Shown piece by piece: positions 1 through 64,000 of a DNA stretch of 64,000 nt (position 1 is the first letter of the stretch; the number at the start of each line of letters is the position of its first letter). The translations under genes and the position numbers were made by a program. The DNA lies in assembly GCF_030209445.1 (NCBI RefSeq), contig NZ_JARVSD010000016.1:186001-250000 (forward strand), read 5' to 3'. This DNA comes from Promicromonospora sp. MEB111. GTDB lineage: Bacteria > Actinomycetota > Actinomycetes > Actinomycetales > Cellulomonadaceae. The notes beneath the pieces are model-generated. The model was not told where the DNA came from. It saw only the letters and a program-made list of their open reading frames with translations, and did not search any database.

Positions 1-3000
1 GCCGTCGTCGTCGTACGCGAGCACCGTCGCGAAGGCCTGCGAGAACAGCGGCAGCCTCGGCGCGTCCGGCTGGCGCACGTGGCTCACCTGGTCGTCGTCG
101 CGGTAGGCCACGTAGGTGGTCCCGCCGCGCGCGTCCGTCACCTCGGTCGGGCGGCTGTTCGCGTCGTAGGTGGTCGACGTCGTGTTGCCGAGCGGGTCGA
201 TCTCGCGCACCCGGTTGCCCGCCAGGTCGTACTCGTAGCGGGTGGTGAAGCGCGCCTTGTCGGCGCCCTCGACGTTGCCGCGCGGCTCCGTCACCGACGC
301 GAGCAGCCCGTCGTCGGTGTACGCGTACGTCGTGACACCGCCGGTCGGCGAGATCTCCTTGATCTTGTTGCCCGCCGCGTCGTACTCGGTGCGCGTCGTC
401 TTGTCGCCGGCGTCGGTGCGCGTCGTCTGCCGGCCGTTCTTGTCGTACCCCATCGTGGTGGTGCGGCCCTTGGTGTCCGTCACGGAGCTGACCTGGCCGG
501 TGTTGCTCCGCTCGAAGCTGGACGTCTTGTTCAGCTCGTTGATCGACGCCGTCGTCCGGTCCAGGGCGTCGACCTTGATGTCGCGGTCCACGTGCTCGCC
601 GCCCGGGTACGGCATGCGCATCCGGACCGGGTTGTCGTTGGCGTCGTAGAAGTACTCCGTGGTGAAGTCCGCCCGGTCGGCGCCGGGCACGTTGCCGCGC
701 GGCGAGGTCACGGTCTTGACCAGGCCCTTCGCGTCGTACGTGTACGACGTCGTCAGGTCGTCGCCCCGCATCCGCACGCCCTCGGACTTGCGCCGGCCGG
801 CCGCCGTGTACCCGAACACGAGCACCCGGCCGCCCGCCTCGACCTTCGACTGGAGGCCGTTGTCGAGGTAGTGGTACCTGCTGACCACGCCCTCGGGCGA
901 GATCTCGCGGGCGAGCCGGCCCACGTCGTCGAACACCGACCGCCAGCCGTGGGTCTTGCCCGGCTCCTCGACCTCGACCACGCGGTCCTGCTCGTCGTAG
1001 TGCGTCTCGGTGGTGTAGCGCCGGCGGTCGCGCGGGTCCGCGGTGCCGCGCGGGTCGGTCTGCGCCACCTGGCGCCCGGTCCTGTCGTAGAAGAGCTCGC
1101 TGCGGCGCCCCTCCGGCGAGACGACGGCGGACAGCAGCCCCGCGTTCTCCTCGCCGTCCGGCAGGTACTCGTAGCGCGTGACCTTGTCCCGCTGGTCCGT
1201 CGTGGAAGTGCGCAGGCCGCGGTCGTCGTACTCGTGCGTGATGTCGTTGCCCTCGGCGTCGACGCTGCGCACCAGCTCGTCGAACGCGTTGTACGTGTTC
1301 TTCCAGACGTTCCCGTTCGCGTCGGTGAACTCGATCGGGTTGTTCCGGTCGTCGTACCTCGTCTTCTCGTCGAAGCCCTGCGGCGCCACGGCCTGCGTGG
1401 GGTTGCCCTGCGCGTCGAAGCGGACCACGTGCTGGTACTGGTTGCCGTTGACCACGAGGTTGCGGTCCAGCCGCGCGTTGTACCGGTGGTTGTCGGCGTC
1501 GCCGGTGCTGCGCTGGCTGTAGAGCAGCACGTTGCCGCGGTAGCCGTCGTAGACGGAGACGTCGTCGGCGTCGGTGCTGCGCGCCTCCTGCTTGTCCGCG
1601 TCCCACGCGAACGTCATCTCGGCGCCCACCCCGTCGCGCTGGGCGACGACGCGTCCGCCGGTGCCGTACTCGTTCTGCACCGCGACCACGTCGTGCGGGT
1701 CGACCACCTCGGCCAGGCGCCCCTCAGCGTCGTACCGGTACTCCCAGACGTTCCCGCGGGCGTCCTTCACCTTCGCCAGCAGGCCGTCGGCGTACTCGAA
1801 GCGCACCTGGCGCCGGTCCGGCAGCACCACCTTGTCGATCAGCCCGTCGGCCAGGTGCGCGACGGCGGTACGCCCCGACGCGTCGGTGATCCTGACCTCG
1901 TCACGGTCCACGTCGTGGCCCTTGTCGCGGCCCCTGTCGTCGACCTCGACGTAGGCCAGGCGCACGCCGTCGTCGCGCGGGCTGAGCACGGCCGCGAGCC
2001 GGCCCGCGGCGTCGAACCGGTACCGCACCTGCCCAGGGGTGACCAGCGCCCAGCCGTCGCCGTCCTTGCGGAGGTTCGAGCGCACGCCCGGCGGGCGCGT
2101 GTACCCGTCGCCGTCCGGGGTGTAGAGCGCCTCGGCGCCGTCCTCGGCGCGCACGATGACGCCGTCGTCCGTCTCGGTGACGCGCATGTCGTACGACCAG
2201 GCCCAGCCCACGCCGAACGGCCCCTGGCGGTTGTTCGCCGAGGAGTAGGTGCGGGCGCTGGCGAACGGGATGCCGAACGAGGCCATCTGCAGGTCGCGCT
2301 CGACCCGCACGAACGCGCCGGTGCCCGTGTTGACGCCCACGCCGCGCTTCGCCTGCCCGACGGCGGTGGGGGCCAGCGCGTTCCCGCACCCGCAGCCTGC
2401 CGCCTGGTCGTCGGGGATCGCCGGCGGCAGGATCGTCGCGCGCGGCCGGGAGTCGCCCGACGGCTCCGAGACCACCTCGTCGCCGCCCGGCAGCACCGCC
2501 GCGACCGTGACGAAGTAGTTCTTGTCCTCGTCGAGCTCCCAGCCGTCCTGGGCGCCGAAGCTGCGGCAGAACTCGGCCCCGCCGCAGAACCGCGGGCCCT
2601 CCAGCTCCGCGCGGCTCAGCCGCACCGACTCCTGCTCGGTCTGTTCGTCCCCCTCGTACAGCCGCACCACGGCGGCGGTCCAGTCGGGATCGACCTCGCC
2701 GCCGTCGAAGTACAGGACCAGCGAGGTATCACCGAGCACGAAGCCCGGGCGCAGGTCGATCCCGGTGAAGCCTCCGGCGGCGGCGCTCGGGCGAGCGCTC
2801 GTGGCGGTGGGGGCCGTCAGCGCTCGCCACGCCGTCGCCGTCACCTCGGCCGGCTCGCCCCCGGCCCGCACGGCCTCCGGCACCACCGGCGGCCGCTCGT
2901 CCTCGGCGTAGCCGGTCGACCGCCGCACACCGTCCGGCATCGCCCGGTCCGCCGGGCCCTGCCCCGGCGTGGCGGCCTGCGGCACGGACGCCGCCTCGGC

Positions 3001-3120
3001 CTGTTCCAGCGGTGCCACGGCGATCAGCAACGACGCCGAGAAGCCGACGGCTACTGCCAGCGCCAGCCAGCGTCGGAGCAACCAGGTGCTGACAAGGTGG
3101 TGCGCACGTGCCTCGGACAT
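1..3120 (-). CDS. Exported RHS/YD-repeat protein, C-terminus outside window
   Basis: The frame is open from ATG at 3120 to the left edge: 1040 codons without a stop. Residues about 15-44 form a signal peptide (LALAVAVGFSASLLIAV, then AEAA). A segment near residues 240-300 (CGCGNALAPTAVGQ, then VNTGTGAFVRVERDL) is the pre-RHS region typical of RHS proteins. The rest is RHS/YD repeats such as YDLAGNRV, YDANSRPTEV and YDAEGRLAEV. RHS proteins build a hollow shell around a variable C-terminal effector, which here lies beyond the window. A role in contact-dependent competition or as a wall-associated protein is inferred from the family. The 246 bp upstream are its probable promoter. Confidence 0.9.
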   Translation of the reverse strand, partial: MSEARAHHLVSTWLLRRWLALAVAVGFSASLLIAVAPLEQAEAASVPQAATPGQGPADRAMPDGVRRSTGYAEDERPPVVPEAVRAGGEPAEVTATAWRALTAPTATSARPSAAAGGFTGIDLRPGFVLGDTSLVLYFDGGEVDPDWTAAVVRLYEGDEQTEQESVRLSRAELEGPRFCGGAEFCRSFGAQDGWELDEDKNYFVTVAAVLPGGDEVVSEPSGDSRPRATILPPAIPDDQAAGCGCGNALAPTAVGQAKRGVGVNTGTGAFVRVERDLQMASFGIPFASARTYSSANNRQGPFGVGWAWSYDMRVTETDDGVIVRAEDGAEALYTPDGDGYTRPPGVRSNLRKDGDGWALVTPGQVRYRFDAAGRLAAVLSPRDDGVRLAYVEVDDRGRDKGHDVDRDEVRITDASGRTAVAHLADGLIDKVVLPDRRQVRFEYADGLLAKVKDARGNVWEYRYDAEGRLAEVVDPHDVVAVQNEYGTGGRVVAQRDGVGAEMTFAWDADKQEARSTDADDVSVYDGYRGNVLLYSQRSTGDADNHRYNARLDRNLVVNGNQYQHVVRFDAQGNPTQAVAPQGFDEKTRYDDRNNPIEFTDANGNVWKNTYNAFDELVRSVDAEGNDITHEYDDRGLRTSTTDQRDKVTRYEYLPDGEENAGLLSAVVSPEGRRSELFYDRTGRQVAQTDPRGTADPRDRRRYTTETHYDEQDRVVEVEEPGKTHGWRSVFDDVGRLAREISPEGVVSRYHYLDNGLQSKVEAGGRVLVFGYTAAGRRKSEGVRMRGDDLTTSYTYDAKGLVKTVTSPRGNVPGADRADFTTEYFYDANDNPVRMRMPYPGGEHVDRDIKVDALDRTTASINELNKTSSFERSNTGQVSSVTDTKGRTTTMGYDKNGRQTTRTDAGDKTTRTEYDAAGNKIKEISPTGGVTTYAYTDDGLLASVTEPRGNVEGADKARFTTRYEYDLAGNRVREIDPLGNTTSTTYDANSRPTEVTDARGGTTYVAYRDDDQVSHVRQPDAPRLPLFSQAFATVLAYDDDG

Positions 3121-3366
3121 CGCCAACCCCCGTGTTGGTGTGTTTCCTGAGCAGTTCGTCGACGGAGCCGCCCCTGGACGGTCACCCGACAACGAGTGTG
3201 AGCACGCTGAACGCTTCCTTCAACTGGTTTTATCCGGCTTTTCGTGTACGTATGCATTCAGTCGACATGAAACACGCAGGTCAGCGCGTTCTTCACCCGC
3301 GAGAAATGCGGCAGATATTCGTCCGCGAACCCTCGGGCGCCCGGCGCCCCCCCGGACCTCGGACGC
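3121..3366. other. Intergenic region upstream of the RHS gene
   Basis: This 246-bp gap lies between the start of the RHS gene and the stop of the TetR gene, both on the minus strand. Its middle (about 3210-3290) is noticeably more AT-rich than the surroundings, as expected for a promoter. CCAAC and GTTGG arms flank the G-rich stretch just before the RHS start. I see no convincing gene, RNA or operator in it. Confidence 0.4.
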
Positions 3367-3978
3367 TCAGGCCCGCGGCTCGACGGCCCCCATGGCCTGG
3401 TCCACCAGGTCCGCGAACGACTTCGTCGCACCTCCGGCGAGCCAGGCGTGCTGTGCCGCAAGGAGGCAGCCCAGCGCGGCGGCGACGACGGCGCGCGGCG
3501 TGGGGTCGTCGTCCGCCCACGCCCGGCCCGCCGCCGCGGCGCGCTCGCGCACGACCTGCTCGGCCGCGCCCTGCACCCGTTCGAGCTTCTCCAGGTAGCG
3601 CGCGAGGAGGTCCGGCGTGCCGAAGATGACGCGCTGCATGGGCTCGGCGAACTCGACCTTGCGCGGCTCGTCGAAGTAGGCGATGAGCAGGTCGAACGAG
3701 TGCCGCATGGAGACCCACAACGGCTCGCCGGCGGGCCGCGAGCGCAGCGTCGCCAGCAGGTCCTCGGCCACGAGATCGAGCTTGCCGAGGACGATCTCCT
3801 CGCGCGTCGCGAAGTACCGGTAGAGCGTGCGCCGGGACATGCCGACGGCCTCGGCGATGTGCGCCATGGTCGTGGCGTCGTAGCCGCGCTCGACGAAGAG
3901 CCGTTCCGAGGTCTCGGCGATGTCCCGTTGGATCGCTCGCCGCGTGCGTTCTCGTAGACCGGTGCGCGCCTCGTTCAT
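3367..3978 (-). CDS. TetR/AcrR family transcriptional regulator
   Basis: The N-terminus carries a standard TetR helix-turn-helix (LFVERGYDATTMAHIAEAVG followed by MSRRTLYRYFATREEIV), then a ligand-binding domain with no recognisable ligand signature. ATG at 3978 (MNEARTGLRE) is preferred. The in-frame ATG at 4014 would place coding sequence over an inverted repeat that looks like the operator. The gene is divergent from the SDR gene at 4044, a usual arrangement for a TetR protein controlling itself and its neighbour. The ligand is unknown. Confidence 0.85.
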   Translation of the reverse strand: MNEARTGLRERTRRAIQRDIAETSERLFVERGYDATTMAHIAEAVGMSRRTLYRYFATREEIVLGKLDLVAEDLLATLRSRPAGEPLWVSMRHSFDLLIAYFDEPRKVEFAEPMQRVIFGTPDLLARYLEKLERVQGAAEQVVRERAAAAGRAWADDDPTPRAVVAAALGCLLAAQHAWLAGGATKSFADLVDQAMGAVEPRA

Positions 3979-4007
3979 GAGCGTCGAGGTTACACGATGC
4001 GCCGTGG

Positions 4008-4042
4008 TTGACACACTGTGCCAGTCAACGCATGCTGTGTCA
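4008..4042. promoter_or_regulatory. Candidate TetR operator and promoter
   Basis: The inverted repeat TGACACA (4009-4015) and TGTGTCA (4036-4042) lies just before the SDR start. Inside it TTGAC (4008-4012) pairs with GTCAA (4024-4028). TTGACA at 4008-4013 could also be a -35 element. A divergent TetR gene next to it makes this the likely operator. Confidence 0.5.
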
Positions 4043-4043
4043 C

Positions 4044-4889
4044 ATGGACAACCCCGCTCGCAAGACCATCGTGATCACCGGCGCCAGCGACGGGATCGGC
4101 GCGGCGGCCGCCCGCGCGCTCTCCGGCGCCGGACACCAGGTCGTCGTCGTCGGGCGTTCGCCGGACAAGACCGAGCTGGTCGCCCGCCCGCTGGGCGCGG
4201 ACCACCTCGTGGCCGACTTCGCCCGGCTCGCCGACGTCCACCGGCTGGCCGCGACGCTCGACGAGACCTACCCCCGGATCGACGTCCTGGCCAACAACGC
4301 GGGCGGCATCCTGGGTGACCGGACCAAGACCGAGGACGGTTTCGAGCGGACGCTCCAGGTCAACCACCTGGCGCCCTTCCTGCTGACGAACCTGCTGCTC
4401 GACAAGCTGCTGGCGAGCCGCGCGACCGTCATCCAGACGTCGAGCGCGGGCGCGCGGCTGTTCGGCCACCTCGAGCTGGACGACCTGGACCACGACCGGG
4501 ACTTCACGCCACACCTCGCCTACGGCACGGCCAAGCTCGAGAACATCCTGTTCACCACCGAGCTGCACCGGCGGTTCCACGGGCGAGGCCTGTCGTCGGT
4601 CGCCTTCCACCCGGGCGGCGTCGCGACGAACTTCGCGGCCGAGAGCACCAGCTTCATGCGGCCCCTGTACCGGAGCCGGATCGGCAAGCTGGTCCTGGCC
4701 ACGCCCGAGCGCGGCGCCGCACAGCTCGTCCGGTTCGCGCAGACCGAGCCCGGCGTCGACTGGCAGTCGGGCGCGTACTACGAGCGCGGCCGGGTGGCCC
4801 GCCGCACCCACCCCCAGGCGCTCGACGCGGACCTGGCCCGCCGGCTCTGGGACCGCTCGGCGGAGCTGGTGGGCGTACCCGTCCGCTGA
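4044..4889 (+). CDS. Short-chain dehydrogenase/reductase
   Basis: This is a 281-residue Rossmann-fold oxidoreductase. The nucleotide-binding motif GASDGIG (TGxxxGxG type) is near the N-terminus, NNAG follows in strand 4, and the catalytic Ser (QTSSAG) and YGTAK are intact. It resembles the retinol-dehydrogenase-like branch of SDRs that act on unknown hydrophobic alcohols or ketones with NAD(P). ATG 4044 (MDNPARKTIVITG) is chosen because the motif starts about ten residues later. The in-frame codon at 4008 lies in the operator. It is probably repressed by the divergent TetR. The substrate cannot be told from sequence. Confidence 0.88.
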   Translation: MDNPARKTIVITGASDGIGAAAARALSGAGHQVVVVGRSPDKTELVARPLGADHLVADFARLADVHRLAATLDETYPRIDVLANNAGGILGDRTKTEDGFERTLQVNHLAPFLLTNLLLDKLLASRATVIQTSSAGARLFGHLELDDLDHDRDFTPHLAYGTAKLENILFTTELHRRFHGRGLSSVAFHPGGVATNFAAESTSFMRPLYRSRIGKLVLATPERGAAQLVRFAQTEPGVDWQSGAYYERGRVARRTHPQALDADLARRLWDRSAELVGVPVR

Positions 4890-4949
4890 GGCGTGTGTTC
4901 GCCGGGCCGTCGGGCCAGGTCCTGGCGGCGCCGCAGTCGCATCCCGCGG

Positions 4950-5378
4950 TCACCTCTCGCGGCCGACGGCCTGACGGCGCCGCCCCCAGCTCCTGACGGT
5001 CTCCCGGCAGGCCGCGACGTCGTCGTCGGCGACCAGCAGCACCAGGTTGCCCACGTGGTCGCTGTACTGGACCCGCACGTCGACCCCGGCGTCGCCCAGG
5101 CGCCGGGCAAGGGTGCCGAGCTGGCCGGGAGTCTCCTGGTCCAGCCGGGCGAGGACGACGTCGCGCACCACCGCCGGGCCGAGCCCCGCCGCCGTGACCG
5201 CCCGGAGCGCGCGGGCGCCGTCGTGCACCAGGTAGTGGGCGACCGCGACGTCGCCCATCGTGAAGACGCCGCCGCCCTCCAGGCTGACGCCCGCCGCACC
5301 GAGGGCCTCGCCCAGGTCCGCGAGCGCCCCGGGGCGGTCGGGCAGGCGGACCTCCAGGTCCCGCAGGTGCCCCTTCAT
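4950..5378 (-). CDS. Tandem ACT-domain protein
   Basis: This 142-residue protein consists of two ACT-like halves. The first (LEVRLPDRPGALADLGEAL) has the DRPGALA turn typical of ACT ligand-binding domains. The second (VVLARLDQETPGQLGTLARRL) repeats the pattern with TPGQL. Similar small ACT proteins in actinobacteria are uncharacterised and may sense an amino acid. Its ATG overlaps the OsmC stop codon by four bases, so the two are translationally coupled. No enzymatic domain is attached. Confidence 0.8.
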   Translation of the reverse strand: MKGHLRDLEVRLPDRPGALADLGEALGAAGVSLEGGGVFTMGDVAVAHYLVHDGARALRAVTAAGLGPAVVRDVVLARLDQETPGQLGTLARRLGDAGVDVRVQYSDHVGNLVLLVADDDVAACRETVRSWGRRRQAVGRER

Positions 5379-5851
5379 CCGACCGTCACCGCCAGGCTGA
5401 CCTCGACGGGGACCGCCAGCGAGGCGGCCACGTAGCAGGCGTGGTGCGCCTGTTCGGCCAGGTCCCGCACCAGCGCCTCGTCGGTCCCGGCGGCCACGCG
5501 GACGGTCACGGCCAGGCGGATCGTCCCGAGGCGCTGGGGCGCGGCGGTCAGGTCCAGGTGGCTGGAGGCATCGTCGTCGTAGGCGAGCACGTCCACCCCG
5601 GCGCGGGCGGCGGCGCCGAGGAAGGAGAGCATCTGGCACGACGACGCAGCCATCACCACGAGCTGCTCGGGGTTGAGCCGGTCGGGGTCCCCGCGGAAGG
5701 CGGAGTCGGCGCTCAGCTCGACCACGGGGGTGGCGGGTGCGGCGGTCGCGACGTGGTCGCGCGAGTAGGAGCGGATGCCGCCGCCGGTGGAACCGGCCCA
5801 GTGCAGGCGGGTGGCGTAGGGGTGGGACGGCGTGCTGGGTGGCTGGCTCAT
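5375..5851 (-). CDS. OsmC family protein
   Basis: This 158-residue protein has the OsmC/Ohr layout: an N-terminal strand region (HPYATRLHWAGSTGGGIRSY), then NPEQLVVMAASSCQMLSFL with the first reactive Cys, and a second Cys at AHHACYVAAS. OsmC-family proteins reduce organic hydroperoxides using these two cysteines. The start at 5851 (MSQPPSTPS) is chosen over upstream in-frame codons because homology begins there and the upstream space is needed for the divergent promoter. It is first in a two-gene unit with the ACT protein and divergent from an ArsR-type regulator. Confidence 0.88.
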   Translation of the reverse strand: MSQPPSTPSHPYATRLHWAGSTGGGIRSYSRDHVATAAPATPVVELSADSAFRGDPDRLNPEQLVVMAASSCQMLSFLGAAARAGVDVLAYDDDASSHLDLTAAPQRLGTIRLAVTVRVAAGTDEALVRDLAEQAHHACYVAASLAVPVEVSLAVTVG

Positions 5852-5875
5852 GCCGGGACCGTAGGTCGGAAACCC

Positions 5876-5897
5876 TTCGGTGGACGCCGAAACGTCC
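5876..5897. promoter_or_regulatory. Candidate ArsR-type operator
   Basis: TTCGG (5876-5880) and CCGAA (5887-5891) form a palindrome. It overlaps a second one, GGACG (5882-5886) with CGTCC (5893-5897). Both lie in the 64-bp divergent gap between the OsmC gene and the ArsR-type regulator. That the regulator binds here is inferred from position. Confidence 0.4.
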
Positions 5898-5915
5898 GCG
5901 CCATACCGTCGGGCG

Positions 5916-6626
5916 ATGGCCCGGGACCGAGACTTCACCGTGGTGGGCCGGGCGCTGTCCACGCCGGCGCGCTCCGTGTTCCTCAACCTGCTCCTGGACG
6001 GGACCAGTCGTCCGGCGGGCGAGCTGGCGACGGCGGCCGGCGTGAGCGCCTCGACCGCCTCGGAGCACCTGACCGTCCTGGTCGACGCCGGGCTCGTGAC
6101 CGCCCGGACGCAGGGTCGGCACCGCTACTACGCCCTCGCGGGCCAGGACGTCGCGGCCGCGCTGGAGTCCCTCGGCGTGCTGGCCGACGCCGCGCCCGTC
6201 TCGGGGTACCGCCGCAGCCGTCGGGCCGAGTACCTGGCCGCCGCGCGGTTCTGCTACGACCATCTCGCCGGACGCCTCGGCACCGGCCTGACGGACGCCT
6301 GGGTGCGGTCCGGCTGGCTCGCCGGGCGCGACGAGCTCGCCCTGACCGACGCGGGCGCCGTCGGGCTGCGCGAGCTCGGGGTGGACGTCGACGGCGCCGT
6401 CACCGCCCGGCGCCCCACCACCCGGGCCTGCCTGGACTGGACCGAGCGCCGGCCGCACCTGGCCGGGGCGCTCGGCTCCGCCGTCGGTACGCGGTTCCTC
6501 GACGCCGGCTGGGTGACCCGGCACCGGTCCGGACGGGGCCTGGACGTGACCGACTCGGGACGGTTGCTGGTCCGGGAGACGTGGGGCCTCGACCTGGTGG
6601 AGCCGGGACGCGCGCGGGTCAGGTAG
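5916..6626 (+). CDS. ArsR-type winged-helix regulator
   Basis: The N-terminal half is an ArsR winged helix (RALSTPARSVFLNLLL, then GELATAAGVSASTASEHLTVLVDAGLV and RHRYYAL). The C-terminal half, from about residue 90, is an actinobacterial extension (CYDHLAGRLG, CLDWTERRPHLAGALG, FLDAGWV) seen in regulators of OsmC-like and export genes. No metal-binding CxC motif is present, so metal sensing is not supported. ATG 5916 is preferred to GTG 5880, which lies inside the putative operator. The stop codon falls in the first copy of a 33-bp tandem duplication. Confidence 0.85.
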   Translation: MARDRDFTVVGRALSTPARSVFLNLLLDGTSRPAGELATAAGVSASTASEHLTVLVDAGLVTARTQGRHRYYALAGQDVAAALESLGVLADAAPVSGYRRSRRAEYLAAARFCYDHLAGRLGTGLTDAWVRSGWLAGRDELALTDAGAVGLRELGVDVDGAVTARRPTTRACLDWTERRPHLAGALGSAVGTRFLDAGWVTRHRSGRGLDVTDSGRLLVRETWGLDLVEPGRARVR

Positions 6627-6683
6627 GCCGGGTCAGTCCGTCGCGCGCGGGTCAGGTAGGCCGGGTCAGTCCGTCGCGCGCGG
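6618..6683. repeat. Perfect 33-bp tandem duplication over two gene ends
   Basis: Units 6618-6650 and 6651-6683 are identical. Copy 1 contains the TAG stop of the ArsR-type gene (6624-6626). Copy 2 contains the stop of the convergent membrane-protein gene (6666-6668). Each unit carries both stop signals, so the duplication changes neither protein. Confidence 0.95.
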
Positions 6684-7397
6684 CCCGCGACCCGCGCCGC
6701 CGGTCCACTGCCGGCGGAACCAGCCCTCCCAGGTGTGCCCGCCGAACCGCTCGCCGGCGGCGACCAGGTGCTCGAAGGAGTGGTACCCGGCGGGCAGCGG
6801 GACACGCCACGGCGCCGGCGTCGAACCACCGACGGAGCCCTTGGCGCGGTAGCGCCGCAGCCGCGGCATCCCGGCCGGCTCCTCCTCCCGCATCGGCACG
6901 ATCTCCAGCGCGATGCCCCGCTTGTCGGTCACGCGCAGGGCCCCGAAGACCTTGCCCTTGACCCAGCCGCTCACCTTGGCCTTCAGGTGGTCGACGGGCC
7001 CGCCGATCGTGGGCAGCTCCGGCGGCAGCTCGTAGGCCAGCCCGATGCGCTCCGCCTGGGTCCACCGGACCAGGTCCCAGGACGTGCCGTGCCAGAACCA
7101 GATGCCCGCGACGTCGACCACGATGCCGCGCGGCCGGGTGACCCGCCAGAACGAGGCGATGAACAGCACGCACAGGCCGCCGAACAGCAGGCCGAAGAAC
7201 CCGGCGATCCACTTGGCGGCGGGGTCGGGGTCGGTCACGACGGCGTAGCCGCACGCCCAGCCGAGCGGGCCGGTCAGCAGGATGCCGACCACGAGGGTGA
7301 TCGCGCCGAGCCGCCCGAGGTCCAGCCGGTGCGCGTCGGGCGAGAGGACCGGCGCGGCGCCGCCCGCGGCCGCGCCCGTCATGTCCTGATCTGTCAC
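6666..7397 (-). CDS. Two-TM membrane protein, unknown function
   Basis: This 243-residue protein has two membrane segments near the N-terminus (LGAITLVVGILLTGPLGW and WIAGFFGLLFGGLCVLFIA). A soluble domain follows with alternating strands (GIVVDVAGIWFWHGTSWDLVRW, then IGLAYELPP). The layout resembles PH-like membrane proteins of actinobacteria, but I cannot assign a family. The start is GTG 7397; ATG 7382 is a possible alternative. It is convergent with the ArsR-type gene, and its stop lies in the second copy of the 33-bp duplication. Confidence 0.75.
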   Translation of the reverse strand: MTDQDMTGAAAGGAAPVLSPDAHRLDLGRLGAITLVVGILLTGPLGWACGYAVVTDPDPAAKWIAGFFGLLFGGLCVLFIASFWRVTRPRGIVVDVAGIWFWHGTSWDLVRWTQAERIGLAYELPPELPTIGGPVDHLKAKVSGWVKGKVFGALRVTDKRGIALEIVPMREEEPAGMPRLRRYRAKGSVGGSTPAPWRVPLPAGYHSFEHLVAAGERFGGHTWEGWFRRQWTGGAGRGPRATD

Positions 7398-7471
7398 GCG
7401 CGCAGCGTAGTGCACACGCCCCGACGCCGGGCGGCAGACGGTGGGGCGAGTGGCGGTCGGGCGAGCTGCGG

Positions 7472-8086
7472 TCAGGCGGCGGCCGGTGCCGTCAGGCCCA
7501 GGAGCGCCAGGCTGTTCCGCCAGAGCGCGTCGAGCTGCGACGGGTCGTTGAACACCTTGGCGAAGAGCACGAGCCCCTCGAGCTGGGCGACGATCGCCTT
7601 GGCGGCCCCGTCGACGCCGTCGGCCAGGGGCTGGACGTCCCCGGACTCGACGGCCGCGGCGAGCCGGGCCGAGATCATCTCGATCTGCTCGTCGAAGATC
7701 TCCTGCAGGCGCAGCCGCACCGGCTCGTTCTGGGAGCTGACCTCCAGGGCGAGGTTGCCGAACAGGCAGCCCGCGACCCAGCCGGTACCCGTCAAGGCGT
7801 CGACCTGCATCTGCGCGGTGGCGTCGAACAGCCCGCGCAGCCGCTCGAGCATGGTGCCGGGGCCGTCGAGGATCCCGGTCCACACGCCCTTCTGCCACGA
7901 CCAGTGCCGGTCGATCACGGCCAGCGCAAGCGCCTCCTTGGACGGGAAGAAGTAGTAGAACGACCCCTTGTTCACGCCGGCGCGCGCACACAGCTCCGCG
8001 ACGCCGATCGAACCGTAGGGACGCTGGGAGAACAGTTCCACGCCCGCTTCGATCAGGCGTTCACGACCATCTGAGCTTCTCGGCAT
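7472..8086 (-). CDS. TetR/AcrR family transcriptional regulator
   Basis: This 204-residue TetR protein has a clear DNA-binding domain (GVELFSQRPYGSIGVAELCARAG, then VNKGSFYYFFPSKEAL). The KGSFYYFFPSKE form and the C-terminal half are typical of the TetR group that controls adjacent SDR or NADH-flavin genes in response to electrophiles. The gene is divergent from an SDR, with 76 bp between starts packed with TTGAC/GTCAA half-sites. Regulation of the SDR-SnoaL unit is a strong inference. Confidence 0.9.
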   Translation of the reverse strand: MPRSSDGRERLIEAGVELFSQRPYGSIGVAELCARAGVNKGSFYYFFPSKEALALAVIDRHWSWQKGVWTGILDGPGTMLERLRGLFDATAQMQVDALTGTGWVAGCLFGNLALEVSSQNEPVRLRLQEIFDEQIEMISARLAAAVESGDVQPLADGVDGAAKAIVAQLEGLVLFAKVFNDPSQLDALWRNSLALLGLTAPAAA

Positions 8087-8087
8087 G

Positions 8088-8145
8088 TTGACAGCATACG
8101 ACCGGTCAACTATAAATGGGAACCCCAGTAGTTGACCGACCGTCT
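8088..8145. promoter_or_regulatory. Divergent TetR operator region
   Basis: A 10-bp inverted repeat, CGGTCAACTA (8103-8112) and TAGTTGACCG (8129-8138), lies between the divergent starts. A further TTGAC half-site is at 8088-8092. Together they give several TTGAC/GTCAA half-sites of the kind bound by TetR dimers. GTTGACCGACC at 8131-8141 is itself close to a full site. Confidence 0.65.
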
Positions 8146-8162
8146 ACAAAGGAAAGAAGACC

Positions 8163-8870
8163 ATGAGCACTCGCAAGGTTGCCGTCATCACCGGAGCGTC
8201 CCAGGGCATCGGCGCCGGCCTGGTCGACGCGTACCGCCAGCTCGGGTACGCCGTCGTCGCCAACTCGCGCTCCATCGACCGGGACGAGGCCGACGACCTC
8301 GCCGTCGTCAGCGGAGACATCTCCGACCCCGCGACCGCGGACCGGATCATCAAGACCGCCGTCGAGCGCTTCGGCCGCGTCGACACGGTCGTGAACAACG
8401 CGGGCGTGTTCATCGCCAAGCGGTTCACCGAGTACACCGCCGCGGACCTCGAGACCATGGTCGGCATCAACGTCGCCGGCTTCTTCCACCTCACGCAGCG
8501 GGCGATCCCCCTCATGCAGGCGGCCGGCGGCGGCCACGTGGTGAGCATCACCACGACCCTCGTCGAGAGCGCGCTGTCGGTGTTCCCGTCCGCGCTCGCC
8601 TCCGTGACCAAGGGCGGGATCGCCTCGGCCACCCGCGCCCTGGCCATCGAGTACGCGGCCGAGGGCATCCGCTTCAACGCCGTCTCCCCCGGCGTCATCA
8701 AGACCCCGCTCCACCCCGAGGAGACCCACGAGACGCTCGCCGGCCTGCACCCGCTGGGGCGCATCGGCGAGGTGGACGACGTCGCCCGCGGCGTCCTCTA
8801 CCTGGAGCAGTCACCCTTCGTCACGGGCGAGTTCCTGCACGTCGACGGCGGGCAGATCGCGGGCCACTGA
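8163..8870 (+). CDS. SDR-family protein lacking the catalytic tyrosine
   Basis: A 235-residue SDR fold with GASQGIG cofactor motif, NNAG at 78-81 and a C-terminal LHVDGGQ segment. The usual YxxxK reads A146-S-V-T-K150, so the catalytic tyrosine is alanine while the lysine is kept. Ser128 is present. This form (PSALAS-x-TKGG) is shared by a subgroup of actinobacterial and proteobacterial SDRs, so it is not a sequencing error, but normal SDR chemistry is doubtful. The ribosome binding site AGGAAAGAAG precedes ATG. A SnoaL-like gene follows 123 bp downstream. Confidence 0.88.
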   Translation: MSTRKVAVITGASQGIGAGLVDAYRQLGYAVVANSRSIDRDEADDLAVVSGDISDPATADRIIKTAVERFGRVDTVVNNAGVFIAKRFTEYTAADLETMVGINVAGFFHLTQRAIPLMQAAGGGHVVSITTTLVESALSVFPSALASVTKGGIASATRALAIEYAAEGIRFNAVSPGVIKTPLHPEETHETLAGLHPLGRIGEVDDVARGVLYLEQSPFVTGEFLHVDGGQIAGH

Positions 8871-8877
8871 CCCGCCC

Positions 8878-8901
8878 GGGGCGGCCCACCCGGGCCGCCC
8901 C
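8878..8901 (+). terminator. Perfect 10-bp GC-rich stem-loop
   Basis: GGGGCGGCCC (8878-8887) pairs fully with GGGCCGCCCC (8892-8901) around a four-base loop, seven bases after the SDR stop codon. No T-tract follows, as is common in actinobacterial terminators. It could partly separate the SDR from the SnoaL gene or act as an RNA-processing site. Confidence 0.55.
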
Positions 8902-8993
8902 GCGCTCGGCCGGGCAGCCCGGCCGACACCCCCGGCCGGACATCACGGCCACGCAGCGCACCGGCCCCCGGACCGGGACGAGGAGAAGGAATC

Positions 8994-9440
8994 ATGGTTC
9001 AGCACGACACCAGCGAGCACGACACGAACGAGCGCTACGCGATCCAGCCCGGCGACACGGCTCCTGGCGACACGGCTTTCGGCGACGCCACCGCGGTGAT
9101 CTCCGCGCTGCTCGACCGGTGGTCCGACGGGATCCGCCGTCGCGACCTGGCGCACATCGCCGCCCAGTTCACCGAGGACGCCCTGTTCCAGGGCTTCGAC
9201 CCCGAACCCTCCTTCGGGCGGGACGCCGTCTCGGCGTACTACGGCAAGCAGCCCGCGGGTCTCACCGCGGACTACACCCTGGTCCGCACCAGCGCCCTGG
9301 GCGACCACGCAGCCCTCGGCTACGCCGCGGTCGCCTTCCACCGCCCCGGCGGACCGGTGAACGTCTTTCTCACCGTCGTCGCGGTCCACGAGGAGGGAAG
9401 CTGGCTCATCAGCCACTACCACGTCTCGCGCGTGCAGTAG
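8994..9440 (+). CDS. SnoaL-like (NTF2-fold) protein
   Basis: This 148-residue protein has an NTF2/SnoaL-type cone fold: helix VISALLDRWSDGIRRRDLAHIAAQFTEDALFQGF, then strands ending in VHEEGSWLISHYHVS. Such proteins are small-molecule enzymes or binding domains; the substrate is unknown. The first 28 residues are a disordered lead with repeated D-T pairs (GDTAPGDTAFGD). An excellent ribosome binding site (GAGGAGAAGGAA) fixes the start. It probably belongs with the SDR upstream in a stress-response unit under the TetR protein. Confidence 0.82.
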   Translation: MVQHDTSEHDTNERYAIQPGDTAPGDTAFGDATAVISALLDRWSDGIRRRDLAHIAAQFTEDALFQGFDPEPSFGRDAVSAYYGKQPAGLTADYTLVRTSALGDHAALGYAAVAFHRPGGPVNVFLTVVAVHEEGSWLISHYHVSRVQ

Positions 9441-9498
9441 CGGGGCGCAGCAGCAGCCGCGCAGGACCTGTCGCGCGGCACCGGCCGCGCTCGCCGGC

Positions 9499-9972
9499 TC
9501 AGCGGCTGCGGCCGGCTTCCCGCACGCCGTCGCCGTCGCCGTCGGCATCCTCGTCCGGGCCGGCGCCCCCGGCCGCCTCCCGGGCCGACGCCGCCGCCGT
9601 GGCCTCCAGCAGGTCGGCGAGCGCGCGCAGGCGCTGCGCGACCTGCTCCCCCAGCGGCGTCAGGCCGTACTCCACGCGGGGCGGGATGGTGGTCACGACG
9701 TCACGCGTGACCATGCCGTCCCGCTCCAGGGCCTGCAGCGTCTGGGACAGCATCTTCTCGCTGACCCCCTCGACGCGGCGGCGCAGCGCGTTGAACCGGT
9801 AGCTGCCCTCCCCCAGCGCGAGCAGCGCGAGCGAGGCCCACTTGGACGTGACCACCTCGAAGGCCGCCCGGGAGGTGCAACCGCGCGCGAAGACGTCGGT
9901 CACCAGCTCCTGCGGCGGCCCGCTCGGGCCGTCGCCCGGCAGGTCGGCGGGTTCCAGGTCGGTGATGCTCAC
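9499..9972 (-). CDS. HxlR family transcriptional regulator
   Basis: This 157-residue regulator has the HxlR winged helix: one conserved Cys at ARGCTSRAAFEVVTSKWASLALLAL, then FNALRRRVEGVSEKMLSQTLQALERDGMV and PPRVEYGLTPLG. HxlR proteins often sense quinones or electrophiles through that Cys. The last 25 residues are an acidic low-complexity tail (DEDADGDGDG). It is divergent from an NmrA-like quinone-oxidoreductase-type gene, a very common HxlR arrangement, and probably represses it. Confidence 0.9.
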   Translation of the reverse strand: MSITDLEPADLPGDGPSGPPQELVTDVFARGCTSRAAFEVVTSKWASLALLALGEGSYRFNALRRRVEGVSEKMLSQTLQALERDGMVTRDVVTTIPPRVEYGLTPLGEQVAQRLRALADLLEATAAASAREAAGGAGPDEDADGDGDGVREAGRSR

Positions 9973-10076
9973 GGCCCCAGGGTACCGCGCACACTCGGAA
10001 TGTGGTGTACTTTCGATTCGTTAGTGCTATCCGTTGGCAACTGACCAACTACCCGCACCGCGAACTGGAGAGAACC

Positions 10077-10976
<900 letters not shown>

Positions 10977-10987
10977 GCCCGCCGCGC

Positions 10988-11013
10988 GGCCGGTCCGCGC
11001 AGTCGGACCGGCC
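10988..11013 (+). terminator. Perfect 10-bp stem-loop after the NmrA-like gene
   Basis: GGCCGGTCCG (10988-10997) pairs fully with CGGACCGGCC (11004-11013) around a six-base loop, 11 bases after the stop. No T-tract is present. The second half (GCAGTCGGACCGG) is repeated once directly downstream. Confidence 0.6.
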
Positions 11014-11083
11014 GAGCAGTCGGACCGGGCGAGGGGTAACGACAGACACTCCCTCATCCGCACGGCGCGTGTTGAATGGGAGC

Positions 11084-12097
11084 ATGCGAGGAGCAATCAT
11101 TCATGGAGCCGGGGACGTCCGCTTCGAGGAGCGGACGGACCCCGCCGTCGTCGAACCGACCGACGCCGTCATCCGGACCGTCGCCGCCTGCGTGTGCGGT
11201 TCGGACCTCTGGCGCTACCGCGGGATCTCCGAGGTCAAGCGGCCCACGCCGATCGGCCACGAGTACGTCGGCGTCGTCGAGCAGGTCGGCGCCGACGTCA
11301 CCACCGTCAAGCCCGGCGACTTCGTGGTCGGCGGGTTCCTGCACAGCGACAACACGTGCGCGGTGTGCCGCAAGGGCATGCAGGCCAACTGCCTGCACGG
11401 CGGCGGCTACGACGGCTGCCAGGCCGAGAAGATCCGGATCCCGAACGCGGACGGTACCCTGCTCGCCACCCCCGGCGAGCCGGACGCCGACCTGATCCCC
11501 AGCCTGCTGAGCCTGTCGGACGTGATGTGCACCGGCTGGCACGCGGCCGTCTCGGCCAGGGTCGGACCGGGGTCGAGCGTCGTGGTCGTGGGCGACGGCG
11601 CCGTCGGGCTGAGCGGCGTCCTGGCCGCGGCCCAGCTCGGTGCCACCACGATCATCGCGATGAGCCGGCACGCGTCGCGGCAGAAGGTGGCCGAGGAGTT
11701 CGGCGCGACCCACATCATCGCCGAGCGCGGCGAGGAGGGCCTCGCCAAGGTGCTGGAGCTGACCGAGGGCATCGGCGCGGACGCGGTGCTGGAGTGCGTG
11801 GGCACCGCGGAGGCCCGGGCCCAGTCGGTGGAGCTGGTCCGGCCGGGCGGCATGATCGGCCTGGTCGGCGTGCCGCACGGCGACCTGCCCACCGACACGC
11901 TGTTCTGGGGCAACAAGGGCATCCACGGCGGCGTCGCGCCGGTCCGCGCCTACCTGCCGCACCTGCTGGACCTGGTGTGGAAGCGCGAGATCGACCCGGG
12001 CAAGGTCTTCGACCTGACCCTGCCGCTGTCGGAGGTCGCGGAGGCCTACCGCGCCATGGACGAGCGGCGCGCGATCAAGGTGCTGCTGCAGAACTGA
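11084..12097 (+). CDS. Zinc-dependent alcohol dehydrogenase (MDR superfamily)
   Basis: This 337-residue medium-chain dehydrogenase has the catalytic-zinc region CVCGSDLW, GHEYVGVVEQVG and a Cys-rich loop (NTCAVCRKGMQANC) for structural zinc. A Rossmann motif VVGDGAVGLSG follows. It most resembles the glutathione-independent formaldehyde/threonine-dehydrogenase-like branch of uncharacterised ADHs. It probably oxidises an alcohol with NAD(P)+; the substrate is unknown. It stands alone, with a terminator before it and a long stem-loop after it. Confidence 0.9.
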   Translation: MRGAIIHGAGDVRFEERTDPAVVEPTDAVIRTVAACVCGSDLWRYRGISEVKRPTPIGHEYVGVVEQVGADVTTVKPGDFVVGGFLHSDNTCAVCRKGMQANCLHGGGYDGCQAEKIRIPNADGTLLATPGEPDADLIPSLLSLSDVMCTGWHAAVSARVGPGSSVVVVGDGAVGLSGVLAAAQLGATTIIAMSRHASRQKVAEEFGATHIIAERGEEGLAKVLELTEGIGADAVLECVGTAEARAQSVELVRPGGMIGLVGVPHGDLPTDTLFWGNKGIHGGVAPVRAYLPHLLDLVWKREIDPGKVFDLTLPLSEVAEAYRAMDERRAIKVLLQN

Positions 12098-12154
12098 CGG
12101 CCGCCGCTGGGCCGCTGTCGCCGGCTTCTGCCGCTGACCGCCCCGCGGCGGCGG

Positions 12155-12217
12155 AAACGACCATGCACTTGCTGCCAACCGGAGCTCGCGGCTGGCAGCA
12201 GGTGCATGGTCGTTTTT
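12155..12217. terminator. Long stem-loop with flanking A and T tracts
   Basis: Arms 12155-12177 and 12193-12215 pair over 23 bp with one G-T wobble, capped by a 15-base loop. AAA precedes the left arm and TTTTT ends the right arm, so it can work as an intrinsic terminator in either direction. It lies 58 bp after the alcohol dehydrogenase stop. The arm contains GACCA and TTGCTGCCA, also found in the stem-loop at 56025-56089. Confidence 0.75.
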
Positions 12218-12299
12218 CTGCGGTCCGGCCGGTGCAGGTCCGGGTGCGATGATGATCGCGCGAGTGGAACACCCCGTCCGTTTCGGCGAAGCGAGAGTC

Positions 12300-13052
12300 A
12301 TGACCCAGCACCCGGGCACCGCGTCCGTGGACATCACACACCAAGAGGCCGCGCACCCCGAATCCCCGAACTTGAACACCTCGAGCTCGAACATCACACA
12401 CCACGAGACCGCGCCGCCCGAGGCCCTCGAACCGTACCCGGCGCGCGAGCTGCGGTCCGACGCGCGCGACAACCGCGAGCGCATCCTCCAGGTGGCGCGC
12501 GCGACGTTCGCGGAGCACGGGATCGACGTCCCGATGCGAGAGCTGGCCCGGCGCGCCGGCGTCGGGCCGGCGACGCTGTACCGGCGCTTCCCGACCAAGG
12601 AGGCGTTGGTCACCGAGGCGTTCGGCGAGCAGATGGCGACCTGCTCGAGGATCGTCGAGCAGGGACTGGCCGACCCCGATCCGTGGCACGGGCTCGGCGC
12701 GGTGATCGAGGAGGTGTGCGTGATGCACGCCCTGGACCGCGGCTTCACGGCCGCGTTCGTGACGGCGTTCCCCAAGGCCGTCGACTTCGCCCGCGAGCGC
12801 ACGCACACCCTGCGGTCGCTGGCCGAGCTCATCCAGCGCGCGAAGGACTCCGGCGGCCTGCGCCGCGACTTCGTGCTCGACGACCTGATCATGCTGATCA
12901 TGGCGAACTCCGGCATCCGGGCCTCGTCCCGCAAGGCCGCTGTCGCCGCCTCCCGCCGGTTCGCGGCGCTGCAGATCCAGTCGATCAGCGCCCGGCCCGA
13001 CGTCGCGCCGCTGCCGCCCGCCGTCCGGCTGCCGCTGCTGGCCGCGATCTAG
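12300..13052 (+). CDS. TetR family regulator with disordered N-terminal extension
   Basis: The helix-turn-helix sits unusually far in, at about residues 60-105 of this frame (ILQVARATFAEHGIDVPMRELARRAG, then VGPATLYRRFPTKEAL), followed by a TetR ligand-binding domain. The lead of about 50 residues is low complexity and holds a degenerate repeat (DITHQEAAHPE and NITHHETAPPE). ATG 12300 is chosen; ATG 12249 or 12252 in frame would add 16-17 residues. The gene lies just after a long terminator-like stem-loop and is convergent with another TetR gene. Target genes are not apparent. Confidence 0.8.
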   Translation: MTQHPGTASVDITHQEAAHPESPNLNTSSSNITHHETAPPEALEPYPARELRSDARDNRERILQVARATFAEHGIDVPMRELARRAGVGPATLYRRFPTKEALVTEAFGEQMATCSRIVEQGLADPDPWHGLGAVIEEVCVMHALDRGFTAAFVTAFPKAVDFARERTHTLRSLAELIQRAKDSGGLRRDFVLDDLIMLIMANSGIRASSRKAAVAASRRFAALQIQSISARPDVAPLPPAVRLPLLAAI

Positions 13053-13085
13053 GACTCCCCCGGCGGGCGGCCTGCGACCGGGCAC

Positions 13086-13922
13086 CTACGACCGGGCGCG
13101 CCCGACGAAGGACTCGATCCCGTCCAGGACCCGCGACAGGCCGAACTCCCAGACACGCTCGGCGTCGTGCAGGCCGCCGTACCGGACGGTCGCGGCGGTC
13201 CCGACCCGCGCGGCCAGCGCGTAGCGGTCCCCCAGGACCCGCGCCATGTGTGGCTCGTGCGCCGACCACCACTCCGCGTCGTCCTGGCCGGATCGCTCGG
13301 GGAGCGACCGCCACGCGAGCAGGCCGGCCGTGGCATCACGGGCGTAACCCAGCACCAGGGTCAGCACGAGGTCCATCTCGACGTCGGACAGCCCGATCCC
13401 GTCGACGGCGCGCAGCTCGGCATCGTACTTGGCGATCGTCCCCGGCCCGAGCGGGGGCCGGCTCTCGAAGCGGCCCAGCAGCCACGGGTGCCGCTCGTAG
13501 AGCGCCCGGTTCGCGCGAGCGACCCGCTCCAGCCGCGAGCGCCAGGCGTTCCCGTCGCCGGCGTCGCCCGCGTCGTCCGGCCCGACGCCGTCCGGCCCGA
13601 CGCCGTCCGCCCCGCCGACGCCGTCCGCCCCGCCGACGGCGTCGTAGCGAACCTCGGCGAGCACCCGGTCGACCATGAGGTCGAGCAGCTCCGCCTTGTC
13701 CCGCACGTGCCGGTAGAGCGACATGGCACCCACACCCAGCCGGTCGGCGACCCGCCGCATCGAGAGGCTGTCCAGGCCTCCGTCGTCGGCGGCCTCCACG
13801 CCCGCCGCCACGATCCGGTCGAGCCCCAGCCCGGGCTTGCGCCCGAGCCCGGAGGACACCCGCGTGCCCCACAGCAGGTCCAGGGTCCGCACCCGGTCCC
13901 GCTCGTCGCCCGCGTCTCCCAT
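13086..13922 (-). CDS. TetR family regulator with tandem repeat insert
   Basis: This 278-residue regulator carries a tetracycline-repressor-type arrangement: GLDRIVAAGVEAADDGGLDSLSMRRVADRLGVGAMSLYRHVRDKAELLDLMVD, here read in parts, then a TetR_C-like domain (LLGRFESRPPLGPGTIAKYDAELRAVDGIGLSD has the family pattern). Between them, near residues 100-125, is a Gly/Asp-rich repeat (GGADGVGGADGVGPDGVGPD) encoded by 15-18 bp direct repeats. It is divergent from a VOC-family gene, suggesting control of a small-molecule resistance function. A GTACG/CGTAC palindrome lies between the two starts. Confidence 0.85.
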   Translation of the reverse strand: MGDAGDERDRVRTLDLLWGTRVSSGLGRKPGLGLDRIVAAGVEAADDGGLDSLSMRRVADRLGVGAMSLYRHVRDKAELLDLMVDRVLAEVRYDAVGGADGVGGADGVGPDGVGPDDAGDAGDGNAWRSRLERVARANRALYERHPWLLGRFESRPPLGPGTIAKYDAELRAVDGIGLSDVEMDLVLTLVLGYARDATAGLLAWRSLPERSGQDDAEWWSAHEPHMARVLGDRYALAARVGTAATVRYGGLHDAERVWEFGLSRVLDGIESFVGRARS

Positions 13923-13977
13923 GCGTCGCCTCCTCCGGCTCGTCGCCCGCGCAGCGCGCCGGCGTCGTCGACTATAG

Positions 13978-13998
13978 TTTGCGTACGCCGTACCCAAA
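13978..13998. promoter_or_regulatory. Candidate TetR operator
   Basis: TTTGCGTAC-GCC-GTACCCAAA (13978-13998) is a palindrome with one mismatch per arm. It lies between the divergent TetR and VOC genes. Its GTAC-centred form fits a TetR dimer site. Confidence 0.55.
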
Positions 13999-14043
13999 TG
14001 GCGCGGCGAGCACACGGACGGCAACGGAGTCAGGGAGGCACCA

Positions 14044-14508
14044 GTGGTAGCAGCAGCATTCCGGGTGGGTCTGCGGGTGGGCGACGTCGTCGCGGCGGCG
14101 GAGCTCTACCGAGGCTTCGGCTTCGGGGAGGTGGGCTCGATCCCGGGCCCCGACGGCGGTCCGGTGATGACGATCCTGGCGCGCGGCGAGGTGCAGCTGA
14201 TCGTCGACGCCCTGGTCGGCATGCCGTTCCCGGACAGCGAGCGCGAACGGCTCACCCAGCGGGGCCCGCGCGGGCTCGGCGTGGCCATCGGCCTGGGTGT
14301 GGAGGACCTGGCCGCGAGCTACGACTACTGCCGGGCATCCGGCTGCACCATCACGTCGGAGCCGGCCGACGAGGCCTGGGGCGACCGGGTGTTCGAGTGC
14401 GTCGACCCCTTCGGCTACCAGTGGGAGTTCTCCGAGCCCATCAAGGACTGGGACGCCACCGCAGGCCTGGACGCCGCGCAGGAGAGCTGGTTCGGCGGTC
14501 AGGCCTGA
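14044..14508 (+). CDS. VOC family protein (glyoxalase/bleomycin-resistance fold)
   Basis: This 154-residue protein has two beta-alpha-beta-beta-beta modules. The first is FRVGLRVGDVVAAAELYRGFGF; the second ends in FECVDPFGYQWEFSEP, the usual VOC closing motif. VOC proteins bind metals and either modify small molecules or sequester drugs. GTG 14044 is fixed by GGAGG five bases upstream. A divergent TetR gene suggests inducible expression. The last ten bases overlap the end of the convergent GntR gene. Confidence 0.85.
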   Translation: MVAAAFRVGLRVGDVVAAAELYRGFGFGEVGSIPGPDGGPVMTILARGEVQLIVDALVGMPFPDSERERLTQRGPRGLGVAIGLGVEDLAASYDYCRASGCTITSEPADEAWGDRVFECVDPFGYQWEFSEPIKDWDATAGLDAAQESWFGGQA

Positions 14509-15224
14509 GCAGGATGCGCGGGCGCCGACGTGTCGTCGAGCGCACCGCGCACCTCGCGGACGATGCGCGCCATCGCCTCCTCGGCGGCCTCGGCGTCGCC
14601 CGCTGCAACCGCCCGGGCCACCGCCTCGTGCGCATCGAGCGCCTCCGGCACGGGATAGGCGGGCATGAGGCCCAGGTGGATGCGCCCGGAGATCACGACG
14701 GCGACGACGTCGGCGAGCGCGGTGAACAGCTCGTTGCCGCTGGAGCGCAGGAGCAGCTCGTGCATGCGGATGTCGAGCGCCAGGAACTCCGCACTGTCGC
14801 CCTCGCCCGCCTCGCCGAGCTTGCGCATCTGTCCGGCGGTGGCGACCAGCTCGTCGCGGACCTCCGCCGTCGCCCCGCGGGCCGCCCCGGCCGCCGCCCG
14901 CGGCTCGACGGCCTGGCGAAGCTCGGTGAGCGAACGCAGCTGCGACGTGCGGCCCGGGCCGTCCAGGCGCCACGCGATGACCCGGGGGTCGAGCACGTTC
15001 CAGGCCGAGTGGGGCAGCACCACGATGCCCACGCGGGGGCCGGACCGGACCAGGCCGAGGCCTTCGAGCAGCCGCATCGCCTCGCGCGCGACCGTGCGGG
15101 ACACCCCGAACTCGCTGCCGATCCCGTCGAGCGTCAGCGCTGCGCCGGCCGGCAGCTCACCAGCGGTGATGCGGCGGCCCAGGGCGTCGAGGACGGGGCT
15201 GTGCAGCACTGGGGGCATCCTCAC
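14499..15224 (-). CDS. GntR family (FadR subgroup) regulator of gluconate genes
   Basis: The N-terminal winged helix (VLDALGRRITAGELPAGAALTLDGIGSEFG, with VSRTVAREAMRLLEGLGLV) is followed by an FCD ligand domain with the expected metal-binding residues (ALDIRMHELLLRSSGNELF, then EALDAHEAVARAV). FCD regulators usually sense organic or sugar acids. The gene is divergent from gluconokinase and the GntP permease. The gap holds a 14-bp imperfect inverted repeat, so it is the likely gluconate-responsive repressor. Confidence 0.9.
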   Translation of the reverse strand: MRMPPVLHSPVLDALGRRITAGELPAGAALTLDGIGSEFGVSRTVAREAMRLLEGLGLVRSGPRVGIVVLPHSAWNVLDPRVIAWRLDGPGRTSQLRSLTELRQAVEPRAAAGAARGATAEVRDELVATAGQMRKLGEAGEGDSAEFLALDIRMHELLLRSSGNELFTALADVVAVVISGRIHLGLMPAYPVPEALDAHEAVARAVAAGDAEAAEEAMARIVREVRGALDDTSAPAHPAQA

Positions 15225-15253
15225 AGCCTAGTTGGCGCCATCCCGACCGGCGG

Positions 15254-15303
15254 ATTGGTCACACCATTGGTGACATGAATCACGCACGAATGGTGTCATC
15301 AAT
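15254..15303. promoter_or_regulatory. Candidate GntR operators before the gluconate genes
   Basis: ATTGGTCACACCAT (15254-15267) and ATGGTGTCATCAAT (15290-15303) form an inverted repeat that matches at 12 of 14 positions. A related ATTGGTGACAT lies between them. The site is in the divergent GntR/gluconokinase gap, 18 bp before the gluconokinase ATG. Confidence 0.65.
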
Positions 15304-15320
15304 GGGTGAAGATAGGTGCC

Positions 15321-15935
15321 ATGGACACAGACGTCACCGAGACAGCGATGTTCTCGACCGAGACAAGCGGCGGCCCGGCTGGGCCTGCCGGGACCGATCC
15401 CGCACCCCGTGCCATCGTCGTGATGGGCGTGGCCGGCTCGGGCAAGACCACCGTCGCAGCCCTGCTCGCCGGGCGCCTCGGCGCGTCGTTCGCCGAGGGC
15501 GACGACTTCCACTCGCCGGAGAACGTCGCCAAGATGGCCGCGGGCCACCCCCTGGACGACGACGACCGCTGGCCCTGGCTGCGCGGCATCCGCGACTGGT
15601 TCGCCAAGGAGCTGAACGAGGGGCGCAGCGCGGTGGTGCCGTGCAGCGCCCTGCGCCGCAGCTACCGCGACCTGCTGGAGACGGCGGGCCGCGACACGAA
15701 CGGCGGCGGGACGACCGGCAGCGTGCAGTTCGTGCACCTCACCGGCTCGTACGACCTGCTGCGCACCCGCATCCAGGGACGCGCCGGGCATTTCATGAAG
15801 CCCGAGATGCTCGACAGCCAGCTCGCCGCGTTGGAGCCGCTGGCCGACGACGAGCCCGGGTTCTCCGTGGACGTCTCGCCGCGCCCGGACCAGATCGTCG
15901 ACGAGATCCTGCACCTCCTGGGAGAGGACGACTGA
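15321..15935 (+). CDS. gntK: Gluconokinase
   Basis: Gluconokinase phosphorylates D-gluconate with ATP to 6-phosphogluconate, feeding the pentose phosphate pathway. The P-loop GVAGSGKT is at residues 36-43. EGDDFHSPENVAKMAAGHPLDD follows in the usual form (read as EGDDFHS then AKMAAGHPLDDDDRWPWL), and later VHLTGSYDLLRTRIQGRAGHFMKPEMLDSQ has the family GHFM motif. The first 29 residues are an extra Gly/Pro-rich lead. ATG 15321 follows AGGTG. It is coupled to the permease by a TGATG overlap. Confidence 0.95.
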   Translation: MDTDVTETAMFSTETSGGPAGPAGTDPAPRAIVVMGVAGSGKTTVAALLAGRLGASFAEGDDFHSPENVAKMAAGHPLDDDDRWPWLRGIRDWFAKELNEGRSAVVPCSALRRSYRDLLETAGRDTNGGGTTGSVQFVHLTGSYDLLRTRIQGRAGHFMKPEMLDSQLAALEPLADDEPGFSVDVSPRPDQIVDEILHLLGEDD

Positions 15936-17422
15936 TGCTCGACACCGCCATCTCCACCACCGTCTCCGCCGCGGCGGACGCCGCCCCGACCGCCTCGACC
16001 CCGCAGCTCGTCCTCGCCGCGCTCATCGGCATCGTCGTCATCGTCGGGCTCATCGTCTGGCTCAAGATGCACCCGTTCCTCGCACTGGTCCTCGGTTCGG
16101 GCGTGCTCGCGATCGTGGCCGGGGTGGGCCTCACGGACACGTTCACCAGCTTCACGGCAGGCCTCGGGTCCACCGTCGCGGGCGTGGGCGTGCTCATCGC
16201 GCTCGGCGCGATCATCGGCAAGCTGCTCATCGACTCGGGCGGCGCCGACCGGATCGTCGACACGATCCTGGACCGGACGCCGGTGCGGCGTCTGCCCTGG
16301 GCCATGGCGCTCATCGCGTTCGTGGTCGGCATCCCGCTGTTCTTCGAGGTCGGCGTGGTGCTGCTGATCCCGGTCGTGATGATCGTGGCGCGCCGCATGC
16401 GCGCCAACCCCGTGCTGGTCGGCATCCCCGCCCTCGCAGGGCTCTCCGCGCTGCACGGCCTGGTGCCGCCGCACCCCGGGCCGCTGCTCGCGATCGACGC
16501 GCTCGGCGCGAACCTGGGCCTCACGCTCGGCCTCGGCCTGCTGGTCGCCGTCCCGACGGTGATCATCGCCGGACCGCTGCTCGCCATCCCGCTCACCCGC
16601 TGGGTGCGGCTCGACCCGCCCACCACCGTCCTCGGCATGTCCGACGGCGCCGCGGGCGGCACGGCTACGAGCGGCACCGGCGGCTCGCCGTCGTCCGGCG
16701 GCGCCGGGACCACCGCGACGGCGACGGATGCCACCACCGGCACCACCACGCTGCGCAAGCCCTCGTTCGGCATCTCGGTCCTGGTCGTGCTGCTCCCCGT
16801 GATCCTGATGCTCGCGCGGTCCGTCGTCGAGATCGCGGGCGCCACCGGGACCGGCTACGGCACCGTGCTGGAGTTCCTCGGCGAGCCGCTCGTGGCGCTG
16901 CTCATCACGTCGCTGTTCGCGCTGGTCGCGTTCGGCACCGCCGTCGGCCGCACGCGTCAGCAGCTCGGCGACCTCGTCGGCTCCTCCTTCGCCCCGATCG
17001 CCGGGATCCTCCTCATCGTGGGCGCGGGCGGCGGCTTCAAGCAGACGCTCGTGGACTCGGGTGTCGGCGACGTGATCGCGTCCGGCATCGCCGACGCCGG
17101 GATCACCCCGCTGCTGGCCGGGTGGCTCGTGGCGGCACTCATCCGCATCGCCACCGGTTCGGCGACCGTCGCGACGATCACGGCCGCGGGCATCATGGCG
17201 CCCCTGGCCGCCGGGCTGGAGCCCACCCAGGCCGCGCTGCTCGTGCTCGCCATCGGCGCGGGCTCGGTGTTCCTCTCCCACGTGAACGACGCCGGGTTCT
17301 GGCTCGTCAAGGAGTACTTCGGCATGACCGTGGGCCAGACCTTCAAGACCTGGTCGCTCATGGAGTCGGTGCTCTCGGTCGTGGCCCTGCTGGTGGTCCT
17401 GCTGCTCGGCATCGTCGTCTAG
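15935..17422 (+). CDS. gntP: GntP family gluconate:H+ symporter
   Basis: This 495-residue membrane protein has 12 or more hydrophobic segments and GntP-family patterns: KMHPFLALVLGS near the start, GLVPPHPGPLLA in the middle, and HVNDAGFWLVKEYF near the end. It imports gluconate or a related sugar acid. Residues about 235-265 form a Gly/Ser/Thr-rich cytoplasmic insert (GGTATSGTGGSPSSGG). Its ATG overlaps the gluconokinase stop by one base, so the two are one transcription unit under the divergent GntR. A long stem-loop follows the stop. Confidence 0.95.
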   Translation: MLDTAISTTVSAAADAAPTASTPQLVLAALIGIVVIVGLIVWLKMHPFLALVLGSGVLAIVAGVGLTDTFTSFTAGLGSTVAGVGVLIALGAIIGKLLIDSGGADRIVDTILDRTPVRRLPWAMALIAFVVGIPLFFEVGVVLLIPVVMIVARRMRANPVLVGIPALAGLSALHGLVPPHPGPLLAIDALGANLGLTLGLGLLVAVPTVIIAGPLLAIPLTRWVRLDPPTTVLGMSDGAAGGTATSGTGGSPSSGGAGTTATATDATTGTTTLRKPSFGISVLVVLLPVILMLARSVVEIAGATGTGYGTVLEFLGEPLVALLITSLFALVAFGTAVGRTRQQLGDLVGSSFAPIAGILLIVGAGGGFKQTLVDSGVGDVIASGIADAGITPLLAGWLVAALIRIATGSATVATITAAGIMAPLAAGLEPTQAALLVLAIGAGSVFLSHVNDAGFWLVKEYFGMTVGQTFKTWSLMESVLSVVALLVVLLLGIVV

Positions 17423-17438
17423 CCCGAACCACCCGCCC

Positions 17439-17513
17439 ACCGCACCGTTGAGTGCTGGGTATTCGCCCTTCTGGCACACAGAAAAGGGCGAAGATCCAGC
17501 ACTCAACGGTGCG
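17439..17513. terminator. Long bidirectional stem-loop between convergent genes
   Basis: Arms 17439-17469 and 17483-17513 pair over 31 positions with one mismatch and one wobble around a 13-base loop. It sits between the ends of gntP (17422) and the GH63-like gene (17532), where a two-way terminator is expected. No T-tract is present. The arm length far exceeds normal terminators. Confidence 0.7.
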
Positions 17514-17531
17514 GTCCGAGTCGGGGGTGGT

Positions 17532-20132
17532 TCACCAGGTGAGGTGGGTGTCGCCCTTCGTGACGTGGAAGGTGTGCGGGCGGGCGCCCGGGACCGTCAC
17601 CGTGATCGTCGTGCGGGCCGTCGTCGTGACGTCCATCGAGCTCCCGCCGCGGACGGCGTCCAGCACCACGTCCCGGGCGACGATCCGGCCGCCCTCGGCG
17701 CGCACCACCGTGCGGCCGTCACGCTCCAGCGTCGTCGTACGCGGACCCGCCGTCACGGACCACGCGTGTCCCTTCAGGGGCACCTCCGAGACGGTGTTGG
17801 TGCCGGGCAGGCCGAGCGTGCCGAAGCGGAAGCCGTCGGCGTCGCCCCACGGCTCGTCCGCGATGAGCTCCTGCGTGCTCATCAGCGGCATCAGGTTGGA
17901 CCACGAGTACGTGCGCCACGCGGTGTCCGTGGCCACGGAGTTGATGACCTGGCCGGGCTCGGGGTCGAAGTACTCCGGGAACCAGCCGATCTCCTTGTAG
18001 GAGGTCAGCCACATCGCCGTCGACTTCGTGGCCACCTCGGCGGCCGCCTCGTCCAGGCCGTACCGCTTGAGGCCGTCGTAGACGGTGGCGTTCATCGGGG
18101 GCCAGGCGGCGCCCTGCCACTCCTCGCAGGAGTCCTCCTCGCCCGGCGACTGGAAGTACCGGTAGGCCACCGTCGACTCGTTGGCGCGCCCGGCGCAGAA
18201 CGCCGGGTCGTTGCGCGCCACGCTCGGGATGACGAACTCGCCGCCGTACTCCTCCGGGTTCTCCAGGTGGTCGCGCACCAGGATCTCCGCACGCTCCGGC
18301 GTCGCCAGCCCGCCGAACAGCGGGTAGAAGACCGTGGGCGTGTTGGTCGGCTCCCAGCTCCCGTCGAGGTACCGGTTGAGGTAGAGGCCGCGCTCCTCGT
18401 TCCACAGGTGCTCGTTCATGCGCACCTCGAGCCGCTCGTGCAGCGCGGCGTACCGCTCCGCCCCGGCGGTGTCGCCGAGCACCGTGGCCATCTGCGCCAG
18501 GTTCTCGGCCATGAGCCCGTAGTAGGAGTTGAGCGCGACGTCGGTCAGGTTGGTGTTCTCGCGCGTGTCGGTGCCGCCGTCGCGCGGGACCTCGACGTAG
18601 TTCCAGTACTGCGGGCTGTCGTCCAGGCCGAGGTGGTTGCCGCGGCCGCCCCGCCGCTCCTCCACCCATGGGCTCTCCAGCAGCCCGTCCTGGTCGGTGT
18701 CGAACTCCGGCATCCGCTCGATGTACCGCGTCATGATCGGGTAGACGAGCTCCAGGATGCTGCGGTCCCCCGTGCGCGTGTACGCCCGCCAGGCGGCGTA
18801 GGTGTGCATCGGGCCGGCGTGGAGCTGGTCGTAGCGCGGACCCTTCTGGTCGTAGAAGTCACGGATGTGGTCGAGCGCCGTCGCGGGGTCGACGCTCAGC
18901 TCGGTGATGGCGTCCCAGGCGGAGTCCCAGCCCAGGAAGATGTCGTCACCACCGCCGCCGAGGCCCCACATGACGAACGACCGGTCGTACTTCTCGTCCC
19001 AGTTGTCGTTCAGCGACATCGCGTCGCGCAGGTACGTCGCCGCCTGGCCGGTCGGGCCGCGGCCGTGGAGCGTGTCGTCGTCGGCCCGCGCCTCGGCGCG
19101 GTCCAGGATCCGCGTCACGTCCCGCGTGCTCAGGCGCGAGCGCTCCGGCGCCTCGGTCGAGACCGCGGCCTGGAACGCGACGGTCTCGCCCTTGTCCAGC
19201 GCGTACCGCTGCGCGACGGCGCCCTCGCCCGCCGCGTACTCCTTGCCGGCCAGGCCCTTGAGCAGCTCGGCGACGTTCGCGTAGCCGGTGGTCTCCTCGG
19301 GCGTCTCGGTCGAGTCGAGCCGGAAGCTGCCGACCTGGGACGCGTCCCGCACGCCCGCCGACGTCGCGACGATCGAGCGCTCCCCCTCCGGGCGGTACGT
19401 GCTGGGCTCGGCCCACGGCGGGCTGGCCTGCAGGAACACCTCGGTGTCGTCGGTCAGGGCGGTCGCCGAGCCCACGATCTCGCCGTCGTCCGTGGTCGAG
19501 AACCGCAGCCGGACGGTGCGGGTGTCGCGCACGGCCGCCTCGTACGCGGCCTCCTGGACCGGCAGCTGCTCGCGGGCCTTCGCGACCTCCGCCTCGGACC
19601 AGTCCTCGGGGTGCGCGAGGACGGCGCGCAGCGCGCCGATCGTCTCCGGCGTGATGTTCCGGTTGTCCGTGGTCATGTCGATCTCGTAGTACGAGCCGTC
19701 GGGCGTGACCGTCCCGATCCGCTTGATCCACGGGACCATGTTGTCGTCGAGCACGCGGCCCTGCGGCGTCACCATGTTGAACGCCAACGAGAACCGCGCG
19801 TGCCCCTCGCCGACCAGGAGTGCGCCGTCGAACTCCTGCTCCTTGAAGCCCGGCAGGGCGAACGGGAGGGACCGCGGGGCGTAGTCGTCCTCGGGCCCCC
19901 CGCCCCCGGTCCCGGCGGCTCCGGCGACCTGCGCGACGGCGGCGGCGGTGCCGTCGTTCGTGGCGGTGGTGCCGTCGTTCGTGGCGCCGATGCCGGCGGT
20001 GGTGGCAGCCGTGCTGGTGACGGCGGCGCCGGTGCTGGCATCGGCGGCGAGCGCGCCCGCCGCGAGCGGGACGGTGACCAGGGCGCCGGCCACGAGGGCG
20101 GCTCCGAACCTGGCAGTCGTTCGTCGGCTCAT
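17532..20132 (-). CDS. Secreted GH63-like glycosidase
   Basis: This 866-residue protein starts with a signal peptide (FGAALVAGALVTVPLAAGALA) and a Thr/Gly-rich linker to about residue 80. The catalytic region is an (alpha/alpha)6 barrel of the GH63/mannosyl-oligosaccharide-glucosidase-like type (SFVMWGLGGGGDDIFLGWDSAWDAI, read here in parts; HLGLDDSPQYWNY; GAAWPPMN; WFPEYFDPEPG). A C-terminal beta domain follows. GH63 enzymes hydrolyse alpha-glucosidic or mannosyl bonds; the substrate here is unknown. AAGGG precedes ATG 20132. It is convergent with gntP, and no sugar transporter is adjacent. Confidence 0.85.
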   Translation of the reverse strand: MSRRTTARFGAALVAGALVTVPLAAGALAADASTGAAVTSTAATTAGIGATNDGTTATNDGTAAAVAQVAGAAGTGGGGPEDDYAPRSLPFALPGFKEQEFDGALLVGEGHARFSLAFNMVTPQGRVLDDNMVPWIKRIGTVTPDGSYYEIDMTTDNRNITPETIGALRAVLAHPEDWSEAEVAKAREQLPVQEAAYEAAVRDTRTVRLRFSTTDDGEIVGSATALTDDTEVFLQASPPWAEPSTYRPEGERSIVATSAGVRDASQVGSFRLDSTETPEETTGYANVAELLKGLAGKEYAAGEGAVAQRYALDKGETVAFQAAVSTEAPERSRLSTRDVTRILDRAEARADDDTLHGRGPTGQAATYLRDAMSLNDNWDEKYDRSFVMWGLGGGGDDIFLGWDSAWDAITELSVDPATALDHIRDFYDQKGPRYDQLHAGPMHTYAAWRAYTRTGDRSILELVYPIMTRYIERMPEFDTDQDGLLESPWVEERRGGRGNHLGLDDSPQYWNYVEVPRDGGTDTRENTNLTDVALNSYYGLMAENLAQMATVLGDTAGAERYAALHERLEVRMNEHLWNEERGLYLNRYLDGSWEPTNTPTVFYPLFGGLATPERAEILVRDHLENPEEYGGEFVIPSVARNDPAFCAGRANESTVAYRYFQSPGEEDSCEEWQGAAWPPMNATVYDGLKRYGLDEAAAEVATKSTAMWLTSYKEIGWFPEYFDPEPGQVINSVATDTAWRTYSWSNLMPLMSTQELIADEPWGDADGFRFGTLGLPGTNTVSEVPLKGHAWSVTAGPRTTTLERDGRTVVRAEGGRIVARDVVLDAVRGGSSMDVTTTARTTITVTVPGARPHTFHVTKGDTHLTW

Positions 20133-20142
20133 CTATGAACCC

Positions 20143-20158
20143 TTCACGTCGATGTGAA
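20143..20158. promoter_or_regulatory. Palindrome overlapping the GH63 leader
   Basis: TTCAC (20143-20147) and GTGAA (20154-20158) flank six bases, ten bases upstream of the GH63 ATG. The left arm overlaps its ribosome binding site. A repressor here would block transcription or translation. The regulator is unknown. Confidence 0.45.
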
Positions 20159-20263
20159 CGCTAACAACCTGAACCCTAGATGCTGGTCACATGACATACA
20201 AGTGCAGAGTTGTCCGGATTCGGACGGTCGCGTGCGTGCGTCCCGAGCCGTGTCCCGTACCGC

Positions 20264-20297
20264 GTGCCCCGTGCCCCGTGCCCCGTGCCCCGTGCCG
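20264..20297. repeat. 7-bp tandem repeat (GTGCCCC)4
   Basis: Four perfect GTGCCCC units run from 20264 to 20291, followed by degenerate copies to about 20315. It lies in non-coding DNA between two genes. Confidence 0.9.
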
Positions 20298-20503
20298 CAT
20301 GCCCCGTGCCGCGTGGCTGCCGGCCTCTCGACGGCTACCCAGTCATCGGGCCCAGCACAGATGCCCGATCGCTGGGTAGAAGCGCACATCGTCGGTCGGG
20401 GCGGCGCAGCTCGCGATCGACGGCCCCGACCCTCGCGTCCTGCGGCTGCGGCGCCGGACCGGATCGGCGGCCCGAGCGGCCAGTCGGCGGGCCAGTCCCC
20501 TGG

Positions 20504-21670
20504 TCAGCCGGCCGGCCGGGCCTCGGCGAGGCGCAGGAGCAGACGGGCCAGCTGGAACCGCGCGCGTCCGTGCAGCGATCGCGGGTCGTAACCCAGCTCG
20601 GTCGTCAGGGCGTCGTGGCGGACCTGGAGCGTCGAGTGGTGCATGCCGAGCGCCGTCGCCGCGGCGCGCACGCTCTCCGCAGCGGCCAGCTCGTCGAGCA
20701 CGGCGCGGGTCCGGGTGTCGAGCCGCGACAGGGCGACGACGTCCGGCTGCTGGGTCGCGACGTGTTCGAGCGCCCCGACGGCGGCCAGGACGACCCCGAG
20801 GTCCCCGGCGTCGACCACGGCGCTGCTCGCCGAGGACAGCCGGAGGGCGAGGAGCGCGGTCCGGAAGGACTCCGCGAGGCGGTCGGCGGGCTGCACGAGT
20901 CCCAGCCCGGCAGGCCCGGTGATCCCGGTGTCCCGGCCGAGCACCACGGCACGTACCAGGCCGTCGGGGGTCGCCACGACGGTCGACGGCGCGCCCGACG
21001 CGTTTCGCGGCTCCGCCCCCGACGCGTCTCCTGACACCGTTCCCGACAGCGCGGCCGACACGTCCCGCGAGGCCGGGAGCGCCGCGACCCGGTACGCGCG
21101 CGCCGGATCGAGTCTGAGCCGGGACAGCGCGATCCGGCGCTCGCCGACGTCCCGGGCCGCGTCGATCAGCGTCGCCAGGGAGCTGCCGGGTTCGCCGTCG
21201 TGCCGCGCCCGGACGAGGTCGACGGCCAGCGCCAGCCGCTCGACGACCATGTCGTCGTTGGCGTGGGCGGAACCCTCGCGCTCGAGCCAGACACGTCCGT
21301 CGGCGACCGGCCGAGAGATCCGGTGCTCCCGAGAACCCGCAGTCGCGGCGGGGGCCTCGGCAGCACCCACGACCGCGGTGCCGGCAGCCCCGGTCCCGGT
21401 CTCAGTCCCCGTCCCGGTCTCAGCCCCCGCCCCGGTTCCGGATCCGGGACCGACGGCGCCGTCCGGCAGCCGGCCGCCGTCGGGACCCACGCGATACGTC
21501 CGCCGTCCGACGACGGCGCCGGCGACCGTCCCGCTGAGCACGGCGGCCCCCCGCAGCAGCGCCTGGAGCCCGACGCCGCCCGCCACGAGCACGTCGAAGT
21601 AGGTCACGACCTTGAGGCTCTCGCTGGCCGCAGGGTCCAGAGCGGTCAGCCGGCCCACGAGTTCTTGCAT
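20504..21670 (-). CDS. PucR/CdaR-type transcriptional regulator
   Basis: The C-terminus carries the PucR HTH domain (AAAESVRAAATALGMHHSTLQVRHDALTTELGYD pattern, then LHGRARFQLARLLLRLAE). The central region is a GGDEF-like regulatory domain typical of the family. Residues about 65-95 are a Gly/Thr repeat (GTGAGAETGTGTETGTG) made of short direct repeats. PucR-like proteins activate catabolic genes such as those for purines or amino acids. The gene lies just downstream of, and in line with, an esterase gene, its possible target. The start at 21670 (MQELVGRLTAL) is the only plausible one. Confidence 0.85.
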   Translation of the reverse strand: MQELVGRLTALDPAASESLKVVTYFDVLVAGGVGLQALLRGAAVLSGTVAGAVVGRRTYRVGPDGGRLPDGAVGPGSGTGAGAETGTGTETGTGAAGTAVVGAAEAPAATAGSREHRISRPVADGRVWLEREGSAHANDDMVVERLALAVDLVRARHDGEPGSSLATLIDAARDVGERRIALSRLRLDPARAYRVAALPASRDVSAALSGTVSGDASGAEPRNASGAPSTVVATPDGLVRAVVLGRDTGITGPAGLGLVQPADRLAESFRTALLALRLSSASSAVVDAGDLGVVLAAVGALEHVATQQPDVVALSRLDTRTRAVLDELAAAESVRAAATALGMHHSTLQVRHDALTTELGYDPRSLHGRARFQLARLLLRLAEARPAG

Positions 21671-21747
21671 GTTCGCTCCATCGCGCGTGTGGGCCAACAC
21701 ACTAGCGGCAGGCGCACCAGCGGGAGGCGCACCGCGGGAGACCGTCG

Positions 21748-22719
21748 TCAGACGCCGAGCGTGCGCGCGATCCAGGAGTCCCGGGCCGTGCGCATCGCCT
21801 TGGCCAGGACGGTGTGCGGGGCCATGATGTCGAACCCGTGGAACCCGCCGGGCCACACGTGCAGCTCCGCCTGCACGCCCGCCGCCCAGAGCGCGGAGGC
21901 GTAGGCGACGTCCTCGTCCCGGAAGACCTCCGCGCTGCCGCAGTCGATGAACGCCGGCGGCAGGCCGGTCAGGTCGGTCGCCCGGGCAGGAGCGGCGTAG
22001 ACCGAGACGTCGTCCGTGCCGCGCCGGTCGCCCAGCAGGGCCGACCACCCCGTGATGTTCGAGCTGCGGTCCCACACGCCGATCCCGTCCATCTGCGTGG
22101 TCGAGACCGTCCGGTCGCGGTCGTCGAGCATGGGGTAGATCAGCACCTGGCCCGCGAGCGCGGGACCGCCCTCGTCCCGGGCGATCAGCGCGGTGCCCGC
22201 GGCGAGGCCGCCCCCGGCGCTTCCTCCGGCGATGAGCAGGCGGTCGGGGTCGATGCCCAGCTCGGCGGCGTGCTCGGCGGTCCACACGAGACCCGCATAG
22301 CAGTCCCGGACGGGGTACGGGTCGGGGAACTCGGGTGCGAGGCGGTACTCCACCGTGACCACGACCGCGTCGAGGTCGTTGATCCAGCCCAGGAGCAGGT
22401 CGAGCCCCACGAACCGGTCGCCCATGATCATCCCTCCTCCGTGGGTGTGGAAGATCCCCGGGCCGACGCCGGTCCGGCCCTGCCGGCTCAGCACGCTCAC
22501 CTCGATCTCGTCGCCGTCGTGCCCCGGAACGGTGACGTCGCGGCGCACGATCCCGGCCGCGGCGAGCACGTCGTCAACGCTGACCTCGGACGCGGGCGCG
22601 GCCTGACGCAGCAGCGGGATCATCTCGGGCGTGATGCTCGGCGGCATCTGGTCGGAGAGCAGGGTAAGCACGGCCTCGAGCTCAGGATCGAACGGCGGCC
22701 TCCTGACGGTCTCGGTCAT
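21748..22719 (-). CDS. HSL-type alpha/beta hydrolase (esterase)
   Basis: This 323-residue enzyme belongs to the hormone-sensitive-lipase-like esterases. The oxyanion-hole motif HGGG (HTHGGGMIMGDRF), nucleophile elbow GGSAGG, and a C-terminal HGFD with the catalytic His are all present. It should hydrolyse carboxyl esters; the substrate is unknown. ATG 22719 is fixed by GAGGGAG six bases upstream. The PucR-like gene follows after 77 bp on the same strand, so the two may be co-transcribed. Confidence 0.9.
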   Translation of the reverse strand: MTETVRRPPFDPELEAVLTLLSDQMPPSITPEMIPLLRQAAPASEVSVDDVLAAAGIVRRDVTVPGHDGDEIEVSVLSRQGRTGVGPGIFHTHGGGMIMGDRFVGLDLLLGWINDLDAVVVTVEYRLAPEFPDPYPVRDCYAGLVWTAEHAAELGIDPDRLLIAGGSAGGGLAAGTALIARDEGGPALAGQVLIYPMLDDRDRTVSTTQMDGIGVWDRSSNITGWSALLGDRRGTDDVSVYAAPARATDLTGLPPAFIDCGSAEVFRDEDVAYASALWAAGVQAELHVWPGGFHGFDIMAPHTVLAKAMRTARDSWIARTLGV

Positions 22720-22854
22720 GTGAACTCCCTCGTTCAGCGGTGTGGCTGCGGCCCCGCAGCGCTGCGACCAGTCTTGACGCCCGGACCCGCGAGGACATCC
22801 GCCGAACGGCGCACACCTCGTGCCGATCATCCGCCATCCGGCGGACGCTCCCGC

Positions 22855-23508
22855 TCAGCCGCGCAGGTACGCGAGCACGGCCCGCACCCGGCGGTGCCCG
22901 GTCTCGTCGACGGTGAGGCCGAGCTTGGCGAACACGTTGCCGATGTGCTTGGCCACCGCGGCGTCGCTCACCACGAGCCGCGCGGCGATCTCCGGGTTCG
23001 AGCGGCCCTCGGCCATGAGCGCGAGCACCTCCCGCTCGCGGGGCGTCAGGGCATCGAGCGGGGACGCGCGCCGGTCGAGCAGCGACCGGACGATCTGCGG
23101 GTCGATCACCGTGCCGCCCGACGCGACGACCTCCAGCGACGTCATGACGTCGCTCACGCGCCCGATGCGGTCCTTGAGCAGGTAGCCGATCCCGCCGGAG
23201 GAGCCCGCGAGCAGGTCCCGCGCGTAGGCGTCGGCGACGTACTGCGAGAGCAGGACGACGGGCAGCGCCGGGAAGTGCCGCCGGAGCTCGACCGCCGCGT
23301 CGATGCCGTCGTTCTCCAGCCGGGGCGGCATCCGGACGTCCGTGATCACCAGGTCGGGCAGCTCGCCGTGCGCGCCGTCGGCGAGGACCAGCCGCACGAG
23401 CTCGTCGGCGTCGCCCGTCACGTGCACCACCTCGTGCCCCACGCGTTCGAGCAACGAGACCAACCCGTCCCGCAGCAGCACCGAGTCCTCCGCCAGCACG
23501 ACCCGCAC
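22855..23508 (-). CDS. NarL/LuxR-type response regulator
   Basis: This 217-residue protein has a receiver domain (VVLAEDSVLLRDGL with acidic pocket residues, LVITDVRMPP with the phospho-Asp, and K in LLKDRIG). The C-terminal LuxR HTH reads LTPREREVLALMAEGRSNPEIAARL. GTG 23508 starts one base after the kinase stop, so the two genes form a coupled pair. It acts as the DNA-binding output of the system; target genes are unknown. Confidence 0.95.
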   Translation of the reverse strand: MRVVLAEDSVLLRDGLVSLLERVGHEVVHVTGDADELVRLVLADGAHGELPDLVITDVRMPPRLENDGIDAAVELRRHFPALPVVLLSQYVADAYARDLLAGSSGGIGYLLKDRIGRVSDVMTSLEVVASGGTVIDPQIVRSLLDRRASPLDALTPREREVLALMAEGRSNPEIAARLVVSDAAVAKHIGNVFAKLGLTVDETGHRRVRAVLAYLRG

Positions 23509-23509
23509 G

Positions 23510-24862
23510 TCAGGCCACCCCGCGGGGCTCGGCAAGATCGCCCGGCCCGACGGCGGCCGCACGAGCCGGCAGGAGCAGGGTGATCGTCGTCGGACCGCCG
23601 TCCGGGCTCGTCACCGTCAGGTTCCCGCCGGCCGCCTCGGCACGCTCGCGCAGGCCGGCGAGCCCGGTCCCGGCGCGCGGGTCCGCGCCGCCCACGCCGT
23701 CGTCGTGGACCCGGACGGTCAGGACGTCGCCGTCCCGCGCCACCTCGACACCGGCGCCGAGCGCCCGGCTGTGGCGCGCGACGTTCGTCAGGGCCTCGCT
23801 GACCACGAAGTAGGCGCACAGCTCGACCTCGGCGTCGAACCGGCCCTCCACCGTGCTCGCCAGCGTCACCGGGACGTGCATGCGTGACGTCAGCTCGTGC
23901 ACGGCGGGGGTGAGCCCGTGGTCGGCGAGCACCCGCGGGTGGATCGCGCGGACCGTGGAGCGCAGGTCGTCGAGCGCGGCCTCGGCGAGGTCGTGCGCCC
24001 GGTCGAGGTGGGCCCGCAGCCAGGCGACGTCGACGCCCGCCCGGGCCAGCTCGGCGGCGTCGAGCTCCGCGAGGTCCAGCTCCGCGGAGCCGAGGGCGAT
24101 CGCGAGGGTCACCAGCTTCTGCTGGGCACCGTCGTGCAGATCACGTTCGATGCGTCGCAGGTCGCCCTCGAACGACCGGACCAGGTTCGCCCGCGACGCC
24201 GTGAGGCGCGCGATCTGACGACGCAGCTCGTCACCGCGTGGCGCGAGGAGGGAACGCGCCAGCGCAGCCTGGGCCAGCGCGAGCAGCCCGACCGCGTAGC
24301 CCAGCGCCGGGAGGCCCACCACGGCCACGCCGAAACCGAGCACCACGCCCGCCGGGTTCGTGTCCCAGACAGGATCCCCCGCGACCACCCGTTCCGGGAT
24401 CGTCACCGCGGCCGTCACCGCCGCGACGACGAGAAGGTGCGCCCCGGCGCAGGCCCAGCCGACGGCGAGGCAGGCCGCCACGTAGAGCACCTCGCGCCAG
24501 GTCGCCGCCTCGCCGAGGCGCAGCCGGACCCGGTCCGGCCCGCCCCCGCCCGCTCCGTGCCAACCGGACCTGTTCCCGCCCGCCGGCCCGTGCGGGTCGG
24601 CGATGCGGTCCTGCCCGAGCAGGGAGACGCGGAACCGGTCGAGCCGGGCGATCAGGGTGCTGCACGCCAGCGTGACGACCACCAGGAGGGCGACCAGGGC
24701 GTACAGCGACTGCGACTGCAGGAGGCCGCTGAAGATCAGGATCACGAAGGGCCCCGTGATCAGCGCGCTCGTGAGGGTGAACAGCCAGGCCCGGGGCAGC
24801 CACGCGGACACCAGGTAGCCGGGCCGGCGCAGGGCGAGGGCGAGGCTGTCGGGTCGGCGCAC
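23510..24862 (-). CDS. NarL-family sensor histidine kinase
   Basis: This 450-residue kinase has two pairs of membrane segments in the first half (LFTLTSALITGPFVILIF, YALVALLVVVTLA, LYVAACLAVGWACA, and VVLGFGVAVVGLPALGYAV). A HisKA_3 dimerisation domain with phospho-His in RDLHDGAQQKLV follows, then an HATPase_c domain (NVARHSRA, VHDDGVGG, GTGLAGLRERAEA). There is no separate sensing domain, so the membrane region probably senses the signal. It is the partner of the downstream response regulator. Confidence 0.95.
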   Translation of the reverse strand: MRRPDSLALALRRPGYLVSAWLPRAWLFTLTSALITGPFVILIFSGLLQSQSLYALVALLVVVTLACSTLIARLDRFRVSLLGQDRIADPHGPAGGNRSGWHGAGGGGPDRVRLRLGEAATWREVLYVAACLAVGWACAGAHLLVVAAVTAAVTIPERVVAGDPVWDTNPAGVVLGFGVAVVGLPALGYAVGLLALAQAALARSLLAPRGDELRRQIARLTASRANLVRSFEGDLRRIERDLHDGAQQKLVTLAIALGSAELDLAELDAAELARAGVDVAWLRAHLDRAHDLAEAALDDLRSTVRAIHPRVLADHGLTPAVHELTSRMHVPVTLASTVEGRFDAEVELCAYFVVSEALTNVARHSRALGAGVEVARDGDVLTVRVHDDGVGGADPRAGTGLAGLRERAEAAGGNLTVTSPDGGPTTITLLLPARAAAVGPGDLAEPRGVA

Positions 24863-24993
24863 GTCATCACGGTACCGCCGGAGGTTCCGGCCGGAGAGGG
24901 TGCGCAGTGGACCCCCGAGGTAGGGCCTGGTCTACCCCCGGCGTCACTCGCACGCCCGTGACCAGCGAGATCGCCGCCGGTGGGATGGGAGGC

Positions 24994-26700
24994 ATGGTGA
25001 TCACGGGCCCCGATGGCCCCCCTCCGCGTCCCCGTCCGGCCGCTCCGGCGGGCACGTCCTCCGCCGTCCTGCCCGCGCTGTCGCTCACGCTGGCCTGGGG
25101 TGGGCTTGCCGCGCTCGCATGGCTCGCGCTCGCCGCGGCCGCCCCGCCGTCGACCCCGGCACTGTGGATGACGACGCCGCCGGCCGCCGGCGCGATCGCC
25201 GCTGCCTGGCTGGTCGGCGCGCGGGCCGCCCTGGTCCTGCTCGCCTCGTGCCGGCGCCGGCACCCGTCCGTCGGGTCGCGGGCCCGGGCCACGCGACCCG
25301 ACCTCGACTCCGTCGTCGCCCTGCTGTACCCGACGGCGGACGACTTCCGGGCCGACGTGGTGCGGCGGAGCATGCGGCAGTCCCACCGCCGGGTCCGGAC
25401 GGTGATCCTGGACGACTCTCGCACCGGCGCGGCGCGGGCCGCGGTCGACGCCTTCGCCGCGGGCTGCGCGCCGGGCTCTGTCGAGATCGTGCGGCGGGCG
25501 GACCGGCGAGGTTTCAAGGCCGGGAACCTCAACAACTACCTGCGCAACCATGCCGACGGCGTGGACGCCGTCGTGATCCTGGACGCCGACCAGGAGATCG
25601 GCCCCGACTTCGTCGGCACCGCGCTACGCCACCTCCGCGCCTACCGCGGCGTGGCCGTGGTGCAGGGCGAGATCCGCTCGCGGCGCGGCGGCACCCGGTT
25701 CGTCCGCGACTTCCGCGGGATGTTCGACGCCCACCTGCGCGCGATGTCGGCGGGCCGTTCCGCGCTCGGCATCGCCACGTTCGCCGGTCGCGGGGCCCTG
25801 CTCGACGTCGGTGCCCTGCGCGCGGCCGGCGGCTTTCCCGAGGTCGTCGCCGAGGACGCCGCGCTGACCCTGGAGCTCGCCGCGCGCGGGTACACGGTCC
25901 GGTACGTGCCGGACCTCGTCTCCGTCGAGGACGCCCCCACGGACTACACGGCGTTCACCACCCAGCTCGGCAAGTTCACGGAGGGCGCCATGCAGCTCCT
26001 CGGCCGCAAGGGCGGGCTGCTGTTCGACTCCCGGCTGCGCCCCGCGCGACGGCTGGATGTGTTCGTCGACCTCGCCTCCCCGCTCGTGGGCGCCGCGATG
26101 ACGGTCTCGCTGTTCCCGCTCGCGCTCGCGCTGGCGGCGGCAGCCGGCGGGGGTGCGGGCCGGGCGCCGGGCCTGCCCCTTCCGCTCGGCGCCTCGCTCG
26201 GGATCCTCGGCGCGGTGCCGCTGCTGCCGGAGGCGCTCCGCCGGATGCGGGGGCGGGACAGGAGGCAGGGCCGATGGCAGGGCCGGTCGCAGGGCCGGCT
26301 GCGGGGCCGGTCGCACCGGCTGTCGACCGTGACCTCCGTGGCGGCGTCCGTCGTGGGCTCCACGCTGGCCGCGATCTCGTTCCTCGTGCGGGGCGCCGCG
26401 CTCTACGCGTCCGTGGCCGTCGTGGCGCTGCGCGCCGTCCTGCGGGTCGCCGCGGGGAACGGCGCCCGGTTCGTGGTCACGCCCAAGGAGAATGCCGACC
26501 CAGGCCTGCGTTCCAGCCTCCGCCGACGACGGCCCGAGCTCGCCGCCGCGAGCGCCGCGCTCGTCGCCGCCGTACTGCTGACCGGGACCGTCGCGCCGGC
26601 CGGGATCTTCTGCGCGGTAGCCGTCACCGCCGTCGGCTACTCGTGGCTGGGCGGGCGCCCGGTGCGACGACGCCCGGCACGACGGCGGCCGAGGTCTTGA
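24994..26700 (+). CDS. Membrane family 2 glycosyltransferase
   Basis: This protein of about 568 residues has two N-terminal membrane segments and a GT2 catalytic domain with KAGNLNNYL, the DxD motif LDADQE and the acceptor-side motif VAEDAALTLELAARG. Several C-terminal membrane spans follow. It resembles cellulose-synthase-like transferases that polymerise or transfer sugars across the membrane; the Q-x-x-R-W motif of processive enzymes is not evident (QLGKFTEG is in its place). The start is ambiguous: GGGAGG (24987-24992) favours ATG 24994 or GTG 24997. A cytosolic loop holds an R/Q/G repeat (GRWQGRSQGRLRGRS). Confidence 0.85.
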   Translation: MVITGPDGPPPRPRPAAPAGTSSAVLPALSLTLAWGGLAALAWLALAAAAPPSTPALWMTTPPAAGAIAAAWLVGARAALVLLASCRRRHPSVGSRARATRPDLDSVVALLYPTADDFRADVVRRSMRQSHRRVRTVILDDSRTGAARAAVDAFAAGCAPGSVEIVRRADRRGFKAGNLNNYLRNHADGVDAVVILDADQEIGPDFVGTALRHLRAYRGVAVVQGEIRSRRGGTRFVRDFRGMFDAHLRAMSAGRSALGIATFAGRGALLDVGALRAAGGFPEVVAEDAALTLELAARGYTVRYVPDLVSVEDAPTDYTAFTTQLGKFTEGAMQLLGRKGGLLFDSRLRPARRLDVFVDLASPLVGAAMTVSLFPLALALAAAAGGGAGRAPGLPLPLGASLGILGAVPLLPEALRRMRGRDRRQGRWQGRSQGRLRGRSHRLSTVTSVAASVVGSTLAAISFLVRGAALYASVAVVALRAVLRVAAGNGARFVVTPKENADPGLRSSLRRRRPELAAASAALVAAVLLTGTVAPAGIFCAVAVTAVGYSWLGGRPVRRRPARRRPRS

Positions 26701-26748
26701 CTACGTAGTCAGGGCGTGGTTCGCTCGGGCCCGTTGACTACGCAGTCA
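26698..26748. promoter_or_regulatory. Two LacI-type operators upstream of the LacI/GH42 operon
   Basis: TGACTACGTAGTCA (26698-26711) is a perfect 14-bp palindrome and overlaps the stop codon of the glycosyltransferase. TGACTACGCAGTCA (26735-26748) is the same sequence with one change. They are 37 bp apart, centre to centre. The form is typical of LacI-family operators. Both precede the LacI gene that heads the operon. Confidence 0.8.
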
Positions 26749-26850
26749 GTCCGTGATCGACCCAGGGCAGGGCACGATCGGGTGCCGGGTCCCGGAGACA
26801 CGTCGGGGCCCGGTCGTGACACCGTCCGAGCACAGCGAGGGAGCTGGTCC

Positions 26851-28110
26851 ATGGGTGCCGCACAGCGCGTGTCGCAGCGCGTGTCGATGACGGACGTCGC
26901 CCGCCGCGCCGGCGTCTCGCAGAAGACGGTCTCGCGCGTGGTCAACGGTGAGCCCCACGTGGCGGACGCGATCCGCGCGCGGGTCCAGGCCGTGATCGAG
27001 GAGCTCGGCTTCCGCCCGAACGCGGCGGCCCGCGCCCTGGTCACCCGCCGGAACCAGCGCATCGGCATGGTCACGATGGGCACCGCGCTGTACGGTCCGA
27101 CGCAGATCCTGGAGGGAGTCGACGCCGCCCTGCGAGGCTCCGGCTACCACCTGAGCGTCGCGCGCACGCAGGGCGGCGGCGTCGCCGACCTGCAGGCCGC
27201 GATCGACGAGCTCGTCGCCCAGGACGTCGCCGGCCTCATCCTCTCCGAGCCGATCGACCTGGGGCACCCGGAGCTGCGCCTGCCGGGCGGGCTGCCGGTG
27301 CTCACCTTCGACTCGCCGACGACCGCGGCCGATTCCGCCGGGGCGACCGGCTCCGGCACCGCGGGCTCCGGCACCGCGGGACCCGGCGCCGCGGGCTCCA
27401 GCGCCGCCGGGCCCGACGAGCTGGTGCTGGGCGCCGACGAGCTGGCCGGGGCCCGCGCCGCCACCGAGCACCTGCTTTCGCTCGGGCACCGCACCGTGCA
27501 CCACGTCGCGGGCACCGCGGGCTGGTCGGCCACCGCACGCCGGATCGCCGGCTGGCGCGGCGCGCTGGCCGACGCCGGCGTCACCGCGCCGCCGGTGGTG
27601 CACGGCGACTGGAGTCCCCGGTCCGGGTACGAGGCGACCACCGAGCTGCTGCGCCGCGCCCGCTCCCACGGCGACGCCGGCACCGACGCCAGCGCCGACT
27701 CCGACTCCGACGCCCGCACCGGCACACCCGTCACGGCGATCTTCGCCGCCAACGACCACATGGCGATCGGCGCCATCCGGGCCGTCGAGCGGGCCGGGCT
27801 GCGGGTGCCGCACGACGTCAGCGTCGTGGGCTTCGACGACGCGCCGGAGGCCGAGTACCTGTCCACTCCCCTGACGACCGTGCGCCAGGACTTCGCCGAG
27901 GTCACCCGCCTGGCCGTGCACCGCCTGGTGCGCGCCGTCGAGGGCAGGCCGCCCGCGGAGCGGCAGCGGCTGGTCCCCACCCAGCTCGTGGTCCGGGAGA
28001 GCACGGCGCCGCCGCCCGAGAGCACGCCACCCCAGAGCACGCCACCCCAGAGCACTCCACCCCAGAGCACTCCGACCGAGAACCCGCACAGACCCGAGAG
28101 GCCGTCATGA
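26851..28110 (+). CDS. LacI family transcriptional regulator
   Basis: This 419-residue regulator has a LacI HTH (MTDVARRAGVSQKTVSRVVN) and a periplasmic-binding-like sensor domain (GMVTMGTALYGPTQILEGVDAAL, AANDHMAIGAIRAV, VVGFDDAPEAEYLSTPLTTV). It probably binds galactose or a galactoside and represses the adjacent GH42 gene through the two upstream palindromes. A Gly/Ala/Ser repeat interrupts the sensor domain near residues 165-192. The C-terminus carries a fourfold 15-bp repeat (STPPQ)n at 28021-28080. GAGGGAG precedes ATG 26851. Its stop overlaps the GH42 ATG. Confidence 0.93.
   Translation: MGAAQRVSQRVSMTDVARRAGVSQKTVSRVVNGEPHVADAIRARVQAVIEELGFRPNAAARALVTRRNQRIGMVTMGTALYGPTQILEGVDAALRGSGYHLSVARTQGGGVADLQAAIDELVAQDVAGLILSEPIDLGHPELRLPGGLPVLTFDSPTTAADSAGATGSGTAGSGTAGPGAAGSSAAGPDELVLGADELAGARAATEHLLSLGHRTVHHVAGTAGWSATARRIAGWRGALADAGVTAPPVVHGDWSPRSGYEATTELLRRARSHGDAGTDASADSDSDARTGTPVTAIFAANDHMAIGAIRAVERAGLRVPHDVSVVGFDDAPEAEYLSTPLTTVRQDFAEVTRLAVHRLVRAVEGRPPAERQRLVPTQLVVRESTAPPPESTPPQSTPPQSTPPQSTPTENPHRPERPS
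28021..28080 (+). repeat. In-frame 15-bp repeat x4 in the LacI C-terminus
   Basis: Units start at 28021, 28036, 28051 and 28066. The first two are identical. They encode S-T-P-P-Q repeats in the disordered tail after the sensor domain. Confidence 0.95.
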
Positions 28111-30284
28111 GCCCCCTGCACCACCTGACCGACGGCGTCCTGTTCGGCGCCGCGTACTACCCCGAGTACCACCGGCCCGAGGACCGGCTCTCGAACCGGC
28201 TGGAGAAGGACCTGGACCTCATGGTCGAGGCCGGGTTCTCGGTGATCCGGGTCGGCGAGTCGGTCTGGTCCACGTGGGAGCCGGAGAACGGGCGCTTCGA
28301 CCTCGACTGGCTCCAGCCCGTGCTCGACGGCGCGCACGAGCGCGGCATCAGGGTGGTGCTCGGCACGCCCACCTACGCGGTGCCGATGTGGCTGGCGCGG
28401 CTCCACCCGGAGATCAACGTCGTCCGCGCGGACGGCCGGGCGATGGGCTGGGGTGCGCGCCAGGAGATCGACTACACGCACCCGGCGTTCCTGTTCCACG
28501 CCGAGCGGGTCATCCGCGCCGTCGTCGCGCGGTACGCGGCGCACCCCGCCGTCGTCGGCTTCCAGGTGGACAACGAGCCGGGCAACGAGATCTTCCACAA
28601 CCGGCAGGTCTTCGAGCGGTTCGTCGACCACCTGCGCGGCAGGTACGGCTCGGTCGAGCGGCTGAACGACGAGTGGGGCCTGACGTACTGGTCGCACCGG
28701 CTGTCGTCCTGGGCGGACCTCTGGACGCCGTCCGGCAACGCGCAGCCCCAGTACGCGCTCGCCTGGCGCAGGTTCCAGGCGCAGCTCACCACGGATTTCA
28801 TCGGCTGGCAGGCCGACGTCGTGCGCGAGTACGCGCGCGAGGACCAGTTCGTCACCACGTGCATCTCGTACGAGCGCCCGGGCGTGCAGGACGACGCGCT
28901 CACCCGCGAGCTGGACGTGACCGCCGGCAACCCGTACTACCGCATGCGCGACCACCTCGCCCTGCCCCCGAGCGTCGGCGACGACCAGGCCTGGATGACC
29001 ACGGGGACCTGGTCGCTGTATGCCACCGCGGACCGCATGTACGCCTCGAAGCAGGCGCCGTTCCTCGTCACGGAGACCAACGCGCAGGCGATCGGCGGGC
29101 CGTGGCTGAACGAGCCCGCCTACGACGGCCAGTGGCGCCAGGCGGCCTGGGCGCTGGTCTCGCGCGGCGCGACCATGATCGAGTACTGGCACTGGCACAC
29201 GCTCCCCTATGGCACCGAGACGTACTGGGGCGGCGTGCTGCCGCACTCGCTGGAGCCGGGACGGGTCTACCGGCAGGTCGCGGAGCTCGGCGCCGAGCTC
29301 CGCAAGGCCGGCGCCACGGTGGCGAACCTGACGCCGGACGCCGACGTCGCCCTGGTCTGGTCCAACCCCAGCAAGTGGTCGCTGGCCGAGTTCCCGCAGC
29401 TCGGCGGCGGCGCCGGCCCGGACCCGCGCGGCTGGCACCGGATCTTCGACTCCTTCTACCGCGGGGCGTTCGACGCCGGGCTGCAGGCGCGGCTCGTGCA
29501 CGACGCCCAGCTCACCGACGCCACCCCCGAGGACGCCGCACGCGAGCTGCCGGTGCTGGTCGCGGCGGGCGTCACGATCGCCGACGACGCCTGGCTGCAG
29601 TGGCTGGAGCGCTACGCCGCGGCGGGCGGTCACCTCGTGCTGGGCATCCGCACCGGGTACGAGGACGAGGAGGCCCGCGCCCGGGCGGAGCGCAAGCCTG
29701 CGCACCTGAGCGCCGCGGCCGGCGTCTTCTACGACGAGTTCGCCACGATCGACGCGCCGCTGTCCGTGCACGCGGCGGAAGGATTCGACGTGGCCGACGC
29801 CGCCCCGGACGGGGCCCCCGACGATGCCCTTGCCGGCGCGCACGCGACGAGCTGGGTCGACGGGCTGCAGGTCCTGGACGCCGAGGTGCTGGTCGGCTAC
29901 GAGCACCCGCACTTCGGCCGCTGGCCCGCCGTCACCACCCGGGCGCACGGCGCGGGCCGCGTCACCACGGTCGGCACGGTGCCCGACCCGGCGCTGGCCC
30001 GGGCGGTGCTCGCCTGGGTGGCACGGCACAGCGGTCCGGCGGTCCAGGAAGGGCCGGGTGCGAACCCCGAGCCGCGGTGGCGCCCCCAGGCGCCGTCGCA
30101 GACCGTGACCGGCGCGCGGAACCCGGCGGGCGAGCGGGTGCGGTTCGTGCACTCGTGGTCCTGGGACCCGAGCGTCTTCGTGCTGCCGGGCGCGGTCCGC
30201 GACCTGCTCACCGGCGAGGAGCTGGCCGAGGGCGAGCGGCTCGAGCTCGGCCCGTGGGACGTCCGGGTGCTGCTGGAGGTGTGA
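28107..30284 (+). CDS. GH42 beta-galactosidase
   Basis: This 725-residue enzyme has the three GH42 domains: a TIM barrel beginning FGAAYYPEYHRPEDR, a trimerisation domain and a C-terminal beta domain. The acid/base Glu is E157 (VDNEPGN) and the nucleophile is E323 (VTETNAQ). It hydrolyses beta-galactosides such as plant arabinogalactan or galactan fragments; there is no signal peptide, so it is cytoplasmic. Its ATG overlaps the LacI stop by four bases, giving a coupled repressor-enzyme operon. No sugar transporter is adjacent. Confidence 0.95.
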   Translation: MSPLHHLTDGVLFGAAYYPEYHRPEDRLSNRLEKDLDLMVEAGFSVIRVGESVWSTWEPENGRFDLDWLQPVLDGAHERGIRVVLGTPTYAVPMWLARLHPEINVVRADGRAMGWGARQEIDYTHPAFLFHAERVIRAVVARYAAHPAVVGFQVDNEPGNEIFHNRQVFERFVDHLRGRYGSVERLNDEWGLTYWSHRLSSWADLWTPSGNAQPQYALAWRRFQAQLTTDFIGWQADVVREYAREDQFVTTCISYERPGVQDDALTRELDVTAGNPYYRMRDHLALPPSVGDDQAWMTTGTWSLYATADRMYASKQAPFLVTETNAQAIGGPWLNEPAYDGQWRQAAWALVSRGATMIEYWHWHTLPYGTETYWGGVLPHSLEPGRVYRQVAELGAELRKAGATVANLTPDADVALVWSNPSKWSLAEFPQLGGGAGPDPRGWHRIFDSFYRGAFDAGLQARLVHDAQLTDATPEDAARELPVLVAAGVTIADDAWLQWLERYAAAGGHLVLGIRTGYEDEEARARAERKPAHLSAAAGVFYDEFATIDAPLSVHAAEGFDVADAAPDGAPDDALAGAHATSWVDGLQVLDAEVLVGYEHPHFGRWPAVTTRAHGAGRVTTVGTVPDPALARAVLAWVARHSGPAVQEGPGANPEPRWRPQAPSQTVTGARNPAGERVRFVHSWSWDPSVFVLPGAVRDLLTGEELAEGERLELGPWDVRVLLEV

Positions 30285-30305
30285 GGAAGCGCGGCGTGAG
30301 GACGG

Positions 30306-30323
30306 GCCGGGCGCTAGCCCGGC
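30306..30323. terminator. Short stem-loop between convergent genes
   Basis: GCCGGG (30306-30311) pairs with CCCGGC (30318-30323). It lies between the GH42 stop (30284) and the end of the convergent MarR gene, overlapping the MarR stop codon. The stem is short and has no T-tract. Confidence 0.4.
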
Positions 30324-30865
30324 TCGTGCTCCGTGCTCGCCAGGTCGTCCAGGAACCGCGCGACGATCTCCCGCTCCTTGGGCGTCAGCCGCGCCGCGGC
30401 GTCGAACCGCCGGGCGTGGCTGCGCCCCACGGTCTCCCGCGCCGCCCGCCGCGTCTCGACAGACACCTCGATCGCGAGGCTGCGCCGGTCGGACGGGTGA
30501 GGGAACCGGTGCACGTGGCCGCCCGCGGCGAGCCGGTCGATCAGCTTGGTGGTCGAGGCCGTGGTGATGCCCAGGTGCTCGGCGATCGCGCCCGGCGTCA
30601 CGATGCGCCCGTGGTTCTGCATGGCGATGATGAAGCGCAGGGCACGCATGTCGGTCTCGCCGAGCTTCATGTACCGACGCGACGCCTCGCTCATGCGGCG
30701 CTCGGTCTCGTGCCACCCGCGCAGGGCCTCCAGGACGCGCACGACCTGGTCGACGTCCCGCTCGTCCATGCCGGCCCGGTGCACGATCTCCTCGTCCGGG
30801 TCCATGACTCGGGGGTCCAGCATCGACGGCTGGGACTCGGTATCCGGCACGGGTTCAGGCTCCAC
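30314..30865 (-). CDS. MarR family transcriptional regulator
   Basis: This 183-residue protein has a MarR winged helix (MRALRFIIAMQNHGRIVTPGAIAEHLG, then ITTASTTKLIDRLAAGGHVHRFPHPSDRRSLAIEV, with the DRR wing motif). An acidic lead precedes it. MarR proteins sense phenolics, drugs or oxidants. It is divergent from the DNA-repair/MMPL unit, with a TAGCC-T-GGCTA palindrome in the gap, so it probably controls the exporter. Confidence 0.9.
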   Translation of the reverse strand: MEPEPVPDTESQPSMLDPRVMDPDEEIVHRAGMDERDVDQVVRVLEALRGWHETERRMSEASRRYMKLGETDMRALRFIIAMQNHGRIVTPGAIAEHLGITTASTTKLIDRLAAGGHVHRFPHPSDRRSLAIEVSVETRRAARETVGRSHARRFDAAARLTPKEREIVARFLDDLASTEHEPG

Positions 30866-30909
30866 GCTCGGATTTTACCCCTGCACATACTGCGTCATAC
30901 ACTTGAATA

Positions 30910-30924
30910 TAGCCTGGCTAGCTA
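30910..30924. promoter_or_regulatory. Candidate MarR operator
   Basis: TAGCC-T-GGCTA (30910-30920) is a perfect 11-bp palindrome. It runs into a second one, TAGCTA (30919-30924). The surrounding 30880-30930 stretch is the most AT-rich in the area. It lies in the 158-bp gap between the divergent MarR and glycosylase genes. Confidence 0.5.
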
Positions 30925-31023
30925 AATCTGGCCGTCCCTGGCATGCCTGTGCCCCGTACCCCCTTCCCGCGCCCGTCGCGGGGAGCGGGCACCCACACCT
31001 CACAGAAGGAGCCGACGACGCCC

Positions 31024-31455
31024 ATGAGGCTCTGGTCGCTCGATCCCGCACTGCTCGACCGCCAGGGGCTCGTCGCCTGCTGGCGCGAGGCGCTCCTGGC
31101 GCAGGCCGTACTGCTCGGCCGCACTGCGGGATACACCGCACACCCCCAGCTCGAGCGCTTCTCCGCGCACCCGGACCCGGTCGCCGCCATCTCCAGCTAC
31201 CTCCACGGGGTGCGGGACGAGGCGACGCGGCGCGGCTACCGGTTCGACGCCGAGCGGATCGCCCAGCCGCTGGACCCGAGCACGCGCGACGCCGGCAGGA
31301 TCGTCGTGACCACCGGGCAGCTCGACCTCGAGCGGCAGCACCTGCTGCGCAAGGTCGCCGTCCGCTCGCCCGGGTACCAGCCGCGGCTCGCACCGGCCGG
31401 CACGCCCGCGCCCCACCCGCTGTTCGTCGCCGTGCCCGGCGACGTGGCGAGCTGA
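31024..31455 (+). CDS. Pyrimidine-dimer DNA glycosylase (endonuclease V-like)
   Basis: This 143-residue protein matches the small Pyr_excise family: MRLWSLDPALLDRQGLVACWREALLAQAVL, read in parts, then GYTAHPQLERF, and EATRRGYRFDAERI. The family is related to T4 endonuclease V, which cuts the glycosidic bond at UV-induced pyrimidine dimers and then nicks the strand. ATG 31024 is chosen because family homology starts at this MRLW; the codon at 30943 would add a Pro/Arg-rich lead. AAGGAG lies upstream. The MMPL gene begins 12 bases after the stop, so the two are probably co-transcribed. Confidence 0.85.
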   Translation: MRLWSLDPALLDRQGLVACWREALLAQAVLLGRTAGYTAHPQLERFSAHPDPVAAISSYLHGVRDEATRRGYRFDAERIAQPLDPSTRDAGRIVVTTGQLDLERQHLLRKVAVRSPGYQPRLAPAGTPAPHPLFVAVPGDVAS

Positions 31456-31467
31456 GCGGGTCGTCTC

Positions 31468-33636
31468 GTGAGCACCGCGTCCCGCCCCACCACCCTCACC
31501 TCGCGCGTACCGCGCTGGCTCCGGGTGACCCTGCCCGCCGTCCTCATCCTCGTCTGGCTCGTGGGCGCCTCCGTGGGCGGCCCGTACTTCGGCCGGATCG
31601 ACGAGGTCTCCTCCAACGACCGCACCGCCTACCTGCCCGAGACCGCCGAGGCGACCGAGGTGCAGGAGCGGCTCTCGGGCTTCACCGAGGGCGACGCGAT
31701 CCCGGCGCTGGTCGTCTTCGTCGCGCCGGACGAGCTCACCGACGACCAGCTCGCCACCATCGGCGACCGCCTGACCGCCGTCGGCGACCTGGACGTGGTG
31801 GACGGCGACGTCTCCCCCGCCATCCCCTCGGACGACGGCGTCGCCGCCCAGGCCTTCGTGCCGCTGTCCGGCGACGCGGACGTGGGCGAGGCGACCGCCG
31901 AGCTGCGCGAGACCCTCGCCGAGGACCTGCCCGCCGGCGTGGACCTGTACGTCACGGGCCCGGCGGGCTTCTCCAGCGACCTGGTCTCGGCGTTCGCCGG
32001 GATCGACGGCCTGCTGCTGGGCGTGGCGCTGGCCGCGGTGCTGGTCATCCTGATCATCGTCTACCGGTCGCTGCTGCTTCCCCTGGCCGTGCTCGCCACC
32101 AGCATGTTCGCGCTGTGCATCGCGCTGCTCACGGTCTGGCACCTGGCGAGCTCGGGGGTGCTGCTGCTGAGCGGGCAGACCCAGGGCATCCTCTTCATCC
32201 TCGTGATCGGCGCCGCGACGGACTACGCCCTGCTGTACGTGGCGCGCTTCCGCGAGGAGCTGCTGCACACCCCGGACAAGTGGACGGCGACGCTGCGCGC
32301 GCTGCGCGGCTCGTTCGAGCCGATCCTGGCGTCGGGAGGCACCGTCATCGCCGGCCTGCTCTGCCTGCTGTTCAGCGAGCTGCGGTCCAACAGCACGCTG
32401 GGACCGGTCGCCGCCGTCGGCATCGCGTTCTCGATGCTCGCCGCGCTCACGCTGCTCCCGGCTCTGCTGCTCGCGTTCGGCCGGGCCGCGTTCTGGCCGC
32501 GGCGCCCCGTCTACGACGCCGCCGCGGCGGAGTCCGGCGCCGAGGAGGTCGGGCTGTGGGGACGGGTCTCGCGCGCCATCCGCGCCAGGCCGCGCACCAT
32601 CTGGATCACGACGGCGGCCATGCTCGCCCTCGGCTGCGTGGGCGTCACCCAGCTCCAGGCCTCGGGCGTGCCGCAGTCGGAGCTGGTCCTCGGGTCGTCC
32701 GAGGCCCGCGACGGCCAGGAGCGGCTCGCCGAGCACTTCCCGGCCGGTTCGGGCAGCCCGGTCTACGTCGTCGCGCCGCAGGAGGACCTGCAGCGCGCGG
32801 CCGACGTCCTGCTCGCGGACGACGGCATCGAGGACGTCGCGGTCACGGCCGACACCGCGAGCTCGACCGCGCCGGTGACCGAGGACGGCGTCCAGCCCTT
32901 CGGACCGCCCGGCTCGCCCGCTCCGGAACCCGTGGTGTCCGACGGCGCGGTGCTGCTCCAGGGCACGCTCGGCGACGCCGCGGACTCGCTCGCCGCCGAG
33001 CAGACCGTCCGCGACCTGCGCGCCGCCTACGCCGACGAGCTGCCCGCTGCCCTGGTCGGCGGCGAGTCCGCGACCGACCTGGACACGAACGAGGCGTCGA
33101 TCCGCGACCGCACGGTGATCGTGCCGATCGTGCTCGTGGTGATCCTGGTCATCCTCATGCTGCTGCTGCGCGCGGTGCTCGCACCCGTGCTGCTCGTCCT
33201 GACCACCGTGCTGTCCTTCGGGACCGCCATGGGCGTCTCCGCGCTGGTGTTCGACGACGTGCTGGGCTTCCCGGGTGCCGACCCTGCGGTCCCGCTGTTC
33301 GGGTTCGTGTTCCTGGTGGCGCTCGGGATCGACTACAACATCTTCCTGATGACCCGCGTGCGCGAGGAGTCGCTCGTGCACGGCACCCGGGAGGGCGTGC
33401 TGCGCGGGCTGCGGCTGACGGGCGGCATCATCACGTCGGCGGGCCTGGTTCTCGCGGCGACCTTCACGGCGCTGGCGGTGATCCCGGTGCTGTTCCTGGT
33501 CCAGCTCGCCTTCATCGTGGCGTTCGGCGTGCTGCTCGACACGTTCCTCGTCCGCTCGCTGCTGGTCCCGGCCCTCACGTACGACATCGGCCGGAAGGTC
33601 TGGTGGCCGTCGCGGCTGGCGCGGGGTGGGGAGTAG
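31468..33636 (+). CDS. MMPL family RND-type transporter
   Basis: This 722-residue transporter has the MMPL layout: one membrane span, a large extracytoplasmic domain (residues about 35-170), a bundle of five spans, then the same pattern repeated. The proton-relay Asp-Tyr pair occurs in each bundle (GAATDYALLYVARFREEL and ALGIDYNIFLMTRVREE). MMPL proteins export lipids or hydrophobic drugs using proton flow. GTG 31468 starts 12 bases after the glycosylase. The divergent MarR gene suggests induction by a toxic substrate. Lipid versus drug export cannot be decided. Confidence 0.93.
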   Translation: MSTASRPTTLTSRVPRWLRVTLPAVLILVWLVGASVGGPYFGRIDEVSSNDRTAYLPETAEATEVQERLSGFTEGDAIPALVVFVAPDELTDDQLATIGDRLTAVGDLDVVDGDVSPAIPSDDGVAAQAFVPLSGDADVGEATAELRETLAEDLPAGVDLYVTGPAGFSSDLVSAFAGIDGLLLGVALAAVLVILIIVYRSLLLPLAVLATSMFALCIALLTVWHLASSGVLLLSGQTQGILFILVIGAATDYALLYVARFREELLHTPDKWTATLRALRGSFEPILASGGTVIAGLLCLLFSELRSNSTLGPVAAVGIAFSMLAALTLLPALLLAFGRAAFWPRRPVYDAAAAESGAEEVGLWGRVSRAIRARPRTIWITTAAMLALGCVGVTQLQASGVPQSELVLGSSEARDGQERLAEHFPAGSGSPVYVVAPQEDLQRAADVLLADDGIEDVAVTADTASSTAPVTEDGVQPFGPPGSPAPEPVVSDGAVLLQGTLGDAADSLAAEQTVRDLRAAYADELPAALVGGESATDLDTNEASIRDRTVIVPIVLVVILVILMLLLRAVLAPVLLVLTTVLSFGTAMGVSALVFDDVLGFPGADPAVPLFGFVFLVALGIDYNIFLMTRVREESLVHGTREGVLRGLRLTGGIITSAGLVLAATFTALAVIPVLFLVQLAFIVAFGVLLDTFLVRSLLVPALTYDIGRKVWWPSRLARGGE

Positions 33637-33642
33637 GCGAGG

Positions 33643-34551
33643 TCAGGTCCCGATGAGCCCCGCGAGGACCCGCGTCAGGCCGGCGCGGAACCACGCCTCG
33701 GCGTCGACGTCGAACGACTCGGGCACCCGGCCCTCGCTCACGACGTCGAGCCACGGATGGCGGCGTCGTGCCCCGGTACGCTCGAGACGCCGGGCCTCCG
33801 CCGCCCACCAGGCCCGGTAGTCCGTCCCGGAACGCGACGACTCGTCGTGCTCGGCGAGAAGCAGGAGGGCCATGCCCTGGACGTACCCGCTGAGCGCGAG
33901 GTACCTCCCCAGGGCCGACGGCGGGTCGGCACCGAGCGTCTCGAACGCCTCGGTGCCGGCCCGGGCCGCGTCCAGCACCGCGGGCACGAGGGGTGGACGG
34001 CTGCTCGCGAGGACGGTGACCAGCCAGGGGTGCTCCCGGTACGCCACCCACTCCTGCTCGGCGAGCCGGACGAGGACGTCTGCCGGGGTCTCCGCGTCCG
34101 GGGTTGCCTGCGAGTGCGCCTCCGGACGGGCCCGTGTGTGCGCCTCCACGTGTGCCTCGGCGTGCTCTCGTGGCGCCACGGCGCGTCGCGGCGCGAGGGC
34201 CCGTTGGACCAGCGCCGCGACCAGCCGGTCCCGGCTCCCGTACGCCCGCCGTGCCTGGGCGAGCGGCACCCCGGCGCGGTGCGCGACGGTGCGGAGCGTG
34301 AGGGCGGCGATCCCGGCGACGTCCGCCAGCGCGATGGCGACCGACAGCAGGTCGGCGTCCCCGCGGGTGTCTGCTGCGAGGCGGGCGGTGGGCACGCCGG
34401 ATGGAAGGCGCCCCTCGTCCCGACGACGCCGGTAGGCGCGCGACTGGCAGGACCGCGAGCAGTACCTGCGCGGCCGGCCGGTGCCCGCTGCCGGGCCGAG
34501 GTCACGACCGCACTCCGCACACGCCACGCCCTGGCTCCTTTCGTCGCACAT
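33643..34551 (-). CDS. TetR-like regulator with N-terminal zinc ribbon
   Basis: This 302-residue protein starts with four cysteines (C11, C14, C31, C35; CAEC and RYCSRSC) followed by a basic stretch (QSRAYRRRRDEGR), which reads as a zinc ribbon with possible nucleic-acid contact. A TetR helix-turn-helix comes next (IALADVAGIAALTLRTVAHRAG, then VPLAQARRAYGSRDRLV) and a TetR_C-like ligand domain ends the protein. Residues about 125-155 are an A/H/E-rich repeat (HAEAHVEAHTRARPEAHS). It is convergent with the MMPL gene and divergent from a GNAT gene. Confidence 0.85.
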   Translation of the reverse strand: MCDERSQGVACAECGRDLGPAAGTGRPRRYCSRSCQSRAYRRRRDEGRLPSGVPTARLAADTRGDADLLSVAIALADVAGIAALTLRTVAHRAGVPLAQARRAYGSRDRLVAALVQRALAPRRAVAPREHAEAHVEAHTRARPEAHSQATPDAETPADVLVRLAEQEWVAYREHPWLVTVLASSRPPLVPAVLDAARAGTEAFETLGADPPSALGRYLALSGYVQGMALLLLAEHDESSRSGTDYRAWWAAEARRLERTGARRRHPWLDVVSEGRVPESFDVDAEAWFRAGLTRVLAGLIGT

Positions 34552-34606
34552 GCCGGTGAGTCGAAACTACTGCGCCTCGCCGCCGGAGGTGCACGAGCCT
34601 GGAGCT

Positions 34607-34681
34607 ATGTCGAAGCCTGAAATGTCGAAGCCTGAAATGTCGAAGCCGGGAGTGTCGAAGCCGGGGACGCCGAAGCCCCGT
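34607..34681 (+). repeat. 15-bp tandem repeat x5 carrying start codons
   Basis: Units start at 34607, 34622, 34637, 34652 and 34667. The first two are identical, and identity falls towards the 3' end. Each unit begins with ATG, ATG, ATG, GTG and ACG in the reading frame of the acetyltransferase. Confidence 0.95.
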
Positions 34682-35377
34682 ATGACCGTCCGGCCCGTCG
34701 TGCCCGCGGAGTTCGACGTCGTGCTCGCGGTCTGCGTCGAGGCTTTCGCCGACGAGGCGGTGTCGGCGTGGGTCGAACCGGTCGCCGAGCGACGTCTGGA
34801 CCGCACCCGGGAGCTCTTCACGACGTCGCTCCGAGCCGCCGTCGACGCCGGTCAGCTCCTCGTGGCGTGCACGCCCGGCGGAGAGCCGGTCGCCGCGTCG
34901 ATGTGGATCACGCTCGACGGCGCGAGGTCGGTCGCCGGGCCCGAGGATCACGCTGATCCCACTGGCCCCGCTGACCCCGCTGACCGCACTGGCCCCGCCG
35001 GCCCCACTGACCCCGCCGGCCTCGCGGGCCTGGCCGGTCCCACCGGACCCAGCGACGACCACTCGGTCTCGCGGCGCCTGGCGGCTGTCGTGGCAGCCAC
35101 CACCGCGCGACATCCCGGGGCACCGCACGTCTACCTGTCGGCCATGGCCGCGCTCCGCCGACGCCGAGGACTGGGGGCGGGGTCGGCGATGCTGCGTCAC
35201 GGCCTCGACCAGGCCCGGGAGCTGGGTCTCCCGGTGTACCTGGAGGCATCGACGCCGCAGAACCAGCGGCTCTACTCCCGCCATGGATTCCAGGAGCACG
35301 GCGCGCCCATCCGACTGCCCGAAGCAGGGCCGACCCTTCAGCCGATGTGGCACCCGAACGGGAGGACGGCGCCGTAA
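34607..35377 (+). CDS. GNAT family N-acetyltransferase with repeated start region
   Basis: The acetyltransferase domain begins at MTVRPVVPAEFDVV (ATG 34682) and ends with the acetyl-CoA motif RRRRGLGAGSAMLRHGLDQA and LEASTPQNQRLYSRHGF. It transfers acetyl from acetyl-CoA to an unknown amine. Upstream, five 15-bp repeats encode MSKPE-MSKPE-MSKPG-VSKPG-TPKPR, so ATG 34607, 34622, 34637, GTG 34652 and ATG 34682 are all possible starts. GGAG at 34601 is only two bases from the first ATG. A Pro/Thr/Ala repeat (DPTGPADPADRTGPAGPTDP) near residues 118-145 interrupts the domain. Confidence 0.82.
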   Translation: MSKPEMSKPEMSKPGVSKPGTPKPRMTVRPVVPAEFDVVLAVCVEAFADEAVSAWVEPVAERRLDRTRELFTTSLRAAVDAGQLLVACTPGGEPVAASMWITLDGARSVAGPEDHADPTGPADPADRTGPAGPTDPAGLAGLAGPTGPSDDHSVSRRLAAVVAATTARHPGAPHVYLSAMAALRRRRGLGAGSAMLRHGLDQARELGLPVYLEASTPQNQRLYSRHGFQEHGAPIRLPEAGPTLQPMWHPNGRTAP

Positions 35378-35424
35378 GGCGGACTCATGACGGGCGCGAA
35401 GAGTTATCCACAGATATTTTTCTG

Positions 35425-35451
35425 ATCGAACGATACGCACGAGCGTTCGAT
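35425..35451. promoter_or_regulatory. Inverted repeat upstream of the HNH gene
   Basis: ATCGAACG (35425-35432) and CGTTCGAT (35444-35451) are perfect 8-bp arms with an 11-base spacer. The half-sites match the actinobacterial LexA (SOS) half-site TCGAAC/GTTCGA, but the spacing is much wider than the normal four bases. A LexA role is therefore only possible. Confidence 0.45.
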
Positions 35452-35520
35452 AGGATGAATCAACGCCGCGGACCGGTCCGGTCCTGCCGTTCGAGATCGC
35501 GCACGAGGGTGGTGTGAACC

Positions 35521-37092
35521 ATGGCAAGAGAGCAACGCGGGAGCACCTCGCGTGCCCTGGGGGACGTCCTGACCGACCTCGACGAGCTCCTGGACGAGCT
35601 GACCGGGAGGCTGGCTCCGGACACCCCAGGCGACCGCCCGACCGTCCGCGAGTCCATGACGACACCGAGCCTGGTGTCGGCGTCCGCCCGCCTCCGCGCG
35701 GCCGGCGCACGGATGGATGCCGTGCGCTGGTCGATCCTGCCCCGGATCGAGACCGCCGGGCTGTGGGCCCAGACGGGCGCACGCACCTTCGCCGTCTGGC
35801 TGGCCCGCACCGAGGACGTCCAGACGGCGACCGCCCGACGTGACGTCCGCACGGCCAGGGCGCTGCGCGACCACCTGCCCGCCACGCTGTCGGCGGCCCT
35901 GACGGGCCGGGTCGGTGTCGACAAGATCCGCGCCCTGGTCGATGTCGCCACCACCAGCACGAACCGAACCGACGCCCTGGCCGCACCGGCAGTCGACGTC
36001 GCTACCGTCGACGTGCCCATCGTCGACGTGGCCACGGTCGAAGTGGGGACTGTCGAGCCCGTTGCCGATCCGGCCTGCGATCCAGATGCGTCCGCGCCTG
36101 CCGACACGACCGACGACCCCGTTTCCGGGGCACCGACGACTCCAGGTTCGCCGACGTGGGAGGAGCAGCTCCTGGACTGGTCGACCCGGAACGGGCCTGA
36201 CCGGTTCCGCGGCCTGGTGCGCTACTTCGCCCGCCACGCGGACCCCGACGCCGACGAGCGCGGCTACACGAAGGCCAGGCAGCGTGAGTACCTCGACGTC
36301 GCACCCACGCTGGGCGGCTACCACCTGAGCGGGTTCCTCACCGAGGAGCACGGCCAGGCGCTGACCACGGCGATCGGCTCGGTCATGGGCACACCGGCCG
36401 CCGCCGACGACCGCACGCCCGGTCAGCGCCGCGCCCAGGCCCTCGCCGACCTGAGCCGCATCGTGCTCGACGACGGCCGCACCGGCACCGGCGCCTCCGT
36501 CCGCCCGCACCTGAGCGTGACCGTGTCCTGGACCGAGCTCCAGGCCCTCGCGGCCAGGAGCGCAGCCCGGGATGCCTCCACACGTCCGGGGGCGGGAGTC
36601 CCGAGCACCGCAGCTCCGAACGCGCCAGTCCCGACCGTGCCGGTCGGACCGATCACCCCGAGCGGCGTCCCCCGCATCAAGCGCCCGGCGGTCTTCACCG
36701 AGACGAGCGCTCCGGTGCCGGCCTCGCTCCTGCGCCGCATCGCCTGCGACAGCGAGGTCACCCGCATCGTGTTCGGAGCCGACTCGCAGATCCTCGATGT
36801 CGGCCGGAGCAGACGTACGGTCACCGGGCAGCTGCGCCGGGCGGTCATCGCCCGCGACCAGCACTGCGTCTACGGCCAGTGCGACCAACCGCCCACACGC
36901 TGCGAGGTCCACCACGCCCTACGCCACTGGGCGCACGGCGGCGAGACCTCCACCACCAACGCCGCCCTGCTCTGCTACCACCACCACGACCTCGTCGACA
37001 CGCAGAACATCGCCATGCACTACGACGAGGGCTGGCACTTCACGCACCCGAACGGGCACGTCACACACCCCACCCGCACGCACCTGACATGA
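35521..37092 (+). CDS. DUF222 domain protein with HNH endonuclease domain
   Basis: This 523-residue protein has a DUF222 region (LRAAGARMDAVRWSILPRIETAGLW pattern, then RDVRTARALRDHLPATLSAAL) and a C-terminal HNH nuclease (RDQHCVYGQCDQPPTRCEVHHALRHWAHGG, read in parts: two Cys pairs, EVHHALRHWAHGG and NAALLCYHHHDLVD). Such genes are abundant and often multicopy in actinobacteria; their function is unknown, and some carry SOS-like promoters. Residues about 158-182 hold a V-D-V-A-T repeat (VDVATVDVPIVDVATVEV). ATG 35521 follows GAGGGTGG. Confidence 0.9.
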   Translation: MAREQRGSTSRALGDVLTDLDELLDELTGRLAPDTPGDRPTVRESMTTPSLVSASARLRAAGARMDAVRWSILPRIETAGLWAQTGARTFAVWLARTEDVQTATARRDVRTARALRDHLPATLSAALTGRVGVDKIRALVDVATTSTNRTDALAAPAVDVATVDVPIVDVATVEVGTVEPVADPACDPDASAPADTTDDPVSGAPTTPGSPTWEEQLLDWSTRNGPDRFRGLVRYFARHADPDADERGYTKARQREYLDVAPTLGGYHLSGFLTEEHGQALTTAIGSVMGTPAAADDRTPGQRRAQALADLSRIVLDDGRTGTGASVRPHLSVTVSWTELQALAARSAARDASTRPGAGVPSTAAPNAPVPTVPVGPITPSGVPRIKRPAVFTETSAPVPASLLRRIACDSEVTRIVFGADSQILDVGRSRRTVTGQLRRAVIARDQHCVYGQCDQPPTRCEVHHALRHWAHGGETSTTNAALLCYHHHDLVDTQNIAMHYDEGWHFTHPNGHVTHPTRTHLT

Positions 37093-37155
37093 CCAGGCAG
37101 CCACCCAGGGCACCGTTCACCACGCACTTCGACCGGGCACCAGCGCAGAAGCCGA

Positions 37156-37944
37156 TCAGTTGCCCGCAGGCCCGAACCGTTCGGTCCGGATCCGGGCCGG
37201 ATCGTGTCCCTGGGCCACGAGCATGCGGGCGACCGCCTCGACGAACCCCGTCGGACCGCACACGTACACCCGGGGCTCCAGCTCGGGCGGCCAGCCCCAC
37301 GAGGCCAGCTCGGAGGAGGTGAGCCGGCGCGGGCCGCGCAGCGCCGTCAGCGAGACCGCCCGGGTGAAGATCGTGCTCGCCTCGAACCCGTCGCCGCGGG
37401 CCACGAGCCCGTCGAGCTCGTCGGTGTACAGCCGGTCCTCCGGCGTACGCACCGAGTAGATCAGGCGGAACGGTGTCCGGTCGCCGGCCTGCCGGCGGGC
37501 GCGGGCCATCGACATCACGGGGACCAGGCCCGAGCCGCCCGCCAGGAGCAGCACCGGTGTGCCCGCGTCCCGCGCCGGATCCCAGACGAACCATCCGCCG
37601 ATGGGCCCGCGCACCTCGATGGCGGCCCCGGGCGGGAAGTCGTCGACCAGGTAGGGCGACACCTCGCCGTCCCGGACGCGCTGGACGGTGACCTCCACAC
37701 CCCCGCTGCCGGACGGCGTGGGGCCGCTCGCCAGCGAGTAGGACCGCTCGGCGGTGTAGCCGTCGGGCGCGGTGAGGCGCAGGTCGAGGTGCTGTCCGGC
37801 CTGGTGACCGGGCCATCGCGGGACGTCGAGCACGAGGGTCTCCGCGGAGGCGCTCTCGGCCCGTCGTTCCAACAGGGTCGCGACCTGCCAGCCGGACGGG
37901 ACCGCGTAGCGCCGGCCGAGCCGCGCACCCACTGCCTCAGTCAC
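37156..37944 (-). CDS. FAD/NAD(P)-binding reductase partner of the molybdoenzyme
   Basis: This 262-residue protein has a ferredoxin-NADP-reductase-like fold: the flavin motif RSYSLASG, NAD(P)-binding GGSGLVPVMSM and the end motif VYVCGPTGFVEAV. No iron-sulfur domain follows. It should pass electrons between NAD(P)H and a partner protein. Its GTG start overlaps the stop of the upstream molybdopterin gene by eight bases, a conserved pairing in actinobacteria, so that enzyme is its likely partner. No other redox gene is adjacent. Confidence 0.88.
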   Translation of the reverse strand: MTEAVGARLGRRYAVPSGWQVATLLERRAESASAETLVLDVPRWPGHQAGQHLDLRLTAPDGYTAERSYSLASGPTPSGSGGVEVTVQRVRDGEVSPYLVDDFPPGAAIEVRGPIGGWFVWDPARDAGTPVLLLAGGSGLVPVMSMARARRQAGDRTPFRLIYSVRTPEDRLYTDELDGLVARGDGFEASTIFTRAVSLTALRGPRRLTSSELASWGWPPELEPRVYVCGPTGFVEAVARMLVAQGHDPARIRTERFGPAGN

Positions 37945-38620
37945 CCTGGTACCTCTGCTCACGCCACGGGTCACCGAGGTCGTGGTAGCCGAGCTTCTCC
38001 CAGAAGCCGGGCCGGTCCGTCGGCATGAGCGTGAGCGAGCGCACCCACTTCGCCGACTTCCAGAAGTACAGGTGCGGCACGAGCAGCCGCGCGGGGCCGC
38101 CGTGCTCGGAGTGCAGCGGCGCGCCGTCATAGGTGTGCGCGATCCACGCCTTGCCGCCCAGCAGGTCGGCGACCGGAAGGTTGGTCGTGTAGCCGCCGTA
38201 GGAGCCCACCATCGCGAAGTCGGCGGTGGACTCGACGTCTGCCAGCAGCACGTCCAGGGACACACCCCGCCAGCGGGTACCGAACTTGGACCAGCGTGTG
38301 ACGCAGTGGATGTCGACCGTCGGCGTCTCCTGGGGCAGCGCCATCAGCTGCGCCCACGTCCAGGTCTTCGCGGCGCCGGACTCGTCGGTGACGGTGAAGC
38401 TCCAGGTCCGGCTGTCGACGTTGGGCGTCGGCCCGGCGGACAGCACCGGGAAGCCCTCCTCCTTGTACTGCCCGGGAGGAAGCGTCACACCCGCAGGCCG
38501 CGGACGTCCGCGGAACCCCGGGGTGAGCGTGGCGCCGACGCCGGGGTCGGCGGGAGAACTGACGGGATCCGGGGCTGCGGAGTCTGGGCCACCCGGTACG
38601 GGCGGCGTCGCGCTGGTCAT
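37937..38620 (-). CDS. Sulfite oxidase-like molybdopterin oxidoreductase
   Basis: This 227-residue protein has the oxidoreductase molybdopterin-binding core: the Cys ligand in DIHCVTRWSKFG, GVSLDVLL, and YGGYTTNLPVADLLGG, then RLLVPHLYFWKSAKWV. It lacks the dimerisation domain of true sulfite oxidases and resembles YedY-type enzymes, but has no twin-arginine signal, so it is cytoplasmic. The substrate is unknown; oxidised sulfur compounds or methionine sulfoxide are family possibilities. The flavin reductase gene overlaps its end. The first 45 residues are a Pro/Gly-rich lead. Confidence 0.88.
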   Translation of the reverse strand: MTSATPPVPGGPDSAAPDPVSSPADPGVGATLTPGFRGRPRPAGVTLPPGQYKEEGFPVLSAGPTPNVDSRTWSFTVTDESGAAKTWTWAQLMALPQETPTVDIHCVTRWSKFGTRWRGVSLDVLLADVESTADFAMVGSYGGYTTNLPVADLLGGKAWIAHTYDGAPLHSEHGGPARLLVPHLYFWKSAKWVRSLTLMPTDRPGFWEKLGYHDLGDPWREQRYQGD

Positions 38621-38696
38621 GCCCCAAAGATAGTGCGGGACTGGTGGTGCTGAACGGATATGCGATGCGGATGGTGCGGTGCGGATGGTGCGGGTC

Positions 38697-39518
38697 TCAG
38701 ACGAGACCCTCGTCGGCCAGTGCCTGCTGGGCAACCTTGAACGCGCGGTTCGCGCTCGGCACGGAGCAGTAGATCGCCGTCTGCAGGAGCACCTCCTTGA
38801 TCTCGTCGACGCTCAGCCCGTTGCGGACGGCGGCCCGCACGTGCATCGCCAGCTCGTCCCAGTGACCGCCGGCGACGAGCGCGGTCAGCGTGATCATCGA
38901 GCGGCTGCGCCGGTCCAGGCCCGGACGGTTCCAGATCTCGCCCCACGCGTATCGCGTGATGAGGTCCTGAAAGTCAGCGGTGAACGGCGTCGTGCCCACG
39001 ATCGCGCTGTCCACGTGCTCGTCGCCGAGAACCTGCCGCCGGACGGCGGCGCCGTCGTGACGCCGCACGTCGTCCCCGCGCTCGGGCCGCCGACTCAGGG
39101 GAACTCTGCTCACGGGAACACTGCTCGAGGGAACACCGCTCGCGGGAAAGCTGCTCGCGGGAACATTGGCCTGGGGAACACTGCTGCCGGACGCGCTGCC
39201 ACCGGGCGCTCCTTCGCCGGTGTTCGGCGCGTCGCTTCCGTTCGACACCTCAGCTGTGTCCGACGACACGCCGCTGTCCGCGACCTCGCCACTTTTCGGC
39301 ACCGCACCGCCGTCCGCCACATCGCCACCGTTCCGCGCCTCGCCACCGTTCGGCGCCTCGCCACCGTTCGGCTGCTCGCTCTTGCCCGGCTGCTCGCTCT
39401 TGCCCGGCTGCTCGCTCTTGCCCGGCTGCTCGCTCGTGTTCGGCCGCTCGCTCGTGTTCGGCCGCTCGCTCGTGTTCGGCCGCTCGCTCTTCTTCGGCAC
39501 GTCGCTGCTGTCGGTCAC
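38697..39518 (-). CDS. pcaC: 4-carboxymuconolactone decarboxylase with repeat extension
   Basis: PcaC converts gamma-carboxymuconolactone to beta-ketoadipate enol-lactone. The enzyme domain is residues about 150-273 (VRRQVLGDEHVDSAIVGTTPF, FQDLITRYAWGEIWNRPGL, MHVRAAVRNGL, EVLLQTAIYCSVPSAN), which is the complete normal length. The first 150 residues are an extra low-complexity region with SERPNT and SEQPGK units, three copies each, then Gly/Asp/Ser-rich sequence. GTG 39518 overlaps the pcaD stop by four bases, so the extension is translated if this start is used; no better internal start was seen. It is the last gene of the pca operon. Confidence 0.9.
   Translation of the reverse strand: MTDSSDVPKKSERPNTSERPNTSERPNTSEQPGKSEQPGKSEQPGKSEQPNGGEAPNGGEARNGGDVADGGAVPKSGEVADSGVSSDTAEVSNGSDAPNTGEGAPGGSASGSSVPQANVPASSFPASGVPSSSVPVSRVPLSRRPERGDDVRRHDGAAVRRQVLGDEHVDSAIVGTTPFTADFQDLITRYAWGEIWNRPGLDRRSRSMITLTALVAGGHWDELAMHVRAAVRNGLSVDEIKEVLLQTAIYCSVPSANRAFKVAQQALADEGLV
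39108..39500 (-). repeat. Cluster of in-frame 15-18 bp repeats in pcaC
   Basis: Three sets occur: units of SEQPGK and SERPNT type (18 bp, about 39370-39500), a set of about three 18-bp units around 39310-39370, and degenerate GGAACACTGCTCGC units at 39108-39185. All keep the reading frame. They encode the Ser/Pro/Gly-rich N-terminal extension of PcaC. Confidence 0.85.
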
Positions 39519-40369
39519 GCTGTCACCCTTCCCCGGACGAGTTCGCGCACCAGGTCGGCCACGGCCTGCGGCCGCTCCGCCGGCGCGAGGTGTGCTGCTC
39601 CGTCCAGCACCTGGAGTCGCGCGCCGGGGACGGCGTCGGCGATCTCCTCGAGCTTCGCGGGCGGCGTCGCCGGGTCCGCGCTGCCCGCGATCGCGACGAC
39701 GGGGACGCCGACCACGCCGAGCCGTCCTCGCAGGTCGTGGGCGCCCACGGCCTCGCACACCGCGGCGTAGCCGAACCGGTCGGCGGTCTGCAGGCCGGCG
39801 AGCAGGCGGAGGGCCACCTGCGGTTCACGGTCGAGGAATCCGGGTCCGAACCACCGCCGTGCCGCGGCCTCCACCTGGGTGGGCGTGCCCGCCCGCCGCA
39901 CCAGCTCGGCCCGCTCGGCCCAGCCCGACGGCTCGCCGAAACAGGTCGCCGTGCAGATCAGGGCCGCGCCGAGCACCCGGTCGGGTGCGTCCAGCAGCAA
40001 CCGCTGGCCGACCGCCCCGCCCACCGAGACACCGGCGTACCAGAAGGGCGCCCCGACATCCCCGCGCCGGGCCTGCGCACGCTCGACGACGCCCAGGACG
40101 GCGTCCGCAAGATCAGCGATGCTCAGTCCTTCGAGCTCGTCCGCGGACGGCGTCGGCGCGACACCGTGCCCCGGCAGGTCCCAGCCGATCACGTCGAGCT
40201 CGCCAGTCGTGACGCCCGCCGCGGCGCTGCCGGCGCCCGTCAGCAGCCCGACGGCGTCGCCCCACAGCGCCGACACCGATGTGCCCAGCGAGGGCCCCAG
40301 CACCAGCAGCGGGCGTGCGGTGTCGCGCACCAGGAACTCGACGGCACCCAGCCTGGGTCGCGCGGTCAT
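39515..40369 (-). CDS. pcaD: 3-oxoadipate enol-lactonase
   Basis: PcaD is an alpha/beta hydrolase that opens beta-ketoadipate enol-lactone to beta-ketoadipate. This 284-residue protein shows the oxyanion region PSLGTSVSALWG, the nucleophile elbow GVSVGGAVGQ and a C-terminal HLAPAERP with the catalytic His. Its ATG overlaps the pcaB stop by four bases, and its stop overlaps the pcaC start. The nucleophile motif G-V-S-V-G-G is the usual form in PcaD. Confidence 0.93.
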   Translation of the reverse strand: MTARPRLGAVEFLVRDTARPLLVLGPSLGTSVSALWGDAVGLLTGAGSAAAGVTTGELDVIGWDLPGHGVAPTPSADELEGLSIADLADAVLGVVERAQARRGDVGAPFWYAGVSVGGAVGQRLLLDAPDRVLGAALICTATCFGEPSGWAERAELVRRAGTPTQVEAAARRWFGPGFLDREPQVALRLLAGLQTADRFGYAAVCEAVGAHDLRGRLGVVGVPVVAIAGSADPATPPAKLEEIADAVPGARLQVLDGAAHLAPAERPQAVADLVRELVRGRVTA

Positions 40370-41643
40370 GCGTCCTGCCCCACCCGTTCGGCGTACTGGT
40401 CCAGCACCCGGCCGACGACGGCGGCCGCCGCCTCGACGTCCGGCGGCGGTCCGACGTCGGGCAGGCCGTCGCGCAGGTTGCGGGCCACGGCGTCGATGTC
40501 GACCTCCAGCCCCTCCAGCAGTTCCGCCGCCGCGTGCGCCGACGCGATCGCGTGGCGGGCGAGCAGCTGCAGGGCGGGCCACTCGGCGTGCCAGGCGCCG
40601 TCGGACCGCTCGTCCACGGCGAGCCCCGCGGCCCCGAGCACCTGCGCGGCCAGGTGCGGCGCGGCGATCGCCGAGCGACGCACGAGCACCGACAGCACGG
40701 GGTTGCGCTTGTGCGCCATGGCGGACGATGTCCCGCGTCCCGGCGCAGCCGGCTCACGCAGCTCACCCACACCGGGCCGGACCGCCTGCAGCACGTCGTT
40801 CGCAACCTTGCCGAGCGCCGTGCAGGTCTCGGCGAGCGCCGAGGCGATCCGGACGACCGGCGTGCGCGTGGCGTGCCACGGCGCCGGACCGACCGGCAGG
40901 CCGAGCTCCGTGCCCCAGGCCTCGACGAGGTCGAACTCGGGGCGCGCGGCCCCAACGCCGCCGGCCGGCGTCGGCGCAGTCACCCCCGACCGCCTAGTCC
41001 CGGAAGCCCCGGACGGTCCCACCAGCTCGGTCAGCCCGGACAGCTCGCCCGCCGCGCCACCGTAGGCCAGCGGCAGCGCGTCGGACACGGCGGCCAGGAA
41101 GGCCCGCGCGGCAAGGACGCCCTGCAACCACCCGGCGAACCGCGCTCCGAGCGTGGTCGGCACCGCCGCCTGGGCGAGTGTGCGCGCGAGGGCGGGCCGC
41201 GCGCGGTGCTCGGCCGCGAGGCGGGCAGCCGCCGCGGCCGCTCGGTCGAGGTCGGCCACGGCAGCACGCGCGGCGTCGCGCAGCACGAGGACCAGCGCCG
41301 TGTCGAGCACGTCCTGCGACGTGAGGCCCGCGTGGACCGCGGGCGCCAGCCGTGGCCCCGCCGCCTCCCGCAACGTGGCGACCAGCGGGATCACCGGGTT
41401 TCCCCCGGCGGCCCCGGCGCGGGCCAGCCGCGTGGCGAGGGCCAGCGCGTCGTCGTCCGCCCCGGCGAGGCGTTCGACGACGCCGTCGATGTCGCCCTCC
41501 GTCGCCCGACCCCCGAGGACGACCCGGACCCAGGCCGCCTCGACGCGGAGCATCGCCCGCAGCACCGCCACGTCGTCGGTGACCGCGGCGGGGGACCCCG
41601 GGCCGAGGTCGGCGCCGGGGGTCAGCAGGCCGACGTCAGGCAT
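40366..41643 (-). CDS. pcaB: 3-carboxy-cis,cis-muconate cycloisomerase
   Basis: PcaB closes 3-carboxy-cis,cis-muconate to gamma-carboxymuconolactone. The 425-residue protein belongs to the fumarase/aspartase superfamily; its signature GTSSAMAHKRNP (SSxMxxKxNP) is intact, and LTSQDVLDTA supplies the family region 1. A Gly/Ala-rich stretch near residues 205-220 (ASGTRRSGVTAPTPAGG) is an insert. The ATG overlaps the pcaG stop by eight bases and the stop overlaps the pcaD start by four. Confidence 0.93.
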   Translation of the reverse strand: MPDVGLLTPGADLGPGSPAAVTDDVAVLRAMLRVEAAWVRVVLGGRATEGDIDGVVERLAGADDDALALATRLARAGAAGGNPVIPLVATLREAAGPRLAPAVHAGLTSQDVLDTALVLVLRDAARAAVADLDRAAAAAARLAAEHRARPALARTLAQAAVPTTLGARFAGWLQGVLAARAFLAAVSDALPLAYGGAAGELSGLTELVGPSGASGTRRSGVTAPTPAGGVGAARPEFDLVEAWGTELGLPVGPAPWHATRTPVVRIASALAETCTALGKVANDVLQAVRPGVGELREPAAPGRGTSSAMAHKRNPVLSVLVRRSAIAAPHLAAQVLGAAGLAVDERSDGAWHAEWPALQLLARHAIASAHAAAELLEGLEVDIDAVARNLRDGLPDVGPPPDVEAAAAVVGRVLDQYAERVGQDA

Positions 41644-42382
41644 CAGCGCCGCCCTGCAGATCACCGTGCACCCTGCTTCCGTGCGCAGCCGTGTCGTACG
41701 TGAGGAACACGGTCTCCTCCTCCCCGTCCGGGCCGCCCTGGAGACGGATGTCGAACCGCAGCGACCCGTCGGGCTCGCGCGATGTGACCAGCGTGGCGCG
41801 CGGACCGGGTTCGAGCGAGGCGAGCAGGGGCTCCGCGCCCAACGGGCCGGGGGCGTGCGGTTCGCCGTCGTCCGGTTCGCCGTCGTCCGGTTCGCCGTCG
41901 TCCGGTTCGCCGTCGTCCGGGGCACCGGCGTCCGGCAGGTAGGCGCGGGTGTGCAGGCGGTCCTGCAGGCCGCGCGCGAAGACTGTCACCGCGAAGAACG
42001 GGGCGCGGCCCGGCTCCGTGGCGCCCGGCGTCACGGTCCGGAACCAGTAACCGCCCTCGCGGTCCGTCTCGGCGCGGCCCCAGCCGGTGAACGTCCCGTC
42101 GCGCAGGAGGGAGCCGGACCGGCCGACGACGGCGCCCGCCGGGTCGGCCTGCCAGATCTCGATCAGGGCGTCGGGGACGGGGGCTCCCGCGCCGTCGTAC
42201 ACGGTCCCGTGCAGGCGCACGGCACCCGGCGTGCCCGCCTCGACCAGCTCGTTGCCGCGCGCGTAGGGCAAGGCGTAGCCGAAGAACGGCCCGACGGTCT
42301 GCCCCGGCGTCGGCGGGAGCAAGGCGCCCGGCACGGCCCCGGGCGCCCCCGCGGACGCCGACGCAGCTGTCCGCTCACTCAT
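41636..42382 (-). CDS. pcaG: Protocatechuate 3,4-dioxygenase alpha subunit
   Basis: PcaG pairs with PcaH to cleave protocatechuate between its hydroxyls, giving 3-carboxy-cis,cis-muconate. The 248-residue subunit has TPGQTVGPFFGYALPY, LIEIWQADPAG and FARGLQDRLHTRAYLPDA, typical of the alpha subunit. Unusually, a (DDGEP)4 repeat sits between the HTRAYLPDA strand and the LASLEPGPRATLVT strand, encoded by four perfect 15-bp units (41861-41920). The repeat is negative and would form a flexible loop. The ATG overlaps the pcaH stop. Confidence 0.93.
   Translation of the reverse strand: MSERTAASASAGAPGAVPGALLPPTPGQTVGPFFGYALPYARGNELVEAGTPGAVRLHGTVYDGAGAPVPDALIEIWQADPAGAVVGRSGSLLRDGTFTGWGRAETDREGGYWFRTVTPGATEPGRAPFFAVTVFARGLQDRLHTRAYLPDAGAPDDGEPDDGEPDDGEPDDGEPHAPGPLGAEPLLASLEPGPRATLVTSREPDGSLRFDIRLQGGPDGEEETVFLTYDTAAHGSRVHGDLQGGADA
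41861..41920 (-). repeat. Perfect 15-bp repeat x4 in pcaG
   Basis: Units start at 41861, 41876, 41891 and 41906 and are identical. Read on the minus strand they encode (DDGEP)4, inserted in frame in the alpha subunit of the dioxygenase. Confidence 0.95.
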
Positions 42383-43253
42383 CGCCGTCCTCCGGCTCGG
42401 TCCACGTGCGGTGCGAACCGGACAGCACGATGTCCCACCGGTACCCGGTCGCCCACTCGTGCTGCGACAGGTCGTGGTCGTACGCCGCGACGAGCCGGTC
42501 GCGCGCCCGGGGATCCTGGATGGACTGGTAGATCGGGTCGAGGGCGAACAGCGGGTCCCCCGGGAAGTACATCTGCGTGACGACCCGCTGGGTGAGCTCG
42601 GTCCCGAACAGGGAGAAGTGGATGTGCGCCGGACGCCATGCGTTGAAGTGGTTCTTCCACGGGTACGGGCCGGGCTTGATGGTCTGGAACCGGTACCAGC
42701 CGTCGTCGTCGGTCAGCGCGCGCCCGACACCGGTGAAGTTCGGGTCGATCGGCGCCGGATGCTGGTCGCGCTTGTGCACGTACCGCCCGGCGGCGTTGGC
42801 CTGCCACACCTCCACGAGCTGACGTCGGACGGGCCGGCCCTGGCCGTCGACCACCCGGCCGCGCACCACGATCCGCTCCCCGATCGGCTCGCCGCCCCGC
42901 TGCACCGTCAGGTCGGACTCCAGGGCGCCGATGTCCCGCTCGCCGAAGACGGGGGCGAACAGCTCGATCGTCTCCGGGTCGGCGTGGTGCAGGTCCTTGG
43001 TCGGATGCCGCAGGAGCGAGCTGCGGTACGGCGGCCAGTCGCGCCGCGGACCGAGCTCCTGCGGCGCGCCCTGCGCCAGACCCTCCTCGTACGCCCGGTG
43101 GGCGGCCTCGATCTCGGCGCTGAGCTGCGCCTGCGTGTCTGCCGCCGAGTCAGGCGCCGGGTCAGGCGCCCCCTCTGGTGCCGCTCCAGGTGCCGAGTCA
43201 GGTGCCGCGTCGGTTGCTGGGTCGACTGCTGGGTCGGGCGCTGGTTCCGTCAT
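42375..43253 (-). CDS. pcaH: Protocatechuate 3,4-dioxygenase beta subunit
   Basis: The beta subunit holds the catalytic Fe(III). All four ligands are present: Y158 (GRYVHKRDQ), Y197 (GPYPWKN), H210 and H212 (RPAHIHFS). The offset to the Pseudomonas beta-subunit numbering (408, 447, 460, 462) is exactly 250 for each. The first 40 residues are a Pro/Ala/Asp repeat (DPAVDPATDAAPDSAPGAAP). ATG 43253 is fixed by GAGGGAG six bases upstream. The frame stays open further, so a GTG start at the pobA stop cannot be ruled out. Confidence 0.93.
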   Translation of the reverse strand: MTEPAPDPAVDPATDAAPDSAPGAAPEGAPDPAPDSAADTQAQLSAEIEAAHRAYEEGLAQGAPQELGPRRDWPPYRSSLLRHPTKDLHHADPETIELFAPVFGERDIGALESDLTVQRGGEPIGERIVVRGRVVDGQGRPVRRQLVEVWQANAAGRYVHKRDQHPAPIDPNFTGVGRALTDDDGWYRFQTIKPGPYPWKNHFNAWRPAHIHFSLFGTELTQRVVTQMYFPGDPLFALDPIYQSIQDPRARDRLVAAYDHDLSQHEWATGYRWDIVLSGSHRTWTEPEDGDE

Positions 43254-43290
43254 CTCGTCTCCCTCTCGACGTCGTCGTCGGTCGCCGTGC

Positions 43291-43338
43291 TCCATGTCGT
43301 GACGCGCGCCTCGCTCCATGCCGTGACGTGCGCCTCGC
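43291..43338 (-). repeat. 24-bp tandem repeat between pobA and pcaH
   Basis: Units 43291-43314 and 43315-43338 differ at two positions, and a partial third follows. They lie in the 119-bp gap between pobA and the pcaH ATG, in a frame that is open and in line with pcaH (ERGARHDM-type translation). Confidence 0.8.
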
Positions 43339-43372
43339 TCCGTGCCGTCGCGCACCCGCTGGTCTGCCGCGC

Positions 43373-44659
43373 TCACAGCGCCCCCTCGCCGAGCACCGGG
43401 CCCCATCCGGTGTACCCCTCCGCCAGGAAGCGCCGGCCGGACTCCGAGGCGGTGAGCGTGCGCAGCTCGGCCAGGCGTCGTCGGGCGGCGAAGCCCGTCT
43501 CGCCCGGGTGGGAGTGCAGCATGCCGCTCATCCACGCGGAGAAGTGCTGCGCGCGCCACACCCGTTCGGCGACGCGGCGGCCGTACTCGTCGAGCACCGC
43601 GTCGTCCCGGCGTCCGCCGCGACCTCCCGGAGCTCCAGGTCCGCCCGAGCCCGCCCCTCCCGTACCCGCGAGCCAGGTCTCCAGGACGTCGTGCAGCACG
43701 ACGACGTCCGCGAGCGCCAGGTTGAGGCCCTTGGCTCCCGTGGGCGGGACGGTGTGGGCGGCGTCGCCGGCCAGGAGCATGCGGCCGTGCCGCACGGGTT
43801 CGACGACGGACGAGCGGAAGCGCAGCACCGACCGCTCCTCGACGGGGCCCTCGACGAGGCGGAAGCCGTCGGGCCCGGCGACGCGGCGCTGCAGCTCGGC
43901 CCAGATCTGGTCGTCGCTCCAGCCGGCGGGGTCCTCGTCGGGGTCGCACTGGAAGTAGAGGCGCTGGTGGGTGTCGGTGCGCTGGCTGATCAGGGCGAAC
44001 CCGTGCTCGGACGCCGTGTAGACGAGCTCGGGCGCGCTGCGCGGCGTCTCGACGATCACGCCGAACCACGCGTAGGGGTACTCGTGGACGTACGTGCGCC
44101 GCTGTGCCTCGGGCAGGGTGTGCCGCAGGGTCGAGTGGGAGCCGTCGGCGCCGACCAGCACGTCGCAGCGCAGCTCGTGGGTCGCGCCGTCCGGGTCGGT
44201 CCAGAGCACGCCGGGCCGGTCGGTGTCGCCGTCGAGCACGTGCGTGACGGTCGCGCCCCACCGGACCTGGGCGCCGTCGCGGCCGACGCCGTCCGCGCCG
44301 TCGGCCGCCCGCCGGGTCGCGAGGTCGACGAAAACGTCGGTCTGCGGGTAGAGCCACACGCTGCGTCCCGTGAGGCCCGTCAGGTCGATGCGGTGGTCGG
44401 CGCCGTCGAACCGCAGCACGATGCCGTCGTGCCGGGACCCGTCGCGCAGCACCCGGTCCAGGCCGGCGTCCACCAGGACCTGCACCGCGCCCGCCTCCAG
44501 GATCCCGGCACGGTGCGTGTGCTCGATCTCCTCGCGGGAGCGCGCCTCCAGCACCATGTGGTCGATGCCGGACCGGTGCAGCAGGTGCGAGAGCAGCAGC
44601 CCGGCGGGTCCGCCGCCCACGATGCCGACGACGGTGCGCTCCGGTGCTGGTGCGGGCAA
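43373..44659 (-). CDS. pobA: 4-hydroxybenzoate 3-monooxygenase
   Basis: PobA hydroxylates 4-hydroxybenzoate to protocatechuate with FAD, NAD(P)H and O2. This 428-residue flavoenzyme has GIVGGGPAGLLLSHLL, HRAGILEAGAV, the DG motif VLVGADGSHSTLR and GDAAHTVPPTGAKGLNLALADV. It starts with TTG 44659, supported by GGGAGG with five-base spacing. A Gly-rich insert (GTGGAGSGGPGAPGGRGG) lies near residue 330. The gene follows the IclR gene after 59 bp and heads the enzyme block, which makes the substrate for PcaGH. Confidence 0.95.
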   Translation of the reverse strand: MPAPAPERTVVGIVGGGPAGLLLSHLLHRSGIDHMVLEARSREEIEHTHRAGILEAGAVQVLVDAGLDRVLRDGSRHDGIVLRFDGADHRIDLTGLTGRSVWLYPQTDVFVDLATRRAADGADGVGRDGAQVRWGATVTHVLDGDTDRPGVLWTDPDGATHELRCDVLVGADGSHSTLRHTLPEAQRRTYVHEYPYAWFGVIVETPRSAPELVYTASEHGFALISQRTDTHQRLYFQCDPDEDPAGWSDDQIWAELQRRVAGPDGFRLVEGPVEERSVLRFRSSVVEPVRHGRMLLAGDAAHTVPPTGAKGLNLALADVVVLHDVLETWLAGTGGAGSGGPGAPGGRGGRRDDAVLDEYGRRVAERVWRAQHFSAWMSGMLHSHPGETGFAARRRLAELRTLTASESGRRFLAEGYTGWGPVLGEGAL

Positions 44660-44718
44660 GAGGTCCTCCCGAGGTTCGACAGTCAGATGCGGAAGTTCAG
44701 AGGCTCAGCAGGCCCGCC

Positions 44719-45591
44719 CTAGCGGATCCGGGCCAGGTCGGCCTCGATCGCGGCAGCCGCTTTGAGCAGCGGGGGCAGCGCGTGCCGCAGGATCTCCGCG
44801 ATCTCGCCGCGGCGGACCGGCGCCGAGACGTTGACGGCCGCGACCACCCGGCCCGTCCCGTCGCGCAGCGGCGCCGCGACCGACCGCAGGCCGTCCTCCA
44901 GCTCCTGGTCCACGAGCGCCCAGCCCTGCTCGCGCACGTCGGCGAGCGCGGCCCGCAGGTCCTGGGGGTCGGTGATCGTGCGCGGGGTCAGCGCCGCGAG
45001 CGTGCCCGACGGCGTGGCCTGGGCCAGGTAGGCGTCGAGCGCGGCGGGCTCCGCGTGGGCCAGGATCGCCCGGCCCATCGACGTCGCGTAGGCCGGGAAC
45101 CGCGTGCCCACCCGGATCGTCGCGCTCATGATGCGCCGCGTGGCGACGCGGGCGACGTAGACGATGTCCGCGCCGTCGAGCACCGCCACGGAGGAGGACT
45201 CGCTCACCCGCTCGGACAGCTTCTCGAGGTGCGGCGTCGCGATGTCCGGCAGGGTGAGACTCGACAGGTACGCGTAGCCGAGCTCGAGCAGGGCGGGCCG
45301 CAGCGTGAACTCGCGGCCGTCGGTCGCCACGTACCCGAGCTCGACGAGCGTGTGCAGGAACCTCCGCGCCGACGCGCGGCTGAGCCTCGTCTCGCGCGCG
45401 ACGTCGCTCAGGGTGAGGGACCGCCGGTCGCCGTCGAACGCCCGGATCACCGCGAGGCCGCGTCCGAGGGACTGCACGAACTCGGGCGAGCGGCCGGGTT
45501 CGGTCTCGGCTTCGATCCCGGCGTCGATCCCGGCGTCGTCCACGGCATCGCCCGCGCCGCCGTCCGGACCAGGCTCGGGCAGGTCAGGCAT
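44719..45591 (-). CDS. IclR family regulator of the pob/pca operon
   Basis: This 290-residue regulator has an IclR HTH (VQSLGRGLAVIRAFD, then LTLSDVARETRLSRASARRFLHTLVELGYV) and an effector-binding domain with AYATSMGRAILA and VDQELEDGLRSVAAPL. It closely follows the PcaR/PobR/PcaU group, which respond to 4-hydroxybenzoate, protocatechuate or beta-ketoadipate. ATG 45591 is chosen; ATG 45609 would add six residues. It is in the operon it probably controls, and a GTTCGG-TAT-CCGAAC palindrome lies upstream. Confidence 0.93.
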   Translation of the reverse strand: MPDLPEPGPDGGAGDAVDDAGIDAGIEAETEPGRSPEFVQSLGRGLAVIRAFDGDRRSLTLSDVARETRLSRASARRFLHTLVELGYVATDGREFTLRPALLELGYAYLSSLTLPDIATPHLEKLSERVSESSSVAVLDGADIVYVARVATRRIMSATIRVGTRFPAYATSMGRAILAHAEPAALDAYLAQATPSGTLAALTPRTITDPQDLRAALADVREQGWALVDQELEDGLRSVAAPLRDGTGRVVAAVNVSAPVRRGEIAEILRHALPPLLKAAAAIEADLARIR

Positions 45592-45706
45592 CCGCTCCCC
45601 CGCCCGCATGGGTGAGCCGCGCCGCCGCGAGGCTGCGCGCGCCCCTCTCGGCCTGCTGCACCAGCTCGGACACGTGCGTGCGCAGGCGGGCGACCGGCTC
45701 GTCCAT
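45584..45706 (-). CDS. 40-residue ORF heading the pob/pca operon
   Basis: ATG 45706 follows AAGGGAGAACCTC, the best ribosome binding site in the operon, and the frame ends at 45584-45586, overlapping the IclR ATG by eight bases. The 40-residue product (starting MDEPVARLRTHVSELVQQAERG) is a basic, helical peptide with no recognisable motif. It could be a real small protein or a translational leader that couples IclR translation. I do not recognise a family. Confidence 0.5.
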   Translation of the reverse strand: MDEPVARLRTHVSELVQQAERGARSLAAARLTHAGGGADA

Positions 45707-45720
45707 GAGGTTCTCCCTTA

Positions 45721-45768
45721 AACGCGGTGCTGAACGCGGTACTGAACGTGGTGCTGAACGTGATGCTC
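45721..45768 (-). repeat. 12-bp tandem repeat x4 in the operon leader
   Basis: Units start at 45721, 45733, 45745 and 45757 (AACGCGGTGCTG, then variants with one to three changes). They lie between the palindrome at 45777-45791 and the ribosome binding site of the 40-codon ORF, hence probably in the 5' untranslated region. Confidence 0.9.
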
Positions 45769-45776
45769 GCGCAGGC

Positions 45777-45791
45777 GTTCGGTATCCGAAC
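45777..45791. promoter_or_regulatory. PcaR-type operator candidate
   Basis: GTTCGG-TAT-CCGAAC is a perfect palindrome with 6-bp arms. It resembles IclR-family PcaR/PcaU sites, which are centred on GTTCG and CGAAC. It lies 71 bp before the first ATG of the pob/pca operon and between that operon and the NPP1-like gene. Confidence 0.65.
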
Positions 45792-45962
45792 GATTGTGCC
45801 CACAAAGAACATAGCGACCCCGGCGGTGCGCGGTCAACGCCGTCCGCCCGCATAAGCAATCACCCTCATTGCCCGGTCCGGCCGGCGGCAATACCATCCG
45901 TCTGCCCGGCTTTTCACCCGCTCCGCACGACCCCGAAGCGCAGGACTCACGAGAGGCCCGTC

Positions 45963-46814
45963 ATGGAACGCACGGACCGTCCGACCTCCCCCGCACCCCG
46001 GCCCCCGTCACAGCCCGAGTCACAGCCGACGCCCCGGCGCACGCTCCCGAAGGCTCGTCGCACCGTCGCGGCCGCCGCCGTCACGCTGCTCGCGCTCGTC
46101 GCCCCGGCCACGGCCGCGCAGGCCGACCCGCCGCCGAACCTCCCGCAGAACGCCGGCGGGTACGAGCAGTCCTTCTCCCCCGCCTACGACTACGACACCG
46201 ACGGCTGCTATGCGACGTCCGCGATCGGCCCCGACGGGACGCTGGCGACCGGCCTCGCGATCGGCGGCGCCGTCAACGGGAGCTGTCGCGACCAGTGGGA
46301 CCTGGACGCGTCGCAGACCTACTCGCGCGACAGGTGCAACAACGGCTGGTGCGCCGTCATGTACGCGAGCTACTTCGAGAAGGACCAGACCATGGACGGC
46401 CCGGTGGCCATCGGCAGCCACCGGCACGACTGGGAGCACGTCGTGGTGTGGGTCGATCAGTCGACCAACCAGGTGGAGCACGTCTCGATCACCGAGCACA
46501 GCGGTTCGGCGACCTACCCCCGCTCACAGGTCCGGTTCGAGGGTTCGCACCCCAAGATCGTCTACCACAAGGACGGGCCGAGCACGCACCTGTTCCGCCT
46601 GGCCAACGGCAACGACGACCCGCCGGAGAACCACTACGGCACCTGGCGGTACCCGCCGATCGTCGGCTGGAACGGCTGGCCGAGCACGTCGCTGCGCGAC
46701 CGCCTGATGACCGCCGACTTCGGTGGTGCGAGCATCAAGATCGACGACGGCGACTTCACCTACTGGCTGGAGCGCATGAAGCCGGCCGGCATCCCGTTCG
46801 ACCCCTCGGCCTAG
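45963..46814 (+). CDS. Secreted NPP1 (NLP)-like protein
   Basis: The first 55 residues hold a signal peptide (TVAAAAVTLLALVAPATAAQA), and mature sequence follows. The NLP signature is at residues 152-160 as SHRHDWEHV (canonical GHRHDWE, first residue Ser here), with AVMYASYFEKDQ and a W-rich core. NLPs from plant pathogens and some actinobacteria bind plant sphingolipids and cause leakage; the first Gly is substituted, so activity is uncertain. Two cysteine pairs (CYATSAIG, CRD, CNNGWC) are present. ATG 45963 follows AGAGG. The gene is upstream of and divergent from the pca operon. Confidence 0.85.
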   Translation: MERTDRPTSPAPRPPSQPESQPTPRRTLPKARRTVAAAAVTLLALVAPATAAQADPPPNLPQNAGGYEQSFSPAYDYDTDGCYATSAIGPDGTLATGLAIGGAVNGSCRDQWDLDASQTYSRDRCNNGWCAVMYASYFEKDQTMDGPVAIGSHRHDWEHVVVWVDQSTNQVEHVSITEHSGSATYPRSQVRFEGSHPKIVYHKDGPSTHLFRLANGNDDPPENHYGTWRYPPIVGWNGWPSTSLRDRLMTADFGGASIKIDDGDFTYWLERMKPAGIPFDPSA

Positions 46815-46843
46815 ACGCGGCCTAGGCGCGGACCGGTTCCGGC

Positions 46844-47578
46844 CTAGACACGGACCGGTCTAGGCGCCGGGCCGACCCAGAAGGTGTCGGCCCGGCAGCC
46901 GACGTCGGCGACGAACAGCCGCTCCAGCCCCGTGAGGTCGCCGAGCCGCGCCGCCGCGACGAACGCGTCCAGCAGCGCGCGCTGCTTGCTCGCGAGCACC
47001 GTGCTGCGCCGCCCGGACACGATGTGCTTGCGCGCTCGGCTCACGAGCTGGCGCGCCGCCGCCTGCGAGAGCTGGACGATCTCGGCGATGTCCGCGTACG
47101 CGTAGTCGAACGCCTCGCGGAGCACGTACGCGGCGCGCTCGGTCGGCGTGAGGCGTTCGAGCAGGACCAGCACCGCGACGTCCAGGGCCTCCGCCTGCTC
47201 CGCGCCGAGCGCCGGGTCGTCGCTCGTGTCCACCGGTTCGGGCAGCCACGGCCCGACGTACGTCTCGCGCCGTGACCGCGCGCTCTGCAGCACGTTGACG
47301 GCGAGCCGCGTGGTGGTCGTCGTCAGGAAGGCGTGCGGGTTCCGGACGACGGTCCGGTCGGTGGTGTGCCAGCGGATCCAGGTGTCCTGCAGCACGTCCT
47401 CCGCCTCGGCGGCCGACCCGAGCATGCGGTACACGATGCGGAAGAGCTGCGGCCGAACCTCCGTGAAGACGGCGGCCGCGACGTCGAGCCCCGGCGCTGA
47501 ACTACCCGGCTCTGAACTACCCGGCTCTGAACTTCCCGGCTTTGAACTACCCGGCTCTGGGGCGCCTGATGCGGTCAT
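46844..47578 (-). CDS. ECF41-like sigma factor, C-terminal domain shortened
   Basis: The sigma2 region (FRIVYRMLGSAAEAEDVLQDTWIRW) and sigma4 region (LTPTERAAYVLREAFDYAYADIAEIVQLSQAAARQLVSRARKHI, read in parts) are clear. WLPEP at 111-115 is the ECF41 linker signature. ECF41 factors end in a SnoaL-like domain of about 100 residues that controls their activity. Here only its start (DAFVAAARLGDLTGLERLF) remains, and the frame stops at residue 244. The N-terminus carries (GSSEP)n repeats. The gene is convergent with the NPP1-like gene, 29 bp away, and divergent from two hydrolase genes. Confidence 0.85.
   Translation of the reverse strand: MTASGAPEPGSSKPGSSEPGSSEPGSSAPGLDVAAAVFTEVRPQLFRIVYRMLGSAAEAEDVLQDTWIRWHTTDRTVVRNPHAFLTTTTTRLAVNVLQSARSRRETYVGPWLPEPVDTSDDPALGAEQAEALDVAVLVLLERLTPTERAAYVLREAFDYAYADIAEIVQLSQAAARQLVSRARKHIVSGRRSTVLASKQRALLDAFVAAARLGDLTGLERLFVADVGCRADTFWVGPAPRPVRV
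47499..47558 (-). repeat. 15-bp repeat x4 in the ECF41-like N-terminus
   Basis: Units start at 47499, 47514, 47529 and 47544. Three are identical; one differs at two positions. They encode S-S-E/K-P-G repeats before the sigma2 region. Confidence 0.93.
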
Positions 47579-47765
47579 GAACTCACCTCGGGGACGGACG
47601 GCCGTCACAGCCGGCGCCCCCGACCGGTCGTACGTGTGAGGCCGATAAAAGCACGGCCCGGATCCCCTGTCCTGCGCTGCCCGAGCCGCCACCCGGCTCA
47701 GCAGACCCATCGAGATGCATCCACAGGCTCGGTAGCAGGCACGATGAAGCGAGCAAGGAGAAAAC

Positions 47766-48806
47766 ATGAGCGAGCACGTGCTCGAACCGGCGGCCCAGGC
47801 GTTCGCCGACGCGACCGCAAAGCCCCCGTTGCTCTACGAGCTGGGCGTCGAGGGAGCCCGCAAGCTGCTCGACGACGTCCAGGCGGCGCCGATCGAGAAG
47901 CCGGACGTCGACGAGAAGTGGATCACCGTCCCGGCCGACGTCGGCGACGTGCAGGTGCGCATCGTCAAGCCCGTCGGCGCCGGCTCGACCAGCCCGTCCG
48001 GCCGGCCGGACCTGCTGCCCACCCCGCTGCCGACCATCCTCTACGTGCACGGCGGCGGGTGGATCCTCGGCAACGCGGGCACCCACGACCGGCTCGTGCG
48101 CGAGCTGGCCGTCGGTGTGGGCGCCGCCGTGGTCTTCGTGGAGTACACCCGGTCGCCGGAGGCGCAGTACCCCGTGGCGATCGAGCAGGCGTACGCCACC
48201 GCGCAGTGGATCACCCGGCACGGCGCCGCCGAAGGGCTGGACGCCGCGCGGCTGGCCGTCGTCGGCGACTCGGTGGGCGGGAACATGACCGCCGCCCTGG
48301 CGATCCTGGCCAAGCAGCGCGGGGACGTGACCTTCGTGCACCAGTCGATGTACTACCCGGTGACCGACGCCGGGCAGGACACCGGCAGCTACCGCGAGTT
48401 CGCCGACGGCCCGCACCTGACGGCCAAGGCGATGGCGTGGTTCTGGGACGCCTACCTGCCCGACCTGGAGCGGCGCGACGAGATCACCGCGTCCCCGCTG
48501 CGGGCCACCGCCGAAGACCTCGCCGGACTGCCCGAGGCGTTCCTGGTCGTGGACGAGAACGACGTGCTGCGGGACGAGGGCGAGGCGTACGCGCGCCACC
48601 TGATCGCCGCCGGCGTCCCGACGACGACCGTCCGCTACAACGGCACGATCCACGACTTCCTGATGCTGAACCCGCTGCGCGGCACGGCCGCGACGACCGC
48701 CGCCCTGGAGCAGGCCGTCCACGTGCTGCGCAAGGCACTGGGCACCAGCACGACGTACAGCACCACCACGAACACAGCAGTACCGAGCAAGGGAGAGCAG
48801 TCATGA
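47766..48806 (+). CDS. HSL-type alpha/beta hydrolase
   Basis: This 346-residue enzyme has the HSL motifs HGGGWILGN, the nucleophile elbow GDSVGGN, a catalytic Asp near DENDVLRDEGEAYA and a catalytic His at IHDFLMLN. It should hydrolyse an ester or lactone. ATG 47766 follows an AAGGAG site. Its stop overlaps the next hydrolase ATG by four bases, forming a two-gene unit. The divergent ECF41-like gene may regulate it, since such factors usually sit next to their target. Confidence 0.92.
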   Translation: MSEHVLEPAAQAFADATAKPPLLYELGVEGARKLLDDVQAAPIEKPDVDEKWITVPADVGDVQVRIVKPVGAGSTSPSGRPDLLPTPLPTILYVHGGGWILGNAGTHDRLVRELAVGVGAAVVFVEYTRSPEAQYPVAIEQAYATAQWITRHGAAEGLDAARLAVVGDSVGGNMTAALAILAKQRGDVTFVHQSMYYPVTDAGQDTGSYREFADGPHLTAKAMAWFWDAYLPDLERRDEITASPLRATAEDLAGLPEAFLVVDENDVLRDEGEAYARHLIAAGVPTTTVRYNGTIHDFLMLNPLRGTAATTAALEQAVHVLRKALGTSTTYSTTTNTAVPSKGEQS

Positions 48807-49519
48807 CCACCCCCACCGTCGTCCTCGTCCACGGGGCGTTCGCCGAGTCGTCGAGCTGGAACGCCGTCGTCGGACACCTGCAGCAGCAGCTGATCCCGGT
48901 GGTCGCCGTCGGCAACCCGCTGCGGTCCGTCGCGGGTGACGCCCAGTACGTGCGCGACGTCGTCGCGTCCATCCCCGGCCCGGTGGTGCTGGCCGGTCAC
49001 TCCTACGGCGGCATGGTCATCACGGAGGCCGCCGCCGGCAACCCGAAGGTCGTGGGCCTCGTCTACGTCGCGGCCTTCACGCCGGACACCGGGGAGAACG
49101 CGTTCGACCTGTCCGCCAAGTTCCCCGGCAGCACCCTCGGTGCGGCGCTCAAGGCCTACCCGGTCTCCACGGGCGGCAACGAGCTCGCGATCCGCCCGGA
49201 GGTGTTCGGCGAGCAGTTCGCCGCCGACGTCGACGAAGACCTCACGGCCCTCATGGCCGCCACCCAGCGGCCGGTCACCGAGGCCGCGCTGACCGACCAC
49301 CTGCCGGCGGCCGAGCCGGCCTGGCGCACCATCCCGTCGTGGGTCGTGTACGGCGAGGCCGACCGCAACATCCCGGCCGAGCTGGTCCGGTTCATGGCCG
49401 AGCGCGCCGGCGCCCGCGCGGTGACCGGGGTGCCTGGGGCGTCGCACGCGATCAGCGTGTCGCACCCGGTCACGGTGGCCGAGACGATCGCGGCCGCGGT
49501 CCAGGCCACCTCGGACTGA
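48803..49519 (+). CDS. Alpha/beta hydrolase (small, soluble)
   Basis: This 238-residue enzyme has VLVHGAFAESSSWN, the nucleophile elbow GHSYGGMV, a catalytic Asp in GEADRNIP and a catalytic His in GASHAISVSHP. It belongs to the short hydrolases that include salicylate-esterase-like proteins and lactonases; the substrate is unknown. Its ATG overlaps the stop of the HSL-type gene, and AAGGGAGAG lies upstream. A 13-bp repeat array follows the stop. Confidence 0.9.
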   Translation: MTTPTVVLVHGAFAESSSWNAVVGHLQQQLIPVVAVGNPLRSVAGDAQYVRDVVASIPGPVVLAGHSYGGMVITEAAAGNPKVVGLVYVAAFTPDTGENAFDLSAKFPGSTLGAALKAYPVSTGGNELAIRPEVFGEQFAADVDEDLTALMAATQRPVTEAALTDHLPAAEPAWRTIPSWVVYGEADRNIPAELVRFMAERAGARAVTGVPGASHAISVSHPVTVAETIAAAVQATSD

Positions 49520-49540
49520 ACGCGCCACACCGAGCGCGAA

Positions 49541-49605
49541 CGCTGAGCTCGGACGCTGAGCTCAAGCACTGAGCTCAAGCACTGAGCTCACGCACTGAGC
49601 TCGAA
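49541..49605. repeat. 13-bp tandem repeat x5 with GAGCTC core
   Basis: Units start at 49541, 49554, 49567, 49580 and 49593, each holding CTGAGCTC, with variation mainly in the last three bases. The block lies between the convergent hydrolase and XRE genes. The GAGCTC palindrome in each unit could form small stems. Confidence 0.95.
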
Positions 49606-49680
49606 CATGACGCCGGCCGGGAGCCCGCCAGCATCCCGGCCGGCGTCGTTCGTGCGCCGACGGCTCTCGCCGCGAGCGCC

Positions 49681-50508
49681 TCAGAGGGAGCCCACGACCG
49701 AGAGGAGCTGGAGCCGGTCGTAGCTCTCGGTGCCGGGCACCGCGGTGAAGACCGTCAGGGCCTGGTTCTGGTCCGGGTCGAGCAGGGTCTGCCCGTGCAG
49801 CTCCACGAGGCCCACCTCGGGGTGGTTCAGGCGCTTGGGCTCGCAGTAGGGCCCGACGACGGGGTGCTCGTCCCACAGCCGCGCGAACTCCGGGCTGTCG
49901 CCGCGCAGCCGGGCGGCGAGCTCGCCCGCCGGGGACCGCGGACCGGTCTGCGCCTGCAGGGCCGCGAGCCGGGCCGTGAGCGTGCGCCCGTGGTGCTCGT
50001 GGTCCTCCTCGGGGACCCGGTCCCGCGCCTGCGGGTCGGTGAACCACCGGTAGGCGCGCACGCGCTCCGGCCCGGTGTACGACGTCTCGTCGCCCAGGAG
50101 CGCCACCGCGAGCCGGGTCTGCCGGAGGGTCTCGCCCAGCACGTTCTCGACCTGGGCGGGCGCGTCGGTCAGACCGTCGAGGATCCGCATCATGCCGACG
50201 TTGATGTGGTCCCCGCGCTGGACCCGGCGCGGCAGGGCGTGGCCCGCGAGCTCGATGAGGCGGTCCCGCTCCTCCAGGCTCAGGTGCATGCCGTGCGCGA
50301 TCGCCGCGAGCACCTGCTCCGACGGCACGGGTCCGCGCTGCTGCTCGATGCGGCTGTAGTAGTCGGCGGAGACGCCGCTCAGCGCCGCCACCTCCTCCCG
50401 CCGGAGCCCGCTCGTGCGCCGGCGCGGACCGCGCGGCAGGCCCACGTCCTCCGGCTGGAGTGCCTCCCGGCGCGTCCTCAGGAAGTCGGCCAGCTGCTGG
50501 CGGTCCAT
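49681..50508 (-). CDS. XRE family regulator (MmyB-like)
   Basis: This 275-residue protein has an XRE helix-turn-helix (LADFLRTRREALQPED, then RRTSGLRREEVAALSGVSADYYSRIEQ) and a C-terminal MmyB-like ligand domain (YRWFTDPQARD, FARLWDEHPV, GLVELHGQTLLDPDQNQALTVF). MmyB-type domains bind fatty-acid-like ligands in the antibiotic regulators where they were studied. Start 50508 (MDRQQLADFL) is preferred to an upstream in-frame start. It lies 29 bp after an SDR gene on the same strand and may be co-transcribed with it. Confidence 0.9.
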   Translation of the reverse strand: MDRQQLADFLRTRREALQPEDVGLPRGPRRRTSGLRREEVAALSGVSADYYSRIEQQRGPVPSEQVLAAIAHGMHLSLEERDRLIELAGHALPRRVQRGDHINVGMMRILDGLTDAPAQVENVLGETLRQTRLAVALLGDETSYTGPERVRAYRWFTDPQARDRVPEEDHEHHGRTLTARLAALQAQTGPRSPAGELAARLRGDSPEFARLWDEHPVVGPYCEPKRLNHPEVGLVELHGQTLLDPDQNQALTVFTAVPGTESYDRLQLLSVVGSL

Positions 50509-50537
50509 CACCGTCGCCTCACTCTCGTCGTGCGGAA

Positions 50538-51605
50538 TCAAGCAGGGAACCGGACGCCCGTCAGGTCCTCCGAGACGTCCCAGAGCCGGCTCGCGGCCGC
50601 CTCGTCGGTCGCGGCGTCGTAGACGCGCTGCGGTGCCGAGCTGCCCGTGAAGTGGCCAACGCCGTCGGGCCCGTAGAACGTCCCGCCGCCGGCCGTGACG
50701 TCCGTGACTGCCTGCAGCGCGGGCAGGATGCCCATCTCGACCGGCTGCACGAACACCCCGAGGGCGAGCAGGCGTCGCATGACGGCGTCCATCCGCGGCG
50801 GCTCGCCGGTACCCGAGCCGGTGCCCATCGCGGGGCCGGCCGCGTACAGGCCCGTGTAGGTGGTGCCGGGGTGGGCCGCGTTGCTCACGATGCCCCAGCC
50901 GTGCGCCCGGCTGCGCCGGTCGAGCTCCAGGGCGAACATGAGCTGGGCGAGCTTGGAGAAGTTGTAGGCCCGCACCGGCGAGTAGTCGCGCTCGCTGTTG
51001 AGGTCGGTCCAGTCGATCTTGCCGAACCGCGCCGCGGCGCTCGACATCGTGGTCACCCGCGCACCGGCCGGGCGGCCGTCGGCTGTGCGGGCGTCGCTCG
51101 CACGCAGCAGCGGCAGCAGCCGTCCGACCAGCGCCATGTGTCCCAGGTGGTTGGTGCCGAGCTGGAGCTCGAACCCGTCGGCGGTCGTGTGCCGGCCGGG
51201 CGGCGTCATCACCCCGGCGTTCGCCACCAGCAGGTCGATCGGGCGGCCCTCCGCCAGGAGGTCGTCGGCCAGTGCCGCCACGGACTCCAGCGAGGCGAGG
51301 TCGAGCGGGCGGGTTCCGACGACGGCGTCCGGCACCGCCGCGCGAAGCCGCTCGACGGCCGCCTGGCCCTTGGCCGGGTTCCGCACCGGCAGCACGAGCT
51401 CGGCCCCGGCCCGCGCGAAACGCTCGGCGAGCCCCAGCCCGATCCCGTCGCTCGCGCCGGTCACGACGGCGCGCCGGCCGGTGAGGTCCGGCACGACGAC
51501 GTCGGTGTACTTCCGGGGACGGTGCTTCACGGGCTTGCTGGTCACCAGGCCGCCGGCCACGGGGCTGCTGGTCACGGAGTTCTTGCTCACGACGATCTTC
51601 CTCAC
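50538..51605 (-). CDS. Short-chain dehydrogenase/reductase (retinol-dehydrogenase-like)
   Basis: This 355-residue SDR has [14 protein letters not shown], the strand-4 motif NAGVM, the catalytic Ser in [10 protein letters not shown] and [10 protein letters not shown] as YxxxK. The long insert after the active site ([15 protein letters not shown] pattern) resembles retinol-dehydrogenase/oxidoreductase SDRs. The start is GTG 51605; GTG 51590, with AGGAAG upstream, is an alternative. It precedes the XRE gene, which may control it. The substrate is unknown. Confidence 0.88.
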
Positions 51606-51767
51606 GACGGGTTCTCCACCGGTCGGCCGACCGGTCCCGACCAGAGTGCGCGCGGCCCGGGGCCGGATCCAGGTTCGAGTTGTCCGTGGCTAGAGGCCTG
51701 TGACCAGCGCCACGTCACGTCCGGGCCCGCTGTGTTGTCGAACTGGTAAGACCACCAGGAGGGTGTC

Positions 51768-53234
51768 ATGGAGAAGATTCTGATCGTCGGCGGCGGCTAC
51801 GCGGGCTTCTACGCAGCGTGGGGCCTGGAGAAGAAGCTCCGCCGGGGTGAGGCCGAGGTCACGCTCGTCGATCCGCACGGCTACATGACCTACCAGCCGT
51901 TCCTGCCCGAGGTCACGGCCGGCTCCATCGAGGCGCGGCACGTCATGGTGTCGCTGCGGCGCCACCTGCACCACACCACGATCATCGCCGGCCACACCAC
52001 CAGGATCGACCACGCGCACCGCACCGCGACCGTCCGCACCAACGACGGCGCCCTGCGGGAGATCGCGTACGACACGATCGTCGTCACCGCCGGCGCCGTG
52101 ACCCGGACGTTCCCCGTGCCGGGCATCGAGCAGGAGGCGATCGGCCTCAAGCACGTGGAGGAGGCCGTCGCGATCCGCGACGCGCTCCTGACGGCGTTCG
52201 ACCGCGCCGCCCTGCTCCCGCCGGGCATCGAGCGCCGCCGGCTCCTGACGGTCACCGTCGTGGGCGGCGGGTTCACCGGCGTCGAGGTCTTCGGCGAGCT
52301 GCTCTCCCTGGCCACCGCCCTGCTGCGCTCCTACCCGGAGCTCGGTCGCGACGACCTGGCCTTCCACCTCGTGGACGCGAACAAGCGCATCCTGCCCGAG
52401 GTCACGGACGAGCCCGGCCGCTGGGTCGTGCGGCACCTGCAGGAGCGCGGCGGGCGCATCCACCTCGGCACGCAGGTCGTCTCGGCGGCCGACGGCCGGA
52501 TCATGCTGTCGACCGGCGAGTCGTACGGCAACGGCCTGCTGATCTGGGCCGCCGGCAACGGCAGCAACCCCGTCGTCGCGAGGAACACCGACCTGCCGGT
52601 CGACGAGCGCGGCCTGGTCCGCGTCCGCGCGGACCTCCGCGTCGGCACCGACGACGAGCTCGTCCCCGACGCCTGGGCCGCCGGCGACAACGCCGCCGTG
52701 CCCGACCTGGCCTCGACCGTCCCCGGCGCGCGGACCGTGCCGAACGCCCAGCACGCCGTCCGGCAGGGCAAGCTGCTGGCGAAGAACCTGGTCGCCGTCC
52801 TGCGCGGCAGGAAGCCGAGGCCGTACCTGCACCACAGCCTCGGCGTGGTCGCCACCCTCGGCATCGGGCGCGGCATCTTCCAGTACAAGCGCCTGGTCAT
52901 CAAGGGCTTCCCGGCCTGGATCATGCACCGCGGCTACCACGTCCTGGCGGTCCCGACCTGGGAGCGCAAGGTGCGCGTGCTGCTCGTGTGGGCCTCCGCG
53001 GTGCTGTTCGGCCGCGACATCATCCCGCTCTCGACGGTGCAGTCGCCCCGGGCGGCGTTCCTCGCGGGCGGCGACCCGTTCGCGGGCTCGGGCGAGAAGG
53101 CCTCGGGCGAGAAGGCGGCGGCAGCCGCCGGCACCCCCGCACCGGCCACCCCGGCGCCGGCGGCACCGGCGGTACCGACCCCCGCCGACCCCGCCGTCCG
53201 CCCCGAGCTGAGCGTGGTGCGCGATGCGGGCTGA
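51768..53234 (+). CDS. ndh: Type II NADH dehydrogenase (NDH-2)
   Basis: NDH-2 passes electrons from NADH to quinone without pumping protons. This 488-residue flavoprotein has the FAD motif GGGYAG (8-13), TYQPFLPEV, a second dinucleotide motif VVGGGFTGVEVFGEL and the end motif AAGDNAAVPD. A membrane-associating helix lies near residues 400-420. The last 45 residues are an Ala/Pro-rich tail. AGGAGG precedes ATG 51768. Its end overlaps the QcrB paralogue by 11 bases, so the two proteins are translationally coupled and probably work together. Confidence 0.92.
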   Translation: MEKILIVGGGYAGFYAAWGLEKKLRRGEAEVTLVDPHGYMTYQPFLPEVTAGSIEARHVMVSLRRHLHHTTIIAGHTTRIDHAHRTATVRTNDGALREIAYDTIVVTAGAVTRTFPVPGIEQEAIGLKHVEEAVAIRDALLTAFDRAALLPPGIERRRLLTVTVVGGGFTGVEVFGELLSLATALLRSYPELGRDDLAFHLVDANKRILPEVTDEPGRWVVRHLQERGGRIHLGTQVVSAADGRIMLSTGESYGNGLLIWAAGNGSNPVVARNTDLPVDERGLVRVRADLRVGTDDELVPDAWAAGDNAAVPDLASTVPGARTVPNAQHAVRQGKLLAKNLVAVLRGRKPRPYLHHSLGVVATLGIGRGIFQYKRLVIKGFPAWIMHRGYHVLAVPTWERKVRVLLVWASAVLFGRDIIPLSTVQSPRAAFLAGGDPFAGSGEKASGEKAAAAAGTPAPATPAPAAPAVPTPADPAVRPELSVVRDAG

Positions 53235-54870
53235 CCTCCGCCGTCGGGCCGCCGGCCTCCGCGCCCGCGCCGCCGCGCTCGGCGAGCGGCGCGTGCAGCT
53301 GCACTGGTCCAACCTGTTCGGGGTCGTGACCTTCACGTGCCTGGTCGTCCTGACGATCACCGGCATCCTGCTGGCGTTCACCTACACGCCGTCGAACGAG
53401 CTGGTCACCTACACCGGGCCCTACGGGCCGCTGCAGGGCGCGACGGTCACCGAGGCGTTCGCCTCGACCATGCGCATCTCGTTCGAGCAGACGGGCGGCC
53501 TCCTGCTGCGCCAGACGCACCACTGGGCGGCGCTCGTCATGCCCGCCTCGGTCATCATGCAGCTGCTCATCACGTTCTTCACCGGCGGGTTCCGCCGGCC
53601 GCGGCGGCTGAGCTGGGTGCTGCTGGTGGCGGCGTTCGTGCTGGTGCTGGCCGCCGGCTGGAGCGGTTACGCCCTTCCCGACGACATGCTGTCGGGCACC
53701 GGCCTGCGGATCGTGGAGGGTGTGGTCCTCAGCATCCCGTTCCTGGGGACCTGGATCGCCGGGCTGATGTTCGGCGGGCCGTTCCCGGGCCAGATCATCG
53801 AGAACCTGTACCCGCTGCACGTGGCGATCGCGCCGGGGCTGCTCGTCGTCGTCCTGATCGCGCGGGCGGCGCTCACCCTGCGGGACGGGCAGGCCAAGCA
53901 GTTCCGGCCGGAGCCGGTCGCGTCGCTCGGGCTGCGCCTGTGGCCCGACGCCGCCTTCCGTGCCCTCGGCATGATGGGCATCACCGGCTCGGTGCTCGTG
54001 CTGCTCGGCGCGACCGCGACGATCAGCCCCGTCTGGACCTACGGGCCGGCGGCGGTGGGCGAGGTCGGCGCCGGGAGCCAGCCCGACTGGTACATGGGGT
54101 TCCTCGACGGGGCGTTGCGCCTGGTCCCGATGGGCTGGGAGACCGAGTGGTTCGGCTGGACGTGGACGTTCGCCACGCTGGTCCCGCTCGCCGTCGTCGC
54201 CGTGTACTTCGGCCTGCTGGTCGTCTACCCGTACGTCGAGGCCTGGGTCACCCAGGACCGCGAGCAGCACCACGTGCTGGACCGCCCCCGCCACTTCCCG
54301 GTCCGCACCGGCATCGGCGTGGCGGGCGCGCTGCTCTACGGCATCCTGTGGGGCGCCGCGAGCGCCGACATCGTCTCGACCCAGTTCAGCGTGAGCTTCG
54401 AGTCGGTCATCACCACGCTGCAGGTGCTGCTGGTCGTCGGGCCCGCGCTGGCGTTCGAGATCACGCGGCGGGTCTGCATCGGGCTGCAGCGCAAGGACCT
54501 GGAGATCGCGCTGCACGGTCACGAGACGGGCCGGGTGGTGCGGATGCCGAACGGCGGGTACGCCGAGATCCACCAGCCGGTCGACGACGCCGAGCGGGCG
54601 CGGCTGACCGTCGTCCCCGTCCCGGCGGCGCCGGGCCGCACGGACGGCAAGGGGCGGCTGCGCGGGAGCGAGCGGCTGCGCGGTGCGCTGGCGCGCGGGT
54701 TCGGCACGGGGCACGTGGTGCCGGCGGCGGAGCGCGATGCGGCCCGGGCCGGGGCGCCGGCCGCGGGCCGGCTGCTCGAGGGTGCGGGAGGCCGAGCCGG
54801 CGTCGCCGTCAGCAAGAGCCGGACCCGCGGGGCTATCCGCCCAGCGCCGCGAACGCCTCGTACACCATGA
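53224..54870 (+). CDS. QcrB-like cytochrome b, one heme site lost
   Basis: This 548-residue membrane protein follows actinobacterial QcrB along its length: THHWAALVMP, FFTGGFRRPRRLSW, LYPLHVAIAPG, the Qo-site PDWY (287-290), LQRKDLEIALHG and VRMPNGGYAEIH. In QcrB four His bind two b hemes. The first pair is kept (H99/H100 and H199). The second pair, expected at 113 and about 213-214, is Q113 and A213-R214. One heme site is therefore absent. No qcrA or qcrC is adjacent; the NDH-2 gene overlaps instead. The C-terminus from about residue 470 is a basic, Gly/Ala-rich tail, part of which overlaps a gene on the other strand. Confidence 0.88.
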   Translation: MRADLRRRAAGLRARAAALGERRVQLHWSNLFGVVTFTCLVVLTITGILLAFTYTPSNELVTYTGPYGPLQGATVTEAFASTMRISFEQTGGLLLRQTHHWAALVMPASVIMQLLITFFTGGFRRPRRLSWVLLVAAFVLVLAAGWSGYALPDDMLSGTGLRIVEGVVLSIPFLGTWIAGLMFGGPFPGQIIENLYPLHVAIAPGLLVVVLIARAALTLRDGQAKQFRPEPVASLGLRLWPDAAFRALGMMGITGSVLVLLGATATISPVWTYGPAAVGEVGAGSQPDWYMGFLDGALRLVPMGWETEWFGWTWTFATLVPLAVVAVYFGLLVVYPYVEAWVTQDREQHHVLDRPRHFPVRTGIGVAGALLYGILWGAASADIVSTQFSVSFESVITTLQVLLVVGPALAFEITRRVCIGLQRKDLEIALHGHETGRVVRMPNGGYAEIHQPVDDAERARLTVVPVPAAPGRTDGKGRLRGSERLRGALARGFGTGHVVPAAERDAARAGAPAAGRLLEGAGGRAGVAVSKSRTRGAIRPAPRTPRTP

Positions 54871-55015
54871 ACGCCGGCCAGAACAGGCCCTGGACGACGG
54901 CCCAGACGAACTCCCAGAACCCGTCGGCCTGCTGCCAGAAGTAGACCCATGCACCGATGACGCCGAGCCCGTAGATCGCGCCACCGCCCGCGGCGCCCGT
55001 CCGTGAGTCGCTCAT
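54833..55015 (-). CDS. 60-residue membrane protein
   Basis: A small actinobacterial membrane protein (MSDSRTGAAGGGAIYGLGVIGAW start, read in part, then FWEFVWAVVQGLFWPAFMVYEAFAAL), with two hydrophobic helices. Similar small proteins are widespread in Micrococcales and have no known function. GGAGG with seven-base spacing before ATG 55015 supports translation. It overlaps the last 38 bp of the QcrB-like gene on the opposite strand. Confidence 0.75.
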   Translation of the reverse strand: MSDSRTGAAGGGAIYGLGVIGAWVYFWQQADGFWEFVWAVVQGLFWPAFMVYEAFAALGG

Positions 55016-55073
55016 GACCCCACCTCCGGGACCCACGCTACGCCGGGCGCCGGGTGTCCGGCCTGGTGAGCGC

Positions 55074-55931
55074 TCAGGCCTCGAAGGCGTGCATCGCCCG
55101 CACGAGCCAGTCGACGAGCCGGGCGCGCTCGGCGACGACGCCCTCGGACAGCCGCGCCGCGGCATGCACCACGAGCCACGACTCGAGGTCGCGCAGGGGG
55201 CGCGGAGATCCGTCGGCGTAGGCCAGGGCGTACCCGCGGGTGAGCATCGACCGGCCGGCCGCCACCAGCCCACGAGCCGCCAGTCCGGGCAGACCGCGCG
55301 GGGCGGCGGGCGACGCGTCAGCCCACTGCAGCAGCAGGATCGCCCGGGTGTGGTCCGCCTCGGGCACGCCGCGCGCGGCGTTGGGCCAGTCGATGACGCT
55401 CACCCGCTCGCCGGACACCATGACGTTGCCGGGGTGGTAGTCGCCGTGGCACAGCCGGTCCCCCGACGGGAGCCCGTCGAGCAGGCGCAGCGCGAACCCG
55501 CGCAGCTCCCGGGACAGGGTCGCGCCCTCGATGCGGGCAGCCAGCACCTGGCGGACGTCGGGCAGGTCCGCCGGCGCGGGCACCGCGTGGACGGCGAGGT
55601 GGGTCTCCGCCAGGGCCCGGGCGAGCGCCCGCACCCGCCACGGCCTGTGCCGGAGCGTCTCCAGCATGTCCGCGCCGGCGACCCGTTCCAGCACCAGGCC
55701 CGGGCGCCCGTCCCACGTCATGACATCGACCAGGCCGGGAGCGACGTGGTGCCCGGCCAGGCCGGCCAGCGCCGCCGCCTCGGCCCGGTGCCCGGCGAAC
55801 CCGGAGCGGTAGAGCTTCACGACGGCGTCGCCGCCCCAGGCGTACACCTCGGCCTCGCGACCCACGCCGATCCTGGGCCCGAGCCTGGCTCCGCCGGCAG
55901 GGACCGGTCCGGCGGCGGTCGAGTCAGTCAT
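55074..55931 (-). CDS. Phosphotransferase, APH/choline-kinase fold
   Basis: This 285-residue protein has kinase-like motifs of the APH group: a Gly loop region (GREAEVYAWGGDAVVKLY), the catalytic HGDYHPGNVMV and the metal-binding VIDWPNAARG. Such proteins phosphorylate small hydroxylated molecules. Clinical aminoglycoside resistance is not implied by the sequence alone. The gene is divergent from the heme operon, with a perfect 26-bp stem-loop in between. Confidence 0.85.
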   Translation of the reverse strand: MTDSTAAGPVPAGGARLGPRIGVGREAEVYAWGGDAVVKLYRSGFAGHRAEAAALAGLAGHHVAPGLVDVMTWDGRPGLVLERVAGADMLETLRHRPWRVRALARALAETHLAVHAVPAPADLPDVRQVLAARIEGATLSRELRGFALRLLDGLPSGDRLCHGDYHPGNVMVSGERVSVIDWPNAARGVPEADHTRAILLLQWADASPAAPRGLPGLAARGLVAAGRSMLTRGYALAYADGSPRPLRDLESWLVVHAAARLSEGVVAERARLVDWLVRAMHAFEA

Positions 55932-56024
55932 CCGGACAGTGTGCTGGGCGCGGGGCTACGTCACCACCTCCGTTTCGGGTGGTTCCGCCAGACACCCCGA
56001 TCGAGTCACCCGAACAGCCCCAGC

Positions 56025-56089
56025 GCGTTGACCACAGCAGTTGCTGCCAGATTCGACCCCGGCCTGGCAGCAACTGCTGTGGTCAACGC
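56025..56089. repeat. Perfect 26-bp-arm stem-loop between divergent genes
   Basis: Arms 56025-56050 and 56064-56089 are exact reverse complements, separated by 13 bases. No T-tract follows. Neither neighbour ends here: both start on either side, so a terminator role is not expected. The arm contains GACCA and TTGCTGCCA, as does the stem at 12155-12215. Confidence 0.9.
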
Positions 56090-56181
56090 CGCCGAGCCCT
56101 GACGGCGGCGTCGCGCTCCGGCGAGGGGGTTCCAACCTCCGGGCCGCTCGGGTGATTTATCCCCTCAAGTGCCGACCTGAC

Positions 56182-56224
56182 TTGACTTTTTGAGGCTCGC
56201 CTCGCCTAAGTTAGGCACACCTAA
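56182..56224 (+). promoter_or_regulatory. Heme operon promoter with DtxR/IdeR-like iron box
   Basis: The 19-bp stretch 56206-56224 matches the DtxR/IdeR consensus at 15 of 19 positions and contains GCCTAA-G-TTAGGC (56204-56216). It overlaps a -10-like TAAGTT behind TTGACT. Iron-loaded DtxR-type repressor would block transcription here, which fits an iron-starvation-induced heme operon. Confidence 0.8.
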
Positions 56225-56266
56225 TTCCATACCGGGCACCGTCCCGGCGTACGAGGGAGCTGTCCG

Positions 56267-57457
56267 ATGTTGCGCCTGCCCGGAGCCGGCCCCGATCGCG
56301 CCGCGACGCGAACCACGAGCAGGCCAGTCCTCAGCAGACCGGCACGTCCGGCCCGCCGACGCCCCGCGCTCGCCGCCGCCGGGCTGCTCGCGGTCGCCGC
56401 GCTCGTCGCCGGGTGCGGGCTGCAGCTCCCCCTGGCGGGGCACGCGGACGACGGCGGCGCCGTCGTCGGCACGGAGCCGCTCAGCGAGCTGGAGCCGATC
56501 GCCGACCCGCGCGCGTGGACCGGCGAGATCACGGTGGGCACGCCCGAGCGCCCCGTCGACCCGGTCGCCGAGAACCCGCAGCCGGCCCTGCCCGCGACCG
56601 TCACCGACGCGCAGGGCACCGAGGTGACCGTCGCCGACACGAGCCGGATCCTGGCGCTCGACCTGTACGGCTCGCTCTCGCGGATCGTGTTCGAGCTCGG
56701 GCTGGGCGACAGCGTCGTGGGCCGCGACGTCTCGTCGGGCTTCCCGGAGATCGCCGGCCGGCCGCTCGTCACGTCCAACGGCCACGAGCTCACGGGCGAG
56801 GCGATCCTCGACCTGGCGCCCACCGTCATCCTCACGGACACCACGCTCGGCCCCTGGGACGTGGTGCTGCAGATGCGCGACGCCGGCATCCCCGTCGTCG
56901 TGCTCGACAGCCACCGCAGCCTGGAGACCTCCGCCGACCTGGCCCGCGCCACGGGCGAGGCGCTGGGCCTGCCCGCCGAGGGCGCGGCCCTGGCCGAGCG
57001 CACCGAGACCGCCGTCGACGACACGCTGGCGCAGGTCGCGGAGCTGGCGCCCGCCGACCCGGCCGTCCGGCCGCGCGTGATCTTCCTCTACGTGCGCGGG
57101 CAGTCAGGCGTCTACTACCTGTTCGGCGACGAGTCCGGGGCGGACTCTCTCATCGAGGGCCTGGGCGCCGTCGACGCCGCCGCCGAGGTGGGCTGGAAGG
57201 GCATGCGCCCGCTGAACGACGAGGGTCTGATCTCCATGCAGCCCGACCTCGTGCTGCTGATGACCGGCGGGCTGGAGTCCGTGGGCGGCGTGGACGGGCT
57301 GCTGGAGCAGGTGCCGGCCCTCGCGCAGACGCCGGCGGGCGAGAACCGGCGGTTCGTCGCCATGGACGACACGGAGATCCTGTCGTTCGGGCCCAGGTCG
57401 GCGGACGTGCTCGACGCGCTGGCCCGCGCGTTCTACGCGCCGGAGAGCGTCTCGTGA
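56267..57457 (+). CDS. hmuT: Heme ABC transporter substrate-binding lipoprotein
   Basis: This 396-residue protein is a lipoprotein: signal ending LVAGC with the lipid-anchored C50. It then has an FecB/BtuF-like binding fold with HmuT-type features (DTSRILALDLYGSLSRIVFELG pattern, VRGQSGVYYLFGDESGADSLIEGLG pattern, FVAMDDTEILSFGPRSADVLDAL pattern). HmuT binds heme outside the cell and hands it to the permease. GAGGGAG precedes ATG 56267. An N-terminal Arg/Ser/Pro-rich lead of 30 residues precedes the hydrophobic segment. Its stop overlaps the hmuU GTG by four bases. Confidence 0.92.
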   Translation: MLRLPGAGPDRAATRTTSRPVLSRPARPARRRPALAAAGLLAVAALVAGCGLQLPLAGHADDGGAVVGTEPLSELEPIADPRAWTGEITVGTPERPVDPVAENPQPALPATVTDAQGTEVTVADTSRILALDLYGSLSRIVFELGLGDSVVGRDVSSGFPEIAGRPLVTSNGHELTGEAILDLAPTVILTDTTLGPWDVVLQMRDAGIPVVVLDSHRSLETSADLARATGEALGLPAEGAALAERTETAVDDTLAQVAELAPADPAVRPRVIFLYVRGQSGVYYLFGDESGADSLIEGLGAVDAAAEVGWKGMRPLNDEGLISMQPDLVLLMTGGLESVGGVDGLLEQVPALAQTPAGENRRFVAMDDTEILSFGPRSADVLDALARAFYAPESVS

Positions 57458-58653
57458 CCCCGACGACCCGCGCGTCCGGGAGCCCCGCCGTCAGCCCGAC
57501 CGCGCGCCCACCCGTGCGGCCCGACGGCGACTCGGTCGCGAGCACCCTCACCCCCGGCCCCGACCCGGACGGCGCGAGCCGGCCAGGGCGCACCTCTGAC
57601 ACCCCGCTCCCGCCCGTCCGCCCCGCCCGCACCGCCGCCGTCACCGCCGGACTCGTGGTCGCGCTCAGCGTGCTGGCGGTCGTGTCCGCGGGGTCCGGGC
57701 AGCTCCACGTCCCGCCCGCCGAGGTGGTGGGGTCCCTGCTGCACCACGCGGGTCTCGACGTCGGCCCGACGCCCGCCCACCCGAACGGCGACGCCGCGCT
57801 CTGGACCATCCGGTTCCCGCGCGTCGCCATGGCGGCACTGGTGGGGGCCGCGCTCGCGACGGCCGGGGCCGTGATGCAGGGCGTCTTCGGCAACCCGCTG
57901 GCGGAGCCCGGCGTCGTCGGCGTCTCCTCCGGATCGGCCGTGGCGGCGTCCGTGACCATCGTGCTCGGGCTGACGGCGCTCGGCCCCTGGACCACTGCCG
58001 CCGCCGCGTTCGCGGGCGGGCTCGCCGCGACGTTCCTCGTCTACGGGCTGGCCCGGTCGGCGGGCCGCACCGAGGTGGTCACGCTGGTGCTCACCGGCGT
58101 GGCCGTGAACGCCGTGTGCGGCGCCGGCCTGGCGCTGACCACCTTCCTCGGCGACACGCAGGCCCGGGAGCAGATCGTGTTCTGGCAGCTCGGCTCGTTC
58201 AACGGGACCCGCTGGGCGTACGTCGCCGTGGTCGCGCCGCTCGTGGCGGTCGGCGTGATCGGCGCGCTGCTGCTGGCGCGCCGGCTGGACCTGCTGTCCC
58301 TGGGTGAGCGGTCGGCGCGGCACCTCGGCGTCGACGTCGAGCGCCTGCGCGTGCTCAGCATCGTCGTGGTCGCCGTGCTCACCGCCGCGGGCGTCGCGTT
58401 CTGCGGCATCATCGCGTTCGTCGGCCTCGTCGTGCCGCACCTGATCCGCATGGCCGTGGGCCCCGCGCACCGCGTGCTCGTGCCGCTCAGCGCGCTCGGC
58501 GGCGCCGTGCTGCTGCTGGCCGCCGACCTCGTCGCGCGCACCGCCGTCGGCTACGCCGACCTGCCGATCGGCATGCTCACCGCCCTGGTCGGCGGGCCGT
58601 TCTTCTTCTGGCTCATCCGCCGCACGCGCCGCACCGCGGGAGGCTGGGCATGA
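57454..58653 (+). CDS. hmuU: Heme ABC transporter permease
   Basis: This 399-residue FecCD-family permease has about ten membrane spans and the family patterns FPRVAMAALVGAALATAGAVMQG and FGNPLAEPGVVGVSSGSAVAA, plus FCGIIAFVGLVVPHLIRMAVGP near the end. The first 60 residues are a Pro/Ser-rich cytoplasmic lead. GTG 57454 overlaps the hmuT stop (GTGA), and its stop overlaps the hmuV ATG, so translation is coupled throughout. It transports heme inward together with HmuV. Confidence 0.94.
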   Translation: MTPTTRASGSPAVSPTARPPVRPDGDSVASTLTPGPDPDGASRPGRTSDTPLPPVRPARTAAVTAGLVVALSVLAVVSAGSGQLHVPPAEVVGSLLHHAGLDVGPTPAHPNGDAALWTIRFPRVAMAALVGAALATAGAVMQGVFGNPLAEPGVVGVSSGSAVAASVTIVLGLTALGPWTTAAAAFAGGLAATFLVYGLARSAGRTEVVTLVLTGVAVNAVCGAGLALTTFLGDTQAREQIVFWQLGSFNGTRWAYVAVVAPLVAVGVIGALLLARRLDLLSLGERSARHLGVDVERLRVLSIVVVAVLTAAGVAFCGIIAFVGLVVPHLIRMAVGPAHRVLVPLSALGGAVLLLAADLVARTAVGYADLPIGMLTALVGGPFFFWLIRRTRRTAGGWA

Positions 58654-59540
58654 GCGCACGGCCGACTGCCCAGCCGACGACGACAACCCGGCCGGCGCTG
58701 CTCACCCTGACCGGCGTCCGGGTCACCGCCGGGGACGCCGTGCTGCTAGACGGCGTCGACCTGGAGGTCCGCCCGGGCGAGGTGCTCGTCGTCGTCGGGC
58801 CGAACGGGGCCGGCAAGTCCACGCTCGTCTCGGTCCTGGCGGGCGACCGCGCCCCCGACGGCGGCGAGGCCGCCTGGACCGGCACGCCCCTGGGCGCCGT
58901 CCGGCCCGCCGAGCTGGCCCGGCTGCGCGCCGTCCTGCTCCAGGAGAACCAGGTCAGCTTCCCGTTCCGGGTGATCGACGTGGTCCGCATGGGCCGGGCG
59001 CCCTGGCAAGCCTCCGGCACACCCGCCGACGACGACGCCGTGGTCGCCCGGGCCCTGGCGGCCGCGGACGTCGTCGGGCTGGCCGAGCGGCGCTTCCCCA
59101 CGCTGTCGGGCGGCGAGAAGGCCCGCACCTCGTTCGCGCGGCTGCTCGCGCAGGACACCACGCTGCTGCTGCTCGACGAGCCGACCGCCGCGCTCGACGT
59201 GCGGCACACCGAGCACGTGCTGCGCCACGCCCGGCGGCGCGCGTCGGACGGCGGCGCCGTCGTCGTGGTGCTGCACGACCTGGCGCTCGCCGCCGCCTGG
59301 GCGGACCGCGTGCTGGTGCTCGACGGCGGCCGGGTCGCCGCCGTCGGCCCGCCCGCCGAGGTGCTGACCGCCGACCTGCTGTCCCGGGTCTACGAGCACC
59401 CCGTCGACGTGGTGCGGCACCCCGTCACGGGCGGGCTGCTGGTGCTCCCCCGCTACGCCGCCGACGCATGGATCGATGCATCGGCCGCCGCGACCCACGC
59501 CCACACCCGAACCGACGCCCTCAGCGAGGACCCCGCATGA
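58650..59540 (+). CDS. hmuV: Heme ABC transporter ATPase
   Basis: This 296-residue ATPase has Walker A GPNGAGKST (50-58), the signature LSGGEKART, Walker B LLLLDEPTAALD and the H-loop VVLHDLALAA. It powers heme import through HmuU. A Thr/Pro lead of 15 residues and an His-rich end (ATHAHTRTDAL) are minor oddities. The ATG overlaps the hmuU stop by four bases, and the stop overlaps the next gene by four. Confidence 0.95.
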   Translation: MSARPTAQPTTTTRPALLTLTGVRVTAGDAVLLDGVDLEVRPGEVLVVVGPNGAGKSTLVSVLAGDRAPDGGEAAWTGTPLGAVRPAELARLRAVLLQENQVSFPFRVIDVVRMGRAPWQASGTPADDDAVVARALAAADVVGLAERRFPTLSGGEKARTSFARLLAQDTTLLLLDEPTAALDVRHTEHVLRHARRRASDGGAVVVVLHDLALAAAWADRVLVLDGGRVAAVGPPAEVLTADLLSRVYEHPVDVVRHPVTGGLLVLPRYAADAWIDASAAATHAHTRTDALSEDPA

Positions 59541-60751
59541 CATCCCGCCACCTACCCCGCCCGGCGATCTCGCTGGTCGCCCTCGTCGTCGTGGTCGCCC
59601 TCGCGCTGCTCGGCCCGGTGCTGACGGCGCACGCCGCCGCCCGCGTCGCGGTGTCGGGGCAGCCCGACCCGGGCACGGCCTCGACGGTGCGTGTCTCGGG
59701 CAGCGGCTTCCAGTCGGTGCCCAAGGCGTTCGGCGGGCTCTACGTGTTCTTCGGGTGGGTCTCTGACCCGTCGGGCGGGTCGTGGGCGCCGAGCCGCGGC
59801 GGCGTGTCCGGCGACACCTACCGCTACGTGCCCGACGCCGAGACCGCGCAGAACGCGGGCTACCAGCGGTTCGTCGCCTTCCCGGGGTCGAGCACGGAGG
59901 CGGAGGCGAACGGCGGCACCATCGCCGCGGACGGCACCTGGTCCACCGACCTCGTGATCCCCGGCGCCCGCTTCAAGGCGGCCGACGGCAGCACCGTGGA
60001 CTGCACGGCCGTGCGGTGCGGCATCATCACGATCGGCGCGCACGGGGTGCGCAACGCGAACAACGAGACGTTCACGCCCGTGACGTTCGCCGGCTCGGGC
60101 GGCGGCGCAGGGTCGGGTACGGCGGACGGCGGCTCCGACGCGGACGACGGCGCGGCCGGGTCGGGCACGGGCGGCGCCGGCGGGACCGGGTCCGACGGCG
60201 TGAACGACACCGGTTCCGGCGACGACGACACGGAGCCGGACGCCACGAGCCGCCCGGCCAAGGCCAGCCTCGGCGTGGACCAGGCCACGGCCGTCGTGGG
60301 GCGCGTGCTGAGCTTCGGCGCACAGGGGCTGGAGCCCGGCGAGCAGGTGAGCGTCACGCTCGACGACGGCGTGGTCGCCGTCGGGCCGCTGGTCGCGGGC
60401 AACCACGGCGAGGTCGCGGGCCTCCTGGAGCTGCCCTCGGACCTGCGCACGGGCACGCACGTGCTGCGGCTGTCCGGCGCCTCCTCCGGCACGGCGATCG
60501 AGACCGAGGTGACGGTCACCCGCGACCCGGCCGAGGTGTCGGCCGCGGAGGCAGCCGCCGAGGCCGCGGGAACGGGAGCCGCAGGGGTCGGCGGCAACAC
60601 GGGGGCGAACGCCGACGGCACCTGGCGCCCCGAGGAGATCGCGGTGGGGATCGCGGCCCTGATGCTGCTCGTCGTCGTGCTCTCGTCGCTGGTCACGGCG
60701 CTGAAGCGCCGCGCGGACCGTCGCCGGGCGGACCAGGAGGCCCGCGCATGA
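59537..60751 (+). CDS. Anchored surface protein of the heme locus
   Basis: This 404-residue protein has an N-terminal signal (ISLVALVVVVALALLGPVLTAHAA). A domain begins VRVSGSGFQSVPKAFGGLYVFFGWVSDPSGGSW (here in parts) and ends ITIGAHGVRNANNETFTPVTFAG; the same domain recurs in the HtaA protein downstream. A Gly/Asp/Thr-rich linker, a second Ig-like domain (VDQATAVVGRVLSFGAQGLEPGEQVSVTL pattern) and a C-terminal membrane span with basic tail (LKRRADRRRADQEARA) follow. It is membrane-anchored and exposed. A heme-relay role is inferred from position. Confidence 0.85.
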   Translation: MTSRHLPRPAISLVALVVVVALALLGPVLTAHAAARVAVSGQPDPGTASTVRVSGSGFQSVPKAFGGLYVFFGWVSDPSGGSWAPSRGGVSGDTYRYVPDAETAQNAGYQRFVAFPGSSTEAEANGGTIAADGTWSTDLVIPGARFKAADGSTVDCTAVRCGIITIGAHGVRNANNETFTPVTFAGSGGGAGSGTADGGSDADDGAAGSGTGGAGGTGSDGVNDTGSGDDDTEPDATSRPAKASLGVDQATAVVGRVLSFGAQGLEPGEQVSVTLDDGVVAVGPLVAGNHGEVAGLLELPSDLRTGTHVLRLSGASSGTAIETEVTVTRDPAEVSAAEAAAEAAGTGAAGVGGNTGANADGTWRPEEIAVGIAALMLLVVVLSSLVTALKRRADRRRADQEARA

Positions 60752-62127
60752 GCCGCACTCCTCGCCGTCGGCGCAGCGCCACGACGGCCGCCGCCCTCGT
60801 GCTCACGCTGCTCCTGTCCGCGGCGACCACGGCGTCGGCCACGGCGTCCGACGACCAGGGCCCCCTCCTGCTCACGGTCACCGTGCCCGGGGACGAGCAG
60901 GCCCCGCCCGGCGAGGCCGAGGACGGCAGGCTCACCGACGCCGAGCTGCGCTGGGCCGTGAGCGTGCAGGCCGGCTCGGAGAGCCACCTCGCGGGGCAGT
61001 GCAACTTTCTGGTCGCGGGCCGCCCCGGTGCCGACGGCGACACGCGCGGCGGGCGCATCTGGACCGACGCCGACCGCACCCTCTACCACGGCACCGCCGG
61101 CGACGTTCGCGTGGTGCGCACCGTCGGCCGGGGCGCGGACGCCACGCAGCGCACCGCCACGTTCGGCACACGCTGCACGGCGCCCGACGGCCGCCCGGTG
61201 TCGTACGCCGCGGGCCGCACCACGGGCGCCGAGGTCGTGCTGACGGGCGGCACCGGCACGCGCGAGGCCGACGGCTCGGTGCGCATCCGCTGGAAGGGCA
61301 GCTTCACCGTGGTGTTCTACGGCGGCCTGGTCTACTGGTGGGTCACCGACCCGGAGGTGCGCCTGGACGCCGCCGGGAACGGCGCGCTGACCGGCACGCT
61401 CGGCGGCTACGGCACCGACCAGCAGGACATGACCCGCTGGGAGCCGCTGCCGTCGACCCGGGCACAGCTCGTCACCTTCACCGGACGCCGCCTCGACCCG
61501 GCCTCCCGCGGCGGGCACCTGGTGCCCGACTACTGCGGCGTGCGCACGAGCACCGGCGACCGCGTACCGCAGCTCCGCGAGGACCCGGCCGGGAGCTGCT
61601 GGGGCTCGTTCCCGCAGGCGTTCGTGAACTTCCACCAGCTCGTGGGCGAGCCCGAGTTCTGGTACTCCACCGGCACCCGGGACGAGATCAAGACGCCCGC
61701 GAACGTGAGCGTCAGCTTCGACGCCGCCGAGTCCGTCGGCAGCGCCGGCCCCGGCGACGGCGGCACGGGCGGCGGAGGCGACGGGGGCAACGGCACAGCC
61801 GCACCGCCGGCCGCCGTCCCGCCCGCAACCACCGGCCCCGAGGGCAGCGGCGGCGGTTCTCGCGCCGGCACGGGCGGCGGTGCCACCCGCGGCGGCACGG
61901 GCACCACGCCCGACGCCGACGCGGGCGCCGCCTCGTTCCTCCCCGTCGCCGCCGCGACCCTCGACGCCGCCGGCGCCGCCCTGATCCCCGACGGCCTGAT
62001 CCCGGGCGGCACCACCGGCCGCCGGCTCGCCGTCCTGACCGCCGTGCTGCTGGTCGCCGCGTCCGTGGCGATCCTCGGCCTCCGGCAGGGCTGGCTCGTG
62101 CTGCCCTTCCGGCGGCGCGACCCCTGA
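60748..62127 (+). CDS. Anchored surface protein, HtaA-related
   Basis: This 459-residue protein has a signal (TTAAALVLTLLLSAATTASA), a large extracellular domain starting LTDAELRWAVSVQAGSESHLAGQCNFLVAG and ending SCWGSFPQAFVNFHQLVGEPEFWYSTG, a Gly-rich linker and a C-terminal membrane span (LAVLTAVLLVAASVAILGL) with basic tail. The domain occurs in heme-locus surface proteins of other actinobacteria and looks HtaA-related, but I cannot assign heme ligands. It overlaps the previous gene by four bases. Confidence 0.82.
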   Translation: MSRTPRRRRSATTAAALVLTLLLSAATTASATASDDQGPLLLTVTVPGDEQAPPGEAEDGRLTDAELRWAVSVQAGSESHLAGQCNFLVAGRPGADGDTRGGRIWTDADRTLYHGTAGDVRVVRTVGRGADATQRTATFGTRCTAPDGRPVSYAAGRTTGAEVVLTGGTGTREADGSVRIRWKGSFTVVFYGGLVYWWVTDPEVRLDAAGNGALTGTLGGYGTDQQDMTRWEPLPSTRAQLVTFTGRRLDPASRGGHLVPDYCGVRTSTGDRVPQLREDPAGSCWGSFPQAFVNFHQLVGEPEFWYSTGTRDEIKTPANVSVSFDAAESVGSAGPGDGGTGGGGDGGNGTAAPPAAVPPATTGPEGSGGGSRAGTGGGATRGGTGTTPDADAGAASFLPVAAATLDAAGAALIPDGLIPGGTTGRRLAVLTAVLLVAASVAILGLRQGWLVLPFRRRDP

Positions 62128-62170
62128 GACCCCCAGTCCGCAGTCCATCCCCAGAGAGAGGCACGAACTC

Positions 62171-63883
62171 ATGACACGCAGCAGACCGGCGGGCCGTACG
62201 CGGCACCGCGGGCACGCTCTGATCGCCACCGGACTGGCCGCGACGCTCGGCACGGCGCTCGCCGCCGCACCGCTCGTCGCACTGACCGCGACCGCGGCGG
62301 AGCCGAGCGAGGTCACCGCCGACAGCGGTGACCTGGCCTGGGGCTTCCGTGAGAGCTTCCGCAACTACGTGGGGCGCCAGACGGCGGCCCTGCCGCCCAT
62401 CGGGGCGGTCCCGGTCGGCGAGCGCATCACGCTCGTCGCACCCGGCGAGTTCGACGAGAACGGCACGCCCGCCGCCAACCTCGACACCACCCCGCCGAAC
62501 GAGACCCTGCCCTACCTGCTGCCCGTCACGGGCGGGACGGTCACCGACGCGGACAACCTGACGATCGCCAGCGCCGGCGGCGCCGTCTTCCACTTCCCGT
62601 CGCACGCCTTCACGGTGACGGTCAAGGACGTAGCCGTGGTGGTCGACGGCGGCGTGGGCACCCTCGTGGGCGACCTCGCCGTCGAGATCCCGGAGAACAA
62701 CCTGGGCTACGAGCCCGGCACCTACGGCGGCGACGACGTGGTGCTCGGCGAGGTGGCGACCACCACGGTGGACGTCGCGGCCGACGCCGTGACCGTCTCC
62801 GGGACCGGTGTGACCCTGACGGCTGAGGGCGCCGCGGCGCTCCAGGGCTTCCTCGCCGAGGGCGCCGCGCTCGACGGCTTCACCGTGAGCGCGCAGACCA
62901 GCGCGCCCACGGAGGAGCCCGAGGAGTGGAACCCGACCGTGACGCTGTCGAAGGCGTCGGGGCTGGACCCCGACGGCGAGACCGTCACGGCCACCGGTTC
63001 GGGCTTCGACCCGGCGGCCAACGTGAACACGTCGGGCCGCCCGCCGGTCGCCGCGGGCGCGCCCACGGGCGTGTACGTGGTGTTCGGATCCTTCGGCGAC
63101 CCCTGGCGGCCGTCGGAGGGCGCCGGCTCGGGCGCCCGGACCGTGCTCGCCCAGAGGTGGGCGCTGCCGGAACCGTCGTACTCGCAGGTGAAGGCGGACT
63201 TCCCGAACGTGGCCGAGCAGCTCGTGCTGCTCAACCCGGACGGCACGTTCACGGCCGAGCTCGCGGCGGCGCCGTCGGACACCGCTACCGGCACCTACGG
63301 CGTCTACACCTACGCCGCGGGCGGGGCGGCGGCCAACGCCGCCCAGGAGCTGGGCATCCCGGTGACGTTCGCGACGCCGGGCGGCGAGGGCGAGGGCGAC
63401 ATCGACCTGGAGGTCACCGTGCCCGAGGGCGAGGACCCGGGCGAGCCCGGCGCGTTCACCTGGACCGTCGTGGGCGGCGCCGGGGCCGTGAGCCTCGGCA
63501 CCGCCGAGGCCGGGGCGGGCGCCCTGACCGCCACGGGCGACCTCAAGCGGGTCACGGTCAGCGACACCCGCGCGGGCGGTCCCGCGTGGAGCATCAACGG
63601 CACGGCCACCGACTTCTTCGCCACCGGTGGTTCGGCGTCCTTCCCGGGCAGCAGCCTGGGCTGGTCGCCGTCGGTCTCGGAGAACACCGGAGGCGCCGTC
63701 GCCGGCGCACTGGTGCGGCCCGGCGCGGGTTCCGGCCTGACCGCGAGCGCCACCCTGGTGTCCGCACCGGCGGGGCACGCGGCCGGTTCGGTGACGGCGG
63801 ACGCCGCGCTCGACCTGCGCATCCCGCTGGAGACCCCGGCCGGCGACTACGCGAGCGTGCTCACGCTCACCGCGGTGGGCTGA
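62171..63883 (+). CDS. htaA: HtaA domain heme-binding surface protein
   Basis: After a signal peptide (ALIATGLAATLGTALAAAPLVALTATAA), residues 54-67 read DLAWGFRESFRNYV, the HtaA domain start. The domain runs to about residue 225 and includes VFHFPSHAFTVTVKD, where a His could be a heme ligand with the Tyr of RNYV. The GSGF/VYVVFG domain of the first surface protein follows (residues about 255-400), then a further Ig-like domain. No membrane anchor is seen, so it is secreted or cell-wall attached. HtaA binds heme and passes it to HmuT. A good ribosome binding site (AGAGAGG) precedes ATG 62171. Confidence 0.88.
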   Translation: MTRSRPAGRTRHRGHALIATGLAATLGTALAAAPLVALTATAAEPSEVTADSGDLAWGFRESFRNYVGRQTAALPPIGAVPVGERITLVAPGEFDENGTPAANLDTTPPNETLPYLLPVTGGTVTDADNLTIASAGGAVFHFPSHAFTVTVKDVAVVVDGGVGTLVGDLAVEIPENNLGYEPGTYGGDDVVLGEVATTTVDVAADAVTVSGTGVTLTAEGAAALQGFLAEGAALDGFTVSAQTSAPTEEPEEWNPTVTLSKASGLDPDGETVTATGSGFDPAANVNTSGRPPVAAGAPTGVYVVFGSFGDPWRPSEGAGSGARTVLAQRWALPEPSYSQVKADFPNVAEQLVLLNPDGTFTAELAAAPSDTATGTYGVYTYAAGGAAANAAQELGIPVTFATPGGEGEGDIDLEVTVPEGEDPGEPGAFTWTVVGGAGAVSLGTAEAGAGALTATGDLKRVTVSDTRAGGPAWSINGTATDFFATGGSASFPGSSLGWSPSVSENTGGAVAGALVRPGAGSGLTASATLVSAPAGHAAGSVTADAALDLRIPLETPAGDYASVLTLTAVG

Positions 63884-63890
63884 CGGTCCC

Positions 63891-64000
63891 GTGTTCTCCC
63901 TGCCTCATCGTGCAAGCCCGCTGCCGCGACGTGCCTCCGGGCACGCCGCGGCTGCGGTGCAGGCCACCTACCGCCCCACGCTCGTGCTCACCGCACTGCT
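63891..64000 (+). CDS. Start of another gene, cut by the window edge
   Basis: GTG 63891 begins a frame open to the edge (36 codons). The translation (VFSLPHRASPLPRRASGHAAAAV, read in parts) leads into RPTLVLTAL, the start of a hydrophobic stretch that could be a signal or anchor. It follows the HtaA stop by eight bases and could be another heme-locus surface protein or a sortase. The start codon is uncertain, as the ribosome binding site is weak. Confidence 0.45.
   Translation, partial: MFSLPHRASPLPRRASGHAAAAVQATYRPTLVLTAL

Follow-up and report, generated by a model that had tools for sequence, protein, structure and literature searches.

Background

Textbook cytochrome b carries two haems, bL and bH, which as a pair allow a Q-cycle to run; haem bL is located at the periplasmic side of the membrane. 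The actinobacterial version is QcrB of the bcc-aa3 supercomplex (PDB 7q21, 6adq, 6hwh). S. coelicolor also has orphan QcrBs outside the qcr-cta operon, QcrB2 and QcrB3 (SCO7120, SCO7236), and PMC7931247 reports QcrB3 together with bcc-aa3 parts and Nar1. Haem bH has been removed experimentally in R. capsulatus, where the H212N knock-out, a laboratory point change of one ligand, loses bH and keeps bL and the Qo site. (According to PMC4330944, bL is still reduced in the double knock-out, and in an asymmetric dimer bL-to-bL transfer serves the bH of the partner. The fused symmetric bH knock-out did not yield a complex, although bH has been knocked out in the unfused form.) Among the papers listed in a literature search, mostly outside subscription journals, no title or abstract opening points to a natural bH-less QcrB.

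A QcrB paralogue with both haem bH ligands replaced

The window (the entire 64,000-nucleotide stretch of Promicromonospora DNA that was analysed) encodes a QcrB-like protein whose features are collected in Table 1. The cytochrome b N-terminal domain is present (PF13631, 6e-39; PF00033, 2e-20). The AF2 model (pLDDT 86.6, pTM 0.84) finds C. glutamicum QcrB as its top Foldseek match (7qhm_B, E 3e-31, 36% identity); superposition of the whole model by Foldseek is poor (rmsd 14.8 over 512 columns with 7qhm_B and 3.7 over 436 with 9ftz_H), presumably on account of loops and tail. Fold, bL ligands, the PDWY motif and the C-terminal region are shared with QcrB of the bcc-aa3 supercomplex. In contrast with that protein, the paralogue lacks the bH ligands and many cytoplasmic-side residues, its bH-side glycine position is filled, qcrCA does not adjoin its gene, and it misses the cut-off of the curated NCBIfam model NF050120 (483 bits versus 500).

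Table 1. Coordinates, within the window, of the QcrB-like gene, its diagnostic codons and its neighbours
Feature	Position	Strand	Basis or remark
ECF sigma factor gene	46844..47767	-	Sigma70_r2 and r4_2 (PF04542, PF08281); 5-6 kb from the NDH-2/qcrB pair
Alpha/beta hydrolase (Abhydrolase_3)	47766..48806	+	Pfam; possible module member
NDH-2-like dehydrogenase, 488 aa	51768..53234	+	Pyr_redox_2
11-base overlap of the NDH-2 gene's 3' end with the cytochrome b gene's 5' end	53224..53234	+	ORF coordinates
QcrB-like cytochrome b paralogue	53224..54870	+	548 aa; without haem bH ligands
H99, predicted bL ligand, helix B, kept	53518..53520	+	Alignment, codon read
Q113, replacing the helix-B bH ligand His	53560..53562 (CAG)	+	Q in 33/33 of clade, H in 95/95 ordinary four-His QcrBs
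L134, replacing the helix-C bH-side Gly	53623..53625	+	L in 33/33 of clade; G in 99% of 95 ordinary
H199, predicted bL ligand, helix D, kept	53818..53820	+	Alignment, codon read
R214, replacing the helix-D bH ligand His	53863..53865 (CGG)	+	Alignment, codon read
PDWY motif (kept) of the QP/Qo site, where quinol is oxidised on the periplasmic side	54082..54093	+	Alignment, codon read

A preliminary description of this locus had noted that the second His pair is missing while H99, H199 and PDWY are kept, and alignment agrees: Q113 and R214 occupy both bH-ligand columns, with solved actinobacterial QcrB as reference (two alignments) and equally against the two further QcrBs that this genome encodes. 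The helix-B bL ligand is likely to be H99, 14 residues ahead of position 113; H100 is variable in the multiple alignment, where other paralogues have N, R or S. Misalignment concealing other histidines is ruled out by the ungapped letters (Gln at H99+14, Arg at H199+14/15), and a sequencing or frame error by recurrence of the Gln/Arg exchange in 33 distinct sequences. C39 is near-invariant among these sequences; it was considered as a haem cn-type cysteine and rejected, its position differing from that of the b6 cysteine.

The QcrB-like gene is flanked by the NDH-2 gene and a phosphotransferase-like gene. The order qcrC-qcrA-qcrB is absent, and no qcrA or qcrC adjoins the gene among the ORFs of the window; these coordinates confirm what had been said of the neighbourhood and of the 11-base overlap. 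Elsewhere in the same genome, on contig C31, lies the set of qcr genes whose existence the preliminary description had left to be checked, in a ctaE-qcrC-qcrA-qcrB-sod-qcrB region (gene names assigned by eye to its ORFs, SOD by Pfam).

A conserved clade and a one-sided loss

Gln and Arg stand at the bH positions in all 33 distinct sequences of the clade, the window's included, which span three family groups and two orders. Being fixed throughout, the exchange is not due to chance. Ordinary four-His QcrBs have His/His in 95/95 (a set that omits L142, which has four His and PPWY and is placed among seven others; in the multiple alignment the bH-position residue of L161 is Tyr and that of L142 His). 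H99, H199 and PDWY are retained throughout the clade. The Arg lies at H199+15 in 27 members and at +14 in 6, as against His at +15 in 95/95 ordinary proteins; slippage to 14 fits the absence of a haem that needs to be held. Natural fixation of both ligand exchanges, together with changes in surrounding residues, sets the clade apart from H212N.

In a tree made without the trait columns the clade falls on one side of a single branch (support 100/99; 93 of 135 sequences, 42 near-copies or fragments having been omitted by choice). Occurrence is patchy, in at least 10 of 100 sampled genomes of family f19 (at a strict threshold) and at least 3 of 57 of family f57. These counts are lower bounds, since searches at the family, order and class levels used samples of 101, 198 and 246 genomes with strict score thresholds and the ligand residues are known only for loci that were retrieved. 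Relatives with His/Tyr or Gln/Ile at the bH positions appear to be variants of bH loss or additional stages in it.

Among residues conserved in at least 98% of ordinary QcrBs, the clade retains 39 of the 40 that lie periplasmically (bL/QP side), against 16 of the 30 in the cytoplasmic half of the membrane (bH/QN side; Fisher p 8e-6), the halves having been assigned by hand from the known topology of cytochrome b. The single periplasmic-side loss at this threshold is R194, which might contact a partner subunit. K222, H223 and T224 of the DE loop are kept in only 9%, 0% and 6% of the clade, so that cytoplasmic-side contacts of normal complexes may be gone. Taken together, the sequences indicate that haem bH and the QN site have almost certainly been lost. 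Core dN/dS (0.12-0.29, five pairs) indicates that the core is under purifying selection; with conservation of the exchanges this bears out the earlier suggestion of selection rather than decay.

The overlapping NDH-2 gene and other neighbours

The product of the upstream gene resembles type II NADH dehydrogenases (NDH-2), which are its best PDB matches (9mqy, 6e-33; 5na1, 3e-29), and differs from them as a separate paralogue whose gene overlaps that of cytochrome b; the closest other copy in the same genome is 42% identical. An NDH-2 gene lies directly upstream of the bH-less qcrB in 23 of the 33 clade members. Of 24 loci given, 23 had calls for both genes (22 Gln/Arg loci and one His/Tyr relative); in every one of these the two overlap on the same strand, by exactly 11 bases in 16; other lengths may reflect start choice by the crude in-house gene caller.

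Recurrence of neighbours was compared between 23 case loci (22 Gln/Arg loci plus the G606 locus with His/Tyr; the 12 Promicromonospora genomes are represented only by the window's locus and a second copy, in G003) and 20 control regions. The controls, each 20 kb and longer than the case loci, were hand-picked at round coordinates in 15 genomes, mostly of f19 and f57 (14 with a clade member, and G606). NDH-2 is found at 13/23 case loci and 0/20 controls. The coupling to NDH-2 that had been proposed is upheld to this extent, but it does not extend to the whole clade: pairing is absent for 10 of 33 copies, and a search at E 1e-150 of those 10 genomes found no NDH-2 of more than 61% identity. NDH-2 is therefore not obligatory. 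Nor is its pairing specific to bH loss, given also that in G495, a Streptomyces-like genome, an NDH-2 of this type lies close to a QcrB with all four His.

An ECF sigma factor homologue recurs near 10/23 case loci and 0/20 controls (p 6e-4), and is linked to the pair by association only. The window's sigma factor is one that we take to be of ECF41 type. A C-terminal SnoaL-like domain is the hallmark of that type; the window's gene is short, the C-terminal region of its relatives being missing, and its product has no Pfam match to a SnoaL-like domain at 0.001. Each alpha/beta hydrolase occurs near 3/23 case loci and 0/20 controls, which is not significant (p 0.14). A succinate dehydrogenase-like flavoprotein was rejected as a fifth module member, its frequency being similar in cases (3/23) and controls (2/20).

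Possible function

The favoured explanation, to which we would give an even chance, is a quinol-oxidising QcrB with haem bL alone, in many cases supplied by NDH-2 and probably working with a standard bcc complex. It would be a QcrB-derived cytochrome b that has kept its periplasmic half (haem bL, the QP/Qo site, PDWY) and lost haem bH with the cytoplasmic QN/Qi site. Menaquinol made by NDH-2 or another dehydrogenase would be oxidised at its QP site, one electron passing to a Rieske cluster and the second to haem bL; this much, quinol oxidation at QP with bL, is reasonably probable. The protein would be unable to hand electrons back to quinone itself, in line with the earlier view that it would run no Q-cycle by itself, which is supported by the absence of the two bH ligands, of the bH-side glycine and of many residues on the cytoplasmic side. 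Since no qcrA or qcrC adjoins the gene and the periplasmic-side residues are kept, it would most likely use the ordinary bcc complex, joining or replacing QcrB there; that standard QcrA and QcrC are its partners is nonetheless a tentative assignment, falling somewhat short of even probability. Membership would send bL electrons either into the bL of a normal partner QcrB or outwards on the periplasmic side, and so alter Q-cycle yield. A dimer of one bH-less and one normal QcrB, a natural counterpart of the asymmetric cytochrome bc complex made in the laboratory by mutation, is unlikely; in it, quinol oxidised on the bH-less side could reduce quinone only by bL-to-bL transfer into the partner, and expression with NDH-2 would tune the protons moved per NADH.

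Two alternatives concern the haem site and the gene itself. Haem bH might still be bound through Gln/Arg or other ligands, and ligation by residues other than His is possible in principle, since the His-Lys-ligated bH of R. capsulatus H212K is functional (PMC4807273). Joint exchange of both ligands, the change of Gly134 to Leu, the slipping ligand spacing and the loss of further cytoplasmic-side residues make this highly improbable. A decaying, functionless duplicate could account for the patchy distribution, but is scarcely credible for a protein with the same exchanges in 33/33 sequences, such low dN/dS and nearly intact periplasmic-side residues.

The other alternatives grant haem bL a role. 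A single-haem membrane sensor, in which bL reports the state of the quinone pool, the output runs through the nearby ECF sigma factor and no turnover is needed, would explain the recurrence of sigma homologues at case loci and the 10 copies without NDH-2, and has a parallel in the sister paralogues L076/77, which keep the bL ligands, lose PDWY and sit between sigma genes. Nevertheless it is unlikely: PDWY is kept in 33/33, the periplasmic-side residues in 39/40 and the overlapping NDH-2 gene in 23/33, the sigma gene in the window is both truncated and 5-6 kb off, and sigma factors of this type often adjoin oxidoreductases in any case. (The sisters L076/77 and L080/81, without PDWY yet with the bL His pair, do imply that quinol oxidation need not be common to all relatives.) The preliminary description had suggested a simple electron route formed by NDH-2 and this protein; in its strongest form this would be a self-standing oxidase, in which bL would deliver electrons from quinol to a periplasmic acceptor (O2, a metal, a small protein) with no bcc complex. 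The conserved NDH-2 pairing, the lack of adjoining qcrA/qcrC and the periplasmic placement of bL are in its favour. Against it, NDH-2 is missing in 10/33, the periplasmic-side residues are as in ordinary QcrB, and no secreted redox partner is found among gene families recurring near at least three locus groups (from crude gene calls). An additional QcrB is moreover present in 25/25 genomes checked (including G606 and, of other altered types, G251, G277, G164 and G281), which is weak evidence because these bacteria commonly have more than one QcrB. A self-standing oxidase thus appears distinctly unlikely, and the peroxide-type chemistry also suggested for it finds no support in this analysis.

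To judge from these sequences, some actinobacteria have an extra cytochrome b from which one haem site looks to have been cleanly removed, and which looks evolutionarily maintained. The paralogue resembles the mutant that biochemists make for studying enzyme mechanism. A conserved family that lacks bH, along with much of the signature of the QN side, would be a natural test of what the periplasmic half can do alone, and of whether bL-to-bL transfer within a dimer is used in life.

Other QcrBs

The other QcrB was read in 8 of the 25 genomes (G000, G125, G248, G285, G483, G575, G594, G606) and has all four His in each. The bH-less paralogue shares with the S. coelicolor orphans its standing as an extra qcrB outside the qcr-cta operon. 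Orphan-like plasmid copies from Streptomyces and Kitasatospora (L146, L147, L149, L150 and L151, with no qcrA/qcrC listed within 5 kb), used as stand-ins for S. coelicolor's own, differ from it in keeping all four His. The plasmid search for QcrB matched 54 records; eight regions were read, with four His in 8/8, and one of the copies (L152) adjoins Rieske and cytochrome c genes.

A cytochrome b without bH ligands

The window lies on contig C32 of a Promicromonospora genome, and its QcrB-like product has Pfam cytochrome b domains; between residues 25 and 467 it can be aligned with actinobacterial QcrBs of known structure. A structure search with its AF2 model (pLDDT 86.6, pTM 0.84, 40 aligned rows) places QcrB from the supercomplex of C. 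glutamicum first: 7qhm_B, with E 3e-31, a TM-score of 0.74 normalised to query length and an rmsd of 14.8 across the entire chain. It scores 483 bits with the NCBIfam actinobacterial QcrB profile, below the cut-off of 500.

The preliminary description of a QcrB paralogue lacking the His pair of one haem and keeping PDWY is borne out by alignment: Q113 and R214 occupy the helix-B and helix-D ligand positions of haem bH, H99 and H199, the bL pair, are retained, as is PDWY, and both other QcrBs of the genome have all four His. (H100, which had been proposed together with H99, varies elsewhere among the paralogues, to N, R or S, so that H99 is the likely bL ligand.) These other QcrBs are encoded on contig C31 in a ctaE-qcrC-qcrA-qcrB-sod-qcrB region (names assigned by eye, except SOD), which supplies the qcrC-qcrA-qcrB genes whose presence elsewhere in the genome had been at issue. 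SOD is present at 8 of 8 canonical qcrB loci tested, from 7 genomes of Promicromonospora.

Coordinates of features discussed in the text
Feature	Sequence	Coordinates	Strand	Remarks
ECF sigma gene	window	46844-47767	-	
NDH-2-like gene	window	51768-53234	+	
QcrB-like cytochrome b	window	53224-54870	+	548 aa
Downstream cluster	window	56267-63883		periplasmic binding protein (Peripla_BP_2); ABC permease and ATPase, secreted proteins (by eye)
Two four-His qcrB genes flanking an Fe/Mn superoxide dismutase gene (Pfam Sod_Fe)	L004 (own genome, C31)	7193-12103		
PPWY-type QcrB	L138	2830-4563		His/Gln
PPWY-type QcrB	L142	2899-4617		four His

Among 135 distinct QcrB-like sequences, 33 (the window's included) have Gln/Arg at the bH positions, which extends the exchange to homologues; the remainder comprises 95 ordinary four-His proteins and seven of other types (including L142, with four His but PPWY). 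Gly134 of helix C, Gly in 99% of the 95, is Leu in 33/33 of the Gln/Arg clade; we take it, judging by how glycines are arranged in cytochrome b, to be the counterpart of the glycine making room for haem bH. The distance from H199 to the helix-D His is 15 in 95/95 four-His proteins; that to Arg is 15 in 27 clade members and 14 in the other six, and the ligand spacing is therefore no longer held. One Promicromonospora copy (L016) has a repetitive Ala-Gln-Ser-rich insertion of ~28 residues in the DE loop, after helix D.

Loss of conserved residues is one-sided. When reference residues are those at least 98% conserved in the 95 four-His proteins, and "kept" means present in 90% or more of clade members, 39/40 are kept on the periplasmic side (R194 is lost) versus 16/30 on the cytoplasmic membrane side (Fisher 8e-6), with 5/5 in the C-terminal region. 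The corresponding figures are 50/55, 22/40 and 9/10 at a 95% threshold, and 56/67, 22/58 and 10/13 at 90%. F30, E34, H113, R116, N130, G134, H214 and H223 are among the residues lost. In normal complex III, haem bH and the QN site are cytoplasmic, bL and QP periplasmic (PMC8523172 and PMC8361435). Set against this layout, the one-sided retention makes it appear that the protein has lost bH together with much of the QN-side signature while retaining bL and QP. Orphan QcrB paralogues are already known; no naturally occurring family of QcrBs lacking haem bH was found in literature titles and abstract openings, mostly outside subscription journals.

Distribution and history

The bH-less gene is present in 12/13 genomes of the genus (13 copies); in the thirteenth (83% complete), NDH-2 and the first cytochrome b codons are followed by N in the assembly. 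Outside the genus, copies occur in six genomes from the same family group, one Isoptericola MAG, ten genomes of family f19 (probably Microbacteriaceae, since a Microbacterium plasmid QcrB groups among its rows in the tree) and 3/57 genomes of f57, a family that belongs to a different order within the class.

A tree was built from 93 rows with four trait columns left out; in it, a single branch divides the 30 Gln/Arg rows from all others (support 100/99). L161 (His113, Ala134, Tyr214; 98/94) is closest to them; L076/77 (Gln/Ile) and L080/81 (His/Tyr) join next, and these 35 rows are separate from the rest (100/99). Plausibly the helix-D ligand was lost before that of helix B, in an unrooted tree and with L076/77 outside any single simple series of ligand loss. 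L138 (His/Gln), which groups with four-His rows, represents an independent loss. L076 and L077 (family f7) and L080 and L081 (f13) have also lost PDWY and retain the bL His pair; L076/77 are flanked by ECF sigma genes. L138 and L142 are a separate lineage with Val134 and with PPWY for PDWY; Gln replaces the helix-D ligand in L138 only, and an ECF sigma gene lies beside both.

Pairwise dN/dS is 0.12-0.29 (five comparisons) for the core of the bH-less cytochrome b, similar for NDH-2 (0.18-0.23, three comparisons) and looser for the cytochrome b C-terminal tail (0.37-0.69).

Pairing with NDH-2

The NDH-2-like product has dehydrogenases of NDH-2 type as its top PDB matches. The coupling proposed for the window recurs beyond it: an NDH-2-like gene lies directly upstream in 23/33 Gln/Arg copies, namely the 13 from the genus, L024, L026, L032, L055, and six of f19 and f57; none was found beside L025, L027, L028, L068, L069, L070, L155, L158, L159 and L160. 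A gene caller run on 24 loci (23 with Gln/Arg plus L179, whose gene is that of L161) called both genes in 23, and these overlap on the same strand in 23/23, by 11 bases in 16. Paired NDH-2s share 64-92% identity with the window's; where the cytochrome b is unpaired (ten genomes), the NDH-2 copies are only ≤61% identical, or there are none at E 1e-150. (One genome, G096, has an additional unpaired copy, 68% identical.) On these grounds the pair is a real unit, and the cytochrome b can also exist without its partner. In G495 (probably Streptomyces) an NDH-2 68% identical lies near a four-His QcrB, so the NDH-2 association is wider than bH loss; this stretch (L125) holds NDH-2, a WhiB-like gene (by eye), the QcrB, an NmrA-like gene and a fumarate-reductase-like flavoprotein.

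Possible function

NDH-2 would generate menaquinol without pumping, and retention of the QP site and bL suggests that quinol would still be oxidised on the periplasmic side. The normal route of the second electron, from bL through bH to QN, would be closed. In laboratory bH knock-outs, a bH-less half can hand electrons by bL-bL transfer to its partner's bH; in a complex without either bH, bL is reduced but bH/Qi turnover is absent (PMC4330944). No QcrA or QcrC adjoins the bH-less protein, another QcrB is present in 25/25 genomes checked, and an orphan Streptomyces QcrB has been detected with bcc-aa3 subunits (PMC7931247); for these reasons we favour a putative bL-only subunit acting with the standard complex.

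The neighbourhood bears on two other readings. Homologues near 23 case loci (22 Gln/Arg and one His/Tyr) were compared with those in 20 hand-picked control regions of 20 kb. The bH-less cytochrome b may be a putative sensor tied to a sigma factor, and ECF sigma homologues occur at 10/23 case loci versus 0/20 controls (p 6e-4). It may also form with NDH-2 a self-standing putative NDH-2/bL oxidase; NDH-2 homologues occur at 13/23 versus 0/20 (p 3e-5).

An NmrA-like protein is likewise enriched (7/23 versus 0/20, p 0.008); a flavoprotein (3/23 versus 2/20) and hydrolases (3/23 versus 0/20) are not significantly so. The window's ECF sigma gene stops ~85 residues before its L050 relative does and is possibly truncated. 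The cluster downstream of the cytochrome b gene looks like haem or iron uptake.
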